In this document: one piece after another, positions 1 through 64,000 of the stretch
Position numbering within the stretch: position 1 is the stretch's first letter
Layout of the letters: every line of letters starts with the position of its first letter
From: Fundidesulfovibrio soli
GTDB lineage: Bacteria; Desulfobacterota; Desulfovibrionia; Desulfovibrionales; Desulfovibrionaceae
Reading direction: 5' to 3'
NCBI RefSeq assembly: GCF_022808695.1
Contig: NZ_JAKZKW010000001.1
Location: forward strand, 434,001-498,000
Length of the DNA: 64,000 bases
Notes under the pieces: generated by a model
Told to the model about the DNA's origin: nothing
What the model saw: the letters and a program-made list of their open reading frames with translations, nothing else
The model's database searches: none
Made by a program: the position numbers and the translations under genes

Positions 1-2175
<2,175 letters not shown>

Positions 2176-2198
2176 GCATGCCTCCTGGGCAGTGTTGT

Positions 2199-2221
2199 CC
2201 GCCGGATGAAAGCACCGGCGG
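2199..2221 (-). promoter_or_regulatory. Hairpin in the lon 5' untranslated region
   Basis: CCGCCGG and CCGGCGG form a perfect 7-bp stem around a 9-nt loop, 24 nt before the lon start codon. It lies between the candidate promoter and the Shine-Dalgarno sequence, so it would be in the lon leader RNA. A role in stability or translation control is inference only. Confidence 0.4.
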
Positions 2222-2244
2222 AGCAGCGTAACTCACAAGGGCTG

Positions 2245-2272
2245 AGAGTAAGACAGGCGGGGAAAAAGTCAA
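2245..2272 (-). promoter_or_regulatory. Candidate sigma-70 promoter of lon
   Basis: On the minus strand TTGACT (-35) and TACTCT (-10) are separated by 16 bp, about 70 bp upstream of lon. It sits at the edge of the AT-rich islet and would let lon be transcribed without the clp genes. No sigma-32-like element was seen. Confidence 0.4.
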
Positions 2273-2371
2273 ATCTGGAGGATGAGTAGAAAAAATTTAG
2301 GCTCAACGGGCTACAATATCTGACAGAATGAAAAGCAGCTAGCCATTCAAACAAAGCAGAAAAGATACTAG

Positions 2372-3184
2372 CTAAAGGCCCGATGATTTCCGGCAAAATG
2401 AAGCAGCCTCGATAGATCCAAAAATTTGATTTAGAAAACCTAACGGGTAAAATTCATTCGTTTTTTTATCATAACTTGCAACAAAATCTAATTTTTCAAT
2501 AAAGCTAACAGCATCGACAGGTTTAATAAGCCCTTCAGCGGGATCGATCACAACAAAATCATGAAAAAAAGGTACAAACCCGGTGCCTGCAGAGTGACCG
2601 ACTGAGAACGTAGCCCCAACAACCAAAACCACATGCCCAACGTTTGTTCCAGACTGCCTCCTACCAGCCAACAGCATATGATTCTCGGAAAGTGCAGAAA
2701 TAATCTGCGTAGCAGATGCAGGACTTGAAAGTCTTACATCTTTAGATGACGTCAACATTGACCAATAAACATCAAACGGACTACCAGCATCTGTTACATC
2801 TGACAAAGAATTTAAAGTCTTAATAGCGTAGGGATCGGAGGTTTTATCACCATATTCAGCAAGAATCACTGTCGATAGGCACGCTGACCAACAGTCACTT
2901 GCGCCAGGTTTCTGTGGAACATATTTGATTTTTTTTGCATCAGAACCCACATAGAATAAATTCGGTTCAAGTTGCCTAAGTAAAGTCCTACCACCTAACG
3001 CCAAGCCAATGACTTTATCATTGGGAACGCATCTTTCCCTTTGCCCTGGGAATTGATTATATGAATAGACTTTTGTTGCGAGTGAAACAACAGGAATCCT
3101 CCCGGAATTACCTGAATGTTCTACGCCGCAGCCAACAAACATGACAAGCAAACATAATAAGAAGAGAAGTCGTAAATATTTCAT
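2372..3184 (-). CDS. Putative lipoprotein with C39-like (papain-fold) cysteine peptidase domain
   Basis: 270 residues. The N-terminus is a lipoprotein signal: positive start, hydrophobic stretch, and a lipobox ending in Cys19. The rest fits a C39-type cysteine peptidase fold: Gln91 in VPQKPGA, then Cys98 in DCWSAC, His184 in GHVVLVVG and Asp214 in DPAEG, giving the expected order Q-C-H-D. C39 domains cleave double-glycine leaders when fused to ABC transporters; stand-alone versions have varied or unknown roles. This one would be membrane-anchored outside the cytoplasm. It lies in the AT-rich islet, 199 bp downstream of the small membrane-protein gene and in the same direction, so the two may work together. 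Substrate is unknown. Confidence 0.65.
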   Translation of the reverse strand: MKYLRLLFLLCLLVMFVGCGVEHSGNSGRIPVVSLATKVYSYNQFPGQRERCVPNDKVIGLALGGRTLLRQLEPNLFYVGSDAKKIKYVPQKPGASDCWSACLSTVILAEYGDKTSDPYAIKTLNSLSDVTDAGSPFDVYWSMLTSSKDVRLSSPASATQIISALSENHMLLAGRRQSGTNVGHVVLVVGATFSVGHSAGTGFVPFFHDFVVIDPAEGLIKPVDAVSFIEKLDFVASYDKKTNEFYPLGFLNQIFGSIEAASFCRKSSGL

Positions 3185-3383
3185 AACAGCTCACCAACGA
3201 GGAAAGCGACCCCTTCCAAACGCAAGGACTAGTTTAATTAACAAAATAACCACCAACGACCGGAGGACAATCATGGCATGGTGAGCTTAACTGTCCATAC
3301 CTGGAGCATGAACAAAGAAAACATATGAATAATACGAACAAAAATCGCATAATAAAAACACGCATAAAAGCACCCTCCTTTGT

Positions 3384-3968
3384 TTACATATAAAACCATC
3401 TATCCCTATATTTCTCTTGAGACGACCGAATTGCAGCATACATGCACCCAATGAGTGATTGAAAAACAGACCTAACTTCATTTCCCGCAGCTTCTAATTC
3501 AGTGCGAGCGTCTTTAGAGCCTAGATTGATATTAACAAGTCTATCGGTTGCACTTAACAACTTAGATGCTTCGCTCGCAACTTGCGCCCCCTGCTCAGTC
3601 CCATCAGCAAAGATATGCGGCATGGCGGCCAGCAAACCCAGTGCACTCGACTTATTACAATACATCTCATAGAATTTATTCTTCAGCTCTTTAGCTTCGC
3701 CATCTTTTAAACCTTCATACTCAAACGGGATTACGCCAGCCTGTACTATTGAATACTTTGCGAACTTAATATATGCTGTATACATCGCTACATAATCCTC
3801 GATAAACGACTTCGCGGACGCTTGTCTATTCTCAGACTGAGCTCGCAACACTTGCTCACGTGCAGAATTAAGATTTATCATTGCAGGTATAATCACAGAA
3901 GCAAGTATTACGATTCCGGCTTGGGCAAGAGCCCCATAAAGCACCAGCTTTGTAGAATTATCAGACAT
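3384..3968 (-). CDS. Unknown protein with one N-terminal membrane helix
   Basis: 194 residues, not recognised. I take the start at 3968 (MSDNSTKLVL) because GGAGG lies ten bases upstream; the longer reading at 3992 would put that Shine-Dalgarno inside the gene. A single hydrophobic segment at about residues 9-29 is followed by a mostly helical, charged region with the look of a coiled-coil or helical bundle and no signal cleavage site. It shares the low GC of the following lipoprotein gene. With only one membrane anchor it could be a sensor or partner subunit, but nothing in the sequence shows function. Confidence 0.6.
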   Translation of the reverse strand: MSDNSTKLVLYGALAQAGIVILASVIIPAMINLNSAREQVLRAQSENRQASAKSFIEDYVAMYTAYIKFAKYSIVQAGVIPFEYEGLKDGEAKELKNKFYEMYCNKSSALGLLAAMPHIFADGTEQGAQVASEASKLLSATDRLVNINLGSKDARTELEAAGNEVRSVFQSLIGCMYAAIRSSQEKYRDRWFYM

Positions 3969-4072
3969 CACCGCCTCCATATATATCTGCAATACTTCGC
4001 CAACTCGCAGAATGATTTTTGTTTATTTTTTTATCATACAGCACATAGCGCCACTGCGTCAACTAGCCCCCC

Positions 4073-4112
4073 AAAAAAATAAAGCCCCTCCCGCTGACTG
4101 CGGGAGGGGCTT
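4073..4112 (-). terminator. Intrinsic terminator of clpX
   Basis: On the minus strand an almost 13-bp perfect GC-rich stem with a 5-nt loop (4083-4112) is followed by TTTATTTTTTT. It ends the tig-clpP-clpX transcript just before the AT-rich islet. Confidence 0.9.
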
Positions 4113-4137
4113 CGGTCATTGCTTGGGTCACGGTCCG

Positions 4138-5391
4138 CTAGGCGCTCTTCACTTCTTGCTGGTAGAACAGCAGGGGCTCCTGCCCTTTCTCCACCACGGC
4201 CTTGTTGATCACGCACTCGGTGACCCCGGTGAGCGAAGGCAGCTGGTACATGATCTCCAGCATGATGGATTCCATCACGTTGCGCAGGCCGCGGGCACCG
4301 GTCTTGCGTTCGATGGACTTCTTGGCGATGGCCGTGAGCGCGTTGGTGGTGAAGCGCAGGCGCACCTTGTCCAGCTCGAAGAGCTTCATGTACTGCTTCA
4401 CCAGCGCGTTCTTGGGCTCGGTGAGGATGCGGATCAGGTCCGCCTCGCTGAGCTCCGTGAGCGACGTGATGATGGGGATGCGGCCCACGAACTCCGGGAT
4501 CAGGCCGAACTTCACCAGATCGGAGGGGTGAGCCTGGGACAGCAGCTTGGAGACGTCCTCCTCGCGGACGCCGTCCTGCTTGGCCCCGAAGCCCAGGGCG
4601 GCTCCGCGGTTGCGCTGCTGCACGATCTTGTCCAGCCCGATGAACGCGCCGCCCACGATGAACAGGATGTTCGCCGTGTTCAGGCGGATGAACTCCTGCT
4701 GGGGGTGCTTGCGCCCGCCCTTGGGCGGGATGTTGGCCTCGGTGCCCTCGATGATCTTGAGCAGGGCCTGCTGCACGCCCTCGCCGGAGACGTCGCGGGT
4801 GATGCTCGGGCTGTCGGACTTGCGGGCGATCTTGTCGATCTCGTCGATGTAGATGATGCCCTTGGAGGCGGCCTCGATGTCGTAGTCGGCGTTCTGGAGC
4901 AGCTGGACGAGGATGTTCTCCACGTCCTCGCCCACGTAGCCCGCTTCCGTGAGGGTGGTGGCGTCCGCGATGGCGAAGGGCACCTTCAGGATGCGGGCCA
5001 GGGTCTGCGCCAGCAGGGTCTTGCCGGAACCGGTGGGACCGATGAGCAGGATGTTGGACTTGTCCAGCTCCACGTCGTCGCCCTTGGCCCCGCCGGAATA
5101 GAAAACCCGCTTGTAATGGTTGTGCACGGCCACGGCCAGGATCTTCTTGGCCTGATCCTGCCCGATGACGTACTCGTCCAGGAGCCGCTTGATCTCGGCG
5201 GGGGGCAGCAGCTTGCCGTCCTCCGCCTCCTCGTTCAGGCTCTCCTGGGCGATGATCTCATTGCAGAGGGAGACGCACTCGTCGCAAATGTAAACGTCCG
5301 GTCCTGCGATGAGGCGCTGCACCTCGTCCTGGTTCTTGCCGCAGAAGGAGCAGCACAGGTCGGAGGAGACTGGGGTCTTCTTCTTGGTCAT
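4138..5391 (-). CDS. clpX: ATP-dependent Clp protease ATP-binding subunit ClpX
   Basis: 417 residues, the usual ClpX length. ClpX is the AAA+ unfoldase that feeds substrates into ClpP in the cytoplasm. Seen: an N-terminal zinc-binding domain with Cys14, Cys17, Cys36 and Cys39; Walker A GPTGSGKT at 118-125; Walker B IIYIDEID; a ClpP-docking loop reading LGF rather than the common IGF. It lies 58 bp after clpP in the same direction and ends at a strong terminator, so tig, clpP and clpX probably form one transcript. Confidence 0.98.
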
Positions 5392-5449
5392 GGCGTATTC
5401 CCTGATGTCACCCGGGCGGCAGGTTCTGCCGGCCCCGGAGGAACAGAGC

Positions 5450-6058
5450 CTAGGTTGATTCTACAGCCAGGGTTTCGCGGGCTACGATGACCTTGTCGAT
5501 GAGGCCGTATTTGCAGGCATCTTCCGGGGTCATGAAGTAGTCGCGCTCGGTGTCTTCCCTGATTTTTTCAATATCCGTGCCAGTATGTTTGGCCAGGATT
5601 TCGTTGAGCCTCTCACGCATGCGAATAATCTCGCGCGCGTGGATGTCAATATCCGTGGTCTGTCCCTGGAAGCCGCCGGAGGGCTGGTGGATCATGATCC
5701 TGGCGTTGGGCAGGGCCGAGCGCATGCCCTTGGCTCCTGCCGCCAGAAGCAGCGCGCCCATGCTTGCGGCCTGCCCCATGCACAGGGTGGACACGGGGCA
5801 GGAGATGAACTGCATGGTGTCATAGATGGCCATCCCGGCGGTCACGGAACCGCCGGGGGAATTGATGTAGAGCGAGACCTCCTTCTTGGGGTCCTCGGAC
5901 TCCAGGAAGAGGAGTTGCGCGCAGATGACGTTGGCCACGTGGTCGTCTATGGGCGTGCCCAGGAGGATGATCCTGTCCCTGAGCAGTCGCGAATAGATGT
6001 CGTAGGCGCGTTCGGTGCGGCCGGTGGTCTCGATGACGATAGGGATCTGAGCGAACAC
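5450..6058 (-). CDS. clpP: ATP-dependent Clp protease proteolytic subunit ClpP
   Basis: 202 residues, normal for ClpP, the tetradecameric serine peptidase partnered by ClpX. The catalytic triad is visible: Ser99 in GQAASMGA, His124 in MIHQPSGG and Asp173 in ERDYFM. The start codon is GTG at 6058; AAGGAG overlapping the end of tig lies about seven bases upstream. The tig stop codon and the clpP start are separated by a single base, which suggests translational coupling. Confidence 0.98.
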
Positions 6059-6059
6059 C

Positions 6060-7382
6060 CTACTCTCCTTTGGCTCCCTCGGCCTCGGCCTTGGCGGGAA
6101 CCTTCGTGATTTTGGCCTGAGAATAGATGAATTCCATGGCCTTGTCCGCCAGAATCTTGTCGCGCACGGGCACGATGAGGCCCTGCTGCTCGTAGTGCTG
6201 CTTCACGGCAAGCACGTCCTGCCCGGTGCGGGAGGCGACCTGCATGAAGTAGGCGTCCATCTCCTGCGGGGTGGTCTCGATGCTTTCCTTGTCGGAGAGC
6301 TTGAGCAGGAAGATCTGGGCCTTGACGATCTCCTTGGCCTTGGGCTCCATCTCCTGGCGAAGCTCCTCGTCGGTCTTGCCGAGGGCCTCGGGAGCCTTGC
6401 CCTGACGCTCGATCTTGTGCTTGGCGTCGCCCACGAGCAGGTTGAGCTGCTCTTCCACCAGGGCGGGCGGCAGCTCGAACTCGACGCCGGCCAGCAGCCC
6501 ATCCAGGAGCTTCTTCTGCGCGGCGGCGCGGTGCAGCTGCTGGCGGCTCTGCACGTAGGACTTGGAGATGGCTTCGCGCAGCTTCTCAACAGTCTCGAAG
6601 TTGCCGGCCTGCTTGGCCAGCTCGTCGGTCATCTCGGGCAGCACGCGCTCCTTGGTGATGTGGAGGGTGATGTGCATGTCCACGGTCTTGCCGGCGAGCT
6701 CCTGGTTGATGAAGTCGGCCGGGAAGCTGATCTTGCCGGAGTTGGAGCCGCCGGGCATGGTGGCCTTCACAAGCTCCTCGAATTCGGGAAGGGCCTGCTT
6801 CTCGCCCAGAACGAGCTGGAAGTTCTCGGCGCTGACGCCGGGCACCTCGGCGCCGTCTTCGTCGGTGGCGCGGAAGCTCACGATGGCCACCTCGCCGTCC
6901 TTGGGCAGGTGGGCGTCGGTGATGACCTTGAGCTCGGCCATGTTGGTGCGGATGCGCTCGATGACCTGCGCGATTTCCTCTTCGCTGGCGGCGGCCTCCT
7001 CTTCTTCGACGGCCAGGCCCTTGTAGGCGGGCAATTCGAAGTTGGGGGCGTGTTCGAAGCTGATGGTGTACTCGATATCCTTGTTCTTCTCGAGTTCAAC
7101 GGGAGAGACGTCCAGCTTGGCGATGGCCAGGTACTTCAGGGTGGACATGATCTCGTTGATGTGCACGTTCATCAGCTCGTTGGCCGCTTCGCGCAGGATC
7201 TGCTTGCGGAACTTGGACTCCACAAGGCTGGAGGGGACCTTGCCCTTGCGGAAGCCGCGAAGATCCAGGTTCTGGCGATAGATGGCCGTGGTGGCCGCGA
7301 GGGCGGCGTTGATCTCTTCTGCCGGAACCTTGACCTCGATCTTGGTTTCGACCGGGGATACTTCGGTGACGTTGTAATCCAT
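6060..7382 (-). CDS. tig: Trigger factor (ribosome-associated chaperone)
   Basis: 440 residues from ATG at 7382, preceded by GAGGAG. Upstream in-frame codons to 7472 have no homology-like content, so the longer reading is rejected. Trigger factor binds ribosomal protein L23 at the exit tunnel and shields nascent chains. Seen: the ribosome-binding signature GFRKGKVP in the N-terminal domain, a central FKBP-type peptidyl-prolyl isomerase region and a long helical C-terminal chaperone domain. First gene of the tig-clpP-clpX transcript. Confidence 0.96.
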
Positions 7383-7445
7383 GGGACCCTGTCTCCTCAA
7401 AATATGACTGTACGGATAAAGGGGCTTGTGTAGAGCAATTCCCCG

Positions 7446-7490
7446 CAAAAGGAAACCCCCCTTCCCGGCCACGCCGGAGAGGGAAGCCGG
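7446..7490 (-). terminator. Probable terminator downstream of the histidine kinase gene
   Basis: On the minus strand CTTCCC...GGGAAG with an inner CCGG/CCGG pairing is followed by a run rich in T (TTTCCTTTTGC). It separates the kinase gene from tig. The T-run is interrupted, so confidence is moderate. Confidence 0.55.
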
Positions 7491-7495
7491 CAGGG

Positions 7496-9184
7496 TCAGC
7501 CCGCGTTGCCCAGAGAGGGCTGGGGAGGCTCGAACGGCAGCCTGACGCTTACGGTGGTGCCTACGCCGGAATCGCTGCGCACCGCCACTCTGCCCCCGTG
7601 CTGCTCCACCACGATGTAGTAGACCACCGAGAGGCCCAGGCCGGTGCCCTCCCCTGGCGCCTTGGTGGTGAAGAACGGCTCGAAAACTCTCTCGCGCGTG
7701 GCCTCGTCCATGCCTGGGCCGTTGTCAGTGACGTCGATGCAGGCCATGCCCTCGGCCGAGTGGGTGCTCACGGTGATGGTTGGGTTCTGCGTCCCGGCGG
7801 CTGCCAGGGACTGGGCCGCGTTCTTGAGCAGGTTGAGCACCACCTGTTCGATCTGCGTCGGCACGCACCAGACTGAAACCAGGTCCTGGGCGTCCTGGCG
7901 GATGATCTCGATATGCCTGAAATCGTACTTCTTCTGCAGGTCGAATTCACTCACGGCCAGTTCAAGGGCCTTGTCCACAATACAGCTGAGCTGCACATGC
8001 GCCTTGCTGGCGTCGGAGCGGCGGCTGAACTCCAGAATGTTGGAGACGATGCGCGATGCCCGGACGCCGGAGGACTGGATCGACTCCAGCAGCTCCGTGA
8101 CGCCCCTGTCTTCCATGTAGTTCTTCAAGGCCGCCAGGTCGATCCCGGCGCGCTCGGCGCTGCGGCGGTTCGGCTCCAGCTCCTGCGAGAGCCTGCGCGT
8201 GACGGACTGCACGCCCTGCAGGATGCCCGCCAGGGGGTTGTTGATCTCATGGGCCATGCCCGCGGCCAACGCCCCGACCGAGAGCATCTTCTCGGTCTGC
8301 ATGAGCATCTCTTCCAGACGGACACGGGAGGTCACGTCGTCCAAGCGCGCCGCAGCCTCGGCCTCGGCTCCGTCACCGAGCCTGAAGAGGGTGGCGTCGT
8401 ACCAGGCGGGCTCCTTTCCCCGCTTGCCGGGCATCTTGCGCAGAACCCGCGGCTGGCCGTCCTTCAACGTTTGGCCCAAAGCCGGCCCGAGGTCAGGCAG
8501 CCAGGGCAGCACCTCCCCGAGCTGGCGCCCCTGTATGTCAGTGGTGTGCTGACCGAGCAACTGCGCTCCGTGAGCGTTGACCATTGTCACGGCGCCTTCG
8601 CCGTTTACCACCAACAACGTGGACGGCATGGCGTCCACAATGGTGCGCAACAGGTCGCGGGCGTGCCTGAGTTCGGCCTGGGCCCGCAGGCGCACGGTCA
8701 CGTCGCGGGCCACCACCACGGCCATGGTCTGCTTGCCGACCCCGAGCACGCTCACGCTCACTTCCACGGGGAAGCGCCCTCCCCCGGGCTGGGGCAGGCT
8801 GGAGATGAAAGCCGCGCCGCGCCCGCCGGGCGTCTGCGGGTTGTTCAGGTCGGTCAGGGTCGAGAAGGAACGTTCCCCCAGCAGGGACGAGAGCCTGGAG
8901 CCAAGCAACTGTTCGCGGGCCAGGCCCGTCTTGTCGCAGGCGGTCCTGTTCAGGTCGGCTATGACGGTGGTGTCGGCATTGACCAGGAAGATCAGGTCGC
9001 TGGCGATGTCGAGCAGTTGCCGGAAACGCTCCAACTGCTCCATACGCTCGCGCAACTCCGGGTAGTAGCTCTTGCGCATGGAGCGCTCGCCCAGCCCGAT
9101 GAGCTTGTCACGCGTCGCGTCGCGGTTGCCCGGAGCCTCCGGTCCGGGTCCGCCCTGCTCATCTTCGTCAAAGGGCCGACTCAT
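7496..9184 (-). CDS. PAS-domain sensor histidine kinase
   Basis: 562 residues from ATG at 9184, with GAGG seven bases upstream; the start lies inside the 3' end of the alcohol dehydrogenase gene (17-bp overlap). Domains in order: PAS at about 55-165, a second PAS at about 175-290, a HisKA dimerisation helix with phospho-acceptor His312 in [14 protein letters not shown], then an HATPase_c domain with the N-box [15 protein letters not shown] and GTGLGLSV boxes. No transmembrane segments, so it is a cytoplasmic sensor. No response regulator is adjacent. The tight link to an ErcA-like dehydrogenase recalls the ErcA/ErcS regulatory pair of Pseudomonas ethanol oxidation, which is inference from context. 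Confidence 0.92.
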
Positions 9185-10334
9185 AGATCGCCTCAATGTC
9201 CGCCCGTGTCGGCTTGCGGGGGTTGGTGAGCAGACAGGGGTCTTGCATGGCCATTTCGGCAAGTCTGGGGATATCCCCCCGGGTCACACCCAGGTCGCCC
9301 AGGGACTGCCCCATGCCCACGCGCTCGTTGAGGGAGCGCAGCGCTGCGTCAAGGGCTTCGAGCACCTCGTTGTCCGCGCCGTGCCGCACGTCGCACCCCA
9401 GGGCCAGGGCGATGTCCCGGTAGCGCAGCGGGGCCGATGGGAAGTTGAAGCGCGCCACCGGCGCCAGCAGAATGGCGTTGCACTGGCCGTGGGGCAGGTC
9501 GAGCAGGCCCCCCAGGCTGTGCGCCATGCCGTGCACCGCGCCCAGGATGGCGTTGGAGAAGGCCAGGCCGGCGTCAAGGCTGGCCAGGCTCATCTGGGTG
9601 CGGGCTTCCATGTCGGAGGGGTCAGCCACGGCCTGAGGCAGGTGTTTGCCCACCAGACGGACCGCCTCGAGGGCGAACAGGTCCGTCACGGGGGCGCTGG
9701 CGTTTGAGACGTAGGCCTCGATGGCGTGGGTCAGGGCGTCGAGGCCGGTGTTGGCAGTGAGATCCGGCGGCATGGTGGCGGTCAGCCTGGGGTCGATGAG
9801 CGAGACGTCGGGCACGAGCATCTTGCTGACCAGGGCGATCTTCACCTTGCGCCTGGTGTCGGAGACGATGGCGAACTGCGAGACGTCGGCCGAACTGCCT
9901 GAGGTTGTGGGTACGCAGACCAGGGGAGGCAGGGCGCGGGGAATCGTGTCCACGCCTTCGTAATCCAGGATGTCACCGCCGTTGGCCTGGACCACGCCAA
10001 CACCCTTGGCGCAATCCATGGCGCTGCCGCCGCCGAGGCCTACCAGGGCGTCGCAGCCCTTGTCCCGAAAGATCTCCGCAGCCGCCATCACCTCGAAATC
10101 TTTGGGGTTGGCAGTGACATTGCTGAATACGACGCAATCAAGATCCGCAGCCCGCAGGGACGCTTCGACCATGCCGGCCCAGCCGGTGTCCACAACACCC
10201 TGGTCGGTTACCAGCATGGGACGCTTGGCGCCGAGGTTTTGTGCGTATTGCGCCGTCAATTCCGACGCGCCGAGTCCGAAAACGAATTCGGGTGCGACGA
10301 ACTTCCTCAGCTCCAGCCCGGGCGCGCATTCCAT
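9168..10334 (-). CDS. Iron-containing alcohol dehydrogenase, ErcA-like
   Basis: 388 residues, typical of group III iron-dependent alcohol dehydrogenases, which interconvert alcohols and aldehydes with NAD(P). The nucleotide-binding GGGSAMDCAK lies at 101-110. Metal ligands fit the family: Asp199 and His203 in GLDALTHAIEAY, His268 in VHGMAHS and His282 in PHGQCNA. The gene overlaps the downstream histidine kinase, implying co-translation. Dehydrogenases in such kinase-linked positions (ErcA type) have been implicated in regulation rather than bulk catalysis; whether that holds here cannot be told from sequence. All four ligands are intact. Confidence 0.9.
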   Translation of the reverse strand: MECAPGLELRKFVAPEFVFGLGASELTAQYAQNLGAKRPMLVTDQGVVDTGWAGMVEASLRAADLDCVVFSNVTANPKDFEVMAAAEIFRDKGCDALVGLGGGSAMDCAKGVGVVQANGGDILDYEGVDTIPRALPPLVCVPTTSGSSADVSQFAIVSDTRRKVKIALVSKMLVPDVSLIDPRLTATMPPDLTANTGLDALTHAIEAYVSNASAPVTDLFALEAVRLVGKHLPQAVADPSDMEARTQMSLASLDAGLAFSNAILGAVHGMAHSLGGLLDLPHGQCNAILLAPVARFNFPSAPLRYRDIALALGCDVRHGADNEVLEALDAALRSLNERVGMGQSLGDLGVTRGDIPRLAEMAMQDPCLLTNPRKPTRADIEAIYESAL

Positions 10335-10370
10335 GATCCACCCCTCGTTACAGGTGACTGGCTGGTGTTA

Positions 10371-10400
10371 AAGATACCACGGATGTTCTTGGTGAGTCAA
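10371..10400 (-). promoter_or_regulatory. Candidate promoter of the alcohol dehydrogenase-kinase pair
   Basis: Minus-strand TTGACT and TATCTT with an 18-bp spacer, 37 bp before the dehydrogenase start. I looked for a sigma-54 GG-N10-GC element here and did not find one with correct spacing. Confidence 0.4.
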
Positions 10401-10512
10401 AGCAATGTCCCACATGCACTGGGCATAATGACACTGACTTCATAAGAGCTGGAGCACAGCTGGGAATGTAGCGGACGCCTGGCGGGCCCGCGGGAGGAGA
10501 AACCGGGATGGG

Positions 10513-10546
10513 AAAAGCGCGGGCCGGAGCGATTTCCGGCCCGCGC
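10513..10546 (-). terminator. Intrinsic terminator after the 116-residue gene
   Basis: Perfect 12-bp GC-rich stem (10517-10528 with 10535-10546), 6-nt loop, then TTTT on the minus strand, eight bases after the stop codon of the gene ending at 10555. Confidence 0.9.
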
Positions 10547-10554
10547 GAAGCAAA

Positions 10555-10905
10555 TCAGCCGACCTTGTCCACAAACCTGCTGCCAAGAGGAGAGACGCGA
10601 AGCGACGAGCGATATCCCGTCAGCCGCTGGTTCTCCTGCTTCGCCTTCAGCAGGTCGCGCTTGATGGCCTCGTGCAGCCTGCGGGCCTCCGAGGTGATCT
10701 GCCCCTGAAGGCTTTGAAGCTGGAGCAGCTTCTCCTTGAGTTCGCCGATGCGCTTCGGATCGCGCATGCGCCAGGCTTCCTCCATGAGGGAGAACCGCTC
10801 ATGGGCCAGGCGTTCCGCCTCCTCGACTTCGCCTTCGCAGAGCTGGCCGAGTTCCAGGCGTCCGGTTTCAAGGGCCTGATCGAGGATGTCTATCTCATCC
10901 TTCAT
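10555..10905 (-). CDS. Small helical protein, possibly FlgN-like
   Basis: 116 residues from ATG at 10905; the longer reading to 10983 would overlap the preceding gene and is rejected. The protein is almost wholly predicted alpha-helix with heptad-like Leu/Glu/Lys spacing (coiled coil) and ends in a short tail. Size, helical character and the QENQRLTGYRSS region are reminiscent of FlgN-type flagellar export chaperones, but similarity is weak and no flagellar gene is adjacent. It follows the 202-residue gene by 17 bp and is closed by a strong terminator, so the two form one operon, probably with the upstream glycosyltransferase gene. Confidence 0.6.
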   Translation of the reverse strand: MKDEIDILDQALETGRLELGQLCEGEVEEAERLAHERFSLMEEAWRMRDPKRIGELKEKLLQLQSLQGQITSEARRLHEAIKRDLLKAKQENQRLTGYRSSLRVSPLGSRFVDKVG

Positions 10906-10922
10906 AGCGATGCCGCCTTTGG

Positions 10923-11531
10923 TTACGCCGCGCGGGCGACGTCCTTGATGTCCTCGCGCAGCTGGGCAACGATCTTCTTCCACCTCTCGACGGAAGGGGT
11001 GAACTCGTACTCCAGCAGGTCCGCCAGGAGGATCCAGTCCTCGCTCTCGATGACCTCCAGCATCTCCGAGAACAGCCCGGAGAGGTCGTCGGCGGCCTCG
11101 TTGAACTGGCGGGAGCGCTTCAGGCTGAATTCGTCGCGCAGCACGCCCACCATGCCCAGGAAGTCGCGGGTGACGTCCATGAGATCCTGGTAGACCTCAA
11201 GGGCCTCGCCGTCGTCGGCCTTGCGGAACAGGTCCGCCACGCGGCGCGCGCCGTGGTCCATCAGGGTGATGACCTTGTAGAGCTCGCGCGTGATGTTCAC
11301 GGCCATCTCGGTGGTGGCCACGGTGATGAGCTCGACGGACTCGATGTCCGACGATTCCACGTCCTCGGCCTGGTGGGGGTAAATTTCGGAGAAAGGCTCG
11401 CTGTTGACCAGCACGTCGGTGACGATGCGGCCATCATACTGCTTGTCTTCCATCACTTTGACGAGAATCTGCTCCAGGTTCTCGAAGTCCTGGATGTGTA
11501 ATCCGGTTTCCCGGCCGTCCACGGCGATCAT
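10923..11531 (-). CDS. Conserved-looking helical protein of unknown function
   Basis: 202 residues, acidic, start ATG at 11531 with a strong GGAGGGAG upstream. The N-terminal part (about 1-65) has a mixed pattern and includes the words VDGRETGLHIQDFENLEQIL; the rest is strongly helical with many Asp/Glu and Leu residues. No catalytic motif is visible. Its position between a family 9 glycosyltransferase and a possible FlgN-like chaperone suggests a role linked to flagellar or surface assembly, but this is a guess from neighbours. Confidence 0.6.
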   Translation of the reverse strand: MIAVDGRETGLHIQDFENLEQILVKVMEDKQYDGRIVTDVLVNSEPFSEIYPHQAEDVESSDIESVELITVATTEMAVNITRELYKVITLMDHGARRVADLFRKADDGEALEVYQDLMDVTRDFLGMVGVLRDEFSLKRSRQFNEAADDLSGLFSEMLEVIESEDWILLADLLEYEFTPSVERWKKIVAQLREDIKDVARAA

Positions 11532-11612
11532 GTCTCTCCCTCCTCAAGGATGTGACGGTGTGGCAAAAAATTCCTGCACCGTACCCATACAAGGAGCATG
11601 CCAACAGGCTCT

Positions 11613-13175
11613 TCAGGAGCGGGGGGAGACGACGGCGGACAGCGCGGCCACCAGGGAGGCTGTGCGCGCGGCGAAATCCTGGATGTGGTCCAGGCCCGTG
11701 GCTCCTTCCTGCGAGAGGCGCAGCCAGAGATGGGAAAGCGGCAGCAGCAGCGGATGGGAGGAGAAGACCGTCTCCAGACGCTGCCAGGTGGCCATGAACT
11801 TGGTGCGCATGGCCGGACGCGGCACGGCGCCAAGCACCCTGGCCTGCTGTATGAGAACGGCAAGCAGCCCTCCGGCCTGGTCCAGCGCGGGGCGCAGGGA
11901 CGCTTTCAGGGATTCGGGCAGGTGCGGGGCTTCTTCCGAACCCAGCTCCACGGGGGCGGCGTCAAGAAATTGCCGCCAGAAGGTGCGCTGCACGCGGTTC
12001 CAGGCGGCGCGCTCCCCGTCGCCGTGCCCGGTGAGCGAACGGAGGTCGAGATAGCCGTGCTCGTCCACCACGGTCTCCCAGGCCCGCACCCCGAGCCCAC
12101 GGGCCTCGGGCCATCCCCCGCCGCCAAGGTAACGCCCCAGGAAGTGCAGCACGGCCCCCGGGGTGACGCTGCCGTGGCAGGCCCAAGACTCGGCGCACTC
12201 ATGGGAGAAGGAACACGGGTGGCAGGCCATGTCCGGCTCCAGGGAACAGGAGCCGGGGCGGTAGGGGCCGGTGTCGAAGGGCTGCGCCGTGGAGAGGAAG
12301 AGGCCCAGCACCGGCACGCCCAGGCCGGCCGCCAGATGCAGGGTGCCCGTATCGTTGCTGAGCAGCAGGCGCAGGCCGGATACCGCGGCGGCGAGCTGCG
12401 GCAGGCTGGTCTCGCCCACCAGGCTGGCGTGGGGTACGTCCGTGGCGGCGGCGAAGGCCTCCGCCAGATGCCTGTCATCCTTGGAGCCGAGCAGCACCGG
12501 CAGCAGGCGGTGTTCCCGCCAGACGGCCGAGGCAACCTCGGCGAAGCTGGCAGACGGCCACTGGCGTTTGGGCGCGCTGGCGCCCAACTGCAGCCCCAGG
12601 AGTCCAGCGTGCTCCACCCCCGCCTGCGCGGCGATCATCCCGGCCACATGCGCCGCATCGGCGTCAGCCGGGGAAGCCAGTTCGAAACTGCCGCCCGCGC
12701 TCCCGAGGTGTGCAGCGCGCCGGAAGAGGTCCACCACGTTGAAGGGGCTCGACCCCCTGTGCAGGGCGGAGCCTTCCAGGAACGCGGCCCAGGGCGTGGA
12801 GTAGGTGCCGAAGCCCAGCTCGTCCAGGCCGAACCCCATGATCGCTTCGGCGTTCATGGACCGGGCGATGAGCCTGGAGGGCAGCGAGGGCGTCAGGTTC
12901 ACCACGCGCTGCGGCGCGAAATCGCGCCTGACGGCGTCCATCCAGGCCAGGCAGCCGCCAAGGGCCCGCGGCCAGGACTGGTCCAGGGCCGCCAGCAGGC
13001 TCGCGCCCGGGATGTCGTACACGGCGTCCACATGGCGCAGCAGTCCCGTGGCCTGTCTGAAGTTCTGCAGGCAGAGCAGACCAGTGGTGTGTCCTGCTTC
13101 CTTGAATCCGGCAAGCACCGGCTGTGTCTGGAGAAGGTCGCCGAAGCGCGTCAGGTTGATGACGAGGGTACGCAT
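11613..13175 (-). CDS. Family 9 glycosyltransferase (ADP-heptosyltransferase type)
   Basis: 520 residues; longer than typical heptosyltransferases (about 350), the extra length being a C-terminal helical region from about residue 350. The N-terminus MRTLVINLTRFGDLLQTQPV is the GT9 signature, and SNDTGTLHLAAGLGVPVLGLF is the conserved nucleotide-sugar region. A Cys cluster follows (ACHPCSFSHEC). GT9 enzymes transfer heptose or related sugars to lipopolysaccharide core or other acceptors at the cytoplasmic face. No Shine-Dalgarno is obvious before the ATG. It heads the three-gene minus-strand group and is divergent from malic enzyme. Confidence 0.88.
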   Translation of the reverse strand: MRTLVINLTRFGDLLQTQPVLAGFKEAGHTTGLLCLQNFRQATGLLRHVDAVYDIPGASLLAALDQSWPRALGGCLAWMDAVRRDFAPQRVVNLTPSLPSRLIARSMNAEAIMGFGLDELGFGTYSTPWAAFLEGSALHRGSSPFNVVDLFRRAAHLGSAGGSFELASPADADAAHVAGMIAAQAGVEHAGLLGLQLGASAPKRQWPSASFAEVASAVWREHRLLPVLLGSKDDRHLAEAFAAATDVPHASLVGETSLPQLAAAVSGLRLLLSNDTGTLHLAAGLGVPVLGLFLSTAQPFDTGPYRPGSCSLEPDMACHPCSFSHECAESWACHGSVTPGAVLHFLGRYLGGGGWPEARGLGVRAWETVVDEHGYLDLRSLTGHGDGERAAWNRVQRTFWRQFLDAAPVELGSEEAPHLPESLKASLRPALDQAGGLLAVLIQQARVLGAVPRPAMRTKFMATWQRLETVFSSHPLLLPLSHLWLRLSQEGATGLDHIQDFAARTASLVAALSAVVSPRS

Positions 13176-13220
13176 GGTTGTTTGGGCAATATGAAGAAAA
13201 TTTCAGCTTTATGAAAGAAG

Positions 13221-13249
13221 TTGCAATATACCCTGGACTCACCTATTTT
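13221..13249 (+). promoter_or_regulatory. Candidate promoter of malic enzyme
   Basis: TTGCAA and TATTTT separated by exactly 17 bp, in the 133-bp space between the divergent glycosyltransferase and malic enzyme genes, 60 bp before the start codon. Confidence 0.5.
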
Positions 13250-13308
13250 GCGCCCGTTCGCCAACTCGCCCGTTCCTTAACGCATGAGCCGCATTTTGGA
13301 GGTCGCTG

Positions 13309-14634
<1,326 letters not shown>

Positions 14635-14659
14635 CCCCGGTTGCCGACCTCGCCTTCAC

Positions 14660-14689
14660 GGGGCGCGCCGCAGGGCGCGCCCCTTTTTT
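14660..14689 (+). terminator. Intrinsic terminator of malic enzyme
   Basis: GGGGCGCGCC and GGCGCGCCCC pair perfectly across a short loop and are followed by TTTTTT, 25 bases after the stop codon. Confidence 0.95.
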
Positions 14690-14756
14690 CGTGCGTTGCG
14701 CCTGCCTGTTCCGTTCCCGCCCGGCATCGTGTAGTGTCGCGACAGAGGGAGTCCGC

Positions 14757-16433
14757 ATGAAACTCTATTCTATCGCCCTGCTCACGCTCGCATTGCTCTG
14801 GAGCCCGCTCACACCCGCCCCGGCCTGCGCTGCCGAGCCATCCGTGGATGCCCTGCTCGCCTCCATGAGCCTGGAGCATAAGATCGGCCAGATGATGCTC
14901 GTGGCCTTCAAAGGGCCCGGCCTGTCCCCCGAAATATCCGAGATGATCCGCCAGCGCAGCTTGGGCGGGGTGATCCTCTATTCCTCCTGGGGCAACGTGG
15001 AGAACGTGCAGCAGGTGGCGGACCTCAACGCCGCGCTTCAGGCGGACGCCGCCAAGACACCGGCCGGGATCGGCCTGTTCGTCGGCATCGACCAGGAGGG
15101 CGGCCCCGTGGTGCGCCTGCGCGACGGCGTGACCCTCTTCCCCAGCCAGATGGCCATCGCGGCCACGGGCAACCGCGAGCACGCCCGCACCGCCGCCAGG
15201 ATCATGGCCAAGGAGCTTGCCGCGCTGGGCATCAACACCACCTTCTCTCCCGTGGCGGACGTCAACTCCAACCCGGCCAACCCGGTCATCGGCATCCGCT
15301 CCTTCGGCTCGGACCCCAACACCGTCTCGCGGCTCACGGCGGCCACAGTGGAGGCCTATGCGCAGGCCCGCATGATCTGCACGCCCAAGCACTTCCCCGG
15401 ACACGGCGACACCTCGGTGGACTCCCACTTGGGCCTCCCCCTGAACGACCACGACAAGAAGACACTGGAGCGCGTGGACTTCGCGCCCTTCCGCGCGGCC
15501 TTCGCGGCCAAGGCACCCGCTGTGATGACCGCCCACGTGGAGGTCCCCGCACTGGACCCGCGCCCGGACACCCCCGCCACCCTCTCCCAGCCGGTGCTGG
15601 AGGGCGTGCTGCGACGCCAGATGCGCTTCGACGGGCTCATCGTCACGGATTCGCTGGGCATGGGCGCGCTCTCCAAGGGCGTCGGCACCGTGCGGGCCGC
15701 CGTGCTGGCGGCCAAGGCCGGAGCGGACGTGCTGCTCTTCGGGGCCGACATCGGGCACGAGCCGCAGCAGCAGATCGAGGCCTACGAGGCCCTGTTGGCC
15801 GCCGCCCGCTCCGGAGAACTGCCCCAGGCCCGCATCGACCAGGCCGTGGGCCGCATCCTGGCCGTGAAGCAGCGCTACGGCATCCTCCAGGCCGCCTCCA
15901 TTGGCGACAAAAGCGCTGCCGTGGCCTTCCAGGTGGGCCTCCCCGAAGACCGTCAGGCCGCCCTGGAGATCGCCCAGGACAGCATCACCCTGCTGCGCGA
16001 CCGCACCCGGATGCTGCCCCTCAAGCCCGCCGACAAGGCCCTGGTGCTCTGGCCCGAGCGCAACGGCTTCGACCCCGTGGCCTCACTCTCGCTGCCCAAG
16101 GGCGCGACGCTCATGCGCACATCGCGCGAGCCTTCGGCCCAGGAACTGCGGGAAGCCGCCGACGCCGCCGCCGGGATGGACAAGGTGGTGGTGTTCACCT
16201 ACGACGCCACGCGCAACCAGGCCCAGCAGAACCTGGTGCGCACCATGCTGGCCATGAAGCCCCAGAACGTGATCCACGTCTCCCTGGGCGGACCTTACGA
16301 CGCGGGCTTGTTCCCGACCGCCCCCACCTGCCTGGCCACCTACGGCGACGTGCCCGTTTCCATCGAGGCCCTCTGCCGCGCCCTGGCCGGGACCTCCCCC
16401 ATGCCCGGACGGCTTCCGGTGCGCTTGCAGTGA
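14757..16433 (+). CDS. Exported family 3 glycoside hydrolase, NagZ-like beta-N-acetylhexosaminidase
   Basis: 558 residues from ATG at 14757 with GAGGGAG upstream. A Sec signal peptide is clear, with cleavage near ACAA/EPS at about residue 26, so the enzyme acts in the periplasm or outside. The GH3 domain carries KHFPGHGDTS at 211-220 with His224 in DSHLGLP, the NagZ-type His/Asp catalytic dyad loop, and the nucleophile Asp298 in VTDSLGMGAL. NagZ of E. coli is about 340 residues and cytoplasmic; this protein has a further 200 residues (a GH3 C-terminal domain) and is exported. Likely substrates are N-acetylglucosamine-containing glycans such as peptidoglycan. The stop overlaps the next gene start by GTGA. 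Confidence 0.9.
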   Translation: MKLYSIALLTLALLWSPLTPAPACAAEPSVDALLASMSLEHKIGQMMLVAFKGPGLSPEISEMIRQRSLGGVILYSSWGNVENVQQVADLNAALQADAAKTPAGIGLFVGIDQEGGPVVRLRDGVTLFPSQMAIAATGNREHARTAARIMAKELAALGINTTFSPVADVNSNPANPVIGIRSFGSDPNTVSRLTAATVEAYAQARMICTPKHFPGHGDTSVDSHLGLPLNDHDKKTLERVDFAPFRAAFAAKAPAVMTAHVEVPALDPRPDTPATLSQPVLEGVLRRQMRFDGLIVTDSLGMGALSKGVGTVRAAVLAAKAGADVLLFGADIGHEPQQQIEAYEALLAAARSGELPQARIDQAVGRILAVKQRYGILQAASIGDKSAAVAFQVGLPEDRQAALEIAQDSITLLRDRTRMLPLKPADKALVLWPERNGFDPVASLSLPKGATLMRTSREPSAQELREAADAAAGMDKVVVFTYDATRNQAQQNLVRTMLAMKPQNVIHVSLGGPYDAGLFPTAPTCLATYGDVPVSIEALCRALAGTSPMPGRLPVRLQ

Positions 16434-17350
16434 TCGTCAGCGCCACCCGGCGCGCCGACCTGCCCGCGCACTACGCCGCGTGGTTCCTGGAGCGGGCGCG
16501 GGCCGGGTGGTGCGCGGTGCCAAACCCTTTCAACGCCCTCCAGGTGAGCCGGGTGAGCCTGGCCGCCAAGGACGTGGAAGCCATCGTCTTCTGGACGCGC
16601 GACCCAAGACCCATGATCCCGCATTTGGCGGAGCTGGACCGCTTGGGCCTGCCAAGCGTCTTCCAGTTCACCCTGTTGGAGTACCCTTCCGCCATCCACC
16701 CCGGCATGCCTCCCCTGGTTGAACGCATCGAGGCATTCCGGCGGCTGGCGGGCGAAATCGGCCCGGAGCGCGTGCTCTGGCGCTACGATCCCGTGCTGCT
16801 CTGCGCGTCGGCCGGGACGGACTACCACCTGCGCATGTTCGAGGCCCTCTGCCGGGAGCTGGAGGGCAACACCCGGCGGGTCACGGTGAGCCTGATGGAG
16901 CCCTACCGCAAGGCGCGGCGCAGGCTGGCGGCGGCGGGAGTGGATCTTCTCGCCCCCGGGGAGGGGGCCGTTGGCGCTATGTTCAAGGATATGGCGGCAA
17001 TGGCGCACGGCTGCGGCATGGAGCCGGCATCCTGCGCGGACGAGGCGGGGCTTGAGGCGCTGGGATTCGTCCCGGGGGCCTGCATCGACGCGGGTCTCAT
17101 CAAGCGATTGTTCGAAGTGGAAACATCCGCTGGCAAGGACGCCAGCCAACGCCCGGCCTGCCGCTGCGCACCCAGCCGCGACATCGGCATGTACGACGCC
17201 TGCCCGGCGGGCTGCGCCTACTGCTACGCCACCCGCGATTTCGCCCTGGCCCGGCGCAACCGCGCCGCGCACGACCCGGCTTCGCCCTCCATGCTGGGCC
17301 GTTGGGAGCCCCAGGCGCAAGAACAACGCCAACTCCTGCCCGGCATCTGA
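16430..17350 (+). CDS. DUF1848 family protein with a C-terminal cysteine cluster
   Basis: 306 residues starting at GTG 16430, overlapping the glycosidase stop by four bases. The N-terminus MIVSATRRADLPAHYAAWF and the WTRDPRPMIP segment are typical of DUF1848. The C-terminal region holds Cys244 and Cys246, then Cys258, Cys262 and Cys265 in a CX3CX2C spacing (DACPAGCAYCYA), the spacing of radical-SAM iron-sulfur sites though placed at the wrong end of the protein for the usual barrel. Function of the family is not established to my knowledge. Co-translation with a secreted GH3 enzyme may be incidental. Confidence 0.85.
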   Translation: MIVSATRRADLPAHYAAWFLERARAGWCAVPNPFNALQVSRVSLAAKDVEAIVFWTRDPRPMIPHLAELDRLGLPSVFQFTLLEYPSAIHPGMPPLVERIEAFRRLAGEIGPERVLWRYDPVLLCASAGTDYHLRMFEALCRELEGNTRRVTVSLMEPYRKARRRLAAAGVDLLAPGEGAVGAMFKDMAAMAHGCGMEPASCADEAGLEALGFVPGACIDAGLIKRLFEVETSAGKDASQRPACRCAPSRDIGMYDACPAGCAYCYATRDFALARRNRAAHDPASPSMLGRWEPQAQEQRQLLPGI

Positions 17351-17568
17351 GGGATACGCCAAGCCTCGGAGCAAGGCGGAAATGCCCGGCCTGCGCCTTC
17401 CGACGCATCGATCCCGGCATCGCACGAGGGCTGCCGCCGCCACCCAGCTTGTGCCCGCCCGGCATATGAACCTGGTGCGCTTCCCCGGAAGAACTCTCAC
17501 CGCCGCCCCGCCCGCACCCGCCCTGCCCCTGAAGGCAGTCGGGCTGTACAACCCGGCAGGCTTTCGGC

Positions 17569-19356
17569 ATGGTCCGCCCCATGTTTTCCGCAGTTCCTTC
17601 CAAGGGTCCTGTCCACACCGGCTTGGCTGTTTTCCGCAGCTTCTCGCCTCGGGGCGGCTGGTCCCTGTCGTTCGACTCCCCCCGGGAAATCATCGCCGCG
17701 CATGACGCTTCGGGCGTACTGGCAGGCATCGAGCGCGTTCAGGCGGCCACCTCCGAGGGTTCCTGGGCCGTGCTGGCTCTGGCCTACGAAGCTGGCCAAG
17801 CTTTCCATCCGGCCATGCCCGGCAGGAACACCGCCCCCCTGCCCCTGCTCTGGGCCGCCATATATTCCCACCCCACTTCAAGGCCGGAAACGTCACCGGC
17901 CTTGCCCTGGCGCGTTGGCCCCTGGCGCGCGGCCATCAGGCCGGAGGAATATGGAGCCGGGGTCCGGCGCATCCGCGAATACATCCGCCAGGGCGAGACC
18001 TACCAGGTCAACTACACCTTCCCGCTGGAAGCGGAATTCCAGGGCGACGCTTTCTCCTGGTTCCAGGCTGCAGGCGAAGCCCAGGGCGCTCCCTGGTCCG
18101 CCTACTTGGACATGGGGCCCTTCGCCCTGCTGAGCTTTTCGCCGGAGCTGTTCTTCCGGCGCAGAGGCCGCGCCATCCTGACGCGGCCCATGAAGGGCAC
18201 CGCCCCCAAGGGCCGCTTCCGGCAGGAGACCGTGGAGGCGATGCGCCATCTGGCCGCCTGCCCAAAGAACAGGGCCGAGAACGTGATGATCGTGGATCTG
18301 CTGCGCAGCGACCTGGGCAGGATTTCCGTGCCGGGCGGGGTGAAGGTGGAGCGGCTGTTCCAGGTCAGCGAGTACCCCACGGTGCTGCAGATGACCTCCA
18401 GCATCAGGGCGCGCCTCAAGCCCGGAATGGGCCTGGCGGACATCCTCGGCGCGCTGTTCCCCTGCGGCTCGGTCACGGGCGCGCCCAAGCTGCGCACCAT
18501 GGGCGTCATCGACGAGTTGGAGCCGCACCCGCGCGGCGTCTATTGCGGGGCCCTGGGCTACGTGGGGCCGGGGGGCGACGCGGTGTTCAACGTGCCCATC
18601 CGCACCGTCCAGCTGGACCGGGAGCGCGGCAAGGCCGTGTTCCACGTGGGCAGCGGCGTCACCTACGATTCAACCCCTGAGGGTGAATACGAGGAGTGCC
18701 TGCACAAGGCCCGCTTCCTCACCGAGCCAGGCCCGGAGATCACCCTGCTGGAGACGCTGCTGCTGGAGAACGGCCGTCTGGCCTACCTGCGCGGGCACCT
18801 GGACAGGCTCTCGCGCAGCGCGCGGCACTTCGGCATCGCCTTCAGGCGGGAAGACGTGCTGGCCGCACTGCGGGATGCCATCGCCGGGTATCTGGATGGC
18901 TCATGGAGGGTGAGGCTGCTGTACGGGCGCGACGGGGGAGCGACGGTCGAGGTCCACCCCCTGGACCCCGCCCCGGCGACGGTCACGGTGGGTTTCTGCC
19001 AGGCGCCCGTGAACAGCGCGGACACGCGCCTTTTCCACAAGACCACGGATCGCGGGATGTACGACGACGCCCTGCGCGGCGTGACGGACGCCTGGGACAT
19101 GCTGCTCTTCAACGAACGGGGCGAACTGACGGAAAGCACCCGCGCCAACGTGGTGTTGGACGACGGCCAGGGGCTCTGGACCCCGCCGCTGGAATGCGGG
19201 CTGCTGGGGGGCGTGTTCCGGGAGCGGCTGCTGGGCTCGGGGCGCGTGCGGGAGCGCGTCCTGTTCGCGGATGACGTGCGCAGGGCGAAGCGCCTCTTCC
19301 TGGTCAACTCCCTGCGCCGCTGGATGCCTGCCCTGGTGCGCGAGCGGGACCGCTGA
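17569..19356 (+). CDS. PabB-PabC fusion: aminodeoxychorismate synthase component I and 4-amino-4-deoxychorismate lyase
   Basis: 595 residues, two enzymes of para-aminobenzoate (folate) synthesis in one chain. Residues about 1-385 are the chorismate-binding PabB part, with RPMKGT (the Lys typical of PabB) and CGSVTGAPKLRTM. Residues about 390-595 are a class IV aminotransferase-fold lyase (PabC) with the PLP Lys491 in LFHKTTDR and TESTRANVV near the phosphate site. No glutamine amidotransferase (PabA) gene is nearby; one shared with anthranilate synthase elsewhere is likely. The start could also be Met5 at 17581; neither has a strong Shine-Dalgarno. An AT-rich hairpin element follows the stop. 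Confidence 0.93.
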   Translation: MVRPMFSAVPSKGPVHTGLAVFRSFSPRGGWSLSFDSPREIIAAHDASGVLAGIERVQAATSEGSWAVLALAYEAGQAFHPAMPGRNTAPLPLLWAAIYSHPTSRPETSPALPWRVGPWRAAIRPEEYGAGVRRIREYIRQGETYQVNYTFPLEAEFQGDAFSWFQAAGEAQGAPWSAYLDMGPFALLSFSPELFFRRRGRAILTRPMKGTAPKGRFRQETVEAMRHLAACPKNRAENVMIVDLLRSDLGRISVPGGVKVERLFQVSEYPTVLQMTSSIRARLKPGMGLADILGALFPCGSVTGAPKLRTMGVIDELEPHPRGVYCGALGYVGPGGDAVFNVPIRTVQLDRERGKAVFHVGSGVTYDSTPEGEYEECLHKARFLTEPGPEITLLETLLLENGRLAYLRGHLDRLSRSARHFGIAFRREDVLAALRDAIAGYLDGSWRVRLLYGRDGGATVEVHPLDPAPATVTVGFCQAPVNSADTRLFHKTTDRGMYDDALRGVTDAWDMLLFNERGELTESTRANVVLDDGQGLWTPPLECGLLGGVFRERLLGSGRVRERVLFADDVRRAKRLFLVNSLRRWMPALVRERDR

Positions 19357-19375
19357 GCGGCCGGGGCTCGTCGCG

Positions 19376-19407
19376 ATTTTGAAAAACATGAATATGTTTT
19401 TCAAAAT
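19376..19407 (+). repeat. Dispersed hairpin element, copy 1
   Basis: Perfect 14-bp inverted repeat (ATTTTGAAAAACAT and its complement) around loop GAAT, 19 bases after the pabBC stop and between convergent pabBC and thyX. An identical element lies at 51830-51861, in the same orientation relative to the gene it follows. Identity of the two copies extends over 36 nt including flanking bases. It could act as a terminator, though the stem is AT-rich. Confidence 0.85.
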
Positions 19408-19471
19408 TCAACTCAATGGTTTTTGTACATTCTCCGGCTGATTCGTTGAGCATTAATCCGAGAACGCCACA

Positions 19472-20212
19472 CTAGACCCTCGCGGCCTTGGGGTCGGTGG
19501 GATACTTTCCGCAGCAGAACTTCTCGCCCTCGGGGCAATAGCCCAGCTTCTCGCACTTGGCCCCGGCGGTGCGGAACACCTCGGGCAGCACGTAGCGGCA
19601 GAGGGTGAGCATCCTGTCGGCCAGGGCGCGGATCTCCCACTGGGCGCGACGGCAGCAGCGGTGCTCGAAGAAGTTGAACAGCGAACGGCAATTCATGGTG
19701 GCCACGATGCGCGTCTCGGCGGCCTGGGGCAGCACGAAGCGGGCGTCCTCCTTGGCCTTGGGGCCTTTGCCCGCCCCCTCCAGCATGTCCTTCAGGTCGC
19801 GGTAGGCGCTGCCCACCTCGTCCATGAAGGCCTCGAAGCGGGCTTTGGCCTCTGGGATGGCCGCGATGGCGGGAGGCAGGACGTAATCGAAATTGGAGGC
19901 GTCCACGTAGCGCTGGGACTGCTGGGAGTAGCTGGCGATGCGGTGGCGCACTAACTGGTGGGTCAGCGCGCGGGACACGCCCTCGATGGCGAAGGTGAAG
20001 CTCACGTGCTCCACCGGGCTCACGTGGCCCGAGAGCACCACCTTGTCCACGAATTCGGCCTGCTGCTCGCGGCTGATCTCCCCGGCCATGAGCCTGGGCC
20101 ACATGTCGCCCACGAAACCGGCGTGGTAGCACTGGCGGAAGGCCGCGTAGATGACGGAAAGAGGCTCGGGCGTGTGGGCCAGGAGCGTGACGTCCAGGGA
20201 TTTGGCAGGCAT
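19472..20212 (-). CDS. thyX: Flavin-dependent thymidylate synthase ThyX
   Basis: 246 residues. ThyX makes dTMP from dUMP using methylenetetrahydrofolate and FAD. The family signature RHRX7S is present at 89-99 (RHRIASYSQQS followed by QRYV), and His63 to His69 include the conserved HVSPVEHVSF. The C-terminus has a Cys-rich tail (CEKLGYCPEGEKFCCGKYP) that is unusual for ThyX and might bind metal; this is a guess. The gene is four bases from the ruvB stop codon and in the same direction, so it lies at the end of the ruvCAB transcript. Confidence 0.96.
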   Translation of the reverse strand: MPAKSLDVTLLAHTPEPLSVIYAAFRQCYHAGFVGDMWPRLMAGEISREQQAEFVDKVVLSGHVSPVEHVSFTFAIEGVSRALTHQLVRHRIASYSQQSQRYVDASNFDYVLPPAIAAIPEAKARFEAFMDEVGSAYRDLKDMLEGAGKGPKAKEDARFVLPQAAETRIVATMNCRSLFNFFEHRCCRRAQWEIRALADRMLTLCRYVLPEVFRTAGAKCEKLGYCPEGEKFCCGKYPTDPKAARV

Positions 20213-20216
20213 GTGG

Positions 20217-21194
20217 TCAACCCAGAAAATTGGTTTTGAGGTGCTGGTGGGCCTTGGCCGTGGCCACGCGCCCGCGCGGGGTGCGCTTTATCAGCCCGCA
20301 CTGGATCAGGTAAGGCTCATAGATGTCCTCGATGGTGCGCACTTCCTCGGAGCAGGCTACGGCCAGGGTCTTCACGCCCACGGGGCCGCCGCTGAACTGC
20401 TCGATGAGGCAGCCCAGGATCTTGCGGTCCATCTGGTCCAGGCCGTGGTCGTCCACGTCCATGCGGCCCAGGGCCTGGCGGGCCAGCTCCTTGTCCACCA
20501 CCGGGCAGGACTGCACCACCGCGAAGTCGCGCACGCGCCTGAGCAGCCTGCCCGCGATGCGCGGGGTGCCGCGCGAGCGCTTGCCGATCTCCATGGCGGC
20601 CTCCGGGGTGAGCGTGACCCCGATGATGCCCGCGGCGCGGGTGACGATGGTGGACAGCTCCTTGGGGGAGTAGAAGTCCAGCCGGAAGATGACCCCGAAA
20701 CGGTCCCGCAGGGGGGAGGTGAGCAGCCCGAGGCGGGTGGTTGCTCCCACCAGGGTGAAGGGCTCCAGCTCGATCTTAACGGTGCGGGCGCCCGGGCCCT
20801 GGCCGATGATGAGGTCCAGCTTGAAGTCCTCCATGGCCGGGTAGAGGATCTCCTCCACGGCCGGGGGCATGCGGTGGATCTCGTCGATGAAGAGTACGTC
20901 GTGGCGGCCCAGGTTGGTCAGGATGGCGGCCAGGTCGCCCCCGCGCTCCAGCACCGGGCCGGAGGTGGTGATGAGGTTCACGCCCAGCTCCGAGGCCATG
21001 ATCTGGGCCAGGGTGGTCTTGCCCAGGCCGGGGGGGCCGTAGAACAGAGTGTGGTCCAGGGCCTTGCCGCGCTCCGCAGCGCTGGAGAGGTAGACCTGCA
21101 GGTTGGCGCGCAGGTCGTCCTGCCCGATGAAATCGGAGAGCCGTTTGGGGCGGATGGTGTCGTCGCCGCGATTAACTTGTGCGGGTGTGCTCAT
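20217..21194 (-). CDS. ruvB: Holliday junction branch migration ATPase RuvB
   Basis: 325 residues. RuvB is the hexameric AAA+ motor that drives branch migration with RuvA. Seen: [11 protein letters not shown] near the N-terminus, Walker [14 protein letters not shown], Walker [12 protein letters not shown], sensor [18 protein letters not shown] and a winged-helix C-terminus with TPRGR. The start overlaps the ruvA stop as ATGA, indicating translational coupling. Confidence 0.98.
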
Positions 21195-21799
21195 GCTTTC
21201 ATGGCCGCGATTTTCTTGAGGCTTGTGCGGATGGCCTGGGCCACGTCCAGGTCCGGCTCGGCCTCCAGGGCCTCGCGCAGCATCTGGCCCGCCTCGCTCT
21301 CAGCGTACCCCAGATTGGTCAGCGCCGCCAGGGCGTCGCGGTACACGGACCCGGCCGGAGCCTTGCCCGAGGGGATGGACACGGCGGAGGAGAAGTCCGC
21401 CAGGGCGTATTTCAGCTCCAGAATCATGCGCTGGGCGCTCTTCTTGCCGATGCCCGGCACCTGGGACAGGGCCGTGGCGTCCTCCCGGGCGGCGATGGAG
21501 GCCAGCTCGTGCACCGCAAAGCAGGAGAGCATGGAGAGCGCGGTCTTCGGCCCGAGTTTGGGGATCTCGATCATGGCCCGGAAGACCCTTCTATCTTCGC
21601 TGGTGTCGAAGCCGAAGAGGCGCGTGCCGTCCTCGCCGGTCTGGGCGTGCACGAAGAGCGAAACCTGTTCGCCCTTGCCCGGCAGGTTGGCCGCCGTGCC
21701 CGTGGAGACGGTCAGCTCGTAGCCCACGCCGGATGGCGTGAGGATCAGGCAGCCCTTGTCCGTCTTCTCCAGCAGCTCGCCGCGCAGATAGGCAATCAT
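21191..21799 (-). CDS. ruvA: Holliday junction DNA-binding protein RuvA
   Basis: 202 residues from ATG at 21799 ([12 protein letters not shown]), with GGGGAG upstream; longer readings are rejected because they run through ruvC. RuvA tetramers bind the four-way junction and load RuvB. Seen: an N-terminal OB fold, then helix-hairpin-helix motifs ([13 protein letters not shown] and [16 protein letters not shown]), a variable linker and the RuvB-binding C-terminal helices. Overlaps ruvC by ATGA and ruvB by ATGA. Confidence 0.97.
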
Positions 21800-22296
21800 A
21801 GCTCCCCGGAGAGACGCCTGAAGCGCCTCTGGTTGAGATGGCACACGGCCACGGCCAAAGCGTCCGTGGCGTCGGCGGGCATATCCTTTCGGCATGAGAG
21901 CACCTGGGCCACCATGAAGGCCACCTGCGATTTCTCGGCCCGGCCCACGCCCACCAGGCTCTTCTTGACCACCGAAGGCTCGTAGGCGTGCACCCGCAGC
22001 CCGGCGACGGAGCACCCGGCCATGGCGGCGCCGCGCGCCTGACCCAGCTTGAGCGCGGAGGACGGGTTTCGCGAGACGAACACGTCCTCCATGGCGGCCT
22101 CCTGGGGCGAGAGCCGGGCCACCAGCTCGGCCACGCCCTTGAAGATGGCCCCCAGGCGCAAGTCCATGTCGCCAAGCGACTGCACCCGCAGCACCCCGGC
22201 GTCCACCAGGGTGAGCACGCCCGACTCCTCCCGGACCACGCCCCAGCCCGTGAAGCGCGAGCCTGGGTCCAGCCCGAGGACGGTCAGAGAGGCCAC
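21796..22296 (-). CDS. ruvC: Holliday junction resolvase RuvC
   Basis: 166 residues, the usual size. RuvC cuts Holliday junctions symmetrically. The four acidic catalytic residues are present: Asp10 in GLDPG, Glu70 in AMEDVF, and Asp142 and Asp145 in DATDALAVA. It follows the YebC-family gene by 7 bp, suggesting one transcript yebC-ruvC-ruvA-ruvB-thyX. Confidence 0.97.
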   Translation of the reverse strand: MASLTVLGLDPGSRFTGWGVVREESGVLTLVDAGVLRVQSLGDMDLRLGAIFKGVAELVARLSPQEAAMEDVFVSRNPSSALKLGQARGAAMAGCSVAGLRVHAYEPSVVKKSLVGVGRAEKSQVAFMVAQVLSCRKDMPADATDALAVAVCHLNQRRFRRLSGEL

Positions 22297-22303
22297 GCGG
22301 CCC

Positions 22304-23050
22304 TTAGTCCATCTCCGCCAGGAGTTCTTCGGGCAAGTCGAAGTTGGCGTGGGTCTTCTGCACGTCGTCGTAATCTTCCAGGGCGTCCAGGAGCTTCAGC
22401 AGCTTGCGCCCGGTCTCGACATCCACGGCCACGGTGTTCTTGGGAACCATGGTCAGCTCCACGGAAAGGAGCTCCAGCTTGGCGTCCTCCAGGGCCTGGC
22501 GCACGATGTCCAGCTCCTCGGGGGCGGTGGTCACTTCCCAGTTCTCGCCGTCGCCGGATACGTCCTCGGCACCGGCCTCCAGGGCGGCCTCCATGACCTG
22601 ATCCTCGGCGTACTTGGCCTTGTCCAGCTCGATGAGCCCCTTCTTGTCGAACATCCAGCCCACGCATCCGGCCTCGCCGAGGCTGCCGCCGTTCTTGCTC
22701 ATGATGGAGCGTACCTCGGCCACGGTGCGGTTGCGGTTGTCCGTGGCCGCATCCACCAGGATGGCCGCGCCGCCCGGCCCGTAGCCCTCATAGGTGACCT
22801 CGTCGAAGTTGCCGCCGGCCAGCTCTCCGGTGCCCTTCTTGATGGCCGTCTCGATCTTGTCCTTGGGCAGGTTCACGGCCTTGGCCGCCGCGATGGCCGA
22901 ACGCAGGCGGGCGTTGATGCCGGGGTCTCCGCCACCGGCCTTGGCGGCGAGCATCAGCTCCTTGGTGACCTTGGTGAAAACCTTGCCCTTCTTGGCGTCC
23001 TGGGCGCCCTTGCGCACCTGGATGTTCTTCCATTTCGAATGCCCAGCCAT
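22304..23050 (-). CDS. YebC/PmpR/TACO1 family protein
   Basis: 248 residues beginning MAGHSKWKNIQVRKGAQDAKKG, the invariant start of the family. Members have been described as DNA-binding regulators and, more recently, as translation factors that ease ribosome stalling, so the older name should be read with care. Commonly adjacent to ruvC, as here. One base separates its start from the stop of rlmE at 23052. Confidence 0.95.
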   Translation of the reverse strand: MAGHSKWKNIQVRKGAQDAKKGKVFTKVTKELMLAAKAGGGDPGINARLRSAIAAAKAVNLPKDKIETAIKKGTGELAGGNFDEVTYEGYGPGGAAILVDAATDNRNRTVAEVRSIMSKNGGSLGEAGCVGWMFDKKGLIELDKAKYAEDQVMEAALEAGAEDVSGDGENWEVTTAPEELDIVRQALEDAKLELLSVELTMVPKNTVAVDVETGRKLLKLLDALEDYDDVQKTHANFDLPEELLAEMD

Positions 23051-23051
23051 T

Positions 23052-23663
23052 CTATCCTCCGGCTATTTCTGGAAGACCCCGGAAGCCGAGGCCCACGATG
23101 AACTGTTCGAAGCTCTCCGAGCGGGAGCTTTTGGGTTTGGCGGTCTTGACCTTTTCGAAGCTGCCGCGCATGGAGTCGGTGAAGGCCTTGACGTCAGGCC
23201 CCATGAATATCTTGGCGACGAAGTGGCCGCCGTGTATCAGGCAAGTCCCGGCCAGCGCAAGGGCCTGCTCCACAAGCTCCAGGGAGCGGGCCTGGTCCGT
23301 TATGCGCTGGCCTGTTGTTTTCGGGGCCATGTCGCTGATGACCAGATCGAAGGGCTTCACCGAGTCCAGCAGGGCCGTGAATTCGGGGCCGGGCTCCAGG
23401 GCGTCGGCCACCAGGAAGGTGACGTTCTCCGGGAAGGCGGTCTCGGTGGGGTTCAAATCCACCGCGATCACCCGGCCCGAAGGCCCCACCTTCTTGGCGG
23501 CGTAGAGCGTCCAGGAGCCGGGGGTGGCCCCCAGGTCCAGCACTTTCTGGCCAGGGCGGAGCAGCTTGAAGTTGTTGTCCATCTCCTGGAGCTTGTAGAC
23601 GGAGCGCGCGGGATAGTTTTCCTGCTTGGCGCGCTTGAAGTAATGGTCTTGAACTTTTTTCAT
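23052..23663 (-). CDS. rlmE: 23S rRNA 2'-O-ribose methyltransferase RlmE (FtsJ)
   Basis: 203 residues from ATG at 23663 ([20 protein letters not shown]). RlmE methylates U2552 of 23S rRNA late in large-subunit assembly. Seen: SAM site [11 protein letters not shown] at 41-51 and the K-D-K-E catalytic tetrad Lys24, Asp111 (SDMAP), Lys151 (FVAKIF) and Glu186. An extended reading upstream to 23945 overlaps the divergent gene and is rejected. First gene of the yebC-ruv group. Confidence 0.95.
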
Positions 23664-23705
23664 GGGCCTCCCCGAAAGAAGAACCTGTAGCAAGGCTCCC
23701 AACAC

Positions 23706-25169
23706 ATGCCAAGCCCTCCCCGGCGCATGCGCCTGACGGACGAACTGGGCCAGCCGAAAACGCCCGGCACCGCGCGGGAGATTCTCGCCAGCGCGGACTC
23801 GCCGGACTGGCTGCTGCTCGGGCTCGGGCCGGACCCTGCCGCTCTGGCCGCCGGGCTGCCCCCCGAGGCGCGCGTGGCCTGGATCGAATGCCCGGACTTC
23901 GAGGCCCAGGCCGGGCCGGACTGGCTTGCGGCCATCCCGCCGCACTGGACGCGCCTGGAGGGGCTGCCCTCCCCGCCCGGCGGCAACATCTCCTTGTGCG
24001 TATCGAGCCTCCGGCTGTTCCCAGGCTTCTGGGGCCCGTTGATGGCTCGTCTGCGCCTACCCTCCCAGGCGGCCCCTTCGACAAAGCCGACGGTGCTCAT
24101 GCCCGCATCATGCGGACGGCTGCTGCGCCGCGAGCTGCTGAAGGCATTCAGGGCGCGTGGTTTCCGCGTCCTGGAGATCCAGCCCGGGGAACTGGCGGCC
24201 GTGCTGCGCCGGGAGAGCCCATCCCTGTTCCTGAGCGTCAATTTCGACGGCCTGGACGAGTCGGGGTTCGACTACCACCTGCTCAGGCGCGCCGGGGTGC
24301 CCGTGGCCGTATGGTGCGTGGACAACCCTTTCCACGCCCTGAGCCGCCTGAAAGGCCTGTTCTGGCGGGAAATCCATATATTCGTCACCGACGGCTGGTT
24401 CCTGGAGTCCCTGCGCCGCCACGGAGCAGAACACGCATACCATTTGCCTCTGGCCGCCTGCCAGAGCTTCTTCGACGCAAGGCCCGACGCCCCGCAGCTT
24501 CAAGGCAGGTTGCTCTTCGTCGGCCGCAGCGGCTTTCCCGGGCGGGACGACTATTTCGCGGGCCTGCGCCCGCCGCAGGAGCTTCTGGATGAAGCCCTGG
24601 CCATGCTTCCGCAGGGCCAACGCCCGGACTACGCCTGGTGGCTCAAGCGCCTTGGCTGCGAAACCCTTTGGCCCGGCAGGCAGGCTCGTCTGGCCGGGCT
24701 TGGCGCGGAGTTGTGCGGCCAGGCCTGGCGCGCCGCCGTCATCGAGGGCGCGGCAGCGGCCGGCCCCCTGTCGGTCTGCGGCGACAAGCGCTGGCCGGAG
24801 CTGGCGCGGGCCACCTTCGAGCTGCTGCCCCCTGTGGACTACTACGGCCCCCTGGCCGGGATGTACGCCTCCTGCCGCTGCGTCATCGGGGCCACAAGCC
24901 CCTTATTGCCACGCGGTCTGAACCAGCGCCACTTTGACGTGTGGGCAGCGGGCGGCCTGTTGCTCTCCGACGACACCCCTGGCCTGGACATCTTCCCCGC
25001 CGATCTCATGCGGGAGATCGTCTTCCGCACGCCCGGCGAAATCCCCGAGGCCCTGCGCCGCCTGGAATCCGCGGGCGAGGCCCTGCGCACCGCCTGGCGG
25101 GAGCATATCGCCTCCCAACACACCTACGATGCCCGGGTGGAAACCATATTGAATCACGCCACCCCTTGA
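23706..25169 (+). CDS. CgeB-like glycosyltransferase (DUF3880 type)
   Basis: 487 residues, divergent from rlmE. The middle (about 135-260) matches the DUF3880 pattern with [37 protein letters not shown], read here as separated conserved words, and the C-terminal third ([16 protein letters not shown], then DDTPGLDIF) is the Glyco_trans_1_2 region of CgeB-like proteins. These modify surface structures; in Desulfovibrio relatives are often near flagellin or glycan genes. Substrate unknown. Met8 at 23727 is an alternative start. The stop lies inside the tRNA-Ala promoter. Confidence 0.82.
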
Positions 25170-25194
25170 CCGCCCCTGCAAAAAGGCTTAACTA
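25166..25194 (+). promoter_or_regulatory. Promoter of tRNA-Ala
   Basis: TTGACC and TAACTA with exactly 17 bp between them; the -10 ends 13 bases before the mature tRNA 5' end. The -35 overlaps the stop codon of the preceding gene. Confidence 0.7.
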
Positions 25195-25207
25195 GCCTGC
25201 CTCGCAC

Positions 25208-25283
25208 GGGGGCGTAGCTCAGCTGGGAGAGCGCAGCGTTCGCAATGCTGAGGTCGTGAGTTCGATCCTCATCGCCTCCACCA
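25208..25283 (+). tRNA. tRNA-Ala, anticodon CGC
   Basis: A complete 76-nt cloverleaf with encoded CCA. Acceptor stem 25208-25214 with 25273-25279 includes the G3-U70 pair that identifies alanine tRNAs. The anticodon loop TTCGCAA gives CGC, reading codon GCG. The 3' end from 25260 is duplicated at 34148-34172, marking it as the integration site of the adjoining island; the gene itself is left intact. Confidence 0.97.
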
Positions 25284-25284
25284 A
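25260..25284 (+). repeat. Left attachment repeat (attL), within tRNA-Ala
   Basis: 25-bp exact match to 34148-34172, beginning in the T-loop and ending one base after the encoded CCA. The sequences diverge immediately outside both ends. Confidence 0.9.
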
Positions 25285-25290
25285 GAATAT

Positions 25291-25328
25291 CGGGCACTCG
25301 GAAGTCATTTCCAAGTGCCCGTTTTCTT
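25291..25328 (+). terminator. Terminator now serving tRNA-Ala
   Basis: CGGGCACT and AGTGCCCG form an 8-bp stem with further inner pairing (GGAA/TTCC), followed by TTTTCTTT. It is element-borne and replaces the terminator stranded at 34179. Confidence 0.75.
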
Positions 25329-25472
25329 TGTGCATACAGAGCGGGCATACAATTGGCGGAACATGGCTTTGCCGCCAACTCTAATGTGTCCCTTGCATGC
25401 TCAGGAAATATGCGGAAGCCTTGTTCTACCCAAACGACACGATACATCTCCAGGAAATTCCTGACAAAACCA

Positions 25473-25520
25473 GCTAATTCGCAATCAGCAGGCCAGTGGT
25501 TCGATTCCCCTCGCTGGCTC
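25473..25520 (+). pseudogene. 3'-half remnant of another tRNA gene
   Basis: An anticodon arm with 4 of 5 pairs and loop TTCGCAA (25473-25489) is followed by a five-base variable loop, a T-arm with canonical TTCGATT loop but one mismatch, and an acceptor-like end. No D-arm or 5' acceptor strand precedes it. Integrating elements that use tRNA genes often carry such 3' halves; this one suggests an earlier or tandem integration at the same place. Confidence 0.5.
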
Positions 25521-25533
25521 GAGAAATACCAAT

Positions 25534-25559
25534 GCCTTACGTTTGAATGAACGTAAGGC
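25534..25559 (+). terminator. Hairpin following the tRNA remnant
   Basis: Perfect 10-bp stem GCCTTACGTT/AACGTAAGGC with a 6-nt loop, followed by CTTTGCTGTTTTTG. Resembles a tRNA terminator and was probably carried with the tRNA remnant. Confidence 0.5.
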
Positions 25560-26419
25560 CTTTGCTGTTTTTGCTAACGTATTGCGAGACCTGGTTCACA
25601 ACGGCCGACCCCTTCAGGCACCAAATCTTGCCCTGAATCCGCCTGTTGCCTTACAGGCGACTGGATTGCCCTAGGGTTTTCTTGGACACCAACTTGGACG
25701 TATGGAACGGACGTCCTGGAGGTGTCAGATGGGCAACGAATCGGCAGGTCGGAAGCGGCCAGGACGGACGCCGGCACGGCGATAATGAAGCGGCGCTTCA
25801 TCATACTGCCTCTGGCCAAGACAGGTCGCCAACGCACGACATGCGCAAGTAATTTTGGGATATTTCATTTTGCCGCCCCCGGTTTGAGTTCAAGGGTGAG
25901 CTTTCGGAGATCCCTGGGGCAGGACATGAGGTTCGGCCAGAAATATCCCGGATTCCATCACGTTCGTCCGAGAAATGGGAGCAGGGGGGACAGCGTCATT
26001 GTGCCTGGACTATGAATTTAATTTTTATCATTAATGTCTGATTTGTAGCTTTTCCAGACGTCATTTTTCCCGCGTAATTCGTGAAAACCTCCGTCACACA
26101 TTCGTGTTTCCCAGGCTATCTTGCGACTCGCAACGATTATATACAGACACAATGCGTCAATCCCTCTCTAGCATTGTTCATATCAGACAAACGTAAATTC
26201 GAGATCGTTCACCGGCTTCAACAGGCACTCCGAAAACACGCGAGGAATGATGCAGTGAAACGCTGGGCTGATTTCTCATGTCCTGCTGCCCGCTCCTTGT
26301 CTGGCGTACAGGTGAAGAGCAGGTGTGAGAGGAGTTCGCAATGAAATCTACGTCAAAGGGCAACCATAAACATGCTCCGGCAACATGCCACAGGGCATGT
26401 TGCCGGGCAGGCCTCACAC
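25560..26419. other. Island stretch without recognisable genes
   Basis: About 860 bases between the tRNA remnant and the antiporter remnant. Short open frames exist on both strands but none has a good start signal with recognisable protein content. The middle (about 25990-26170) is AT-rich. A perfect 12-bp inverted repeat (CCGGCAACATGC at 26377-26388 with 26395-26406, 6-nt loop) precedes the antiporter remnant. The stretch looks like decayed mobile-element DNA. Confidence 0.5.
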
Positions 26420-26579
26420 CCTCCTGGAGGCGGCATTGCCATTGACCTTCTCGACGCTTTCGCTGCCGGCCAGCGACTCGCGGAGTTTGGTGCTGACCCT
26501 CACCTATTTCGTGATGTTGCTCTCGATACTTGCCCAAGGCCTGACGTTGGGCTGGATCGATCGAAAGGTTAGCATGTAG
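26420..26579 (+). pseudogene. C-terminal remnant of a CPA1-type Na+/H+ antiporter
   Basis: One frame reads GGIAID around 26426-26446; after a one-base shift another frame reads TLSLPASDSRSLVLTLTYF and continues FVMLLSILAQGLTLG to a stop at 26579. Together these match the conserved end of NhaP-like cation/proton antiporters (GGI.ALALSLP, LTY.VV.FSILVQGLT). Everything upstream is gone. It is a broken gene; it may once have formed an ion-homeostasis unit with the H+-ATPase downstream. Confidence 0.7.
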
Positions 26580-26688
26580 ACTGGAGTCCTCATGCCTTCT
26601 TCATGCCAGGATGGCGGCAGGCCATAGCCTGGCGTAGAGATCTCGCAATTCGTACAACCCGCGGCAAAACAAAGGTGGAAGGCCCTCT

Positions 26689-29184
26689 ATGGAACCAAAT
26701 GTCCAGCCCGGAGTTCCAGTGGCGGAGCCGGGATCGAAGCCCGACAGGAAGGACGATACCAAAGGCAATTTGAAATCCCTTTCCATGCCGGAGTTGCTGG
26801 AACGGCTTGGATCGTCTCCGGATGGCCTCAGCCAAGCTGAAGCGCGGAGCCGGCTGGCCCAACACGGACCGAACGAGATACAGGAAAAGGCGACCAACGC
26901 CTTCCTGAAATTCCTCTCCTATTTTTGGGGGCCTATACCCTGGATGATCGAAGCGGCCGTGGTCCTGTCGGCGATTGCCCGCCACTGGCCGGACTTCGCC
27001 ATCATCCTTCTTCTGCTACTGGCAAACGCCGTGGTGGGATTCTGGGAAGAACATCAGGCGGGCAACGCCATCGCCGCGCTGAAGGCCAAACTGGCGATCA
27101 GGGCTCGTGCGAAACGTGATGGAAAGTGGGTCACCCCGGAGGCGAGAGACCTTGTGCCCGGCGATGTCATCCGCTTGCGTCTGGGGGACATCGTGCCGGC
27201 GGATGCACGCCTCCTGGAAGGCGACCCGATAGAAGTTGATCAGTCCGCGCTTACGGGAGAGTCGTTGCCCGCCACGTGCGCATCCGGCGAGGCGGTGTTT
27301 TCGGGGGCGATAGTCCGGCAAGGCGAAATCGATGCAATCGTCTACGCCACCGGCAAGGACACCTACTTCGGCAAGACCGCGCAGCTGGTGCAGGTGGCCC
27401 GCACGGTCAGCCATTTCCAGCGAGCGGTGCTGAAGATCGGCAATTACCTGATCATCCTCGCAGTGTCCCTGGTGGTGCTGATTCTTTGTGTCGCGTTCTT
27501 TCGCGGCGACCAGATGCTCACCACGCTTCAGTTCGCACTGGTGTTGACGGTGGCCGCGATTCCCGTGGCCATGCCCACGGTGCTTTCTGTGACCATGGCC
27601 GTCGGCGCAAGGCTATTGGCCAGGAAAGAAGCCATCGTGACACGCCTGGCTGCCATCGAGGAGCTGGCGGGCGTGGACATCCTGTGTTCGGACAAGACCG
27701 GCACCTTGACCCAGAACAAGCTGACCTTGGGCGCTCCGTTCGCCGTTGACGGCGTCACCGCCGTCGACGTCATACGCAACGCCGCGCTGGCATCCCGCGC
27801 CGAAAACAAGGACACCATCGATTTGGCCGTGTTGGGCGGCCTGAGCAACGGTGAGGAATTGAAAGGCTATGAGGTGGTTCATTTCCAGCCGTTCGATCCG
27901 GTGCACAAGCGCACCGAGGCCACGGTCGTTGGCGCGGACGGAAAAGAGTTCAGAACGACCAAGGGCTCTGCACAGGTGATCATGGCGTTGTCGATCAACG
28001 CCGGGCAGGTGGAGCCAGCCGTCGAGAAGGCCGTCAATGAATTCGCGGCGCGGGGCTTCCGTTCGCTGGGCGTGGCGCGGGACGATGGAGGCGGTGCGTG
28101 GCGGTTTCTCGGCGTGTTGCCCCTGTTCGACCCGCCCCGGGAGGAAGCTAAGGCGACCATCGCCGCTGCTCGCCAGATGGGCGTCACGGTCAAGATGATC
28201 ACCGGCGACCAATTCGCCATCGCCCAGGAGACAGCGGGGAAACTGGGGCTGGGCAAGAATATTCTGGACGCCTCCGGGTTCGGCGGCACGGATCATCCTG
28301 AGACGCCCCAATTGGCCGATGCCATAGAGCAAGCGGACGGCTTCGCCCAGGTATTCCCCGAACACAAGTTCCACATCGTGGATGTCTTGCAGAAACGAGG
28401 CCACATTGTGGGCATGACGGGCGACGGGGTGAACGACGCCCCCGCGCTGAAAAAGGCCGACTGCGGCATCGCCGTCTCAGGGGCGACGGACGCGGCGCGT
28501 GCGGCGGCGTCCATAGTATTGATGACATCAGGCTTGTCGGTGATCATACATGCCATCACTGAGAGCCGGAAAATCTTTCAGCGGATGAACAGTTACGCCA
28601 TTTACCGCATCGCTGAAACCTTGCGCGTGCTGCTGTTCATGACGCTGGCGATTTTAGTTTTCAATTTTTACCCTTTGACTGCGGTGATGATCGTCATGCT
28701 GGCCCTGCTCAATGACGGCGCAATACTATCCATCGCCTACGACAACGTCCATTACAAGAACACGCCAGAGGCTTGGAACATGCGATTGGTGCTGGGGGTC
28801 TCCACTGTCCTGGGCGTCATAGGAGTCGTCTCCGCATTCGGCTTGTTTTATCTTGGCGAGCGGGTCTTTCATCTCGACCGTGCGCACATCCAGACCTTGA
28901 TGTATCTGAAACTGTCCGTGGCTGGACATTTGACGATCTTCCTGACGCGCACGCGCGGGCCATTCTGGTCCATTCGCCCCGCACGGGTTCTCTGGATAGC
29001 TGTTCTTGGCACGCAAATACTGGCGACTCTGATCGCGGTGTATGGTGTGTTCATGACACCGCTCGGCTGGGGCTGGGCGCTGTTCGTATGGGGTTACGCT
29101 TTGATCTGGTTCGTCGTGAATGATAGACTGAAATTGCTCGCCTACCGGGTGCTTGATACAACTGCAACCGCCGCTGCTGGCTGA
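26689..29184 (+). CDS. P-type H+-ATPase, plasma-membrane (P3A) type
   Basis: 831 residues, a near-typical length for the proton-pumping P3A family, which exports H+ at the cost of ATP and is found in plants, fungi and some prokaryotes. Seen in order: two membrane helices near 85-125, actuator TGES at 189-192, membrane helices near 255-310, phosphorylation Asp335 in CSDKTGTLTQNK, TGDQFAIAQETA, hinge TGDGVNDAP at 577-585, and about six C-terminal helices. The short C-terminus lacks the long autoinhibitory tail of plant pumps. A GGTGGAAGG precedes the ATG. It is island cargo; the role may be acid tolerance or energising ion transport. Confidence 0.93.
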   Translation: MEPNVQPGVPVAEPGSKPDRKDDTKGNLKSLSMPELLERLGSSPDGLSQAEARSRLAQHGPNEIQEKATNAFLKFLSYFWGPIPWMIEAAVVLSAIARHWPDFAIILLLLLANAVVGFWEEHQAGNAIAALKAKLAIRARAKRDGKWVTPEARDLVPGDVIRLRLGDIVPADARLLEGDPIEVDQSALTGESLPATCASGEAVFSGAIVRQGEIDAIVYATGKDTYFGKTAQLVQVARTVSHFQRAVLKIGNYLIILAVSLVVLILCVAFFRGDQMLTTLQFALVLTVAAIPVAMPTVLSVTMAVGARLLARKEAIVTRLAAIEELAGVDILCSDKTGTLTQNKLTLGAPFAVDGVTAVDVIRNAALASRAENKDTIDLAVLGGLSNGEELKGYEVVHFQPFDPVHKRTEATVVGADGKEFRTTKGSAQVIMALSINAGQVEPAVEKAVNEFAARGFRSLGVARDDGGGAWRFLGVLPLFDPPREEAKATIAAARQMGVTVKMITGDQFAIAQETAGKLGLGKNILDASGFGGTDHPETPQLADAIEQADGFAQVFPEHKFHIVDVLQKRGHIVGMTGDGVNDAPALKKADCGIAVSGATDAARAAASIVLMTSGLSVIIHAITESRKIFQRMNSYAIYRIAETLRVLLFMTLAILVFNFYPLTAVMIVMLALLNDGAILSIAYDNVHYKNTPEAWNMRLVLGVSTVLGVIGVVSAFGLFYLGERVFHLDRAHIQTLMYLKLSVAGHLTIFLTRTRGPFWSIRPARVLWIAVLGTQILATLIAVYGVFMTPLGWGWALFVWGYALIWFVVNDRLKLLAYRVLDTTATAAAG

Positions 29185-29731
29185 AACATGAATGTATATT
29201 CAATACTATGCGGTCACGCCCTTCAGCGTGATGTGGATTCTCATGCTCTCGATGTGGAACAGTCATGCCGCCTTGGTTGAAATATGTGTGGGTTCGACAT
29301 CGTCGATCTTGGCGCTGAGTTCTCCCAAGGCAATCCACCCGTTAACTTGTTGCTCTGAGGTAGAATTGCCTCGCGACTCCAAACGGGGAGATTTTACATG
29401 AAGACGTCCCCTTACCTCGACAGCCCAGATTCCGAGCATTCTGGAGCTGGCCCAAAGCGGCGCACCCGTGCCTGAGCTTCACCCTGGCGCCCGGTCTTTC
29501 GTAGACAACCCGCACGAGGTTTCGGCCATCCGTTCAAGTTCCCGAAGCCCGGCCCCTCTTTTAGTTGACTGTCCTCCAGTCAAGAGTGTTATGTATGCTT
29601 AAGTCCTAGGACCGACATAGCATCCACCCATGAAGATTGAGGGCGTCGGTACTTTTGCTTTTTGCTGTGGTGCGGGCAGTTCCCAGAAGTCCGTTGGCCG
29701 ATCCTGAATGACTTTGAAAAGGAGAGACACT
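29185..29731. other. Intergenic stretch in the island, no recognised gene
   Basis: 547 bases between the ATPase and DUF1269 genes. No frame gives a convincing protein. A perfect 7-bp inverted repeat TTGACTG/CAGTCAA with a 5-nt loop (29565-29583) overlaps a possible -35 element about 150 bp before the next gene and could be an operator. The rest shows nothing I can name. Confidence 0.4.
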
Positions 29732-30208
29732 ATGAGCGAAATCGTTGCCGTGGCTTACGGAGAAGCGAGCAAGGCCGCCGATGTGCGCCGCCAACTGCTT
29801 TTGATGGAAAAGGAATACCTCTCGGAAGTCGAGGACGCCGTGGTAGTTGAAAAATTGCCCAACGGGAAGATCTTCCTCAATCATATGACACCGCTCAACA
29901 TGGGGGAGTCACTCGGCAACACGTTCCTCGGAAACCTGCTCTCTCTGGTCATCCATGGTCCTGAACCATACGACGCCATCGAGCATCTCCCGGGTGCGGT
30001 CCAGGGGGCCCTTCGGGACGCGGGGGTCACCGACGCCTACATGAAAGATCTGGCAGAAGCGCTCAGGCCCGGGCAGTCCGCGCTCTTTGTGATGATCCGC
30101 CCTGGCGGTTCAGGCAAGGTCATTGAAAAGATGGGAGAGACCGGAGGAAAAATCGTCCACCTCAACCTGGCGCACAAGGACAAGAGCAGGCTGATCGTCT
30201 CTGCCTAG
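29732..30208 (+). CDS. DUF1269 family protein lacking the usual membrane core
   Basis: 158 residues from ATG at 29732, with AAGGAGAG upstream. The N-terminus (AVAYGEASKAADVRRQLLLMEKEYLSEVEDAV, conserved in pieces) and C-terminus (PGQSALFVMIRPGGSGKVIEKM) match DUF1269. In the family a glycine-rich hydrophobic segment normally separates these halves; here it is replaced by a shorter, more polar GESLGNTFLGNLLSLVIHG region, so membrane insertion is doubtful. Function of the family is not known; it often occurs near stress or ion-transport genes. Here it sits between the H+-ATPase and sugar-phosphorylase genes. Confidence 0.8.
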   Translation: MSEIVAVAYGEASKAADVRRQLLLMEKEYLSEVEDAVVVEKLPNGKIFLNHMTPLNMGESLGNTFLGNLLSLVIHGPEPYDAIEHLPGAVQGALRDAGVTDAYMKDLAEALRPGQSALFVMIRPGGSGKVIEKMGETGGKIVHLNLAHKDKSRLIVSA

Positions 30209-30512
30209 TGCGGCATCCTCTGTTTACTACGAACGCAAGGGGGGAATGTGCGGTCAGGCCATTACTGGCGGCTTGTTCCCCCTTTGTGATCTGCAGCCTA
30301 GGGAGGCCTCCCGGGCCAAGCCCCAGTGCCCATGAGCCCATGCCGGTTGCCGGGGGAGCCCCCCGCGATCTTCCGGCTGTCCTCAGCCCGACGCGGCCGG
30401 GTGCCGCGCGAGGAAGCAGGAGAATTCATACGCAGCGAGCCGCAACCATTCCAGAGCATGACGCTTGTAAGCGCCCCACAGCCGGACGGTGCGCCGTACA
30501 CGGAGGCTGACC
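30209..30512. other. Intergenic stretch, no recognised gene
   Basis: 304 bases between the DUF1269 and phosphoglucomutase genes. No plausible protein, and no clear promoter or terminator beyond GC-rich inverted fragments near 30295-30315. Confidence 0.4.
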
Positions 30513-31268
30513 ATGGATGAGAACGGATTGGGCTTGCCCGGCAGCATCCGCGCCTGTCTCTTCGACCTCGATGGCGTCCTCACCAAGACGGCGAGGCTTC
30601 ACGCCGAGGCATGGAAGCGGATGTTCGACGACTTTCTCGCCAGCCGCGCCCGTGCGGACGGGCAACCATTCGTCCCCTTCGATGCGGTTGGCGATTATGA
30701 CCAATACGTCGACGGCAAGCCGCGTGAAGACGGAATACGTTCGTTTCTTGAATCGCGCGGCATAAAGCTCTCCGAAGGGAAAAACGACGACCCGGAAACA
30801 GCGGAAACCATTCATGGGCTCGGAAAGCGCAAGAACGGTATTTTTCTCTCCCTGATGCGAGAACGGGGTGTGGAAGCATACCCCGGTTCATTGCGCTATG
30901 TGCGCGCGGTCAAGGCAGCCGGACTTCGCACCGCGGTGGCATCGTCGAGCACGAACTGCCGGGAGGCGCTCATTGCCGCCGGCATTGCGGAACTGTTCGA
31001 CGCTCGCGTCGACGGCATCGTGGCCAGGGAGCGGCATCTCCCGGGCAAGCCGGCCTCGGACACCTATGTTGCGGCGGCCCGCGCTCTCGGCGTCGATCCT
31101 GCCGGGGCGGCGGTCTTCGAGGATGCCCTTGCCGGTGTGGCCGCAGGCCGCGCGGGCAAGTTTGGATTCGTGGTCGGCGTGGACCGCATGGATCAGGCCG
31201 ACGAGCTTCGCAGTCACGGCGCCGACATTGTCGTCAACGACCTGGCTGCGCTCCTGGTGTCGAAGTGA
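30513..31268 (+). CDS. Beta-phosphoglucomutase family HAD hydrolase
   Basis: 251 residues from ATG at 30513 with GGAGG ten bases upstream; the in-frame codons from 30489 are not needed. HAD motifs: nucleophile Asp18 and acid/base Asp20 in FDLDGVLT, the SSST segment of motif II, a Lys in GKPASD and the FEDALAG of motif IV. The insert between motif I and II contains the cap domain. Beta-phosphoglucomutase converts beta-glucose 1-phosphate to glucose 6-phosphate. It overlaps the GH65 phosphorylase gene by GTGA; that enzyme would supply the beta-glucose 1-phosphate, making a two-gene disaccharide salvage pathway. Confidence 0.9.
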   Translation: MDENGLGLPGSIRACLFDLDGVLTKTARLHAEAWKRMFDDFLASRARADGQPFVPFDAVGDYDQYVDGKPREDGIRSFLESRGIKLSEGKNDDPETAETIHGLGKRKNGIFLSLMRERGVEAYPGSLRYVRAVKAAGLRTAVASSSTNCREALIAAGIAELFDARVDGIVARERHLPGKPASDTYVAAARALGVDPAGAAVFEDALAGVAAGRAGKFGFVVGVDRMDQADELRSHGADIVVNDLAALLVSK

Positions 31269-33667
31269 TCCTCCATCCTGCATTTCGCCTTGAGCCTTGG
31301 GCTCTTCACGAGACGGAACTCCACCTCGACCACCTGGCTCAGAGCGAATCGCTCTTTGCGCTTTCGAATGGCCACATCGGCTTGCGTGGCAACCTTGACG
31401 AAGGCGAACCCCACGGGCTGCCGGGAACATACCTGAACGGATTCTACGAACTGCGGCCCCTGCCCTATGCCGAGGCTCAATACGGGTTGCCTGAGTCCAG
31501 CCAGGCGCTCGTCAATGTCGCCAATTGCAAGCTGATGCGACTGCTCGTCAATGACGAACCTTTCGATGCCCGCTACGGCATCCTCCGGAGCCATGACCGC
31601 GTGCTTGATTTTCGCGCCGGCACCCTGGCGCGGACGGTCGAATGGACCTCACCGGCAGGGCAAACGGTGCGTGTGACCTCGACCAGGTTCGTTTCCTTCA
31701 CGCATCGAACGATTGTCGGCATATGCTACGAGGTCGAACCGTTGGACTGGCCCGCCAACATCGTCGTGCAGTCCGAACTCGTCGCCAACGAGCAAATGCC
31801 CTCCTTCGACGGAGACCCCCGCGTTTCCAGCGCGCTGGAATCACCCCTGCTGCCTGTGGACCACCAAACACGGGATGCGGAGAACGTGCTGATCCATCGA
31901 ACCCGCAAGAGCGGGCTGCACGTCGTAGCGGCGATGGATCATGTTGTCACGGGCACTTCCGGGGTGCATGTCGCTTCGGAAACCTCTTCAGATTCGGCCC
32001 GGATCGTCGTCACTGACGAACTCAAGCCGGGACAACGCCTGCGCCTGGTCAAGCTGGTGGCCTACGGATGGTCGTCCAAGCGCACGGTGTCGGCGCTGCG
32101 CGACCAGGTGGCCGCCGCCATAGCGGCGGCGCGACAGACCGGATGGGACAGCCTGCTCGAGGGACAGAGACAATACCTCAATGACTTCTGGGCGCGCGCC
32201 GATGTCGAGATAGCCGGAGATCCAGGGCTGCAGCAGGCTGTCCGCTTCGCCCTCTTCCATGTGCTCCAGGCGGGCGCACGGGCAGAGAGGCGCGCCATCC
32301 CCGCAAAGGGCCTGACGGGAAACGGCTACGACGGCCACTCGTTCTGGGACTCGGAGACGTTCATCCTGCCTGTCCTGACCTACACCATGCCGGCTGCCGC
32401 GGCCGATTCATTGCGCTGGCGCCACTCAACGATCAATGCTGCCCGGCGGCGGGCCGACGAGCTGGGCTTGGCCGGGGCCGCCTTCCCATGGCGCACCATC
32501 AACGGCGAGGAGTGCTCGGGGTATTGGCCCGCTGGAACCGCCGCATTTCACGTCAACGCGGACATCTCCGACGCGGTTATCCGCCATGTCAACGCAACCG
32601 GCGATGAAACTTTCGAGCGTGAAATCGGCATGGATGTTCTCGTGCAGACCGCGCGGCTGTGGCGCTCCCTCGGCCACCACGATCCGCACGGACGGTTTCG
32701 AATCGACGGCGTGACTGGCCCCGACGAGTACAGCGCCCTTGCCGACAACAATGTCTACACCAACCTCATGGCGGCCCGGAACTTGGCCGGCGCCGCCGAC
32801 GCGTGCGAGCGCCACCAGGACAGGGCGAGCGATCTCGGTGTGACAGCCGAGGAAATGGCCGACTGGCGCGCCGTCGCGGACCACATCTATATTCCCTACG
32901 ATAAACGGCGAGGCGTGCATCCACAGGCTGAAGGCTTCACCGACCACGAGGTGTGGAACTTCGCCGAAACGAAACCAGAACAGTACCCACTCATGATGCA
33001 TTTTCCCTACTTCGACCTCTACAGAAAGCAGGTCGTGAAACAGCCTGACCTCGTACTTGCCATGCAGCTTTGCGGATATGCATTCACTCGCGATAAAAAA
33101 TCAAGGAACTTTGAATACTACAACAAAATTACTGTCCAGGATTCTTCCCTGTCCGCATGCACGCAAGCCGTAATAGCCGCAGAGGTTGGCCATCTCCGGC
33201 TTGCGCTCGAATATGCCGCGGAAGCTGCGTTCATTGACCTGCAAGACATAAATCACAACGTACGGGATGGCCTGCATCTCGCTTCCCTTGCAGGGACATG
33301 GATTGCACTGGTCAACGGTTTCGGCGGCCTGCGAGATCACGCAGGCATATTGTCTTTTGCCCCGCGCCTGCCTGAGCACCTCACATCACTGGCCTTCTGC
33401 ATTGTGTACCGCCAATTTTATCTTCGGGTGGAGGTGACAACGACCACCGCCACCTACAGGCTCACGCGGGGATCAGGCACGATGCAGATCACGCATCACG
33501 GAGAGCCGCTGACGCTGAACAATTTCGATCCAATCGAACGGCCGATTCCGGCTTCTATGCCAACCGAGTCGCCAACATTGCCTCCAGGCCGTGCGTTGTG
33601 CCTCCGCGAGCGGGGATCGGGCCTGTGGAGCCGGACGCAGCAGAGGAAGGGGTCTCCAGCGGGGTGA
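31265..33667 (+). CDS. Family 65 glycoside hydrolase (inverting disaccharide phosphorylase)
   Basis: 800 residues, starting at GTG 31265 inside the preceding stop. GH65 enzymes phosphorolyse alpha-glucobioses such as trehalose, maltose or kojibiose to glucose and beta-glucose 1-phosphate. Seen: the N-terminal beta-sandwich words LSNGHIGLRGNLDEG, the (alpha/alpha)6 barrel with GHSFWDSETFILPVLTY, and the catalytic acid Glu488 in GVTGPDEYS. Exact substrate cannot be assigned. The last 35 or so residues (from about PTESPTLPPGR) do not look like GH65 and read out of frame through the upstream part of a hybrid-kinase remnant, so the natural stop has probably been lost. Confidence 0.92.
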   Translation: MILHPAFRLEPWALHETELHLDHLAQSESLFALSNGHIGLRGNLDEGEPHGLPGTYLNGFYELRPLPYAEAQYGLPESSQALVNVANCKLMRLLVNDEPFDARYGILRSHDRVLDFRAGTLARTVEWTSPAGQTVRVTSTRFVSFTHRTIVGICYEVEPLDWPANIVVQSELVANEQMPSFDGDPRVSSALESPLLPVDHQTRDAENVLIHRTRKSGLHVVAAMDHVVTGTSGVHVASETSSDSARIVVTDELKPGQRLRLVKLVAYGWSSKRTVSALRDQVAAAIAAARQTGWDSLLEGQRQYLNDFWARADVEIAGDPGLQQAVRFALFHVLQAGARAERRAIPAKGLTGNGYDGHSFWDSETFILPVLTYTMPAAAADSLRWRHSTINAARRRADELGLAGAAFPWRTINGEECSGYWPAGTAAFHVNADISDAVIRHVNATGDETFEREIGMDVLVQTARLWRSLGHHDPHGRFRIDGVTGPDEYSALADNNVYTNLMAARNLAGAADACERHQDRASDLGVTAEEMADWRAVADHIYIPYDKRRGVHPQAEGFTDHEVWNFAETKPEQYPLMMHFPYFDLYRKQVVKQPDLVLAMQLCGYAFTRDKKSRNFEYYNKITVQDSSLSACTQAVIAAEVGHLRLALEYAAEAAFIDLQDINHNVRDGLHLASLAGTWIALVNGFGGLRDHAGILSFAPRLPEHLTSLAFCIVYRQFYLRVEVTTTTATYRLTRGSGTMQITHHGEPLTLNNFDPIERPIPASMPTESPTLPPGRALCLRERGSGLWSRTQQRKGSPAG

Positions 33668-34098
33668 TTGTCTGTCGGCCAGCGCCAGCTTTTGAAGGGC
33701 TTCGCGTCCTGGTGGCCGAGGACGACCAAATCAACCGGTTCCTGGCGGTCAATCTCCTTGGGCGGCTCGGCCACCAGGTGGAGGTAGCGCACAACGGACA
33801 AGAAGCCGTCGAGACGCTCAAGGCCGGGAACTTCGACCTGGTTCTCATGGACGTGCGCATGCCGGACATGGACGGGGAAGAAGCCGTAGCAGCCATACGG
33901 CGCGGTGATGCAGGAGAAGAGAAGGCCAAAGTCCCGGTGGTGGCCTTAACGGCCAACGCCCTGCGCGGAGACCGGGATCACCTCTTGGCCGCCGGCATGG
34001 ACGATTACCTGGCCAAGCCCTTGGAATTAGCGGAGCTGGACCGGGTGCTGGCGGAGTTGCTGGCAAAACGGGACGGCATAAAGGCGCCCTTGGCGTAA
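33598..34098 (+). pseudogene. Receiver-domain remnant of a truncated hybrid histidine kinase
   Basis: 166 codons. After a linker-like leader (PVEPDAAEEGV) comes a full receiver domain: acidic pair in VLVAEDD at 42-43, phospho-acceptor Asp85 in LMDVRMPDMDG, Thr118 and Lys140 in YLAKPLE. This linker-receiver arrangement is the end of a hybrid kinase; the sensor and kinase parts are absent and the frame starts inside the GH65 3' end. It might still be translated from GTG 33663 as a lone receiver. It lies 50 bases inside the right island border. Confidence 0.75.
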
Positions 34099-34147
34099 AC
34101 GCTCGCCTGGAGTCCTTTGGAAAGATCGGAGAAGAACATGAATACCT

Positions 34148-34172
34148 GTTCGATCCTCATCGCCTCCACCAA
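34148..34172 (+). repeat. Right attachment repeat (attR)
   Basis: 25-bp exact copy of the tRNA-Ala 3' end at 25260-25284, here without any tRNA body. It is followed six bases later by a strong terminator. Confidence 0.9.
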
Positions 34173-34178
34173 AAGAAA

Positions 34179-34218
34179 CAGGGCCTCGCGGCAATAGCCG
34201 CGAGGCCCTGATTTTTTT
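34179..34218 (+). terminator. Displaced tRNA-Ala terminator
   Basis: Perfect 14-bp GC-rich stem (34179-34192 with 34197-34210), loop AATA, then ATTTTTTT. No gene ends here now other than the kinase remnant 80 bases upstream; its place immediately after attR indicates it originally ended the tRNA transcript. Confidence 0.9.
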
Positions 34219-34391
34219 GGGCTTCAACGCTCTTGTCCCGCCCTAGAAACATTGCCATAATTTCCCTCAGACTGTTATATCCCTCATGAACCCCGTTCTG
34301 GCTGCGTACCCCTGACGCCTGACCGCATCGAAGCCATGCTGGAGCCCGGCCCTGCCGTGCCCCCCGTGCGACCCACAACCAGGAGCATGTT

Positions 34392-35816
34392 ATGGACAAC
34401 GTACGCTTGCAGACCCTCTCCGGCGCTTCGGCGCTCGTGGACGGAACCGAAGTGGAGGCCCTGCGCGCCGCCCTGCGCGGGGGCCTGCTGCTGCCCGGCG
34501 ACCCCGGCTACGACTCGGCCCGGTCGATCTGGAACGCCATGATCGACCGTCGGCCCGCCATGATCGTCCAGGCCTTGGGGGCAGTGGACGTGAAGGCGGC
34601 AGTGGATTTCGCCCGCAGGCACCAGGCGGTCCTGGCGGTGCGCGGCGGGGGGCACAACATCGCGGGCAACGCCGTCTGCGAGGGCGGCGTCATGATCGAC
34701 CTCTCGCGCATGCGCTCCGTACGGGTGGACCCGGAATCCCGAACCGTCCGGGTCGACGGCGGCGCGATCCTCTCCGACGTGGACAGGGAGACCCAGGCCT
34801 TCGGGCTGGCCGTGCCGGTCGGGATCAACTCCACAACCGGCATCGCCGGGCTCACCCTGGGCGGCGGATTCGGCTGGACCAGCCGCACCTTCGGCCTGAC
34901 CATCGACAATCTGCTCTCGGTGGACATCGTCACCGCCGACGGTGAGCTGAGGCGGGCGAACGCAAGGCTGAATCCCGACCTGTTCTGGGCGGTGCGCGGG
35001 GGTGGCGGCAACTTCGGGGTGGTGACGTCCTTCGAATTCGAACTGCACAGCCTCGGCCCGGAGGTCATCGCCGGGCTGCTGCTGCACCCCATCGCCGAGG
35101 CTCCGGCCCTGATGCGCGAGTACCGGCGGTTGGCGGCCGAGGCCCCGGACGAACTGAGCGCCTGGCTGGTGCTGCGCAAGGCGCCTCCGGCCCCGTTCGT
35201 ACCAGTGGAGTGGCACGGCAAGGAGGTTATGATCATCGCTCTCTGCCACACCGGGACGCTCACGGCCGGAGAAAAGGACGTGATCCCATTCCGTAAGCTG
35301 GGCAAGCCCATCGTGGACCTTGTCGGGCCGCATCCCTTCGCCGGTTGGCAGGCCGCTTTCGACCCCCTGCTGAGCCCCGGGGCACGCAATTACTGGAAGA
35401 GCCACGACTTCAAGGAGCTTAGCGAGGGGGCCTGCGACGCGCTTCTAGACGCCGTCAAACGCTTGCCGGCGGACGAATGCGAGCTGTTCGTGGGGCACCT
35501 GGGCGGGCGGGTCAACCGCATTTCGCCCGAGGCCACAGCCTACACCCGCCGCGACGTGCAGTTCGTCGTGAACATGCACACCCGCTGGCGCGACACCGCG
35601 CAGGACGAAGCCTGCATCAACTGGGCGCGCGGCCTGTTCAAGGCGCTCACCCCCCACGCCCTGGGCTCGGTGTACGTCAACTTCATGCCTTCGGACGAGT
35701 TGGACCGCATCCGTGGCGCCTTCGGCTCCAACTATGAGCAGCTTGCGGAGGTGAAGCGCCGCTACGACCCCATGAACCTGTTCCGGTTGAACCAGAACAT
35801 TTCCCAGGCGGGCTGA
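34392..35816 (+). CDS. FAD-binding oxidoreductase, berberine-bridge-enzyme type
   Basis: 474 residues, ATG at 34392 with GGAG upstream. The PCMH-type FAD domain contains VRGGGHN with His88, the residue that carries covalent 8-alpha-histidyl FAD, and LTLGGGFGWTSRTFGLTIDNL read as adjoining motifs; the position of the second covalent Cys of bicovalent enzymes is Thr or Ser here, so only one covalent link is expected. The C-terminal BBE motif reads VKRRYDPMNLFRLNQNI. Such enzymes oxidise sugars or alcohol groups with O2 as acceptor, somewhat unexpected for an anaerobe. Substrate unknown. First host gene beyond the island. Confidence 0.9.
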   Translation: MDNVRLQTLSGASALVDGTEVEALRAALRGGLLLPGDPGYDSARSIWNAMIDRRPAMIVQALGAVDVKAAVDFARRHQAVLAVRGGGHNIAGNAVCEGGVMIDLSRMRSVRVDPESRTVRVDGGAILSDVDRETQAFGLAVPVGINSTTGIAGLTLGGGFGWTSRTFGLTIDNLLSVDIVTADGELRRANARLNPDLFWAVRGGGGNFGVVTSFEFELHSLGPEVIAGLLLHPIAEAPALMREYRRLAAEAPDELSAWLVLRKAPPAPFVPVEWHGKEVMIIALCHTGTLTAGEKDVIPFRKLGKPIVDLVGPHPFAGWQAAFDPLLSPGARNYWKSHDFKELSEGACDALLDAVKRLPADECELFVGHLGGRVNRISPEATAYTRRDVQFVVNMHTRWRDTAQDEACINWARGLFKALTPHALGSVYVNFMPSDELDRIRGAFGSNYEQLAEVKRRYDPMNLFRLNQNISQAG

Positions 35817-35881
35817 GGGGGCACAGGATGGAAGCTCCGGTCAAGGCTGGGCATCGGTAGTGATGGCTCGATTTGCGGTGT

Positions 35882-35906
35882 GCGCCGGAGGGATGACCTC
35901 CGGCGC
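35882..35906 (+). terminator. Hairpin between convergent genes
   Basis: Perfect 10-bp stem GCGCCGGAGG/CCTCCGGCGC with a 5-nt loop, 66 bases after the oxidoreductase stop. The following T content is low, so it may be a weak or factor-assisted terminator. Confidence 0.5.
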
Positions 35907-35934
35907 TTCGTCATTCGGTGGGATAATGCTGATT

Positions 35935-36429
35935 TCAGTTCACGGGCATGGGAATCACCGTCGCGCTGCGGGCCGTTGCATACGTCAGGGGCAATTGCAG
36001 CGGCACGGCAAAGGGCAGCGGCGTGAGATACTCGTTCACGACCGCATAGGTGCCGGGGGCCGGTGAGCTGTAGATACCGCAGGTGCCGTCCGGGTTCTTG
36101 TAGCTGTGCGGAGTGGCTGTCTTGTTGGAGACTATTTCATAGAGTTTCGGGCCGAAACCGTACACCACACCCGGAGGAGCGGCGCTCAAATGCAAGGCTT
36201 GGCCGGTGCAGTCCGCCGATTCGTAGATCAGGCTTCCGGCGACGAGGGTTCCATCGAGATTGAACGACAGAAAGCGTTTGATTTTCTCGTTATAGAACGC
36301 ATAGCCGCCGAACTTGAGCAGGACCCCGATCTTCACCCCGGCGGCGTCATACGCGTAAAGCTGAGCCCGGGCGGAACCGGCCGCCCCCAAAACCGCCAGG
36401 AAACAGGCCAGGATGACGATGTTCTTCAT
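35935..36429 (-). CDS. Small exported protein of unknown function
   Basis: 164 residues from ATG at 36429, preceded by AAGGGG. A Sec signal peptide (MKNIVILACFLAVLGAAGSARA, cleavage before QLYAYD) indicates export. The mature part is rich in Tyr, Gly and Pro with beta-like alternation (VKIGVLLKFGGYAFYN) and two Cys that could form a disulfide (DCTG and TCGIY). Not recognised. The longer reading to 36483 would add residues before a clear signal peptide and is rejected. A palindrome lies 85 bases upstream. Confidence 0.65.
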   Translation of the reverse strand: MKNIVILACFLAVLGAAGSARAQLYAYDAAGVKIGVLLKFGGYAFYNEKIKRFLSFNLDGTLVAGSLIYESADCTGQALHLSAAPPGVVYGFGPKLYEIVSNKTATPHSYKNPDGTCGIYSSPAPGTYAVVNEYLTPLPFAVPLQLPLTYATARSATVIPMPVN

Positions 36430-36894
36430 AGCCAACCCCTTGATGTTGGGGCGCACGTACCATGCCTCCCGGCATGCCTGCAATAATCCTGGCAGATCGA
36501 CTGCAACACCTTCTGTTAACTCGATATGTTAACACCAGCCAACGAGGGACATGCGCCCAGATACAACGTTAATCCCGCACGGAATTGCACTGGCGAAGCA
36601 TCCATAGCATGCGAACTGCGGCACAACTTAGCCTAAATGTGGTACGATTACGACATGATAACTTCCGACCTGCGGCCGGCCTGATGGATGCTTCCTGGTA
36701 GCCGAAGCCGGGAGCATCGTGGGGGCTTGAAAGGAGACATGGCTCCGAAGGCTGTTCCCACGTCAGGAGGAGGGCTGCGCGAGAGGGGTGCGAATGGTTC
36801 AAGGAGGAAGGATTCAAGGCCGGGCAAGTGCATCGCGCCTGAAGGCCTGCGGAGAGACGCTTGGCCCCGGGCGAGATGGCGGAGGCGACCTGCC
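36430..36894. other. Non-coding stretch upstream of the exported-protein gene
   Basis: 465 bases with no convincing gene on either strand. It contains the palindrome at 36514-36534. A plus-strand ATG with a good GAAAGGAG at about 36739 opens only a frame that becomes antisense to the dioxygenase gene, so it is not accepted. Confidence 0.4.
36514..36534. promoter_or_regulatory. Candidate operator palindrome
   Basis: TGTTAAC and GTTAACA, 7-bp perfect arms around a 7-bp AT-rich centre, 85 bp upstream of the exported-protein gene. The size and symmetry fit a dimeric regulator site; no regulator gene is adjacent. Confidence 0.45.
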
Positions 36895-37662
36895 CTAGCC
36901 GAACACGGCGCTGCGCATGGAGATCGAGGAGAGGTCGAACCCCTCCGCGAACCAGCGCGGCTTCTCGTCGTGGCTGGCCGCGCCCAGGGCGTAGAGCAAG
37001 GGCCAGTAGTGCTCGCTGGTTGGCACCGAGAGTTTGCCCGCCTTGCCGAACCTGGCCGGATCGAAGAGTTCCTCGTCCGCGCAGCGCTCCACGGCGTCCC
37101 GCACGGCCTCGTCGAACTCCACGGCCCAAGCGTGGGGCGGCTCGGAGCGACGCAACATGCCAAGATTATGCACGATATTTCCGCTGCACAGTATCAAGAC
37201 ACCCTCTTCTCGCAGGGGCGCCAGTTCGCGGCCGATCGCATGGTGCGCTTCAGGAGCCGCGTGCATGTCGATGCTCAGCTGGCAGACCGGGATATCCGCT
37301 TCGGGGTACATGGCGCGCAGCACGCACCAGGCCCCGTGGTCCAGCCCCCACTCCGGGTCCGGGGCGACGGAGGCGGATTTCACGGCCCGCATGGCGGCCC
37401 CGGCCGTTTCAGGCGACCCGGGCGCGGGGTAGGTGATGTCGTAGAGGGCCTGGGGGAATCCCCAGAAGTCGTGGATGGTTTCCGGCCGTGCCGCGGTGGC
37501 CGCGAACGATCCTTCGGTCAGCCAGTGGGCGCTTACACAGAGGATGGCTTCGGGCCTGGGCATCTCGCGGGCGGCCTCGCTCCATTGGGGCGAGAAGGGA
37601 TTGGCCTCCACGGCGTTCATGGGGCTGCCGTGTCCGATGAAGATTGCAGGCATGCGTCGCAT
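36895..37662 (-). CDS. YgiD/LigB-family extradiol dioxygenase
   Basis: 255 residues from ATG at 37662 (MRRMPAIFIGHGSPMNAVE), with AGAGGA seven bases upstream. A much longer open frame extends through the neighbouring transporter gene in another frame and is not real. The family (class III extradiol dioxygenase; YgiD of E. coli, DOPA dioxygenases of plants) opens catechol rings. Metal-binding His11 in GHGSP and the His of SAHW are visible, with CSGNIVHNLG further on. It lies 12 bp after the EamA transporter stop, so a shared transcript is likely. Confidence 0.88.
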   Translation of the reverse strand: MRRMPAIFIGHGSPMNAVEANPFSPQWSEAAREMPRPEAILCVSAHWLTEGSFAATAARPETIHDFWGFPQALYDITYPAPGSPETAGAAMRAVKSASVAPDPEWGLDHGAWCVLRAMYPEADIPVCQLSIDMHAAPEAHHAIGRELAPLREEGVLILCSGNIVHNLGMLRRSEPPHAWAVEFDEAVRDAVERCADEELFDPARFGKAGKLSVPTSEHYWPLLYALGAASHDEKPRWFAEGFDLSSISMRSAVFG

Positions 37663-37673
37663 GGTTCGTCCTC

Positions 37674-38579
37674 TCATCTCCCGGCTCGCAGCATCCGGGT
37701 GTCCACTGTTGCGGCCAGGATCCCGCCCACCACCAGCACGCCGCCCAGCACGTGGGCGGCCCTGACCTGCTCGCCAAGAATCACCAGCGAAGCCACCGCC
37801 GCGAACAGCGGCAGCGAATAGTACACCACCCCGGCCATCACGGGGCCGATGGCCGCGATGGCCCTGGTCCAGAGCAGATAGGCCGCGAAGGAGCAGCCCA
37901 CCCCCGCGTACAGGATGGCGGTGATGACCGGCATCGTGAAATCCGGCCTGGGCATGACCAGGGCCTCCCAGATCACGAAGGGCACGGTGAAGGCCAGGCC
38001 CAGGCCGAAGGTGGCGGCGTTGAAGCCTTCCACGGATATCTCCGCAGGGCGGTTGCGCACCAGCAGGGAATAGAGTGCGAAGCAGGCCGCGCCTGCCAGG
38101 GCCCAAAAGTCGCCTGAGGTGAACTGCACGGAGGCCAGCCTGCTCCACTCCCCCCGGGAGATGAGCACCAGCACGCCGGAGAGAACCACCACAAGCCCGA
38201 AGAGCCTGCGCCGGGTGATGGGCTCGCCATAGAATATCCGCGACATGATGATGATCATGATCGGCGCGGTGGGCACCAGCAGGGCCATGTTCAGGCTCTC
38301 CGTGGTCTGCCCGGCCTTGTAGATGAGCGTGTTCAGGGCGCTGACGCCCACAAGGGCCATGACGCACAGATAGCGCCAGTGGCGGCGCATGTCGGGGAGG
38401 TCGGCGCGCAGCCTGGGCAGGGCGAAGGGCAGCAGGCAGGCCAGGGCCACGACCCAGCGCCAGAAGTTGAGCTGGAATGGGGGGATGTTCTGGGCGACGC
38501 CCCTGGCCAGGACGAAATTGCCCGCCCAGATGATGGTTGCCGCCAGCGCGGCCGCCATCCCGGCGTTTTTTGTCTTCAT
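37674..38579 (-). CDS. EamA-family (DMT) transporter
   Basis: 301 residues from the preferred start at 38579 (MKTKNAGMAAALAATIIWAG); Met codons at 38639 and 38666 are possible but lack ribosome sites. Ten hydrophobic helices in two EamA repeats, with WAGNFVLARG in helix 1 and the second repeat from about residue 150. DMT proteins export or import small metabolites; the substrate is not predictable. Possibly co-transcribed with the downstream dioxygenase. Confidence 0.9.
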   Translation of the reverse strand: MKTKNAGMAAALAATIIWAGNFVLARGVAQNIPPFQLNFWRWVVALACLLPFALPRLRADLPDMRRHWRYLCVMALVGVSALNTLIYKAGQTTESLNMALLVPTAPIMIIIMSRIFYGEPITRRRLFGLVVVLSGVLVLISRGEWSRLASVQFTSGDFWALAGAACFALYSLLVRNRPAEISVEGFNAATFGLGLAFTVPFVIWEALVMPRPDFTMPVITAILYAGVGCSFAAYLLWTRAIAAIGPVMAGVVYYSLPLFAAVASLVILGEQVRAAHVLGGVLVVGGILAATVDTRMLRAGR

Positions 38580-38789
38580 GGAGTTTGCGGCTTCTCTGGG
38601 ATTCGGGTCGGACGATGCTGTTTCGAAACGATGCGTCATGATAATCGCATCGATCCGGGGAGGCAAGCTCCGGCCGTCCTGCGGCTTCGCACCTTCGCCC
38701 CCCTGGACAGGCGCGGCGAATTCGGGAAAAGGTTCCCGAATCCGGTTGGGCGTTCAAGCGCCGGACAATTCGTGCACGCGGAGGAGCCC

Positions 38790-40157
38790 ATGAAGGAATT
38801 CGACCATTTGACCCAGATGTTCACCGCCGCCCTGGAGCGCGTGGACCCCTACAAGATGATCGTGAACCATGTGCGGCTGGAGGGCTCCCGGCTGGCCGTC
38901 GACTTCGAGGGCGAGCACCACGAGGTCAACCTGGACGATTTCAGCCGCGTGCTGGTGCTGGGCGCGGGCAAAGCGTCCGCGCGCATGGGCAAGGCCCTGG
39001 AGGACATCCTTTCCGACCGCATCACCAAGGGCCTCATCTCGGTGAAGTACGGCCACGCGGAACCGCTCAAGCACATCGAGGTGGTGGAGTCCGGCCACCC
39101 AACCCCCGACGAACAGGGCGTGGGCGCGGCCCAGCGCATCGCCGACCTGGTGCGCGGCGCCGACGAGAAGACCCTCATCCTCAACCTGATCTCAGGCGGC
39201 GGTTCGGCCCTGCTGCCCTGCCCCCTGGTGCTGGACCACCCCGACGGCCCCATCAACCTGACCCTGGCCGACAAACAGAACATGACCAAGGCCCTGCTGG
39301 CCTGCGGCGCGGACATCGGCGAGATCAACTGCATCCGCAAGCACATCTCCGGCGTGAAGGGTGGCAGGCTCCTGCGTCTGATGCAGCCCGCGCGCAGCCT
39401 GAACTTCATCCTCTCCGACGTGGTGGGCGACCGGCTGGACACCATCGCCTCCGGCCTGACCAGCTTCGACGAGACCACCTTCGAAGACGCCATGTCCATC
39501 ATCGAGAAGTACCAGCTCTACGACAAGGCCCCTCCGGGCGTGATGCGCACCCTGACGCTGGGCGTGCAGGGCAAGATCGAGGAGACACCCAAGGCCGGCG
39601 ACCCGGCCACGGAGCTGGCCACCAACATCCTCATCGGCTCCAACCAGGCCGCGCTGCTGGCCGCCTGCGAGACCGCCAGGAGCCTGGGGTACAACACCAC
39701 TGCCCTGACCTGCGCCCTCACCGGCGAATCCCGTGAGGCGGCCAAGTTCCTCTGGGGCATCGCCAAGGACGTGCGCAAGTCCGAGATGCTGGTGAAAAAG
39801 CCCGCCTGCATCATCGCCGGGGGCGAGACCGTGGTGACGCTCAAGGGCGAGGGCAAGGGCGGCCGCAACCAGGAGATGGCCCTGGCCTTCCTGGCCGAGA
39901 TTGCCCGCGACGAGCTCAAGGGCAGGGACATCTACTTCCTGTCGGCCTCCACCGACGGCACCGACGGCCCCACGGACGCCGCGGGGGCCTACGCCTCGGC
40001 CGAGCTTATCGAGCTGGCTGCCAAGGCCGGGCTCTCCATCAACGGCTCACTGAAAAACAACGACTCCTACCACTTCTTCGACAAGATCGGATACCTGCTG
40101 AAAACCGGTCCCACCATGACCAACGTTTGTGATTTGCACATGGTGATTGTTATTTAG
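38790..40157 (+). CDS. Glycerate 2-kinase (GckA/TtuD, MOFRL family)
   Basis: 455 residues from ATG at 38790 with GGAGGAG upstream. Phosphorylates D-glycerate to 2-phosphoglycerate in the cytoplasm. Seen: GAGKASARMGKALE near residues 55-68, SGGGSALLPCPL in the middle, HISGVKGGRL, and the C-terminal MOFRL region with GKGGRNQEMALAF and STDGTDGPTDAAGA. Divergent from the EamA transporter with about 210 bp between starts. Followed by a hairpin terminator. Confidence 0.94.
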   Translation: MKEFDHLTQMFTAALERVDPYKMIVNHVRLEGSRLAVDFEGEHHEVNLDDFSRVLVLGAGKASARMGKALEDILSDRITKGLISVKYGHAEPLKHIEVVESGHPTPDEQGVGAAQRIADLVRGADEKTLILNLISGGGSALLPCPLVLDHPDGPINLTLADKQNMTKALLACGADIGEINCIRKHISGVKGGRLLRLMQPARSLNFILSDVVGDRLDTIASGLTSFDETTFEDAMSIIEKYQLYDKAPPGVMRTLTLGVQGKIEETPKAGDPATELATNILIGSNQAALLAACETARSLGYNTTALTCALTGESREAAKFLWGIAKDVRKSEMLVKKPACIIAGGETVVTLKGEGKGGRNQEMALAFLAEIARDELKGRDIYFLSASTDGTDGPTDAAGAYASAELIELAAKAGLSINGSLKNNDSYHFFDKIGYLLKTGPTMTNVCDLHMVIVI

Positions 40158-40185
40158 GACTACGAAGAACAACTTTGGAAACAGG

Positions 40186-40213
40186 AACAGCCCGGGCGGA
40201 AGCCTGGGCTGTT
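40186..40213 (+). terminator. Probable terminator of glycerate kinase
   Basis: 12-bp stem AACAGCCCGGGC/GCCTGGGCTGTT (one G-T pair) with a GGAA loop, 28 bases after the stop, followed by TCGCTTTC. The T-run is poor. Confidence 0.6.
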
Positions 40214-40359
40214 TCGCTTTCGAGCGCCTGTCGCGCTGTGCGATCCCATCCGTCGGGAACGCCTCCGGGGGCCAAAGGGGCACCGCCCCTCTGGACTCCC
40301 ATAGCGCTGCGCATTAAAATCCGATTCATCCCTTCCACTTTGACGCAATGAACCACATT

Positions 40360-40450
40360 GTCTGTTCATTGGGACTGTTCCGGGCGGCGCATGACGTTAT
40401 TCTTCCGATATGTCGGCGTGCGCCGCCCGGTAGAGGCACAATGAACAGAC
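40360..40450. repeat. Long two-block inverted repeat
   Basis: Outer arms GTCTGTTCATTG (40360-40371) and CAATGAACAGAC (40439-40450) are perfect complements; inner arms CCGGGCGGCGCATG (40380-40393) and 40417-40430 pair with one mismatch. Eight unpaired bases separate the blocks on both sides. A further CAATGAAC at 40346-40353 could pair with the left outer arm instead, giving two exclusive folds. Confidence 0.75.
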
Positions 40451-40542
40451 TCAAACCCCATCGGCTGCCATCGATGCCGCTCGGGGTTCAAAAGGGCGAA
40501 ACCCATTGGCCGCCGTAGCCATTACCCCACTCGTCACGCGAG

Positions 40543-40583
40543 AATAACAAAACGCCCCCAGGCGGAGCATACCGCCAGGGGGC
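40543..40583 (-). terminator. Intrinsic terminator of the M16 peptidase gene
   Basis: Minus strand: 12-bp GC-rich stem (40554-40565 with 40572-40583, one mismatch), 6-nt loop, then GTTTTGTTATT, about 40 bases after the stop codon. Confidence 0.85.
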
Positions 40584-40623
40584 GCGTTTCATCCATACAA
40601 CCGGACGGCCAGACCGGATACGG

Positions 40624-43395
40624 CTACGGCTCTATGCTGAACAGGTACGCCTTGTTCGCGTCCAGGTACTTGGCCGCCACCTTGGCCACCTGCTCGGGGC
40701 TCAGCGCCGCCACCTTGCCCAGCATTTCGCGGTCGTAGTTGAGGGGCAGGTCCATTATGAGGTTGCCCGCCGCCTCCAGGCTGCGGCTGGCAATGCTTTG
40801 GTGCCCCTGGTAATAGTCGCCCTCGATGGAATTACGGGCCCTGTCCAGTTCGTCCTTGCCCAGCCCCTCCGCGGCCACCTGCCCGGCGATTCGCCTGAAG
40901 CCCTCCAGGGCCTCGCCGGTCTTGTCCGGGGTGGTGCCGATGTAGAAGGCCAGGAAGCCCGCCCTGGGCGCCTGCCACAGGAAGGCCGTCACAGTGTAGC
41001 CCAGGCCGCGCTGGTCGCGCAGGTCCTGGAAGAGCAGCCCGCCCTGGCCGGCCAGCGCGGTCTTGAGCACCTCCAGCGAGGCGGTGTCCTCGCTGTCGCG
41101 GCCCTCCACGGGGAAGATCATGAACAGGTGGGACTGGGTCCTCTCCGGCAGCTGGATGGTCTTGGAGCGCTCCGGACCCCAGGCTGGGGCGTTGATGGCC
41201 GGGGCCTTGGCCGCCGGGGCCTTGGCCAGGCGCGCGGCCGTCTCCAGCACGGCCTTGCGGTCGAACACGCCGCACACGGACATGACCCAGGGCATGGAGC
41301 GCTGCTTCTCCCAGTAGGCGCGGGCCTGCTCCCGGGTGAATGCCGCCACGGCGTCGGGCTGCCCGGCCCGGAAGTAGCCGTAGTGGCTGCCGGGGAACAG
41401 GAAGGGGTAGATGTTGCGGAAGGCCAGGCTGGTGGGTTTGTCCGAGGCCTGGTCGATCTGGGCCAGCTGGAGCTTCTTGGCGCGCTCCAGCTCGGCGGAA
41501 TCGAAGGCGGGCTCCAGCACGGCGTCGGCCAGCAGGGCCAGCACGTCGCGCTCGAACCGCGAAGGGTAGCGCGCGCTGAGCAGGAAGGCGTCGCGCCCGG
41601 CGGAAGCCCCCAGGGAGGCGGCCCTGTTGCCCAGGAATTCGTCGATCTCGGGTGCCTGGCGCTTGCCCACGGAGCGGGTCAGGCTCTTGGAGACCAGTTC
41701 GGAAAGCCCCTGCTCTCCGGGGGAGAGCAGGCCGTCGCCGCCTCGGTAGGCCAGGGTCACTGAGGCGTAGGGCATGGTGGGGTCGGGCTGCAGCACCAGG
41801 ATGTGCCCGCCGCCCAGTTCCACCACCTCGGGGGCGGAGGCCTTGCCGCCCTGCCCCGCCGCCTGGGGTGCCACCGGCGGAGCCGGCCAGGATGCCTTCA
41901 GCCCCGCAAGCAACTTCGCGGCCAGGGTGTCGGCCTCGGCCTGCTCCTTGCCGGGCACCAGCAGGGAGAGCGCCGCGTTGCCGGGCTGGACGTACTCCGT
42001 GAGCAGGCCCTGCAACTGGGCGCGGTCCACGTTGCGCACGTCGTAGACCACGTTGGCCTCGCCGTCCGGGCCGTAGCCGTTGAACTGGTAGTAGGCCAGC
42101 TTGGTGGCCAGGCCGCCGATGGTCTCCTTGGCCCGGAAGAGATGGTCCTCGATATTGAGCTTGGCCCGGTCCAGCTCCTCGTCGGTGAAGCCGTCGGCCT
42201 TGAGCGAGGCCAGGTCGCGGCCCAGCTCGGCCCAGAAGGCCTCCAGCTTGTCCTGCTTGAGCGTGGCGTCGATGGTCAGCATCCCGCCGCGCTCCAGGGT
42301 GATGGAGGAGACGTCGATGTCGTTGGCCAATTGAAGCTCATAGACGTACTTGCGGTGGAATTTCGAAGTCTTGCCGCCGCCGAGCAGGTCGGAGAGCACC
42401 TCCAGGGGCACGTCCTTGGCGGAGTGCAGGCCCGGCACGGCGAAGCTCACGCGCAGGTAGCAGGTGTTCCAGTTGCCGGGCACGGCGCGGGCCACGGGGC
42501 CGCCGGTGTTGGCGGGCATGTCGCGCATGTCGGGCGGGGAGACGGAGCGGTCGTTCTCCAGGGAGCCGAACACGGCCTGGGCCTCGCGGTAGACCTGCTG
42601 GGCGTCCACTTCGCCCACCACCACCAAGAGCATGGACTGGGGCTGATAGTGCTTGGCGATGTAGTCCTTGAGGTCCTGGGGGGTCACGGCGTTGACCGTC
42701 TCGCGCGAGCCGATGATGGGGTGCTCGTAGGGCGTGCCCTTCCAAGTCAGGGCCTGGCTCAGCTTGAACAGTCGCTGGCCCGGGTCGTCCAGGCCGCGCT
42801 CCATTTCGGAGATGACGACCTTCTTCTCCTGCTCCAGCTCTTCGGGCAGGAATTTGGCCCCGAAGATCATGTCCTGGAAGGCGTCCAGGCCCAGCTTCCA
42901 GTGTTCGCTGGGCAGGTCGGCCATGTACTGGGTGTAGTCGAAACTGGTGGCGGCGTTGGTGTCGCCGCCCACACCCTCGATGTCGGCGGCTATGCCGCCC
43001 TTGGGGCGCTTGGCCGTGCTGTTGAAGACCATGTGCTCCAGCAGGTGGCTGATGCCCTCCTGGGCCTTGGTCTCGTAGGAGGATCCGGCATGCACGTAGA
43101 GGCGCTCAGCCACCAGGGGGAAACGCTTGTCCTCCACCACCAGCACGGTGAGCCCGTTGGGCAGCCTGGCCAGGAGGCGGCCGTCCGTGACGGGCATGTT
43201 CAGGCTCTCAGTGACCGTGGAGGGTGCGGCAGCCGCCTTGACGGGCTGGGGCTGCACCGGCTGCGGGGTGGGTGTGACCTCCGCCTGGGCCGGGGGCTGC
43301 GTCTGCTGCCGGCCGCCCAGGTGGAAATGGTAGACGAGCCCGGCCGCCAGGAGCGCGGTCACGAGCAGGTATCCGAAAAGCCTGCGGTTCATCAT
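40624..43395 (-). CDS. Membrane-anchored M16 (insulinase/pitrilysin) zinc peptidase
   Basis: 923 residues. An uncleaved N-terminal membrane segment (about residues 8-25) is followed by a Pro/Gln/Ala-rich linker (30-60), so the catalytic part lies in the periplasm. The first M16 domain carries the inverted zinc motif HLLEH at 117-121 and the distal Glu197 in VISEME, so it is an active-type domain. A second M16 module (from about residue 490) lacks HXXEH and is the usual structural partner. Fusion of both halves in one chain resembles pitrilysin-type enzymes. Substrates are probably short peptides. Start 43395 chosen for AGAGG nine bases upstream. Confidence 0.92.
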   Translation of the reverse strand: MMNRRLFGYLLVTALLAAGLVYHFHLGGRQQTQPPAQAEVTPTPQPVQPQPVKAAAAPSTVTESLNMPVTDGRLLARLPNGLTVLVVEDKRFPLVAERLYVHAGSSYETKAQEGISHLLEHMVFNSTAKRPKGGIAADIEGVGGDTNAATSFDYTQYMADLPSEHWKLGLDAFQDMIFGAKFLPEELEQEKKVVISEMERGLDDPGQRLFKLSQALTWKGTPYEHPIIGSRETVNAVTPQDLKDYIAKHYQPQSMLLVVVGEVDAQQVYREAQAVFGSLENDRSVSPPDMRDMPANTGGPVARAVPGNWNTCYLRVSFAVPGLHSAKDVPLEVLSDLLGGGKTSKFHRKYVYELQLANDIDVSSITLERGGMLTIDATLKQDKLEAFWAELGRDLASLKADGFTDEELDRAKLNIEDHLFRAKETIGGLATKLAYYQFNGYGPDGEANVVYDVRNVDRAQLQGLLTEYVQPGNAALSLLVPGKEQAEADTLAAKLLAGLKASWPAPPVAPQAAGQGGKASAPEVVELGGGHILVLQPDPTMPYASVTLAYRGGDGLLSPGEQGLSELVSKSLTRSVGKRQAPEIDEFLGNRAASLGASAGRDAFLLSARYPSRFERDVLALLADAVLEPAFDSAELERAKKLQLAQIDQASDKPTSLAFRNIYPFLFPGSHYGYFRAGQPDAVAAFTREQARAYWEKQRSMPWVMSVCGVFDRKAVLETAARLAKAPAAKAPAINAPAWGPERSKTIQLPERTQSHLFMIFPVEGRDSEDTASLEVLKTALAGQGGLLFQDLRDQRGLGYTVTAFLWQAPRAGFLAFYIGTTPDKTGEALEGFRRIAGQVAAEGLGKDELDRARNSIEGDYYQGHQSIASRSLEAAGNLIMDLPLNYDREMLGKVAALSPEQVAKVAAKYLDANKAYLFSIEP

Positions 43396-43557
43396 GGTGC
43401 GACCTCTTTGGATAAACCGGCCGCCGCAGGGAGCCAGCGCCGCCTAAGCGCTGGCCCCCACGGAGCCACAATCGGCTATCCATAATACATTCGCACCCTT
43501 GCGGCTAGTGCGCCGAACATGAAACCTCCGTCATGTTCGCCGCCCAACCAGATGGGA

Positions 43558-46155
43558 TCATTCGAATATCTGGCGGATCTTGGTCAGGGTAAAGTCCTTG
43601 AAAGAAATGTCCTCGTTCACGGCCTTCACCAGCTTGAGGGGGCTGACGTAACGGTTGCCCGCCCAGGAGAAGGTCAGGCGCAGCGTATTGGGGGACTCCT
43701 GAGCCATGGCGGCGGCCAAGGGACGGATGTCCACCGTGCGGGAGCCCTTCTTGGTCACGCTGAACCAGGGGAAGTTCTCCCGGGCCCAGAAGGCGCGCCA
43801 CTGCTCCATGCGGGCGGCCAGTTCGTCGCCTTCCAGCAGGAACTCCAGCAGGAACTCCTCGGCCACGGGCTGAGCCACCTTCTTGCCCATGCCCAGCTCG
43901 TCCACGCGCGTCACGCGCAGGCCCTCGGGCAGCGCCGCGTCCAGGCGCGAGGACACCTCGGCCGACGCGGCCGGTTCGCGCAGGAACAGGGCGAACCACT
44001 CCTCCAGGCTCTCCACGCCAACGGGCAGGGCCCATCCGAAGGTGATCATCGGCATGGGGTGGAACCCGGCGGAGAAGGCGGGCTTGAGCTCGGAGCGGCG
44101 CAGGGCGCGCTCCAGCACGTTGGCCAGCTCCAGCTGGCTCAGGTAGGCCGCCGGGCCGGTCTTGGAGAACCAGACCCGGAAGTGGGCGGCGCGGTGGGTC
44201 AGCTCCTCGCGGGGCTGGGGCTGGCCAGGGCGTTCGGAGGCGCGCTCCACGGCAACTCCGGCTTCCAGCTCACCGGCTTCCCGATCCCCGGCCGCCTGGG
44301 CGACCCTTTCCGCCTCAAGCGAAGCCTTCCACTCGGGCTCGGGTAGATTCACGCGCGGGCGCACGCCGGGGGTGTGCAGTTCCGGCTCGGGGCACAGCTC
44401 GGGGCAGGCCCCGCACTGGCGGCAGGACCCGAAGCGGCAGTCCTGGGTGTATTTCTCTTCCAAGGCGCGCTTGCGCTCGCGCAGCTGATAGGCCTTGCCC
44501 ACGCCGCAGCGCAGGTGGTCCCAGGGCAGGGGCCGTTCCGGGTCGCGGGCGTCCAGGTAGGCCTGGGCGTCGATGGAGCATTCCTCGAAGGCCTGCTCCC
44601 AGAGCGAGACGTCGAGCATGTCCACCCAGCTGCAGAACAGCGCCCCCAGGCGGTAGGCGCGCTCCACGGCCGGGGCCAGGGCCCTGTCCCCGCGCGAGAA
44701 CACGCCTTCAAGCCAGCTCATGCCCGGCTCGTGCCAGCGCATGGTGATCTTCTTGTAGGGGGCCAGCGCCTGGCGCACCAGGGCCAGCCTGCGCTCGGTC
44801 TCCTCGCGGCCGATCTGGGCCTCCCACTGGAAGGGGGTGTGCGGCTTGGGCACGAAGGTGGAGAGCGCCGCCGTGACCTGCAGCCGCTTGGCTCCCGGCG
44901 GGGCGCAGCGCAGCACCTTCACGGCCAGGTCGGCGATGGCCAGCAGGTCCTCGTCGGTCTCGGTGGGCAGGCCGATCATGAAATAGAGCTTGATGGACTG
45001 CCAGCCAGAGGCGAACAGCCGCGTGGCGTGGGCCAGGATGTCCTCTTCGGTGATGCCCTTGTTGATCACCGCGCGCAGCCTGGCGCTGCCCGCCTCCGGG
45101 GCCACGGTGGCGCCGGTGCGGCGCAGCTTGGCCATGAGCGAAAGCATCCTGGGCGTGAGCGTGCCCGCGCGCAGCGAAGGCAGGCTGATGGCCACCTGGT
45201 CGGCCAGGCAACGCCCGGCGGACTGCTCGAACAGGCTCTCCAGCGAGGAGAAGTCGCCGGTGGACAACGAGAGGAAGGAAAGCTCCTCGTAGCCGGAGAC
45301 CGTGAGCCCCTCGTCGGCCAGCCGCGAAAGTTCCGGCAGGCTGCGCTCGCGCACGGGGCGGTAGATCATGCCCGCCTGGCAGAAGCGGCAGCCCCGCGTG
45401 CAGCCCCGGGCGATCTCCAGGCTCATGCGGTCATGCACGGCCTGCCCGCAGGACACCGTGGGCAGCAGCGGGAAGGGCGCGGCGTCCAGGTCGGCCACCA
45501 CGGCCTTCTCCACACTGTCGTAGCCTTCGAGCAGGGGTTTGCCGTCCTCGAAGAACGAGGGCACGTACACCCCGCGCACCTTGGCCAGCTCCTCCAACTG
45601 CTCCCGGCGGCTTAGCCCGCGCGCCTTGAAGCCCGGGATCATCTCCAGGATGTCCGGCAGCACCTCCTCGCCGTCGCCCAGCACGAAGGCGTCCACGAAG
45701 GGGGCCAGCGGCTCGGCGTTGAAGGCGCAGCCGCCGCCCGCCAGCACCAGCGGGTGGGAGGCGTCGCGCTGCGCGGCGTGCAGAGGCAGCCCGGCCATGT
45801 CGAGGATGAAGAGCACGTTGGTGTAGCAGAGCTCATGGGTCAGGTGGAAGGCCAGGGCGTCGAGTTCGGCCAGCGGCGTGTCCGATTCCAGGGTGCACAG
45901 GGGCGCGCCGTGCTCGCGCATGATGGCGGCGGCTTCCTTGGAGGGGGCGTAGACGCGTTCGGCCCAGAGCCCCTCGCGGCGGTTGACCGCCTCGGAGAGG
46001 ATTTTCTGGCCGAGGTAGCTCATGCCGACCTCGTAGAGGTCGGGAAACGCGAGGGCGACGCGGGCCGAGACCCGGGCGGGGTCTTTGCGGACCGCGCCCC
46101 ACTCGGCCCCGGCGAAGTGGCTGGGCTTCGGAAGAAGGCGCAGGATATGGCGCAT
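43558..46155 (-). CDS. Radical-SAM protein fused to a DUF2344 domain
   Basis: 865 residues from ATG at 46155 (MRHILRLLPKP). A GTG at 46179 lies within the stem of the preceding terminator and is rejected. The N-terminal third is a B12-binding-like domain (FPDLYEVGMSYLG, HLTHELCYTN), followed by a radical-SAM core with CX3CX2C in ARGCTRGCRFCQAG. A second Cys cluster (CRFGSCRQCGACPELCP) lies near residue 620. From about 670 to the end comes DUF2344 (FSKTGPAAYLSQLEL, SAGFHPMPMITFGWALPVG). In many bacteria these two parts are separate proteins encoded beside ribonuclease G or ribosomal genes. Substrate unknown, RNA or protein modification suspected. Confidence 0.9.
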   Translation of the reverse strand: MRHILRLLPKPSHFAGAEWGAVRKDPARVSARVALAFPDLYEVGMSYLGQKILSEAVNRREGLWAERVYAPSKEAAAIMREHGAPLCTLESDTPLAELDALAFHLTHELCYTNVLFILDMAGLPLHAAQRDASHPLVLAGGGCAFNAEPLAPFVDAFVLGDGEEVLPDILEMIPGFKARGLSRREQLEELAKVRGVYVPSFFEDGKPLLEGYDSVEKAVVADLDAAPFPLLPTVSCGQAVHDRMSLEIARGCTRGCRFCQAGMIYRPVRERSLPELSRLADEGLTVSGYEELSFLSLSTGDFSSLESLFEQSAGRCLADQVAISLPSLRAGTLTPRMLSLMAKLRRTGATVAPEAGSARLRAVINKGITEEDILAHATRLFASGWQSIKLYFMIGLPTETDEDLLAIADLAVKVLRCAPPGAKRLQVTAALSTFVPKPHTPFQWEAQIGREETERRLALVRQALAPYKKITMRWHEPGMSWLEGVFSRGDRALAPAVERAYRLGALFCSWVDMLDVSLWEQAFEECSIDAQAYLDARDPERPLPWDHLRCGVGKAYQLRERKRALEEKYTQDCRFGSCRQCGACPELCPEPELHTPGVRPRVNLPEPEWKASLEAERVAQAAGDREAGELEAGVAVERASERPGQPQPREELTHRAAHFRVWFSKTGPAAYLSQLELANVLERALRRSELKPAFSAGFHPMPMITFGWALPVGVESLEEWFALFLREPAASAEVSSRLDAALPEGLRVTRVDELGMGKKVAQPVAEEFLLEFLLEGDELAARMEQWRAFWARENFPWFSVTKKGSRTVDIRPLAAAMAQESPNTLRLTFSWAGNRYVSPLKLVKAVNEDISFKDFTLTKIRQIFE

Positions 46156-46158
46156 GGT

Positions 46159-46193
46159 GAAAATAATGGACCGGCGCACGGATGCGCCGGTCC
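46159..46193 (-). terminator. Terminator after the 115-residue gene
   Basis: Perfect 11-bp stem GGACCGGCGCA/TGCGCCGGTCC with a 4-nt loop, then ATTATTTT on the minus strand. It sits between the small gene and the radical-SAM gene, whose start codon is four bases after it, so read-through or a leader effect on the radical-SAM gene is possible. Confidence 0.85.
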
Positions 46194-46209
46194 GGTAGAG
46201 GTCGGGGAG

Positions 46210-46557
46210 TTATTTCAGGATCAGGCCGGAGGGGCTCTTGCCGCCGGCGGCCATCTTGTTCAGGGCGGAAAGATCGCGCGCGCTGGAGATGGTCAGGTTG
46301 GAGGTGGCCTCGATGTACTTGTTCTTCAGCTCTTCAGGGAAGGTCTTGTACGTGTAGAGGATGTGCTCACCCTTGACTTCGCCGGCGATCTCCGTCTCGA
46401 AGGGGTAGCCGAAAGGCATGAGCATCATCTGCACGCCCTGCTGGGTGGGCACGGTCTGGAGGATGGCCAGATCCTTGAGGCACTTGGTCTCTTCGTCCCA
46501 TTTGCCCAGGACGGTCTCTCCGTTGATGAGCTTCGCGAGGCGGATATCGTAGGACAT
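46210..46557 (-). CDS. Small protein, possibly Sm-like beta-barrel
   Basis: 115 residues from ATG at 46557 (MSYDIRLAKLINGETVLGKW), with AAGGAG upstream; the longer reading to 46602 places that ribosome site inside the gene. The first 65 residues show alternating strands with KLINGETVLGKWD and LMPFGYPFE, resembling the Sm1/Sm2 layout of Sm-like proteins seen in phages and bacteria; the C-terminal 40 residues are helical and Ser/Lys-rich. If so, it could bind RNA. Not a known Hfq. It has its own terminator. Confidence 0.6.
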   Translation of the reverse strand: MSYDIRLAKLINGETVLGKWDEETKCLKDLAILQTVPTQQGVQMMLMPFGYPFETEIAGEVKGEHILYTYKTFPEELKNKYIEATSNLTISSARDLSALNKMAAGGKSPSGLILK

Positions 46558-46643
46558 GTGTTCGTCTCCTTGGGGATCGGCCGGAAGCGGCCGGAAAATC
46601 ATAGCGAGAAACTGGTGTTAGGTATGTTCGCGGGCCGGGCATG

Positions 46644-47786
46644 TCAAGGCGCGGGATTGCGCTTGGGCAGCGAGAGCGCCGCCTTGTACGCCTCGGCGGC
46701 CACGCGCGCGGCCTTGTCCCACCCGAACTCCGCGGCGCGTTGCAGGCTGCGGCGTGAGAGCGCGGCCCGAAGTTCCGGGTCGTTCTCCAGGCGGCGCATG
46801 GCCTCGGCGATGGATTCCGGGTCCAGCGGATCGGCCAGCAGCGCGGCGCCGCCCGCCACCTCCGGCAGGGAGGATACGCTGGAGGTCACTACCGGAGCGC
46901 CCAGGCTCATGGCCTCGAGCACGGGCAGCCCGAAGCCCTCGAACAGCGACGGATACACGAAGCCCAGGCAGTTGGCGTAGAGCCAGGCCAGCTCCGCGTC
47001 GCCCACGTAGCCCGTGAGGCGCACCCGCGAGCCGAGCCCCAGTTCGGCCACAAGCCGGGCCATGTCGTCCATGAGCCAGCCCTTGCCGCCCGCGAGCACC
47101 AGCGGGGCCGAGCCCCCTGCCCTGGCCAGGGCCTCCACGAGCCGGACTTGGTTCTTGCGCGGCTCGATGGTGCCGACGCTGAGCCAGAATGTGCCCGGCT
47201 CCACCCCGCGCAGGCGCTTGGGCGGCTCGGCCGGGCACCCGGGCGCGAAGCGGCTGGCCAAGTGCATCACCCAGGCCCTCTCGCGCGGGAAATGCGGGAA
47301 GACCCGCAGGAAGTGATCCAGCGTGGCCTGGGAGTTGGCCAGCAGGGCGTCGGCCAGCAGGCTGGCCCGGAACACGCCCTCCATGCAGCCCACGCGGTTC
47401 TGCTCCGTGCTCCACTCCGGGTTCTCCAGGAAGCTCAGGTCGTGCAGGGTGTAGACCAGCCGCGCCTTCCCGAGCCCCCTGGGGCAGAAGAAGTTGTTGG
47501 AGTGCACGATGTCGGGGTTGCCCAGGCGGGCCTCGAAATCCTGCGGGGGGTTGCGCCAGAAGCCCCTGGAGCTGTCCAGCCACTTGAACATGGGGCCGAG
47601 CTGGCCGCCACCGGGCCTGGCGCAGGAGGCAGGGACCGGCTCCCAGAACAGGTCGCCGAACTGGGGGTAGAACACGAAGTCTATGGGGTCCGGCCCCGCC
47701 GCCAGGGCGTGCACCAGGCCATGGGCCAGATAGCCGCAGCCGGTCTTGCCCGCACCGGTCTGGCTGACGTCGAAGCCTACGCGCAT
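46644..47786 (-). CDS. Family 4 glycosyltransferase
   Basis: 380 residues from ATG at 47786 (MRVGFDVSQTGAGKTGCGYLAHGL). Retaining GT-B fold: N-terminal acceptor domain with GCGYLAHGL, linker VGTIEPRKNQVRLVEAL, and donor domain PSLFEGFGLPVLEAMSLGAPVVTS with the E-X7-E type acidic pair. Last gene of the minus-strand arm of the polysaccharide locus. Acts on a lipid-linked glycan at the inner membrane. Sugar specificity unknown. Confidence 0.92.
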   Translation of the reverse strand: MRVGFDVSQTGAGKTGCGYLAHGLVHALAAGPDPIDFVFYPQFGDLFWEPVPASCARPGGGQLGPMFKWLDSSRGFWRNPPQDFEARLGNPDIVHSNNFFCPRGLGKARLVYTLHDLSFLENPEWSTEQNRVGCMEGVFRASLLADALLANSQATLDHFLRVFPHFPRERAWVMHLASRFAPGCPAEPPKRLRGVEPGTFWLSVGTIEPRKNQVRLVEALARAGGSAPLVLAGGKGWLMDDMARLVAELGLGSRVRLTGYVGDAELAWLYANCLGFVYPSLFEGFGLPVLEAMSLGAPVVTSSVSSLPEVAGGAALLADPLDPESIAEAMRRLENDPELRAALSRRSLQRAAEFGWDKAARVAAEAYKAALSLPKRNPAP

Positions 47787-47883
47787 CGGCCGCACCGCGA
47801 ACAGTTCAAGCGAAACATGAAGTTGTTGCAGATATACGGAACAGTTACGGCACGTTCCAGACAAACCATCCTGACGACGAGCC

Positions 47884-48738
47884 TCACCACCCCATCCAGG
47901 ATCGCACCGTACGCCACAGCGTGCGGGAGACGCCCTTGTTCCACCACAGGCTGGCCCCCAGGGTGAACAGCGAGATGAGCGCCGTGGTGGACTTGCGCTC
48001 GGGCTTCAGGCCCCAGGAGTCGCGCAGCAGGGCGTGGGCCCAGTTGGCCAGCCAGCGATCCGGCACGTAACCCAGGGTGTCGGCCATCATGGAGTTGATT
48101 TCGGCGTGCACCTGCAGGCGCTGGCCCAGGGTCTTGGTGTCGGGATAGAAGCGTGACCCCGCCAGCTTCACGGGAATGTAGTCGAAGCGCGCCCCGCCCA
48201 GCCCCAGGCGCAGCCAGTACTCATAGTCCATGCAGTAGCGCAGGTTCACGTCCGGCAGGCCCCATCGGGCCACCACCCGGCGGCGGAAGAACAGCGCGGG
48301 CTGGCAGATGAAGCAGGTCTCCTCCAGCCGGTCGATGTCGAAGGGCTCGCTGGGATACGGCTCGATCACCCCGTCGTTCACGTCGATGTGGTCGGCCATG
48401 CCGTAGACCACGTCGCACTCCGGGTTGGCCTCGAAGTGCTCCAGCACCGCCTGGAAAGCCCCGGGGTAGTAGACGTCGTCGGAGTTGAGCCAGCCGATGA
48501 CCTCGCCGGTGGTCACGGCGATGCCCTTGTTCACGGCGTCGGTCTGGCCCTTGTCCCGCTGGGAGACGAAGTGCAGCCGCCCTTCGTAGGGCTTCACGTG
48601 GTCGGCGGTGTCGTCGCAGGAGTCGCCGTCCATGACCACGTATTCCACGGGCACGCCCTGGCCCAGCACCGATTCGATGGTGCGCACGATGAAACGGCCC
48701 TGATTAAACGAAGGGGTGACAACGCTCAGCGTCAACAT
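47884..48738 (-). CDS. Family 2 glycosyltransferase
   Basis: 284 residues. GT-A fold signature: SVVTPSFNQGRFIVRTIESV, DGDSCDDT and WLNSDD, the last including the DXD-type nucleotide-sugar/metal site. A C-terminal helical tail follows. It overlaps the upstream glycosyltransferase stop by seven bases. It is similar in layout to the GT2 gene at 53955 in the opposite arm (same TPSxNQ, WLNSDD words), suggesting duplication. Confidence 0.93.
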   Translation of the reverse strand: MLTLSVVTPSFNQGRFIVRTIESVLGQGVPVEYVVMDGDSCDDTADHVKPYEGRLHFVSQRDKGQTDAVNKGIAVTTGEVIGWLNSDDVYYPGAFQAVLEHFEANPECDVVYGMADHIDVNDGVIEPYPSEPFDIDRLEETCFICQPALFFRRRVVARWGLPDVNLRYCMDYEYWLRLGLGGARFDYIPVKLAGSRFYPDTKTLGQRLQVHAEINSMMADTLGYVPDRWLANWAHALLRDSWGLKPERKSTTALISLFTLGASLWWNKGVSRTLWRTVRSWMGW

Positions 48739-50396
48739 TGGGAGCTCCGAAGCAGGTCGCAGGTTTGCCCGCCCGTGAGGCGCAGGGCCAGGCAGTGGAC
48801 ACCGGGCACTGTATCATGGCCCGGCGGTATGTCGAATACGATTTCCAGGCAGCCGCCGTAGGGGCTGGCCAGCCGGTCGAATTTCCATTCCCCGCCGGGG
48901 GCGATCTCGCGGCGCGGGGAGACAAGCTTGCCGTCCAACAGGGCCTCGCAGGCCACGGGCCCGGAGCCCTCGTTGCGGAAGCGGGCCTCGATCCACTGCC
49001 TGCCAGGTGCGGGGCCGAAGGCGGCGAAGACGCGCCCGGCCACGCCGTCCGCGCTCACGCCTTCGCAGACGTGGCTCTGCGCGCCCAGGCCGCGTATGGC
49101 TTCGTCCAGAAGGTCCAGATAATCGCGCGCCATGCGTTGCGAACCGCCGAAGGAGGCCGCCCTGGCCCTGCCCTTTTGCGACAACTCGGCGGCAAGCCCC
49201 GGCTCGGAGGCGATGCGGGTCATGGCCGCGGCCACGTCCTCGGGCTTGCGCGGGTCGAAGAGTAGCACCGCGTCGCCGCCCACCTCGGGCAGGCTGGTCA
49301 CGTTGGAGCACAGCACGGGCACGCCCATGGCCATGGCCTCGGCCACGGGCATGCCGTAGCCCTCGAAGAGCGAAGGAAATATCAAGGCCAGGGCCACGGA
49401 GGTGAGCGCGGCCAGGTCTTCATCGGATACGTAGCCCGTGAACAGCACGCGCTCACCCAGGTTCATGGCCTGGGCGGCCTGGCGCAACTCGGCGGCAGCG
49501 CCCGTGTCCGCCCCGGTGAGCACCAGCTTGAGCCCTGAACCGGGGTTGGCCGCCGCGTGCAGGCCCAAGGCGGTGAGCAGCACGGCGTGATTCTTGTGCG
49601 GCCAGAAGTTGGCCGGGTAGATCAGGTAGCCCTGGCGCGCCAGGCCCAGCCGGGCCAGCACGGCCGCGACCTGCGCCTCGCCGGGCGGGTTCAGGCGCTC
49701 GGGCAGGCGGGTGAACACGGTGCGCACCTTGCGCGGGGGCAGATTCGTGTAGTCGAGCACGGTGGAGCGCACATAATCCGACACGCAGGCCACCAGCGTG
49801 GCCCGCCTGGCCACCAGCTGGTAGGTCTGGTCGCGGCCCCGGCGCTCCTCCTCGCTGAAGAACTGCGGATAGTAGTGGTGCTGCAGGTCATGCACCAGGG
49901 AGACCAGGGGGGTGTCCGGGTGCTGGAAATAGGGGCGCGTGAAGGGGCAGAACCAGGCGTCCACGGGCCTACCCAGGAGCCTGCGCGGCGGCTTCACCTG
50001 CCAGGAGCGCTGCGCCGCGACCACTTTGAGGTTGGCGCACTCCAGTTCCTTGAGTTCTGTCACGCTGGCCTCGCCCGTCACCAGCACGAAGGTCCAGTCA
50101 GGAGCCAGGGCGGCCATGGCCTCCAGGGCGTTGATAGCCAGCACCTTGGCCCCGCCGTTGGCCCCGCCGGGCAGCAGGGGCAAGAGGTCCACGCCGATCA
50201 GCGGGTTCTCGCCGGGCCTGCGGTCCACGGCCAGGGCCGGGACCAGGCGGCGCAGGGCCCGCCAGCCCAGGTCCCACCAGCGCCAGAGCCGCTGGTTGAG
50301 CATGAGCAGCCTGTCGAACCAGGCGGGCAGCGGGGCCTCGGCGCGAAAGCCCGTGGTGATGTCGCGGATGACGTCCTTGAAGGACTCGGTGTTCAT
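48732..50396 (-). CDS. Family 4 glycosyltransferase with an extra C-terminal domain
   Basis: 554 residues from ATG at 50396, overlapping the wzt stop by ATGA. An open frame extends upstream antisense-like through wzt but is not real. GT4 motifs: NFWPHKNHAVLLTAL, LFTGYVSDEDLAALT, and PSLFEGYGMPVAEAMAMGVPVL. An N-terminal region of about 65 residues precedes the GT-B fold. After about residue 435 comes a 115-residue segment of alternating strands (QWIEARFRNEGSGPVACEALLDG in part), looking like a small beta-sandwich, possibly carbohydrate-binding. Such a tail is uncommon on GT4 enzymes. Confidence 0.9.
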   Translation of the reverse strand: MNTESFKDVIRDITTGFRAEAPLPAWFDRLLMLNQRLWRWWDLGWRALRRLVPALAVDRRPGENPLIGVDLLPLLPGGANGGAKVLAINALEAMAALAPDWTFVLVTGEASVTELKELECANLKVVAAQRSWQVKPPRRLLGRPVDAWFCPFTRPYFQHPDTPLVSLVHDLQHHYYPQFFSEEERRGRDQTYQLVARRATLVACVSDYVRSTVLDYTNLPPRKVRTVFTRLPERLNPPGEAQVAAVLARLGLARQGYLIYPANFWPHKNHAVLLTALGLHAAANPGSGLKLVLTGADTGAAAELRQAAQAMNLGERVLFTGYVSDEDLAALTSVALALIFPSLFEGYGMPVAEAMAMGVPVLCSNVTSLPEVGGDAVLLFDPRKPEDVAAAMTRIASEPGLAAELSQKGRARAASFGGSQRMARDYLDLLDEAIRGLGAQSHVCEGVSADGVAGRVFAAFGPAPGRQWIEARFRNEGSGPVACEALLDGKLVSPRREIAPGGEWKFDRLASPYGGCLEIVFDIPPGHDTVPGVHCLALRLTGGQTCDLLRSSQC

Positions 50397-51790
50397 GCGG
50401 GATTGTCTCCGCCGGGGAGGAACGCGGCGCGCGCCGAGCCCGGCAGGTTGGCCACCCCGTGGTGCGTGAGCTGCACGGGGGAGGTGTCGGCGGTGCGGAA
50501 AGTCACGGCCAGGGAGCCCACGTTGGAGAGCGTGGAGAGCACCGTGTTGCGCCCGTCCAGCTCGGGGTGGGTCATCTCGGAGCGGCGGGCGAAGTCTGCG
50601 GCGCTCATGGCGGTCATGCCCGCGCCGAAGGTGTACTCGCCCACGGCCAGGTCCAGCTTGACCTCGTAGACGAAGCGCAGCAGCGACCCGGCGGGCACGT
50701 ACTCGGGCACCCGGCAGTCGTACTGCAGGGTGTTCTTGCCGAACACGATCACGCCCTTGTCGCTGACCAGCTCCACCCCGGCCACGGGTACCTCCAGGGG
50801 CTCGTGAACGCGGTACTCCACGTGGAAAAACGCCTTGTCGCCCTGCTCGAAGGCCCTGGCGGGCAGACCCTGGGCGTCCAGCACCGCCACGCCCAGGCAC
50901 TCCACCCGGCCCGACTCGGCCCGGCCCGCGCCGGAGATGTCCAGAAAGGCCGACGGCTCGGGCCAGAACCCCTCGGAACCGAACCCCTCGACCGCCACTC
51001 CTTCGGGCGGGGCGGCCCCCGGCTCCAGAGAGGTGTCCCCGGCTGCGCGCAGCATGAAGAGCTTCACCGCGTCCATGGCCGAGCCGAGGAACACCGTGCT
51101 CCCCCGCTCCAGATAGAGGGCGCGGGTGCAGAATTGGGCCACGTCGTTCATGGCGTGGGAGACGAGCACCACGGCCACGCCCTTGTCCATGAGCGACTGC
51201 AGGCGCGCGTAGCATTTCTGACGGAAGAACACGTCGCCCACGGCCAGGGCCTCGTCCACAATGAGCACTTCCGGCTCCAGGCAGATGGTCACGGCGAAGG
51301 CCAGGCGCAGGAACATGCCCGAGGAGTAGGTGCGCACGGGCTGGTCGATGTGTTCGCCGATGTCGGCGAATTCGAGGATCTCGTCCATGCGCCGCTCGGC
51401 CACCTTGCGCGGCACGCCCAGCACCGCCGCGTTGACGAACACGTTCTGGCGGCCGGTGAAGTCGGGCTTGAAGCCGCTGCCCAGCTCCAGCAGGGCGGCC
51501 ACGCGCTGGGGCGTCTCCACGCGGCCCGTGGTGGGCGACAGCACCCCGGCCAGGATCTGCAGGAGCGTGCTCTTGCCCGCGCCGTTGCGCCCGATGATGC
51601 CGAAGGCCTCGCCCGGGTTGATGGCGAAGGAGACGTCGCGCAGGGCCCAGTGCTCCTTGTAGTAGGTGCGCCCGCCCGTGGCCAGCAGCTGGCGCAGGCG
51701 GTCCTGGGGGCGCTTGTAGAGATGGTAGACCTTGCCCAGCCCCTCCGCCGCGATGAGCGGGCTCGTGTTGCGTCCTTGCAATCCGCTCAT
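50393..51790 (-). CDS. wzt: Polysaccharide ABC exporter ATPase with C-terminal recognition domain (Wzt type)
   Basis: 465 residues from ATG at 51790. Nucleotide-binding domain: Walker A GRNGAGKSTLL, signature YSSGMFLRLAFA, Walker B EVLIVDEALAVGD, about residues 40-245. The remaining 200 residues form a beta-rich Wzt C-terminal domain (FFHVEYRVHEPLEVPVAGVEL in part, then DGRNTVLSTLSNVG), which in E. coli O8/O9a recognises the capped end of the O-antigen before export. The partner permease is 79 bp upstream; the gap contains the dispersed hairpin. Followed by overlapping GT4. Confidence 0.94.
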   Translation of the reverse strand: MSGLQGRNTSPLIAAEGLGKVYHLYKRPQDRLRQLLATGGRTYYKEHWALRDVSFAINPGEAFGIIGRNGAGKSTLLQILAGVLSPTTGRVETPQRVAALLELGSGFKPDFTGRQNVFVNAAVLGVPRKVAERRMDEILEFADIGEHIDQPVRTYSSGMFLRLAFAVTICLEPEVLIVDEALAVGDVFFRQKCYARLQSLMDKGVAVVLVSHAMNDVAQFCTRALYLERGSTVFLGSAMDAVKLFMLRAAGDTSLEPGAAPPEGVAVEGFGSEGFWPEPSAFLDISGAGRAESGRVECLGVAVLDAQGLPARAFEQGDKAFFHVEYRVHEPLEVPVAGVELVSDKGVIVFGKNTLQYDCRVPEYVPAGSLLRFVYEVKLDLAVGEYTFGAGMTAMSAADFARRSEMTHPELDGRNTVLSTLSNVGSLAVTFRTADTSPVQLTHHGVANLPGSARAAFLPGGDNPA

Positions 51791-51829
51791 GCGCATTCCA
51801 AGCGTAAAACATTGAAACAATTTATTTTA

Positions 51830-51861
51830 ATTTTGAAAAACATATTCATGTTTTTCAAAAT
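51830..51861 (-). repeat. Dispersed hairpin element, copy 2
   Basis: Exact reverse complement of the hairpin at 19376-19407 (14-bp arms, 4-nt loop), with flanking bases also matching over 36 nt. It lies eight bases after the wzm stop, in the 79-bp wzm-wzt gap, so it interrupts what should be one transcript. Confidence 0.85.
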
Positions 51862-51868
51862 CGCCACG

Positions 51869-52744
51869 CTAGAGCACATCGGCGAACACCTTCTTGAGCT
51901 GCATGAACCAGGCGAACCCGAGCAGCGCGAAAACCAGGGCGACGAGGCTGGTCAGCCCCAGGGCGGTCCAGTCAGGGGCCTGGCCCCAGAGCAGGGTGCG
52001 CCGGAAATGCTCGATGACCACGTGCAGGGGGTTGGCGGCCAGCAGGAAGCGGTAGCGCTCGGGCACGGCCTCCAGCGGGTAGACGATGGGCGTCAGGAAG
52101 AAATAGAGCTGCATCACGGCGGTGACCATATGGCCCACGTCCTTGGCGGCCACGCCGATCGGGGCCAGCCAGAGCCCGAGGCCCGAGGCCAGCAGCGCCA
52201 GCGGCACGTAACCCAGGGGGGCAAGCACCGCCGTCTCCGGGATGCCGTCCCCGGTGACCAGGCGCGCAACGCAGACCAGGCCCAGGGTGAGCAGGGACTG
52301 TGCGCACAGGGCCAGGGCCACGCTGACGGGCAGCACCTCCAGCGGGAAGACCACCTTCTTCACGAAGTTCACGTTCTCGGCCATGAGCGTGGCCCCGCGC
52401 GCGGCGGACCCGGCCACCACCTCGAAGCAGGCCAGCCCCGCGAGCAGGGCCAGGGCAAATTCCGTCACCCCGCCCTTGCCGCCGCCGCTCCAGGAGGTCT
52501 TGAAGACCACCGAGAACACGAAGGTGTAGACGCCCAGGGTGATGAGCGGGGTGATGAGGCTCCAGAGCATGCCCAACTGGGTGCCCTGGAAGCGGCCGGT
52601 GAACTCCAGCCTGGTGAACTCGCGAAGGATTTCGCGGTGGCGCAGGAAATGACGGAAGACTCCCGCGGGCGACGCCAGAGCGAGGCTTTGCCGCAGGGTG
52701 CTGGCCAGGCTGGCCGGGGGCTGTGCTGCTATGGTCTTTCGCAT
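51869..52744 (-). CDS. wzm: Polysaccharide ABC exporter permease (Wzm type)
   Basis: 291 residues, ABC-2 type permease with six hydrophobic helices. FTRLEFTGRFQGTQLGMLWSLITPL (conserved in pieces) is the N-terminal amphipathic and first-helix region of Wzm/TagG proteins; FFLTPIVYP is also characteristic. With Wzt it moves an undecaprenol-linked glycan across the inner membrane. It is the first gene of the minus-strand arm, divergent from the GT4 gene at 52802 with only 57 bp between starts. Confidence 0.94.
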   Translation of the reverse strand: MRKTIAAQPPASLASTLRQSLALASPAGVFRHFLRHREILREFTRLEFTGRFQGTQLGMLWSLITPLITLGVYTFVFSVVFKTSWSGGGKGGVTEFALALLAGLACFEVVAGSAARGATLMAENVNFVKKVVFPLEVLPVSVALALCAQSLLTLGLVCVARLVTGDGIPETAVLAPLGYVPLALLASGLGLWLAPIGVAAKDVGHMVTAVMQLYFFLTPIVYPLEAVPERYRFLLAANPLHVVIEHFRRTLLWGQAPDWTALGLTSLVALVFALLGFAWFMQLKKVFADVL

Positions 52745-52801
52745 GAACAGACTTGCTTATTCCACAAAATTGACGCATGTCAACGCGTCGGAGTCCCGCT
52801 C

Positions 52802-53950
52802 ATGACCAAGGTCCTGCGCGTCGGAATCGACGCTAGCCCCCTCGCCTACCCCTTCCGCACCGGCATCGGCCGGTACCTGGAGTCCATCCTGCCGCGCCTG
52901 GTGGAAGCCTCCGGGGGGCAGGCCCGCTTCACGCTCTTCGCGGGCAGGCCGCTGGTGAACCCCGCCGCGCTGGCCCTGGTGGAACAGGGGCTGGCCAAGG
53001 CGGTCACCGCCAAGGTGCCCTCGCTCTACGCCTGGCAGCAGACCGGCATGCTCCTGCAGCGCCTGATGCACCCGCAGGACGTCTTTTTCTCCCCCGACGG
53101 GCTGTTCCCGCCGCTCCTGCCGGGCAAGGCCGTGGGCATGTACCACGACGTGCTCTGGCACGCCCACCCCGAGACCCTGGCCTTCCACATCCGCACCGTG
53201 TTCCGTCTGCGCCACAAGGCCGGGCTTCGCCGCGCGGACAGGGCCGTCACCGGCACCGAGGCCTCCCGCCGGGAGATGCTGCGCGTGTTCGGCAAGGTGG
53301 CCGATAAGCTCGAGGTGCTGCCCAGCTACGGGGTGGACATGGCCCACTTCCGCCCCCCGCGCGAGGACGAGGCGGGCCTGGAGGGCGACTTCCGCACCCG
53401 CATGAACTTAAGCGAGCCCTTCCTGCTCACGGCGGGCAACCTCCAGCCGCATAAGAATCTGGCCGTTGTGCCCCAGGCCCTGGACATCCTGCTGCGCCAG
53501 GGCCGCGACGTGCCCGTGCTGGCCGTGGCCGGCTTCGGCGACCAGGAGGCCCTGCGCGCCTCGCTGCCCGAGGGTTTCCCGGCGGACAAGGTGCGCTGCT
53601 TGGGCTACCTCTCCGAGTCGGACCTGTGCCAGGCTTACCGCCTGGCCGTGGCCTACGTCTTCCCCTCGCTCTACGAGGGCTTCGGGCTACCCGTGGTGGA
53701 GGCCCAGTCCTCAGGCGCGCCCGTGATTTACGCCGACGCCACCAGCCTGCCCGAGGTGGCCGGGGACGCGGGCCTGCCCTTCTACCCCGAATCCCCCGAA
53801 GACCTGGCGGCCAAGATTTCCATGATCCTCGACCATCCGGACCTGCGCAAGCAGATGGTGGCCAAGGGCTTCGTGCAGTCGGCCAAGTTCCGCTGGGACC
53901 GCGCCGCAGAGACGCTCTGGCGCGTGCTGCGCGAAGCGGCGGGAGCGTAA
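52802..53950 (+). CDS. Family 4 glycosyltransferase
   Basis: 382 residues from ATG at 52802 with GGAG eight bases upstream; a huge upstream open frame antisense to wzm/wzt is not coding. Begins MTKVLRVGIDASPLAYPFRTG, the N-terminal GT4 pattern GIDA..L....TGIGRY, and has GNLQPHKNLAVV and PSLYEGFGLPVVEAQSSGAPVI. First gene of the plus-strand arm. TTGAC-GCAT-GTCAA at 52770-52783 in the short divergent promoter region may be an operator. Confidence 0.93.
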   Translation: MTKVLRVGIDASPLAYPFRTGIGRYLESILPRLVEASGGQARFTLFAGRPLVNPAALALVEQGLAKAVTAKVPSLYAWQQTGMLLQRLMHPQDVFFSPDGLFPPLLPGKAVGMYHDVLWHAHPETLAFHIRTVFRLRHKAGLRRADRAVTGTEASRREMLRVFGKVADKLEVLPSYGVDMAHFRPPREDEAGLEGDFRTRMNLSEPFLLTAGNLQPHKNLAVVPQALDILLRQGRDVPVLAVAGFGDQEALRASLPEGFPADKVRCLGYLSESDLCQAYRLAVAYVFPSLYEGFGLPVVEAQSSGAPVIYADATSLPEVAGDAGLPFYPESPEDLAAKISMILDHPDLRKQMVAKGFVQSAKFRWDRAAETLWRVLREAAGA

Positions 53951-53954
53951 GGCC

Positions 53955-54809
53955 GTGCCCGCCCTGCCCCGCATCACGGTCGTCACGCCGTCCTACAATC
54001 AGGCGCAGTACCTGGCCCGCACCCTGGACAGCGTGGCCATGCAGAAAGGCGTGGACGTGGAGCATTTCGTGCTCGACGGCGGTTCCACCGACAACACTGT
54101 CGAAGTCATCCGCAAGCACGGCGGCCACCTGGCCTGGTGGCGAAGCGGTAAGGACGAAGGACAGACGGCGGCCCTGATCGAGGGCTTCGACCGCGCCACG
54201 GGGCAGGTGCTCTGCTGGCTCAACTCCGACGACTATTTCTGGGACGACCAGGCCCTTCTGCGCGTGGCCCGGGCCTTCGCCGCCAACCCGGACGCGGCCA
54301 TGGTCACCGGCGACACGGTGCTGGTGGCCGAAGACGGCAGCCCCGTGATGATGGACATGGTCTGGCGGCCCTCGGCCCGGCAGATGCGCTGCAACATGGC
54401 CGTGCCCCAGCAATCCACCTTCTGGAGCGCGGAGGCCTACCGCGCCGTGGGCGGCATCGACCCGAACTTCCGCTACTGCATGGATTTCGACCTGTTCCAG
54501 CGCATGAGCCAGGGCAGGCGCATCGTGCGCATCCCGCACGTGCTGGCCGCGTTCCGGCTGCAGCCCGCCTCCAAGACCGCCACCTGGGGCGACGTGTTCC
54601 GCAGGGAGGTGGGCATCTGCCAGAACCGCTACGGCACGGGCTTCGCGCACGCCCTGGCGGTCAAGGCCGTGACCATGGAGATCAGGCTCGGCGCGGCCTG
54701 GGCCGAACTCTGCGCCCTGGCCACGGGCCGCAAGCTGCCCTGCCTGGCCAACGCCCGCTGGGAGCCCTGCCGGGCCTGGGTGCGCAAGCAACACGGCCTG
54801 CAATTCTAG
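53955..54809 (+). CDS. Family 2 glycosyltransferase
   Basis: 284 residues from GTG at 53955, four bases after the preceding stop. GT-A motifs: ITVVTPSYNQAQYLARTLDS, DGGSTDNT, CWLNSDD, and a later RYCMDFDLFQRM that is shared in form with the GT2 enzyme at 47884 (RYCMDYEYWLRL). Both are 284 residues. Likely paralogues working in the same glycan pathway. Confidence 0.93.
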   Translation: MPALPRITVVTPSYNQAQYLARTLDSVAMQKGVDVEHFVLDGGSTDNTVEVIRKHGGHLAWWRSGKDEGQTAALIEGFDRATGQVLCWLNSDDYFWDDQALLRVARAFAANPDAAMVTGDTVLVAEDGSPVMMDMVWRPSARQMRCNMAVPQQSTFWSAEAYRAVGGIDPNFRYCMDFDLFQRMSQGRRIVRIPHVLAAFRLQPASKTATWGDVFRREVGICQNRYGTGFAHALAVKAVTMEIRLGAAWAELCALATGRKLPCLANARWEPCRAWVRKQHGLQF

Positions 54810-54822
54810 GGGGGAGCAAACC

Positions 54823-55935
54823 ATGCGCATCGGCGTCAGCTGCCGCAGCCTGGAGTACGCCTCCGGCGGGGTGAAGGAATACCTGGTCAGCCTCCTGCGA
54901 GCCCTGCTGGAGCAGAACAGGCGCAACACCTACGTGCTGTTCCACTCCCAGCCGCATTTCTTCGGCTCCTTCGAGAGCGCGGAGGAATACGCCCTCAATT
55001 GCTCCAACCGGCTGCTGTTCGACTGGGTCATGCTGCCCTCGGCCCTGGCCCACCACGGCATCGACGTGGCCTTCTTCCCCTCCTCCAACATGCCCCCGCG
55101 CGTGCCCTGCAAGGCCGTGGCCGCCATGATGGACCTGGGCTACTTCCAGCCCGGGCCGCGCATGTACAAGCTGGCTGACACCCTCTACATGAAGTGGGCC
55201 ATGCGTTACACCGCCCGCCGCGCCGACGGCTTCATCGCCATCTCCGAGCACACCCGGCGCGACATGACCCGCATCCTGGGCATCCCTGCGGAGCGCATCG
55301 CCGTGGCCCACCTGGCGGCGGACGACATCTACCACCAGCCCCTGGAGCCCGAGGATGTGTTCCGCTTCAAGATGCGCCACGGCCTGGAGCGCCCCTTCTT
55401 CCTCTACACGGGCAACATTTCGCCCCGGAAGAACCTGCGCGCCCTGCTGGAGGCCTTCGCCAAGGCCAGCGTCGGGATGGACGCGGACCTGGTGGTCACG
55501 GGCGGGCTTTCCTGGGACGACGACTGGAGCAGTTGGGTGCGCTCCCTGGGCATAGAGGCACGGGTGCGCCGCCTTGGCTACGTGGAACGCGGGGACATGC
55601 CGCTGCTCTACGCGGCCTCCTTGGCCTACGTGTTCCCATCGCTGTTCGAGGGTTTCGGCCTGCCCGTGCTGGAGGCCCAGGCCATGGGCGTGCCCGTGAT
55701 CTGCTCCGATGCCACGAGCCTGCCCGAGGTGGCGGGCCAGAGCGCCTACATGGTCAACCCCACGGACGTGGCCGGGCTGGCCCGCGCGCTCGCGGAGGTG
55801 GCCTCCGACCCCGCGTTGCGCCAACGCCTGAGTGAACAGGGCAAGGCCAACGAGGCGCGTTTCTCCTGGAAGGCCACAGCCGAGAAAACGCTGGCAGTGT
55901 TCGAGGCCGTGCACTCCGGCCGCCAGCCCGCCTGA
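54823..55935 (+). CDS. Family 4 glycosyltransferase
   Basis: 370 residues with a strong GGGGGGAG before the ATG. Begins MRIGVSCRSLEYASGGVKEYL; GNISPRKNLRALLEAF and PSLFEGFGLPVLEAQAMGVPVICSDATSLPEVAG give the donor domain, nearly the same wording as the GT4 genes at 46644 and 52802. Third and last gene of the plus-strand glycan arm. Confidence 0.93.
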   Translation: MRIGVSCRSLEYASGGVKEYLVSLLRALLEQNRRNTYVLFHSQPHFFGSFESAEEYALNCSNRLLFDWVMLPSALAHHGIDVAFFPSSNMPPRVPCKAVAAMMDLGYFQPGPRMYKLADTLYMKWAMRYTARRADGFIAISEHTRRDMTRILGIPAERIAVAHLAADDIYHQPLEPEDVFRFKMRHGLERPFFLYTGNISPRKNLRALLEAFAKASVGMDADLVVTGGLSWDDDWSSWVRSLGIEARVRRLGYVERGDMPLLYAASLAYVFPSLFEGFGLPVLEAQAMGVPVICSDATSLPEVAGQSAYMVNPTDVAGLARALAEVASDPALRQRLSEQGKANEARFSWKATAEKTLAVFEAVHSGRQPA

Positions 55936-55963
55936 GCCCTGTTCGATCGCCGTCTTAACAATC

Positions 55964-55992
55964 TTGCCAATTCAGAGCCTAACGAGTAACAA
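55964..55992 (+). promoter_or_regulatory. Candidate promoter of the LIV transporter genes
   Basis: TTGCCA and TAACAA with a 17-bp spacer, 38 bases before livG. Confidence 0.4.
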
Positions 55993-56029
55993 TCATCGCT
56001 CATTCCCGACAAGGAGCTCGGTTCCCTCA

Positions 56030-56791
56030 ATGTCCCATCTCGTTTTCGAAGACGTGTCCGTCCGTTTCGGCGGCCTGCAGGCGCTCTGCGACGTCAGCTT
56101 CGAGCTGCGCCCGGGCGAAATCCTCGGGCTCATCGGCCCCAACGGCGCGGGAAAGACCACGGTGTTCAACGTCATCACCGGGGTGTACTCCATCAGCGGC
56201 GGCCGGGCCTCTTACAACGGCGCGCCCCTGGCCGGCACGCCCCCGCACCGGATACTGCGCATGGGCCTGGCCCGCACCTTCCAGAACATCCGCCTGTTCC
56301 CGAACATGACGGCGCTCGAAAACGTGATGATCGCCCAGCACAGCCGGACCAAGAGCGGCGTGGCCGGGGCCATGCTGCGCCTGCCCTCGCAGCGCGCCGA
56401 GGAGGCCCGCATCCGCGAGAAGGCCCGCTGGGCCCTGGACTTCATGGGCCTGGGCGAGCTTGCCGACGAGCAGGCCAAGAACTTGGCCTACGGCCTGCAG
56501 CGCCGTCTTGAAATTTCACGCGCGCTGGCCAGCGAGCCGCGCACCATCCTGCTCGACGAACCCGCCGCGGGCCTGAACCCCACCGAATCCTCCGCCCTGA
56601 TGCAGGACATCGGGCGCATCCTCGACCAGGGCATCAACGTGCTCATGGTCGAGCACGACATGAAGGTGGTCATGGGCCTGTGCACGCGCATCGTGGTGCT
56701 GGAGCACGGAGAGAAGATCGCCGAGGGCCTGCCCTCGGAAATCCGCAAGGACCAAAGGGTCATCGAGGCCTACCTCGGCACGGCCCACTAA
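56030..56791 (+). CDS. livG: Branched-chain amino acid ABC transporter ATPase LivG
   Basis: 253 residues from ATG at 56030 ([19 protein letters not shown]), with AAGGAG somewhat far upstream. Walker [10 protein letters not shown], the LivG-specific signature [16 protein letters not shown] in place of LSGGQ, and Walker [14 protein letters not shown]. One of two ATPases of the high-affinity branched-chain amino acid importer. 16 bp separate it from livJ. Confidence 0.95.
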
Positions 56792-56807
56792 CACTCAGGA
56801 GGACCAC

Positions 56808-57935
56808 ATGGCGAAAAGGATCATCTGGCTGGCTGTCCTGGCGCTCACCCTGGGCGTGGCGGCCGCGCACGCGGCTCCGCTCAAGATCGGCGTGCTCGCG
56901 CCCATCTCCGGCTCTTCGGCCGCCGACGGCAACGACATCGTGAAGGGCGTGAAGACCGCCGTTGAAGTGGTCAAGGCCGAGGGCGGCATCCCCGGCTTCG
57001 ACGGCATCCAGGTGGAAGTGCAGGACGGCGCGTGCGATCCCCGCCAGGCCGTGGCCGCCGCCAACAAGCTGGCCAACATGAAGGTCGCCGGCGTCATCGG
57101 CGAATACTGCTCCTCGGCCACCATCCCCGCTTCGGAGGTGCTCAACGAGGAGAAGATTCCCATGATCACCCCGGCCTCCACCAACCCCAAGGTCACCCAG
57201 CGCGGCTTCAAGTACATGTACCGCATGTGCGGCCTCGACGTTGATCAGGCCATCGCCGCCACCAAGTTCATGAAGGACGTGCTGAAGGCCAAGACCATCT
57301 TCATCGTGGACGACAAGACCACCTACTCCCAGCACCTGGCCGAGTACGTGGCCGAGGAGGCCAAGAAGGCCGGCCTGAACGTGGTTGCCCACGAGCACGT
57401 CAACGACGGCGACATGGACTACTCCGCCGTGCTGACCAAGGTCAAAGCCGCCGCGCCCGACGTGTTCTACATGAGCCTGCAGAGCTCCTCCTCGGGCATC
57501 CGCATGATCAAGCAGTACCGCCAGATCGGCATCAAGAGCGCCGTCGTGTCGCAGGACGCCGTGTACCATCCGAACTTCATCAAGGAAGCCCCCGAGGCCT
57601 CCCAGGGCGTGTTCTTCACCTTCGGCTACGCCGACAAGAACGCCCCGGTCTACAAGAAGTTCCTGGAGAAATACACCGCCATGCACGGCGAGCCCGGCGC
57701 GTATTCCGCTTACGCGTTCGACTCCGCCTACGCCCTGCTCTCCGCCATCAAGGCCGCCAAGAGCGCCGACCCGGACAAGATCAAGGCCGAACTGCACAAG
57801 ATGAACACCCAGGGCGCGTCCAAGATCATCCGCTTCGCCGAGAACGGCGACTCGGGATCGAACTACGCCATCTACAAGGTCGAGGGCGACAAGTACAAGG
57901 AGTACTGGAACCCCGAGACCGGCAAGATGTTCTAA
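56808..57935 (+). CDS. Periplasmic branched-chain amino acid binding protein (LivJ/LivK type)
   Basis: 375 residues with a Sec signal peptide cleaved near AHA/APLKIG. Periplasmic binding protein type 1 fold: KIGVLAPISGSSAADGNDI, GVIGEYCSSATIPASEV and VSQDAVYHPNF. Delivers the amino acid to the LivHMGF complex. Strong codon bias suggests high expression, and a good terminator follows at once, separating it from the permease genes 1.9 kb downstream. Confidence 0.95.
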   Translation: MAKRIIWLAVLALTLGVAAAHAAPLKIGVLAPISGSSAADGNDIVKGVKTAVEVVKAEGGIPGFDGIQVEVQDGACDPRQAVAAANKLANMKVAGVIGEYCSSATIPASEVLNEEKIPMITPASTNPKVTQRGFKYMYRMCGLDVDQAIAATKFMKDVLKAKTIFIVDDKTTYSQHLAEYVAEEAKKAGLNVVAHEHVNDGDMDYSAVLTKVKAAAPDVFYMSLQSSSSGIRMIKQYRQIGIKSAVVSQDAVYHPNFIKEAPEASQGVFFTFGYADKNAPVYKKFLEKYTAMHGEPGAYSAYAFDSAYALLSAIKAAKSADPDKIKAELHKMNTQGASKIIRFAENGDSGSNYAIYKVEGDKYKEYWNPETGKMF

Positions 57936-57949
57936 CCCCGAATTGCCAA

Positions 57950-57984
57950 GCCTGGAGCCCCGCACGGGGCTCCAGGCCTTTTTC
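57950..57984 (+). terminator. Intrinsic terminator of livG-livJ
   Basis: GCCTGGAGCCCCG/CGGGGCTCCAGGC perfect stem with a very short loop, followed by CTTTTT, 15 bases after the stop. May be partly read through to allow the operon to continue. Confidence 0.9.
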
Positions 57985-58032
57985 CATCGCCCCCGCCAGA
58001 CGGGGGTGTTTTTTATGGAGGAGGCCCGCTCC

Positions 58033-58938
58033 ATGAACGCCGCCACATCCGCCTACGCAGGCACCATCACCCGTCGCAGCGTCCTGCTCTCTCTCGCCGC
58101 GCTGCCCCTGCTGGGGGCCTGCGCCAGGTTTTCGCCCGTATCCGGCCGGAGCGTGTTCACGGGCCAGCTCGCGCGGCTGGAGGCCGAATCCGGCGGGCGG
58201 CTGGGCGTATTCGGACTGAACACGGCCGACGGCTCCACCCTCACCCATCGCGCGGACGAACGCTTCCCCATGTGCAGCACCTTCAAGCTGATGCTCGCCG
58301 CCGCCGTGCTCAAACGCGGGGAGGACGACCCCGGCCTCATGGAGCGCGTCATCCCGATAGCCCCCGGCGATCTGCTCAAATGGGCGCCCGCCGCCAAGGA
58401 GCGCGTGGGCCAAGGAATGACCGTGACGGAACTTTGCGCCGCCTCCATGCAGGTGAGCGACAACACGGCCGCCAACCTGCTGCTGCGGCTGCTGGGCGGG
58501 CCGGAGGCGCTGACGGCCTACGCCCGGTCCATCGGAGACGAAGCCTTCCGGCTGGAGCGTTGGGAGCCGGAACTGAACACCGCCATCCCCGGCGATCCGC
58601 GCGACACCACCACCCCCGCGGCCATGGCCCTTAGCCTCCGGCGCCTGGCTTTGGGCGATGCGCTGGCCCCGGCCCAGCGAGGGCTGCTGATGCGCTGGCT
58701 GGAGGGCAACGCCACGGGTGCCGGGAAGATTCGCGCGGGCGTTCCCAACGGCTGGCGCGTGGGGGACAAGACCGGCTCCGGGGATTACGGCACCACCAAC
58801 GACGTGGCCGTGCTGTTCCCTCCTTCCGACGCGCCGATCATCCTGGCTGTCTATCTCACCCAGCCCGTGCAGGACGCCACATACCGCATCGACGTGCTCG
58901 CTTCGGCGGCGCGCATCGCGGTCCAGGCGTTCAGCTAA
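58033..58938 (+). CDS. Class A beta-lactamase, lipoprotein
   Basis: 301 residues from ATG at 58033, where GGAGGAGG stands about ten bases upstream; an in-frame ATG at 58015 is less well placed. A twin-arginine (TITRRSVLLS) signal ends in a lipobox LGAC with Cys30, so the enzyme is probably a Tat-exported lipoprotein. Class A motifs: Ser82-TFK (Ambler S70), SDN at 142-144, Glu178 in EPELN (E166) and DKTGSG with KTG at 246-248. A Cys precedes the active Ser, as in CTX-M types. All catalytic residues are intact. It lies inside the LIV cluster, between the livJ terminator and livH. Confidence 0.95.
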   Translation: MNAATSAYAGTITRRSVLLSLAALPLLGACARFSPVSGRSVFTGQLARLEAESGGRLGVFGLNTADGSTLTHRADERFPMCSTFKLMLAAAVLKRGEDDPGLMERVIPIAPGDLLKWAPAAKERVGQGMTVTELCAASMQVSDNTAANLLLRLLGGPEALTAYARSIGDEAFRLERWEPELNTAIPGDPRDTTTPAAMALSLRRLALGDALAPAQRGLLMRWLEGNATGAGKIRAGVPNGWRVGDKTGSGDYGTTNDVAVLFPPSDAPIILAVYLTQPVQDATYRIDVLASAARIAVQAFS

Positions 58939-59290
58939 CCCCGCGAAGCCGTGTGGGATTGCAAAGGGAGGAACTCCCTTTGCCCGCCGGAGGCACTCTT
59001 CATGTTGTAGGGTCCAGCCGTGGGGGCCCCCGCGGGCGGGGGGGGGGGGGGGGGTGGTGGGCCGCCCGTGCCCGGGGCGGGCGGATGTTCTTCAAATACA
59101 GCGGCCGTCCCGGCGCAGGGGAGGCCAAGGCTGGACCAGCTACGGTTCACCGCGTCGGAATGACGGGTCAAAGGTATTTCAGAAGGCATCTCTTCCGCTC
59201 ACTCCCGGCACTTGCGCTGGCTGATGGGCGGGACAATGCAGCCTGCATCTTCATCGCACCCTTCACCCAACTGGAAAGCATCACATAGCA
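58939..59290. other. Intergenic stretch with a 17-G homopolymer
   Basis: 352 bases between the beta-lactamase and DUF486 genes. No gene is recognised. It contains an uninterrupted run of 17 G at 59038-59054, flanked by more G-rich sequence. Possibly phase-variable, possibly affected by assembly error. Confidence 0.6.
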
Positions 59291-59638
59291 ATGTTCACCC
59301 GGACCTTCTTCCTCACCGTCGGAATGCTCATCGCCTCCAACGTGTTCATGACCTTCGCCTGGTACGCGCACCTCAAAAACCTGCACTCGCGGCCCTGGTG
59401 GATCGCGGCGCTGTTCTCCTGGGGCATCGCGCTCTTCGAATACCTCCTTCAGGTGCCCGCCAACCGCATCGGCTTCAGCCAACTCAGCCTGCCGCAGCTC
59501 AAGATCATGCAGGAGGTCATCACGCTGTCGGTGTTCGCGCCGTTCTCCATCTGGTACATGAACCAGCCTCTCAAGCTGGACCACCTTTGGGCCGGACTGT
59601 GCCTGCTGGGCGCGGTCTACTTCATCTTCCGATCCTGA
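59291..59638 (+). CDS. DUF486 small membrane protein (DMT superfamily)
   Basis: 115 residues, four hydrophobic helices, beginning MFTRTFFLTVGMLIASNVFMTFAW in pieces typical of DUF486. WYAHLK and FEYLLQVPANRIG are the conserved family words. Function unknown, presumed small-molecule transporter. It follows the G-run region and precedes livH by 158 bp. Confidence 0.9.
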   Translation: MFTRTFFLTVGMLIASNVFMTFAWYAHLKNLHSRPWWIAALFSWGIALFEYLLQVPANRIGFSQLSLPQLKIMQEVITLSVFAPFSIWYMNQPLKLDHLWAGLCLLGAVYFIFRS

Positions 59639-59796
59639 CCTTGCCGGTCGAGTTTTCAAAAAATAAGGCAGAAAACCGCCCCGGGCCTTGACGAAAGCGG
59701 GTTTCGTCTGCTCAAACAACGGGCCTCGACGATACCCGCCGCCACGGCGGGGCCGAACCATCCATACGACAGCAGCAAAGGCAAGCCCGGCAGACC

Positions 59797-60708
59797 ATGG
59801 ACTTTTTTCTCCAGCAGCTCATCAACGCCCTGACCCTGGGAGGCTTCTACGCCCTCATCGCCCTGGGCTACACCATGGTCTACGGCATCATCCAGCTCAT
59901 CAACTTCGCCCACGGCGAGTTCTTCGCGGCGGGCGGCTACATGGGCGTCATCCTCCTGGCCTGGATGAACTCACAGGGCTACATGCAGACCCACCCATGG
60001 ATCTGCCTGACCATCGCCTTCGTGCTGGCCATGGCCTACTGCGCCATCCTGGCCATGGGCGTGGAGAAGATCGCCTACAAGCCCCTGCGCAAGGCCTCCA
60101 AACTCTCGGTGCTGCTCTCGGCCCTGGGCATGTCCATCTTCCTGCAAAACGGGCTCATGCTCACCCAGGGCGTCTACGACAAGACCTACCCCGGCGTGTT
60201 CGCCAAGGGCGCGCTCCAGGTGGGCGGCTTCAACATCACCTACCTGCAGATCATCGCCATGGGCACCACCGGGCTTTTGCTGGTGGGGCTCAACCGGCTG
60301 GTCTACAAGTCGCGCCTGGGCAAGGCCATGCGCGCCACCGCCCAGGACAGGGTGATGGCCACCCTGGTGGGCGTCAGCTCCGACAGGATCATCTCGCTCA
60401 CCTTCGCCATCGGCGCGGCCCTGGCCGCCGCCTCGGGCATCCTGGTGGGGCTTTACTACGGCTCCGTGCGCTACGACATGGGCTTTGTGCCGGGCATCAA
60501 GGCCTTCGCGGCGGCGGTGCTTGGCGGCATCGGCTCCATCACCGGGGCCATGCTGGGCGGGCTCATCATCGGCATGACGGAGATCTTCTCCGCAGCCTAC
60601 ATTTCCGGCGAATACAAGGACGTCTTCGCGTTCATCATCCTCATCGCCGTGCTCTATTTCATGCCGACCGGCCTTTTGGGCGAGAACATCAATGATACCC
60701 GCGTCTAA
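59797..60708 (+). CDS. livH: Branched-chain amino acid ABC transporter permease LivH
   Basis: 303 residues with about eight hydrophobic helices. GGFYALIALGYTMVYGIIQLINFAHGEFF (conserved in parts) is the N-terminal LivH signature and GRAMRATAQD-like KAMRATAQDRVMATLVGV the cytoplasmic loop that contacts the ATPases. It overlaps livM by 17 bp. Confidence 0.95.
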   Translation: MDFFLQQLINALTLGGFYALIALGYTMVYGIIQLINFAHGEFFAAGGYMGVILLAWMNSQGYMQTHPWICLTIAFVLAMAYCAILAMGVEKIAYKPLRKASKLSVLLSALGMSIFLQNGLMLTQGVYDKTYPGVFAKGALQVGGFNITYLQIIAMGTTGLLLVGLNRLVYKSRLGKAMRATAQDRVMATLVGVSSDRIISLTFAIGAALAAASGILVGLYYGSVRYDMGFVPGIKAFAAAVLGGIGSITGAMLGGLIIGMTEIFSAAYISGEYKDVFAFIILIAVLYFMPTGLLGENINDTRV

Positions 60709-61900
60709 GGCCATGCTCACCAAGGTCGTGGTGGGGGCCGTGTGGCTCTTCGCCGTGGTCTGGCCCATGACGGGCATCACGCCCCAGGGCTTCGAGTTCG
60801 GCAAGGCCTTCTCCATCGTCGGCTTCGCCATGACCGCCGTGCTCGCGGGCCTTGGCCTGTGGAAGCTGCGCCAAAAGCTGGGCGCGGCCGGGTTCAAGCC
60901 GTTCACCGCCCTGGCCAAGCGCTCGAGCGCCATGCCCGCCTGGCTCTGGCGCGGACTGCTGCTGGCGGTGCTGCTGGGCTTTCCCTTCGTGTCCTCCCGC
61001 TACGGGCAGGACGTGGCCATCAACGTGCTGGTCTACGTCACGCTGGGCCTTGGGCTCAACGTGGTGGTGGGTCTGGCCGGCCTGCTGGACCTGGGCTACA
61101 TCGCCTTCTACGGCGTGGGGGCCTACACCTACGCCCTGCTCTCCATCCACTACCAGCTCTCCTTCTGGCTGGCCCTGCCCCTTTGCGCCGTGATGGCCGC
61201 CGCGGCGGGGGTGGTCATCGGCTATCCCACGCTGCGCATGCGCGGCGACTATCTGGCCATCGTGACCCTTGGCTTCGGAGAGATACTGCGCATCATACTC
61301 AACAACTGGATGCAGCTCACCGGCGGGCCCAACGGGCTGCTCGGCATCAAGCCCGCGGCCGTGTACCTGCCCGACCCCCAGAACGGCTGGGAGTTCGCCC
61401 GGGTGCTGCTCAAGAGCCCGGAGGCGCAGTATTTCCTGGTCCTGGCCATCGCGCTGTTCACCGTGGTCTCCGTGCGCAGGCTGGCGGATTCGCGCATCGG
61501 CCGCGCCTGGGAGGCCATCCGCGAGGACGAGACCGCCGCCTCCATCATGGGCGTGAACACCTTCGCGATGAAGCTCCTGGCCTACTCGCTGGGCGCGGTG
61601 TTCGGCGGACTGGCTGGCGCGTTCTTCTCCGCCAAGATGCGCTTCGTTTCGCCCGGCTCGTTCACCTTCATCGAGTCGGCCATGGTGCTGGCCATGGTGG
61701 TGCTGGGCGGCATGGGCAGCGTGCCCGGCATCGTGCTGGGCGCCCTGGCGCTCATCGCGCTGCCCGAGGTCTTCCGCGATTTTGAGAACTACCGCATGCT
61801 GGTATTCGGCGCGGCCATGGCCCTCATGATGCTCTTCCGCCCCGCCGGGCTCATCCCGGCCAAGCGCGTGGGGCGCCGCTCCGAGGAGGCGCACTCGTGA
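60692..61900 (+). CDS. livM: Branched-chain amino acid ABC transporter permease LivM
   Basis: 402 residues with about ten hydrophobic helices. The LivM signature GLNVVVGLAGLLDLGYIAFYGVGAY appears in pieces, and GRAWEAIREDETAASIMGVN is the ATPase-contact loop. An extra N-terminal segment of about 60 residues with two helices precedes the core. Overlaps livF by GTGA. Confidence 0.95.
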   Translation: MIPASKAMLTKVVVGAVWLFAVVWPMTGITPQGFEFGKAFSIVGFAMTAVLAGLGLWKLRQKLGAAGFKPFTALAKRSSAMPAWLWRGLLLAVLLGFPFVSSRYGQDVAINVLVYVTLGLGLNVVVGLAGLLDLGYIAFYGVGAYTYALLSIHYQLSFWLALPLCAVMAAAAGVVIGYPTLRMRGDYLAIVTLGFGEILRIILNNWMQLTGGPNGLLGIKPAAVYLPDPQNGWEFARVLLKSPEAQYFLVLAIALFTVVSVRRLADSRIGRAWEAIREDETAASIMGVNTFAMKLLAYSLGAVFGGLAGAFFSAKMRFVSPGSFTFIESAMVLAMVVLGGMGSVPGIVLGALALIALPEVFRDFENYRMLVFGAAMALMMLFRPAGLIPAKRVGRRSEEAHS

Positions 61901-62616
61901 GCGCCCCCATCCTGGAGCTGCGCAACCTGAGCGCGGGCTGGGGCACCGCCCCGGCCATCCGCGAGGTGAGCCTCACCGTGGAGCGCGGCGAGATCGTGAC
62001 CATCATCGGGGCCAACGGCGCGGGCAAGTCCACCACGCTCATGGCCATCAGTTCCATCCTGCGGCCGATGGCCGGCCAGGTGTTCTACGAAGGCGCGGAC
62101 ACCGCCTCCGTGGCCGCCGAGAAGCTGCCCGCCATGGGCCTGTGCCAGGTGCCCGAGGGCAGGCGCATCTTCCCCCGGCTCACCGTGGCCGAGAACCTGG
62201 ACATGGGCGCCTACTTCCGCAAGGACGCCGACGCCGTCCGCCACGACCTGGAGCACGTGTTTGAGCTGTTCCCGCGCCTGCGCGAACGCCGCGACCAGAA
62301 GGGCGGCACCCTCTCAGGCGGCGAGCAGCAGATGCTGGCCATCGGGCGCGCGCTCATGGGCAGGCCCAAGCTCCTGCTTCTGGACGAACCCTCCCTGGGC
62401 CTGGCCCCGCTCATCGTGGAGCACATCTTCGCCATCATCCGCCGCATCAACGAGGAGAGCGACATGACCGTGCTCCTCGTGGAGCAGAACGCCAACCTGG
62501 CCCTGGGCCTGGCGCGCCGGGGCTACGTGATGGAGACGGGCCGCATCTCCATGACCGACACCGCCGAGAACCTGCTGCAAAATCCCGACATCCGCCGGGC
62601 CTACCTGGGCGAGTAG
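61897..62616 (+). CDS. livF: Branched-chain amino acid ABC transporter ATPase LivF
   Basis: 239 residues from GTG at 61897, with GAGGAGG upstream. Walker A GANGAGKST, signature LSGGEQQMLAIGRAL, Walker B LLLLDEPSLGLAP. Completes the LIV importer with livH, livM, livG and livJ. Confidence 0.95.
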   Translation: MSAPILELRNLSAGWGTAPAIREVSLTVERGEIVTIIGANGAGKSTTLMAISSILRPMAGQVFYEGADTASVAAEKLPAMGLCQVPEGRRIFPRLTVAENLDMGAYFRKDADAVRHDLEHVFELFPRLRERRDQKGGTLSGGEQQMLAIGRALMGRPKLLLLDEPSLGLAPLIVEHIFAIIRRINEESDMTVLLVEQNANLALGLARRGYVMETGRISMTDTAENLLQNPDIRRAYLGE

Positions 62617-62623
62617 CCCCGCC

Positions 62624-63454
62624 GTGACCCGCTCCCGCGCGACGCTCGCGCTGGCCCTCACGGCCTGCCTGTGGTCCGTTGGCGGGGTGTTCATCAAATC
62701 CGTCGAATGGAACCCCCTGGCCATTGCCGGGGCGCGTTCCGCCATCGCCGCAGCCACCCTGTTCGTGCTGCTGGGCAGGCCTCGCGTCAGCTTCAGCTGG
62801 CCGCTGCTCGGCGCTGCGGTGAGCACCGCCGCCTGCATGCTGCTCTTCGTGACGGCTACGCGCCTGACCACGGCCGCCAACGCCGTGGTGCTGCAGTATC
62901 TCGCGCCCCTGCACGTGGCCATCCTGGCCCCCAAGTTCCTGGGCGAGCCCACCAAGCCGCGCGACTGGGCAGCCCTCGCCGTGGCCATGGCTGGCATGGC
63001 CCTCTTCTTCTGGGACGACGTCTCCCCCGACGGCAAGCTGGGCATCCTGCTGGCTCTCGGCTCCAGCGTCGCCTTCGCCGGGATCCCCCTGTGCCTGCGC
63101 CGCCTGGGCGGCCGCGGCGGCCAGACCGAGGCCGTGCTCCTGGGCAACGCCCTGCTGGCCCTGGTCTGCCTGCCCTTCTATTTCCAGGGCTCCCCGCCGG
63201 ACATGAAGGGCGTTGGGGCGCTCATGATCCTGGGCGTAATCCAGACAGGACTGGCCTACTACATCTACACCCGGGCCGTGCAGCACGTGCGCGCCCTGGA
63301 GGCCATGCTCATCCCGGTGATCGAGCCCATCCTGAACCCCGTCTGGGTGTTCCTGTTCATCGGGGAGCGCCCCAGCCTGCACGCCACCATCGGCGGCCTG
63401 ATCGTGCTGGGCGCGGCGGCCGTGCAGGGCATCCTCGCGGCGAGGGGCAAATGA
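62624..63454 (+). CDS. EamA-family (DMT) transporter
   Basis: 276 residues from GTG at 62624, seven bases after livF. Ten hydrophobic helices in two EamA repeats; ACLWSVGGVFIKSVEWNPLAIAGAR in helix 1-2 region and a C-terminal VIEPILNPVWVFLFIGERPS, read in pieces, are typical. May export amino acids or related metabolites, which would fit its place directly behind the LIV genes, but substrate is not predictable. Overlaps the next gene by ATGA. Confidence 0.92.
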   Translation: MTRSRATLALALTACLWSVGGVFIKSVEWNPLAIAGARSAIAAATLFVLLGRPRVSFSWPLLGAAVSTAACMLLFVTATRLTTAANAVVLQYLAPLHVAILAPKFLGEPTKPRDWAALAVAMAGMALFFWDDVSPDGKLGILLALGSSVAFAGIPLCLRRLGGRGGQTEAVLLGNALLALVCLPFYFQGSPPDMKGVGALMILGVIQTGLAYYIYTRAVQHVRALEAMLIPVIEPILNPVWVFLFIGERPSLHATIGGLIVLGAAAVQGILAARGK

Positions 63455-64000
63455 GCCTGACCACCCTCAAGCTGTTCGTCACGGCCGTGATCTGGGGCGG
63501 CACGTTCATCGCCGGGCGCGTGCTCGGGCCGGAGATCGCGCCCTTCTCGGCATCCTTCCTGCGCTTCGTCTCCGCCAACGTGTTCCTGCTGGCCTTCTTC
63601 CTGCTCAAGGAGGGCCGCCTGCCGAAGATCACGCCCGGCCTGGCCCTGCTTGTGCTGGGCCTGGGGGCCACGGGCGTGTTTGGCTACAACGCCTTCTTCC
63701 TCTGGGGCCTCAAGACCGTGCCCGCCGGGCGCGCGGCCATCATCGTGGCCGGGAACCCGGTGTTCATCGCGCTGTTCTCCTGGCTTTTGTTCAAGGAGCC
63801 CATGGGCTGGGCCAAGGGCCTGGGCATCCTCACCTGCCTGACCGGAGCCGCGCTGGTGATCGGGCACGGCAACCCGCTGGGGCTGTTCACCGGCGGCATG
63901 GGGCTTGGCGAGCTCTCCATCGCAGGGGCGCTGTTCTGCTGGGTGGCGTATTCGCTGCTGGGCAAGCAGGTGATGGGCAGGCTCACACCCTTGGCCGCCG
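63451..64000 (+). CDS. EamA-family (DMT) transporter, cut by window end
   Basis: The first 183 codons of a second EamA gene, starting at the ATGA overlap with the previous one. TAVIWGGTFIAGRVL, FLRFVSANVFLLAFF and AAIIVAGNPVFIALFSWLLFKE are the usual N-repeat features; the second repeat has begun at LSIAGALFCWVAYSLLG. The pair may form a heteromeric transporter or simply be tandem paralogues. Confidence 0.92.
   Translation, partial: MSLTTLKLFVTAVIWGGTFIAGRVLGPEIAPFSASFLRFVSANVFLLAFFLLKEGRLPKITPGLALLVLGLGATGVFGYNAFFLWGLKTVPAGRAAIIVAGNPVFIALFSWLLFKEPMGWAKGLGILTCLTGAALVIGHGNPLGLFTGGMGLGELSIAGALFCWVAYSLLGKQVMGRLTPLAA

Follow-up and report, generated by a model that had tools for sequence, protein, structure and literature searches.

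A probable integrase-less tRNA-Ala island carrying a proton-efflux ATPase and a predicted trehalose phosphorylase pathway in Fundidesulfovibrio soli

How did 8.9 kb of DNA with a proton pump gene and a sugar phosphorylase gene come to lie between a tRNA-Ala gene and what is likely its own terminator? We addressed this question in a 64,000-nucleotide stretch of the Fundidesulfovibrio soli genome (the window), in which a preliminary description had reported that the 8.9 kb lies between two identical 25-bp copies of the tRNA-Ala 3' end. This was confirmed: the two copies are exact, lie in direct orientation and are 8888 bp apart (Table 1). The longest exact match of positions 25208 to 25290 elsewhere in the window is 25 nt, compared with 15 nt at most in 200 Markov shuffles, and the repeat is well beyond chance expectation. 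When the genome itself was searched with the tRNA-Ala stretch (E <= 0.001), the stretch, the right repeat and one place on another contig (76% identity) were matched, and no further place was found.

Table 1. Features of the tRNA-Ala locus (window coordinates)
Feature	Position	Strand	Remarks
tRNA-Ala (anticodon CGC), presumed regenerated target gene	25208..25283	+	ARAGORN; Rfam tRNA 60.9 bits
Left copy of 25-bp att-like repeat	25260..25284	+	T loop to tRNA 3' end plus one base
Terminator-like hairpin now 3' of tRNA-Ala, presumed element-borne	25285..25332	+	-20.8 kcal/mol, z -5.5
Fossil 3' half of tRNA-Thr(CGT) with hairpin (25534-25559) and downstream sequence	25471..25661	+	81-83% to G004, G003
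Short repeat	25660..25758	+	Also elsewhere in genus at 87-98%
Na+/H+ exchanger fragment	26454..26573	+	Residues 383-422 of 432-aa gene on contig C8, 72.5% identity
Plasma-membrane-type (P3A) proton-efflux P-type ATPase, intact	26689..29184	+	831 aa
DUF1269 protein	29732..30208	+	158 aa
HAD-family beta-phosphoglucomutase-like protein	30513..31268	+	251 aa; stop overlaps GH65 start
GH65 protein, predicted trehalose phosphorylase	31265..33667	+	800 aa; last residues beyond homology to C8 copy
Truncated receiver domain	33637..34098	+	64% to stretch of 889-aa frame in G004
Right copy of 25-bp repeat, displaced tRNA 3' fragment	34148..34172	+	
Original tRNA-Ala terminator, stranded beyond element	34173..34222	+	-35.4 kcal/mol, z -7.4; homologue directly after tRNA-Ala in G001 and G004

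The preliminary description had also proposed that the original terminator is stranded past the right repeat, and had suggested a search of relatives for an empty tRNA-Ala followed by the terminator at 34179. Such sites are present in two congeners, G001 and G004, and they uphold the proposal. In G001, the tRNA-Ala runs directly into a terminator homologous to window positions 34173 to 34220. The window flanks, when joined (25101 to 25284 plus 34173 to 34222), aligned with G001 over 232 bases at 90% identity with one gap, and the match of the occupied left end to G001 ends exactly at the repeat. The same tRNA-Ala/terminator junction was found in G004, where the joined flanks aligned over 128 bases (89%, two gaps). 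Because the tRNA and the terminator directly adjoin in both congeners, we conclude that DNA entered between them. The hairpin now following the tRNA in the window is similar to one found after tRNA-Ala in a third congener, G003 (88.6% in a 131-base alignment that takes in most of the tRNA). A consensus terminator scan called the right hairpin on the plus strand and the left hairpin on the minus strand only; across the region, terminator-like sites were not enriched (10, against 8.4 in shuffles; sd, 2.9), and promoter-like sites were not above chance (2 against 2.7).

Upstream of the tRNA, G001 is collinear with the window over 7.3 kb (92.4% identical), and from window position 34246 onward homology picks up again further downstream in G001. 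On the right side, collinearity breaks down over longer distances: in G001, the terminator is separated by 12.9 kb from the counterpart of the gene that comes next in the window. We considered these 12.9 kb as a tRNA-linked island and rejected the idea, since most of the sequence is found elsewhere in G002, G003 and G005 and part of it on contig C25 of the F. soli genome. The tRNA-Ala looks like an insertion hot spot. G003 has two additional tRNA-Ala 3' fragments of 52 to 53 nt, one of which precedes sequence found after tRNA-Ala in G004 (85% over 4.5 kb), and in G002 an integrase-like fragment, scoring 27.1 bits, exactly Pfam's cut-off, lies some 0.9 kb downstream of the tRNA-Ala gene. Two islands at tRNA-Ala(GGC), in G037 and G046, were set aside as comparators; their repeats are at least 79 bp long and belong to another site type.

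The insert resembles tRNA-targeted integrative genomic islands in having a complete tRNA at one end and a same-orientation 3' fragment at the other, an empty site in close relatives (G001 and G004) and a deviant composition. Its GC content (positions 25285 to 34147) is 59.3%, against 68.2% and 66.1% in the flanks, and GC3 is 0.72 to 0.75 in the four cargo genes, against 0.85 to 0.94 in four flanking genes. What such islands carry and this element lacks is an integrase: a PF00589 profile search of the whole genome (E <= 0.001) revealed neither a tyrosine integrase nor a remnant of one within it. The island had been called defective for this reason, and a search for a tyrosine recombinase in the rest of the genome had been suggested. 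That search returned 13 matches, 12 of them over the cut-off; none falls in the element, the nearest on the same contig being about 229 kb and 258 kb away. The element is therefore a remnant rather than an active island. The available part of the Islander report (PMC4383910) defines tRNA-gene islands as requiring an integrase gene; those islands share with the window the complete tRNA at one end and the direct, displaced 3' fragment at the other, a T-stem (J) type region and an empty site in relatives. The element in the window differs from the islands described there in lacking an integrase gene, in being short (8.9 kb) and in being mosaic.

Indeed, the 8.9 kb is a mosaic and not one clean block, comprising in order the tRNA-Thr fossil, a genus-wide repeat that we take to resemble an insertion-sequence end, the antiporter fragment, the genes for the ATPase, DUF1269, HAD and GH65 proteins, and the truncated receiver domain. 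The receiver domain is probably what is left of the C-terminal end of a hybrid histidine kinase. The hybrid kinase downstream of tRNA-Ala in G002 and G005 was rejected as its source, with 41 to 42% identity there versus 64% on contig C11 of G004. Debris at both element ends suggests decay. Given the mosaic ends, the cargo need not date from the event that made the repeat.

The cargo had been read as a P3A proton pump, a DUF1269 protein and a GH65/beta-phosphoglucomutase pair. The first two assignments held. The ATPase matches TIGR01647 with 1045.2 bits (cut-off, 615.5), the next P-type family reaching 344.8 bits, and its residues 28 to 815 align with plant AHA2 (5ksd), with conservation of the DKTGT phosphorylation motif and of the membrane Asn, Arg and Asp, whose roles and positions in AHA2 we presume. 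The product of 26689 to 29184 is thus predicted to be a P3A pump that would export protons. In a phylogenetic tree, it groups with plasmid-borne pumps and with two other genomes of its phylum (support, 0.97); it is 80.5% identical to the Caballeronia pump. No close homologue was found in six congeners, where the listed matches are just 31 to 37% identical, and no second close copy in its own genome. The DUF1269 domain was confirmed; a search of plasmids gave 111 records, all below 60% identity, and no functional clue.

The third assignment stood in part. The GH65 protein has the N-terminal, catalytic and C-terminal Pfam domains and the Glu in GPDE, which we take to be the catalytic residue. 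The HAD protein belongs to the HAD/beta-phosphoglucomutase (beta-PGM) superfamily (TIGR02009, 163.9 bits; cut-off, 153.35) but misses the strict beta-PGM equivalog cut-off (TIGR01990, 91.7 versus 189.4 bits), so that its putative beta-PGM role is suggested solely by the overlap of its gene with that for GH65. At the specificity positions 392, 394 and 402 (CsKP numbering) the GH65 protein has R, I and G, and its loop 3 reads SGY, compared with HNE in maltose phosphorylase and SAY in a trehalose phosphorylase. Of the remaining positions of the TRIGPP motif (64, 392, 394, 402, 416 and 585), 416 and 585 are a gap and Y, both dependent on gap placement. TbGP of Thermobispora bispora, a tested GH65 trehalose phosphorylase of subgroup 1, has R, I and G in common with it at 392, 394 and 402 when compared by published positions rather than by sequence; position 64 of the window protein is A, unlike the T of the trehalose phosphorylase motif, as far as the available part of that report goes (PMC8537180). 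Judged from these residues, the disaccharide is most likely trehalose. In the GH65 tree, the protein clusters with actinobacterial sequences (support, 1.0; about 62% identity), and no match was found in the six congeners. With plasmid-borne kin for the ATPase and actinobacterial kin for GH65, the cargo looks foreign.

The F. soli genome has a second HAD-GH65 pair, on contig C8, which is 83.8% identical to the first in nucleotide sequence over 3.2 kb and has T at position 64 of its GH65. It adjoins an Na+/H+ exchanger and lies about 5 kb from an intact tRNA-Thr(CGT), but no tRNA-Thr repeat brackets it within the 90 kb examined. The locus has the same gene pair as the window and differs from it in lacking bracketing tRNA repeats and in having another P-type ATPase after the pair, apparently of the heavy-metal type. 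Between the two copies, dN/dS is 0.16 for HAD and 0.11 for GH65, and both genes are under purifying selection. The corresponding dS values, 0.57 and 0.65, are too large to fit a recent move of the pair from C8 to the window, and suggest that the C8 copy was probably acquired separately.

Related gene sets occur on plasmids of Rhodococcus sp. AQ5-07, Frondihabitans sp. PAMC 28766 and Caballeronia sp. SBC2, whose ATPases are 72 to 81% identical to that of the window. On the Rhodococcus plasmid, the genes for ATPase, beta-PGM and GH65 follow one another directly, in this order. Depending on the plasmid, there are also genes for phosphoketolase, aldolase, acetate kinase, polyphosphate kinase or slipin, all absent from the window; the plasmids, unlike the window, have no DUF1269 match alongside the ATPase. 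ATPase and GH65 occur together at two of nine plasmid ATPase loci and at none of the seven phylum ATPase loci examined, these seven being part of a set of nine loci in the phylum that have a relative of the ATPase or of GH65; one of two phylum GH65 loci lacks an adjacent beta-PGM. Just three of the nine phylum loci have any tRNA gene, and elsewhere the cargo is therefore not tied to tRNA islands. By megablast, the whole unit is absent from plasmid and phage records; five plasmid records contain ATPase pieces or the short repeat, and no phage record matched.

We consider it likely that the locus is a tRNA-Ala island without an integrase and that its cargo is the reason for its retention. Recombination between an incoming element, which had a copy of the tRNA-Ala 3' end and its own hairpin terminator, and the chromosomal tRNA-Ala(CGC) gene would have taken place within the 25 bp that run from the T loop to the 3' end. 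As a result, the tRNA gene on the left would again have been complete, and its former 3' end, together with the native terminator, would have moved 8.9 kb to the right. Judging from the class of site, the agent was probably a tyrosine integrase, none now being present. The element would later have been trimmed and patched with other debris, and the remainder retained for its cargo. As the element has neither an integrase nor an excisionase, how it entered can be seen only indirectly.

A two-step origin is the strongest competitor, plausible though clearly the less probable account: a tRNA-Ala element would have left the 25-bp pair, and cargo that was never part of it would have arrived later, through homologous or IS-mediated recombination with a tRNA-Thr island or a plasmid. 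The tRNA-Thr(CGT) fossil beside the cargo, the proximity of the C8 pair to tRNA-Thr(CGT), the antiporter and probable histidine kinase fragments bordering the cargo, and the likeness of the left hairpin to the one in G003, whose neighbours look phage-like, all favour it, but the C8 copy lacks a bracketing tRNA-Thr repeat and is too diverged for a recent transfer to the window. It is unlikely that the locus is a still mobilisable mini-element with integrase supplied in trans. Its repeat copies are identical and PF00589 matches exist elsewhere in the genome, but neither a third repeat copy (at the search threshold) nor a second close ATPase copy was found there, the unit is absent by megablast from plasmid and phage records, and its ends look decayed. 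It is very improbable that the tRNA end was duplicated or rearranged locally, giving a second repeat copy around native DNA. The empty sites of G001 and G004 go most of the way to refuting this, and the insert's composition and the lack of GH65 and close ATPase matches in six congeners also speak against it, even though the long-range difference between the right flanks of the window and G001 indicates that the region rearranges.

As an integrase-less tRNA-Ala island, the locus is of a fairly ordinary, already known kind; no paper on its gene combination was found in the open-access literature, which is no proof of novelty. From family membership and active-site residues, the GH65/HAD pair would phosphorolyse trehalose to glucose and beta-glucose-1-phosphate, and on to glucose-6-phosphate, with no ATP spent. 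Together with the pump, it may help to hold pH and membrane potential and to recycle trehalose around osmotic, cold or acid stress. More speculatively, the proton pump and trehalose phosphorylase might form a transferable stress module that crosses phyla on plasmids and, here, in a tRNA island: ATP-free phosphorolysis of stored trehalose would yield sugar phosphate that the cell could ferment to fund ATP-driven proton export once respiration ceases, and the HAD-GH65 half would have been gained twice independently in this genome, near two different tRNA genes. In this locus, a tRNA island that has outlived its integrase is mapped in detail, with the displaced terminator marking the point of entry. 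Through it, a P3A pump and a probable trehalose phosphorylase pathway, closest to distant or plasmid-borne genes and without close versions in the six congeners searched, would have entered the genome, and the ATPase and the GH65/HAD pair are directly testable for a role in pH and osmotic survival.

The 8.9 kb enclosed by two copies of a tRNA-Ala(CGC) 3'-end repeat can best be interpreted as the remnant of a tRNA-Ala island that has no integrase and carries foreign, probably working cargo. The remnant is a mosaic. The exact 25-bp bracketing repeat reported in the preliminary description is present in the same orientation at both ends, and exact matches to 25208-25290 never exceeded 15 bases when the window was Markov-shuffled 200 times. 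The enclosed DNA has a GC content of 59.3%, compared with 68.2% and 66.1% for the left and right flanks, and GC3 is 0.72-0.75 in four cargo genes compared with 0.85-0.94 in four flanking genes.

Coordinates of the tRNA, repeat and left-end features in the window
Feature	Position	Remark
tRNA-Ala(CGC) gene	25208-25283	
Left copy of the 25-mer (tRNA-Ala 3' end plus one base)	25260-25284	
Fossil 3' half of tRNA-Thr(CGT), hairpin and downstream sequence	25471-25661	
Short sequence repeated elsewhere in the genus	25660-25758	After the tRNA-Thr fossil
Right copy of the 25-mer	34148-34172	Exact, same orientation as left copy

The right repeat was proposed to be followed by the stranded original terminator of the tRNA. 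An empty-site check was carried out on the congeners, and in two of them (G001 and G004) tRNA-Ala was joined directly to a homologue of this terminator, as anticipated. In G001, the 7.3 kb upstream of the element is 92.4% identical and remains collinear as far as the final repeat base, and the tRNA runs directly into sequence 87% identical to window positions 34148-34220 (repeat and terminator). With the window's flanks joined, the alignment covers 232 bases of G001 (90%, one gap) and 128 bases of G004 (89%, two gaps), whereas the occupied left end matches either genome only as far as the repeat; a native-type terminator therefore follows tRNA-Ala directly in 2 of the 6 congeners. Different hairpins occupy this position in G002, G003 and G005, and the match in G006, a 66% complete genome, was weak. 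The right flank diverges, with 12.9 kb in G001 preceding the homologue of window 34246 onward; most of this DNA occurs elsewhere in G002, G003 and G005. Nine hairpins that follow tRNA-Ala 3' ends across the genus were folded: eight were strong (z -4.2 to -7.4) and that of G003 contig C1 was weak (z -1.1). A consensus terminator scan listed the window's left hairpin on the minus strand only, and terminator-like sites in the region showed no excess over chance.

Searching the host genome with the tyrosine-integrase profile PF00589 returned 13 matches, 12 of them over the cut-off and none inside the element, which agrees, for this family, with the earlier statement that the island lacks an integrase. 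The nearest on the same contig are ~229 kb and ~258 kb distant. Unlike Islander genomic islands, for which an integrase is demanded (PMC4383910), the element has no such match, and it is therefore a remnant rather than an active island by those criteria.

The tRNA-Thr(CGT) fossil, which resembles a partial G003 site (83% identity) and the intact tRNA-Thr site of G004 (81%), is a trace of a second tRNA-linked insertion within the tRNA-Ala element. The short repeated sequence after it, which we take from its appearance to be an insertion-sequence end, matches a Solidesulfovibrio carbinolicus plasmid over 65 bp. Beyond this lies a piece of a Na+/H+ exchanger corresponding to residues 383-422 of a 432-aa gene on C8, another contig of the host. 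At the right end, homology with the C8 GH65 gene ceases at 33629; the window's GH65 frame extends through 33629-33667, giving a new C-terminal tail, and a receiver domain is next. This domain is matched best by long frames at other places, among them a G004 frame of 889 aa (64%).

The tRNA-Ala gene looks like an insertion hot spot in the genus. Two extra tRNA-Ala 3' fragments of 52-53 nt are found on other G003 contigs (loci L050, 10086-10138, and L051, 10000-10051), one of them followed by the sequence that follows tRNA-Ala in G004 (85% over 4.5 kb). These fragments suggest that larger islands, or several stacked ones, used this tRNA with a crossover of the anticodon type. Of the crossover types described in the Islander paper (PMC4383910), anticodon (A) would fit the G003 fragments and T-stem (J) the window's 25 bp. 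Frames adjoining the G003 tRNA-Ala read as phage genes; a Pfam search with three of them gave a resolvase domain in one and no match for the other two. An integrase-like fragment near the G002 tRNA-Ala scores 27.1 bits, exactly Pfam's cut-off. A frame near the G005 tRNA-Ala, taken for an excisionase, gave no match in a family search. Separately, two other genomes, G037 (L125, 1365-7693) and G046 (L126-L127), have islands at tRNA-Ala(GGC) whose repeats span 79 bp or more, and a putative integrase-like frame adjoins the tRNA in G037.

The P3A H+-ATPase matches TIGR01647 (1045 bits), and its residues 28-815 of 831 align to plant AHA2. The phosphorylation motif is present, as are the conserved Asn, Arg and Asp of the membrane part. 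Its identity to plasmid proteins is 80.5% for those of Caballeronia and 74.5% for one of Rhodococcus; among the matches listed, the best in 58 relatives is 53% and those in the six congeners are 31-37%. The best in 394 other phylum genomes is 82%, with 38 of the 394 passing E <= 1e-200. In a midpoint-rooted FastTree phylogeny, it groups (0.97) with five proteins from plasmids and with those of two phylum genomes.

The GH65 protein (PF03632, PF03636 and PF03633) is ~61-63% identical to Streptomyces proteins and 87% to the C8 copy; with the latter excluded, the best match is 41% in the 58 relatives and 45% in the 394 phylum genomes. Its tree (FastTree, midpoint root) places it with actinobacterial sequences (support 1.0; Streptomyces ones 0.94), apart from the phylum's own. 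Compared with TRIGPP, the motif that PMC8537180 gives for an assayed trehalose phosphorylase, it has R392, I394 and G402, with A for T at 64 and two gap-dependent positions. Its loop 3 contains SGY, the counterpart of HNE in maltose phosphorylase and of SAY in a trehalose phosphorylase. The HAD protein exceeds the beta-PGM family cut-off and misses the strict one, and PF06897 spans residues 64-154 of the DUF1269 protein.

A second HAD-GH65 pair, on C8 at 41525-44733 (L055, 11525-14733), has 83.8% nucleotide identity to the window pair, adjoins a Na+/H+ exchanger and lies ~5 kb from tRNA-Thr(CGT); the P-type ATPase beside it appears from its sequence to be of the heavy-metal type. For HAD and GH65, synonymous divergence of the two copies (dS 0.57 and 0.65) exceeds the 0.11-0.35 that separates five neighbouring genes of the host from their G001 counterparts, and dN/dS is 0.16 and 0.11. 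Since GH65 had no match in the six congeners (G006 being incomplete), the simplest reading is two separate acquisitions, under purifying selection.

GH65 and beta-PGM genes were near the ATPase at 2 of the 9 plasmid loci examined (from 48 ATPase-matching plasmid records) and at none of the 7 loci examined among 38 other phylum genomes; at two of these 7 there are genes for phosphoketolase, aldolase, acetate kinase or DUF3141. beta-PGM was present at all three Streptomyces GH65 loci, the ATPase at none, and beta-PGM at one of two phylum GH65 loci. The pairing is therefore real but not general. The Rhodococcus AQ5-07 plasmid has a contiguous ATPase, beta-PGM and GH65 set, preceded by phosphoketolase and aldolase genes; a Frondihabitans plasmid has the set within ~10 kb, its ATPase split in two pieces. 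DUF1269 matched the window alone across the neighbourhood targets examined.

For the cargo, open reading frames and family membership are established, as is purifying selection on HAD-GH65. The host may make its own trehalose, since it has a trehalose-6-phosphate synthase family gene (contig C5, 140549-141928), as does one of the six congeners (2/7 genus genomes searched). Trehalose and phosphate would yield glucose and beta-glucose-1-phosphate, the latter would become glucose-6-phosphate, and ATP-driven proton export would proceed alongside this breakdown. The cargo may help the cell under osmotic, cold or acid stress.
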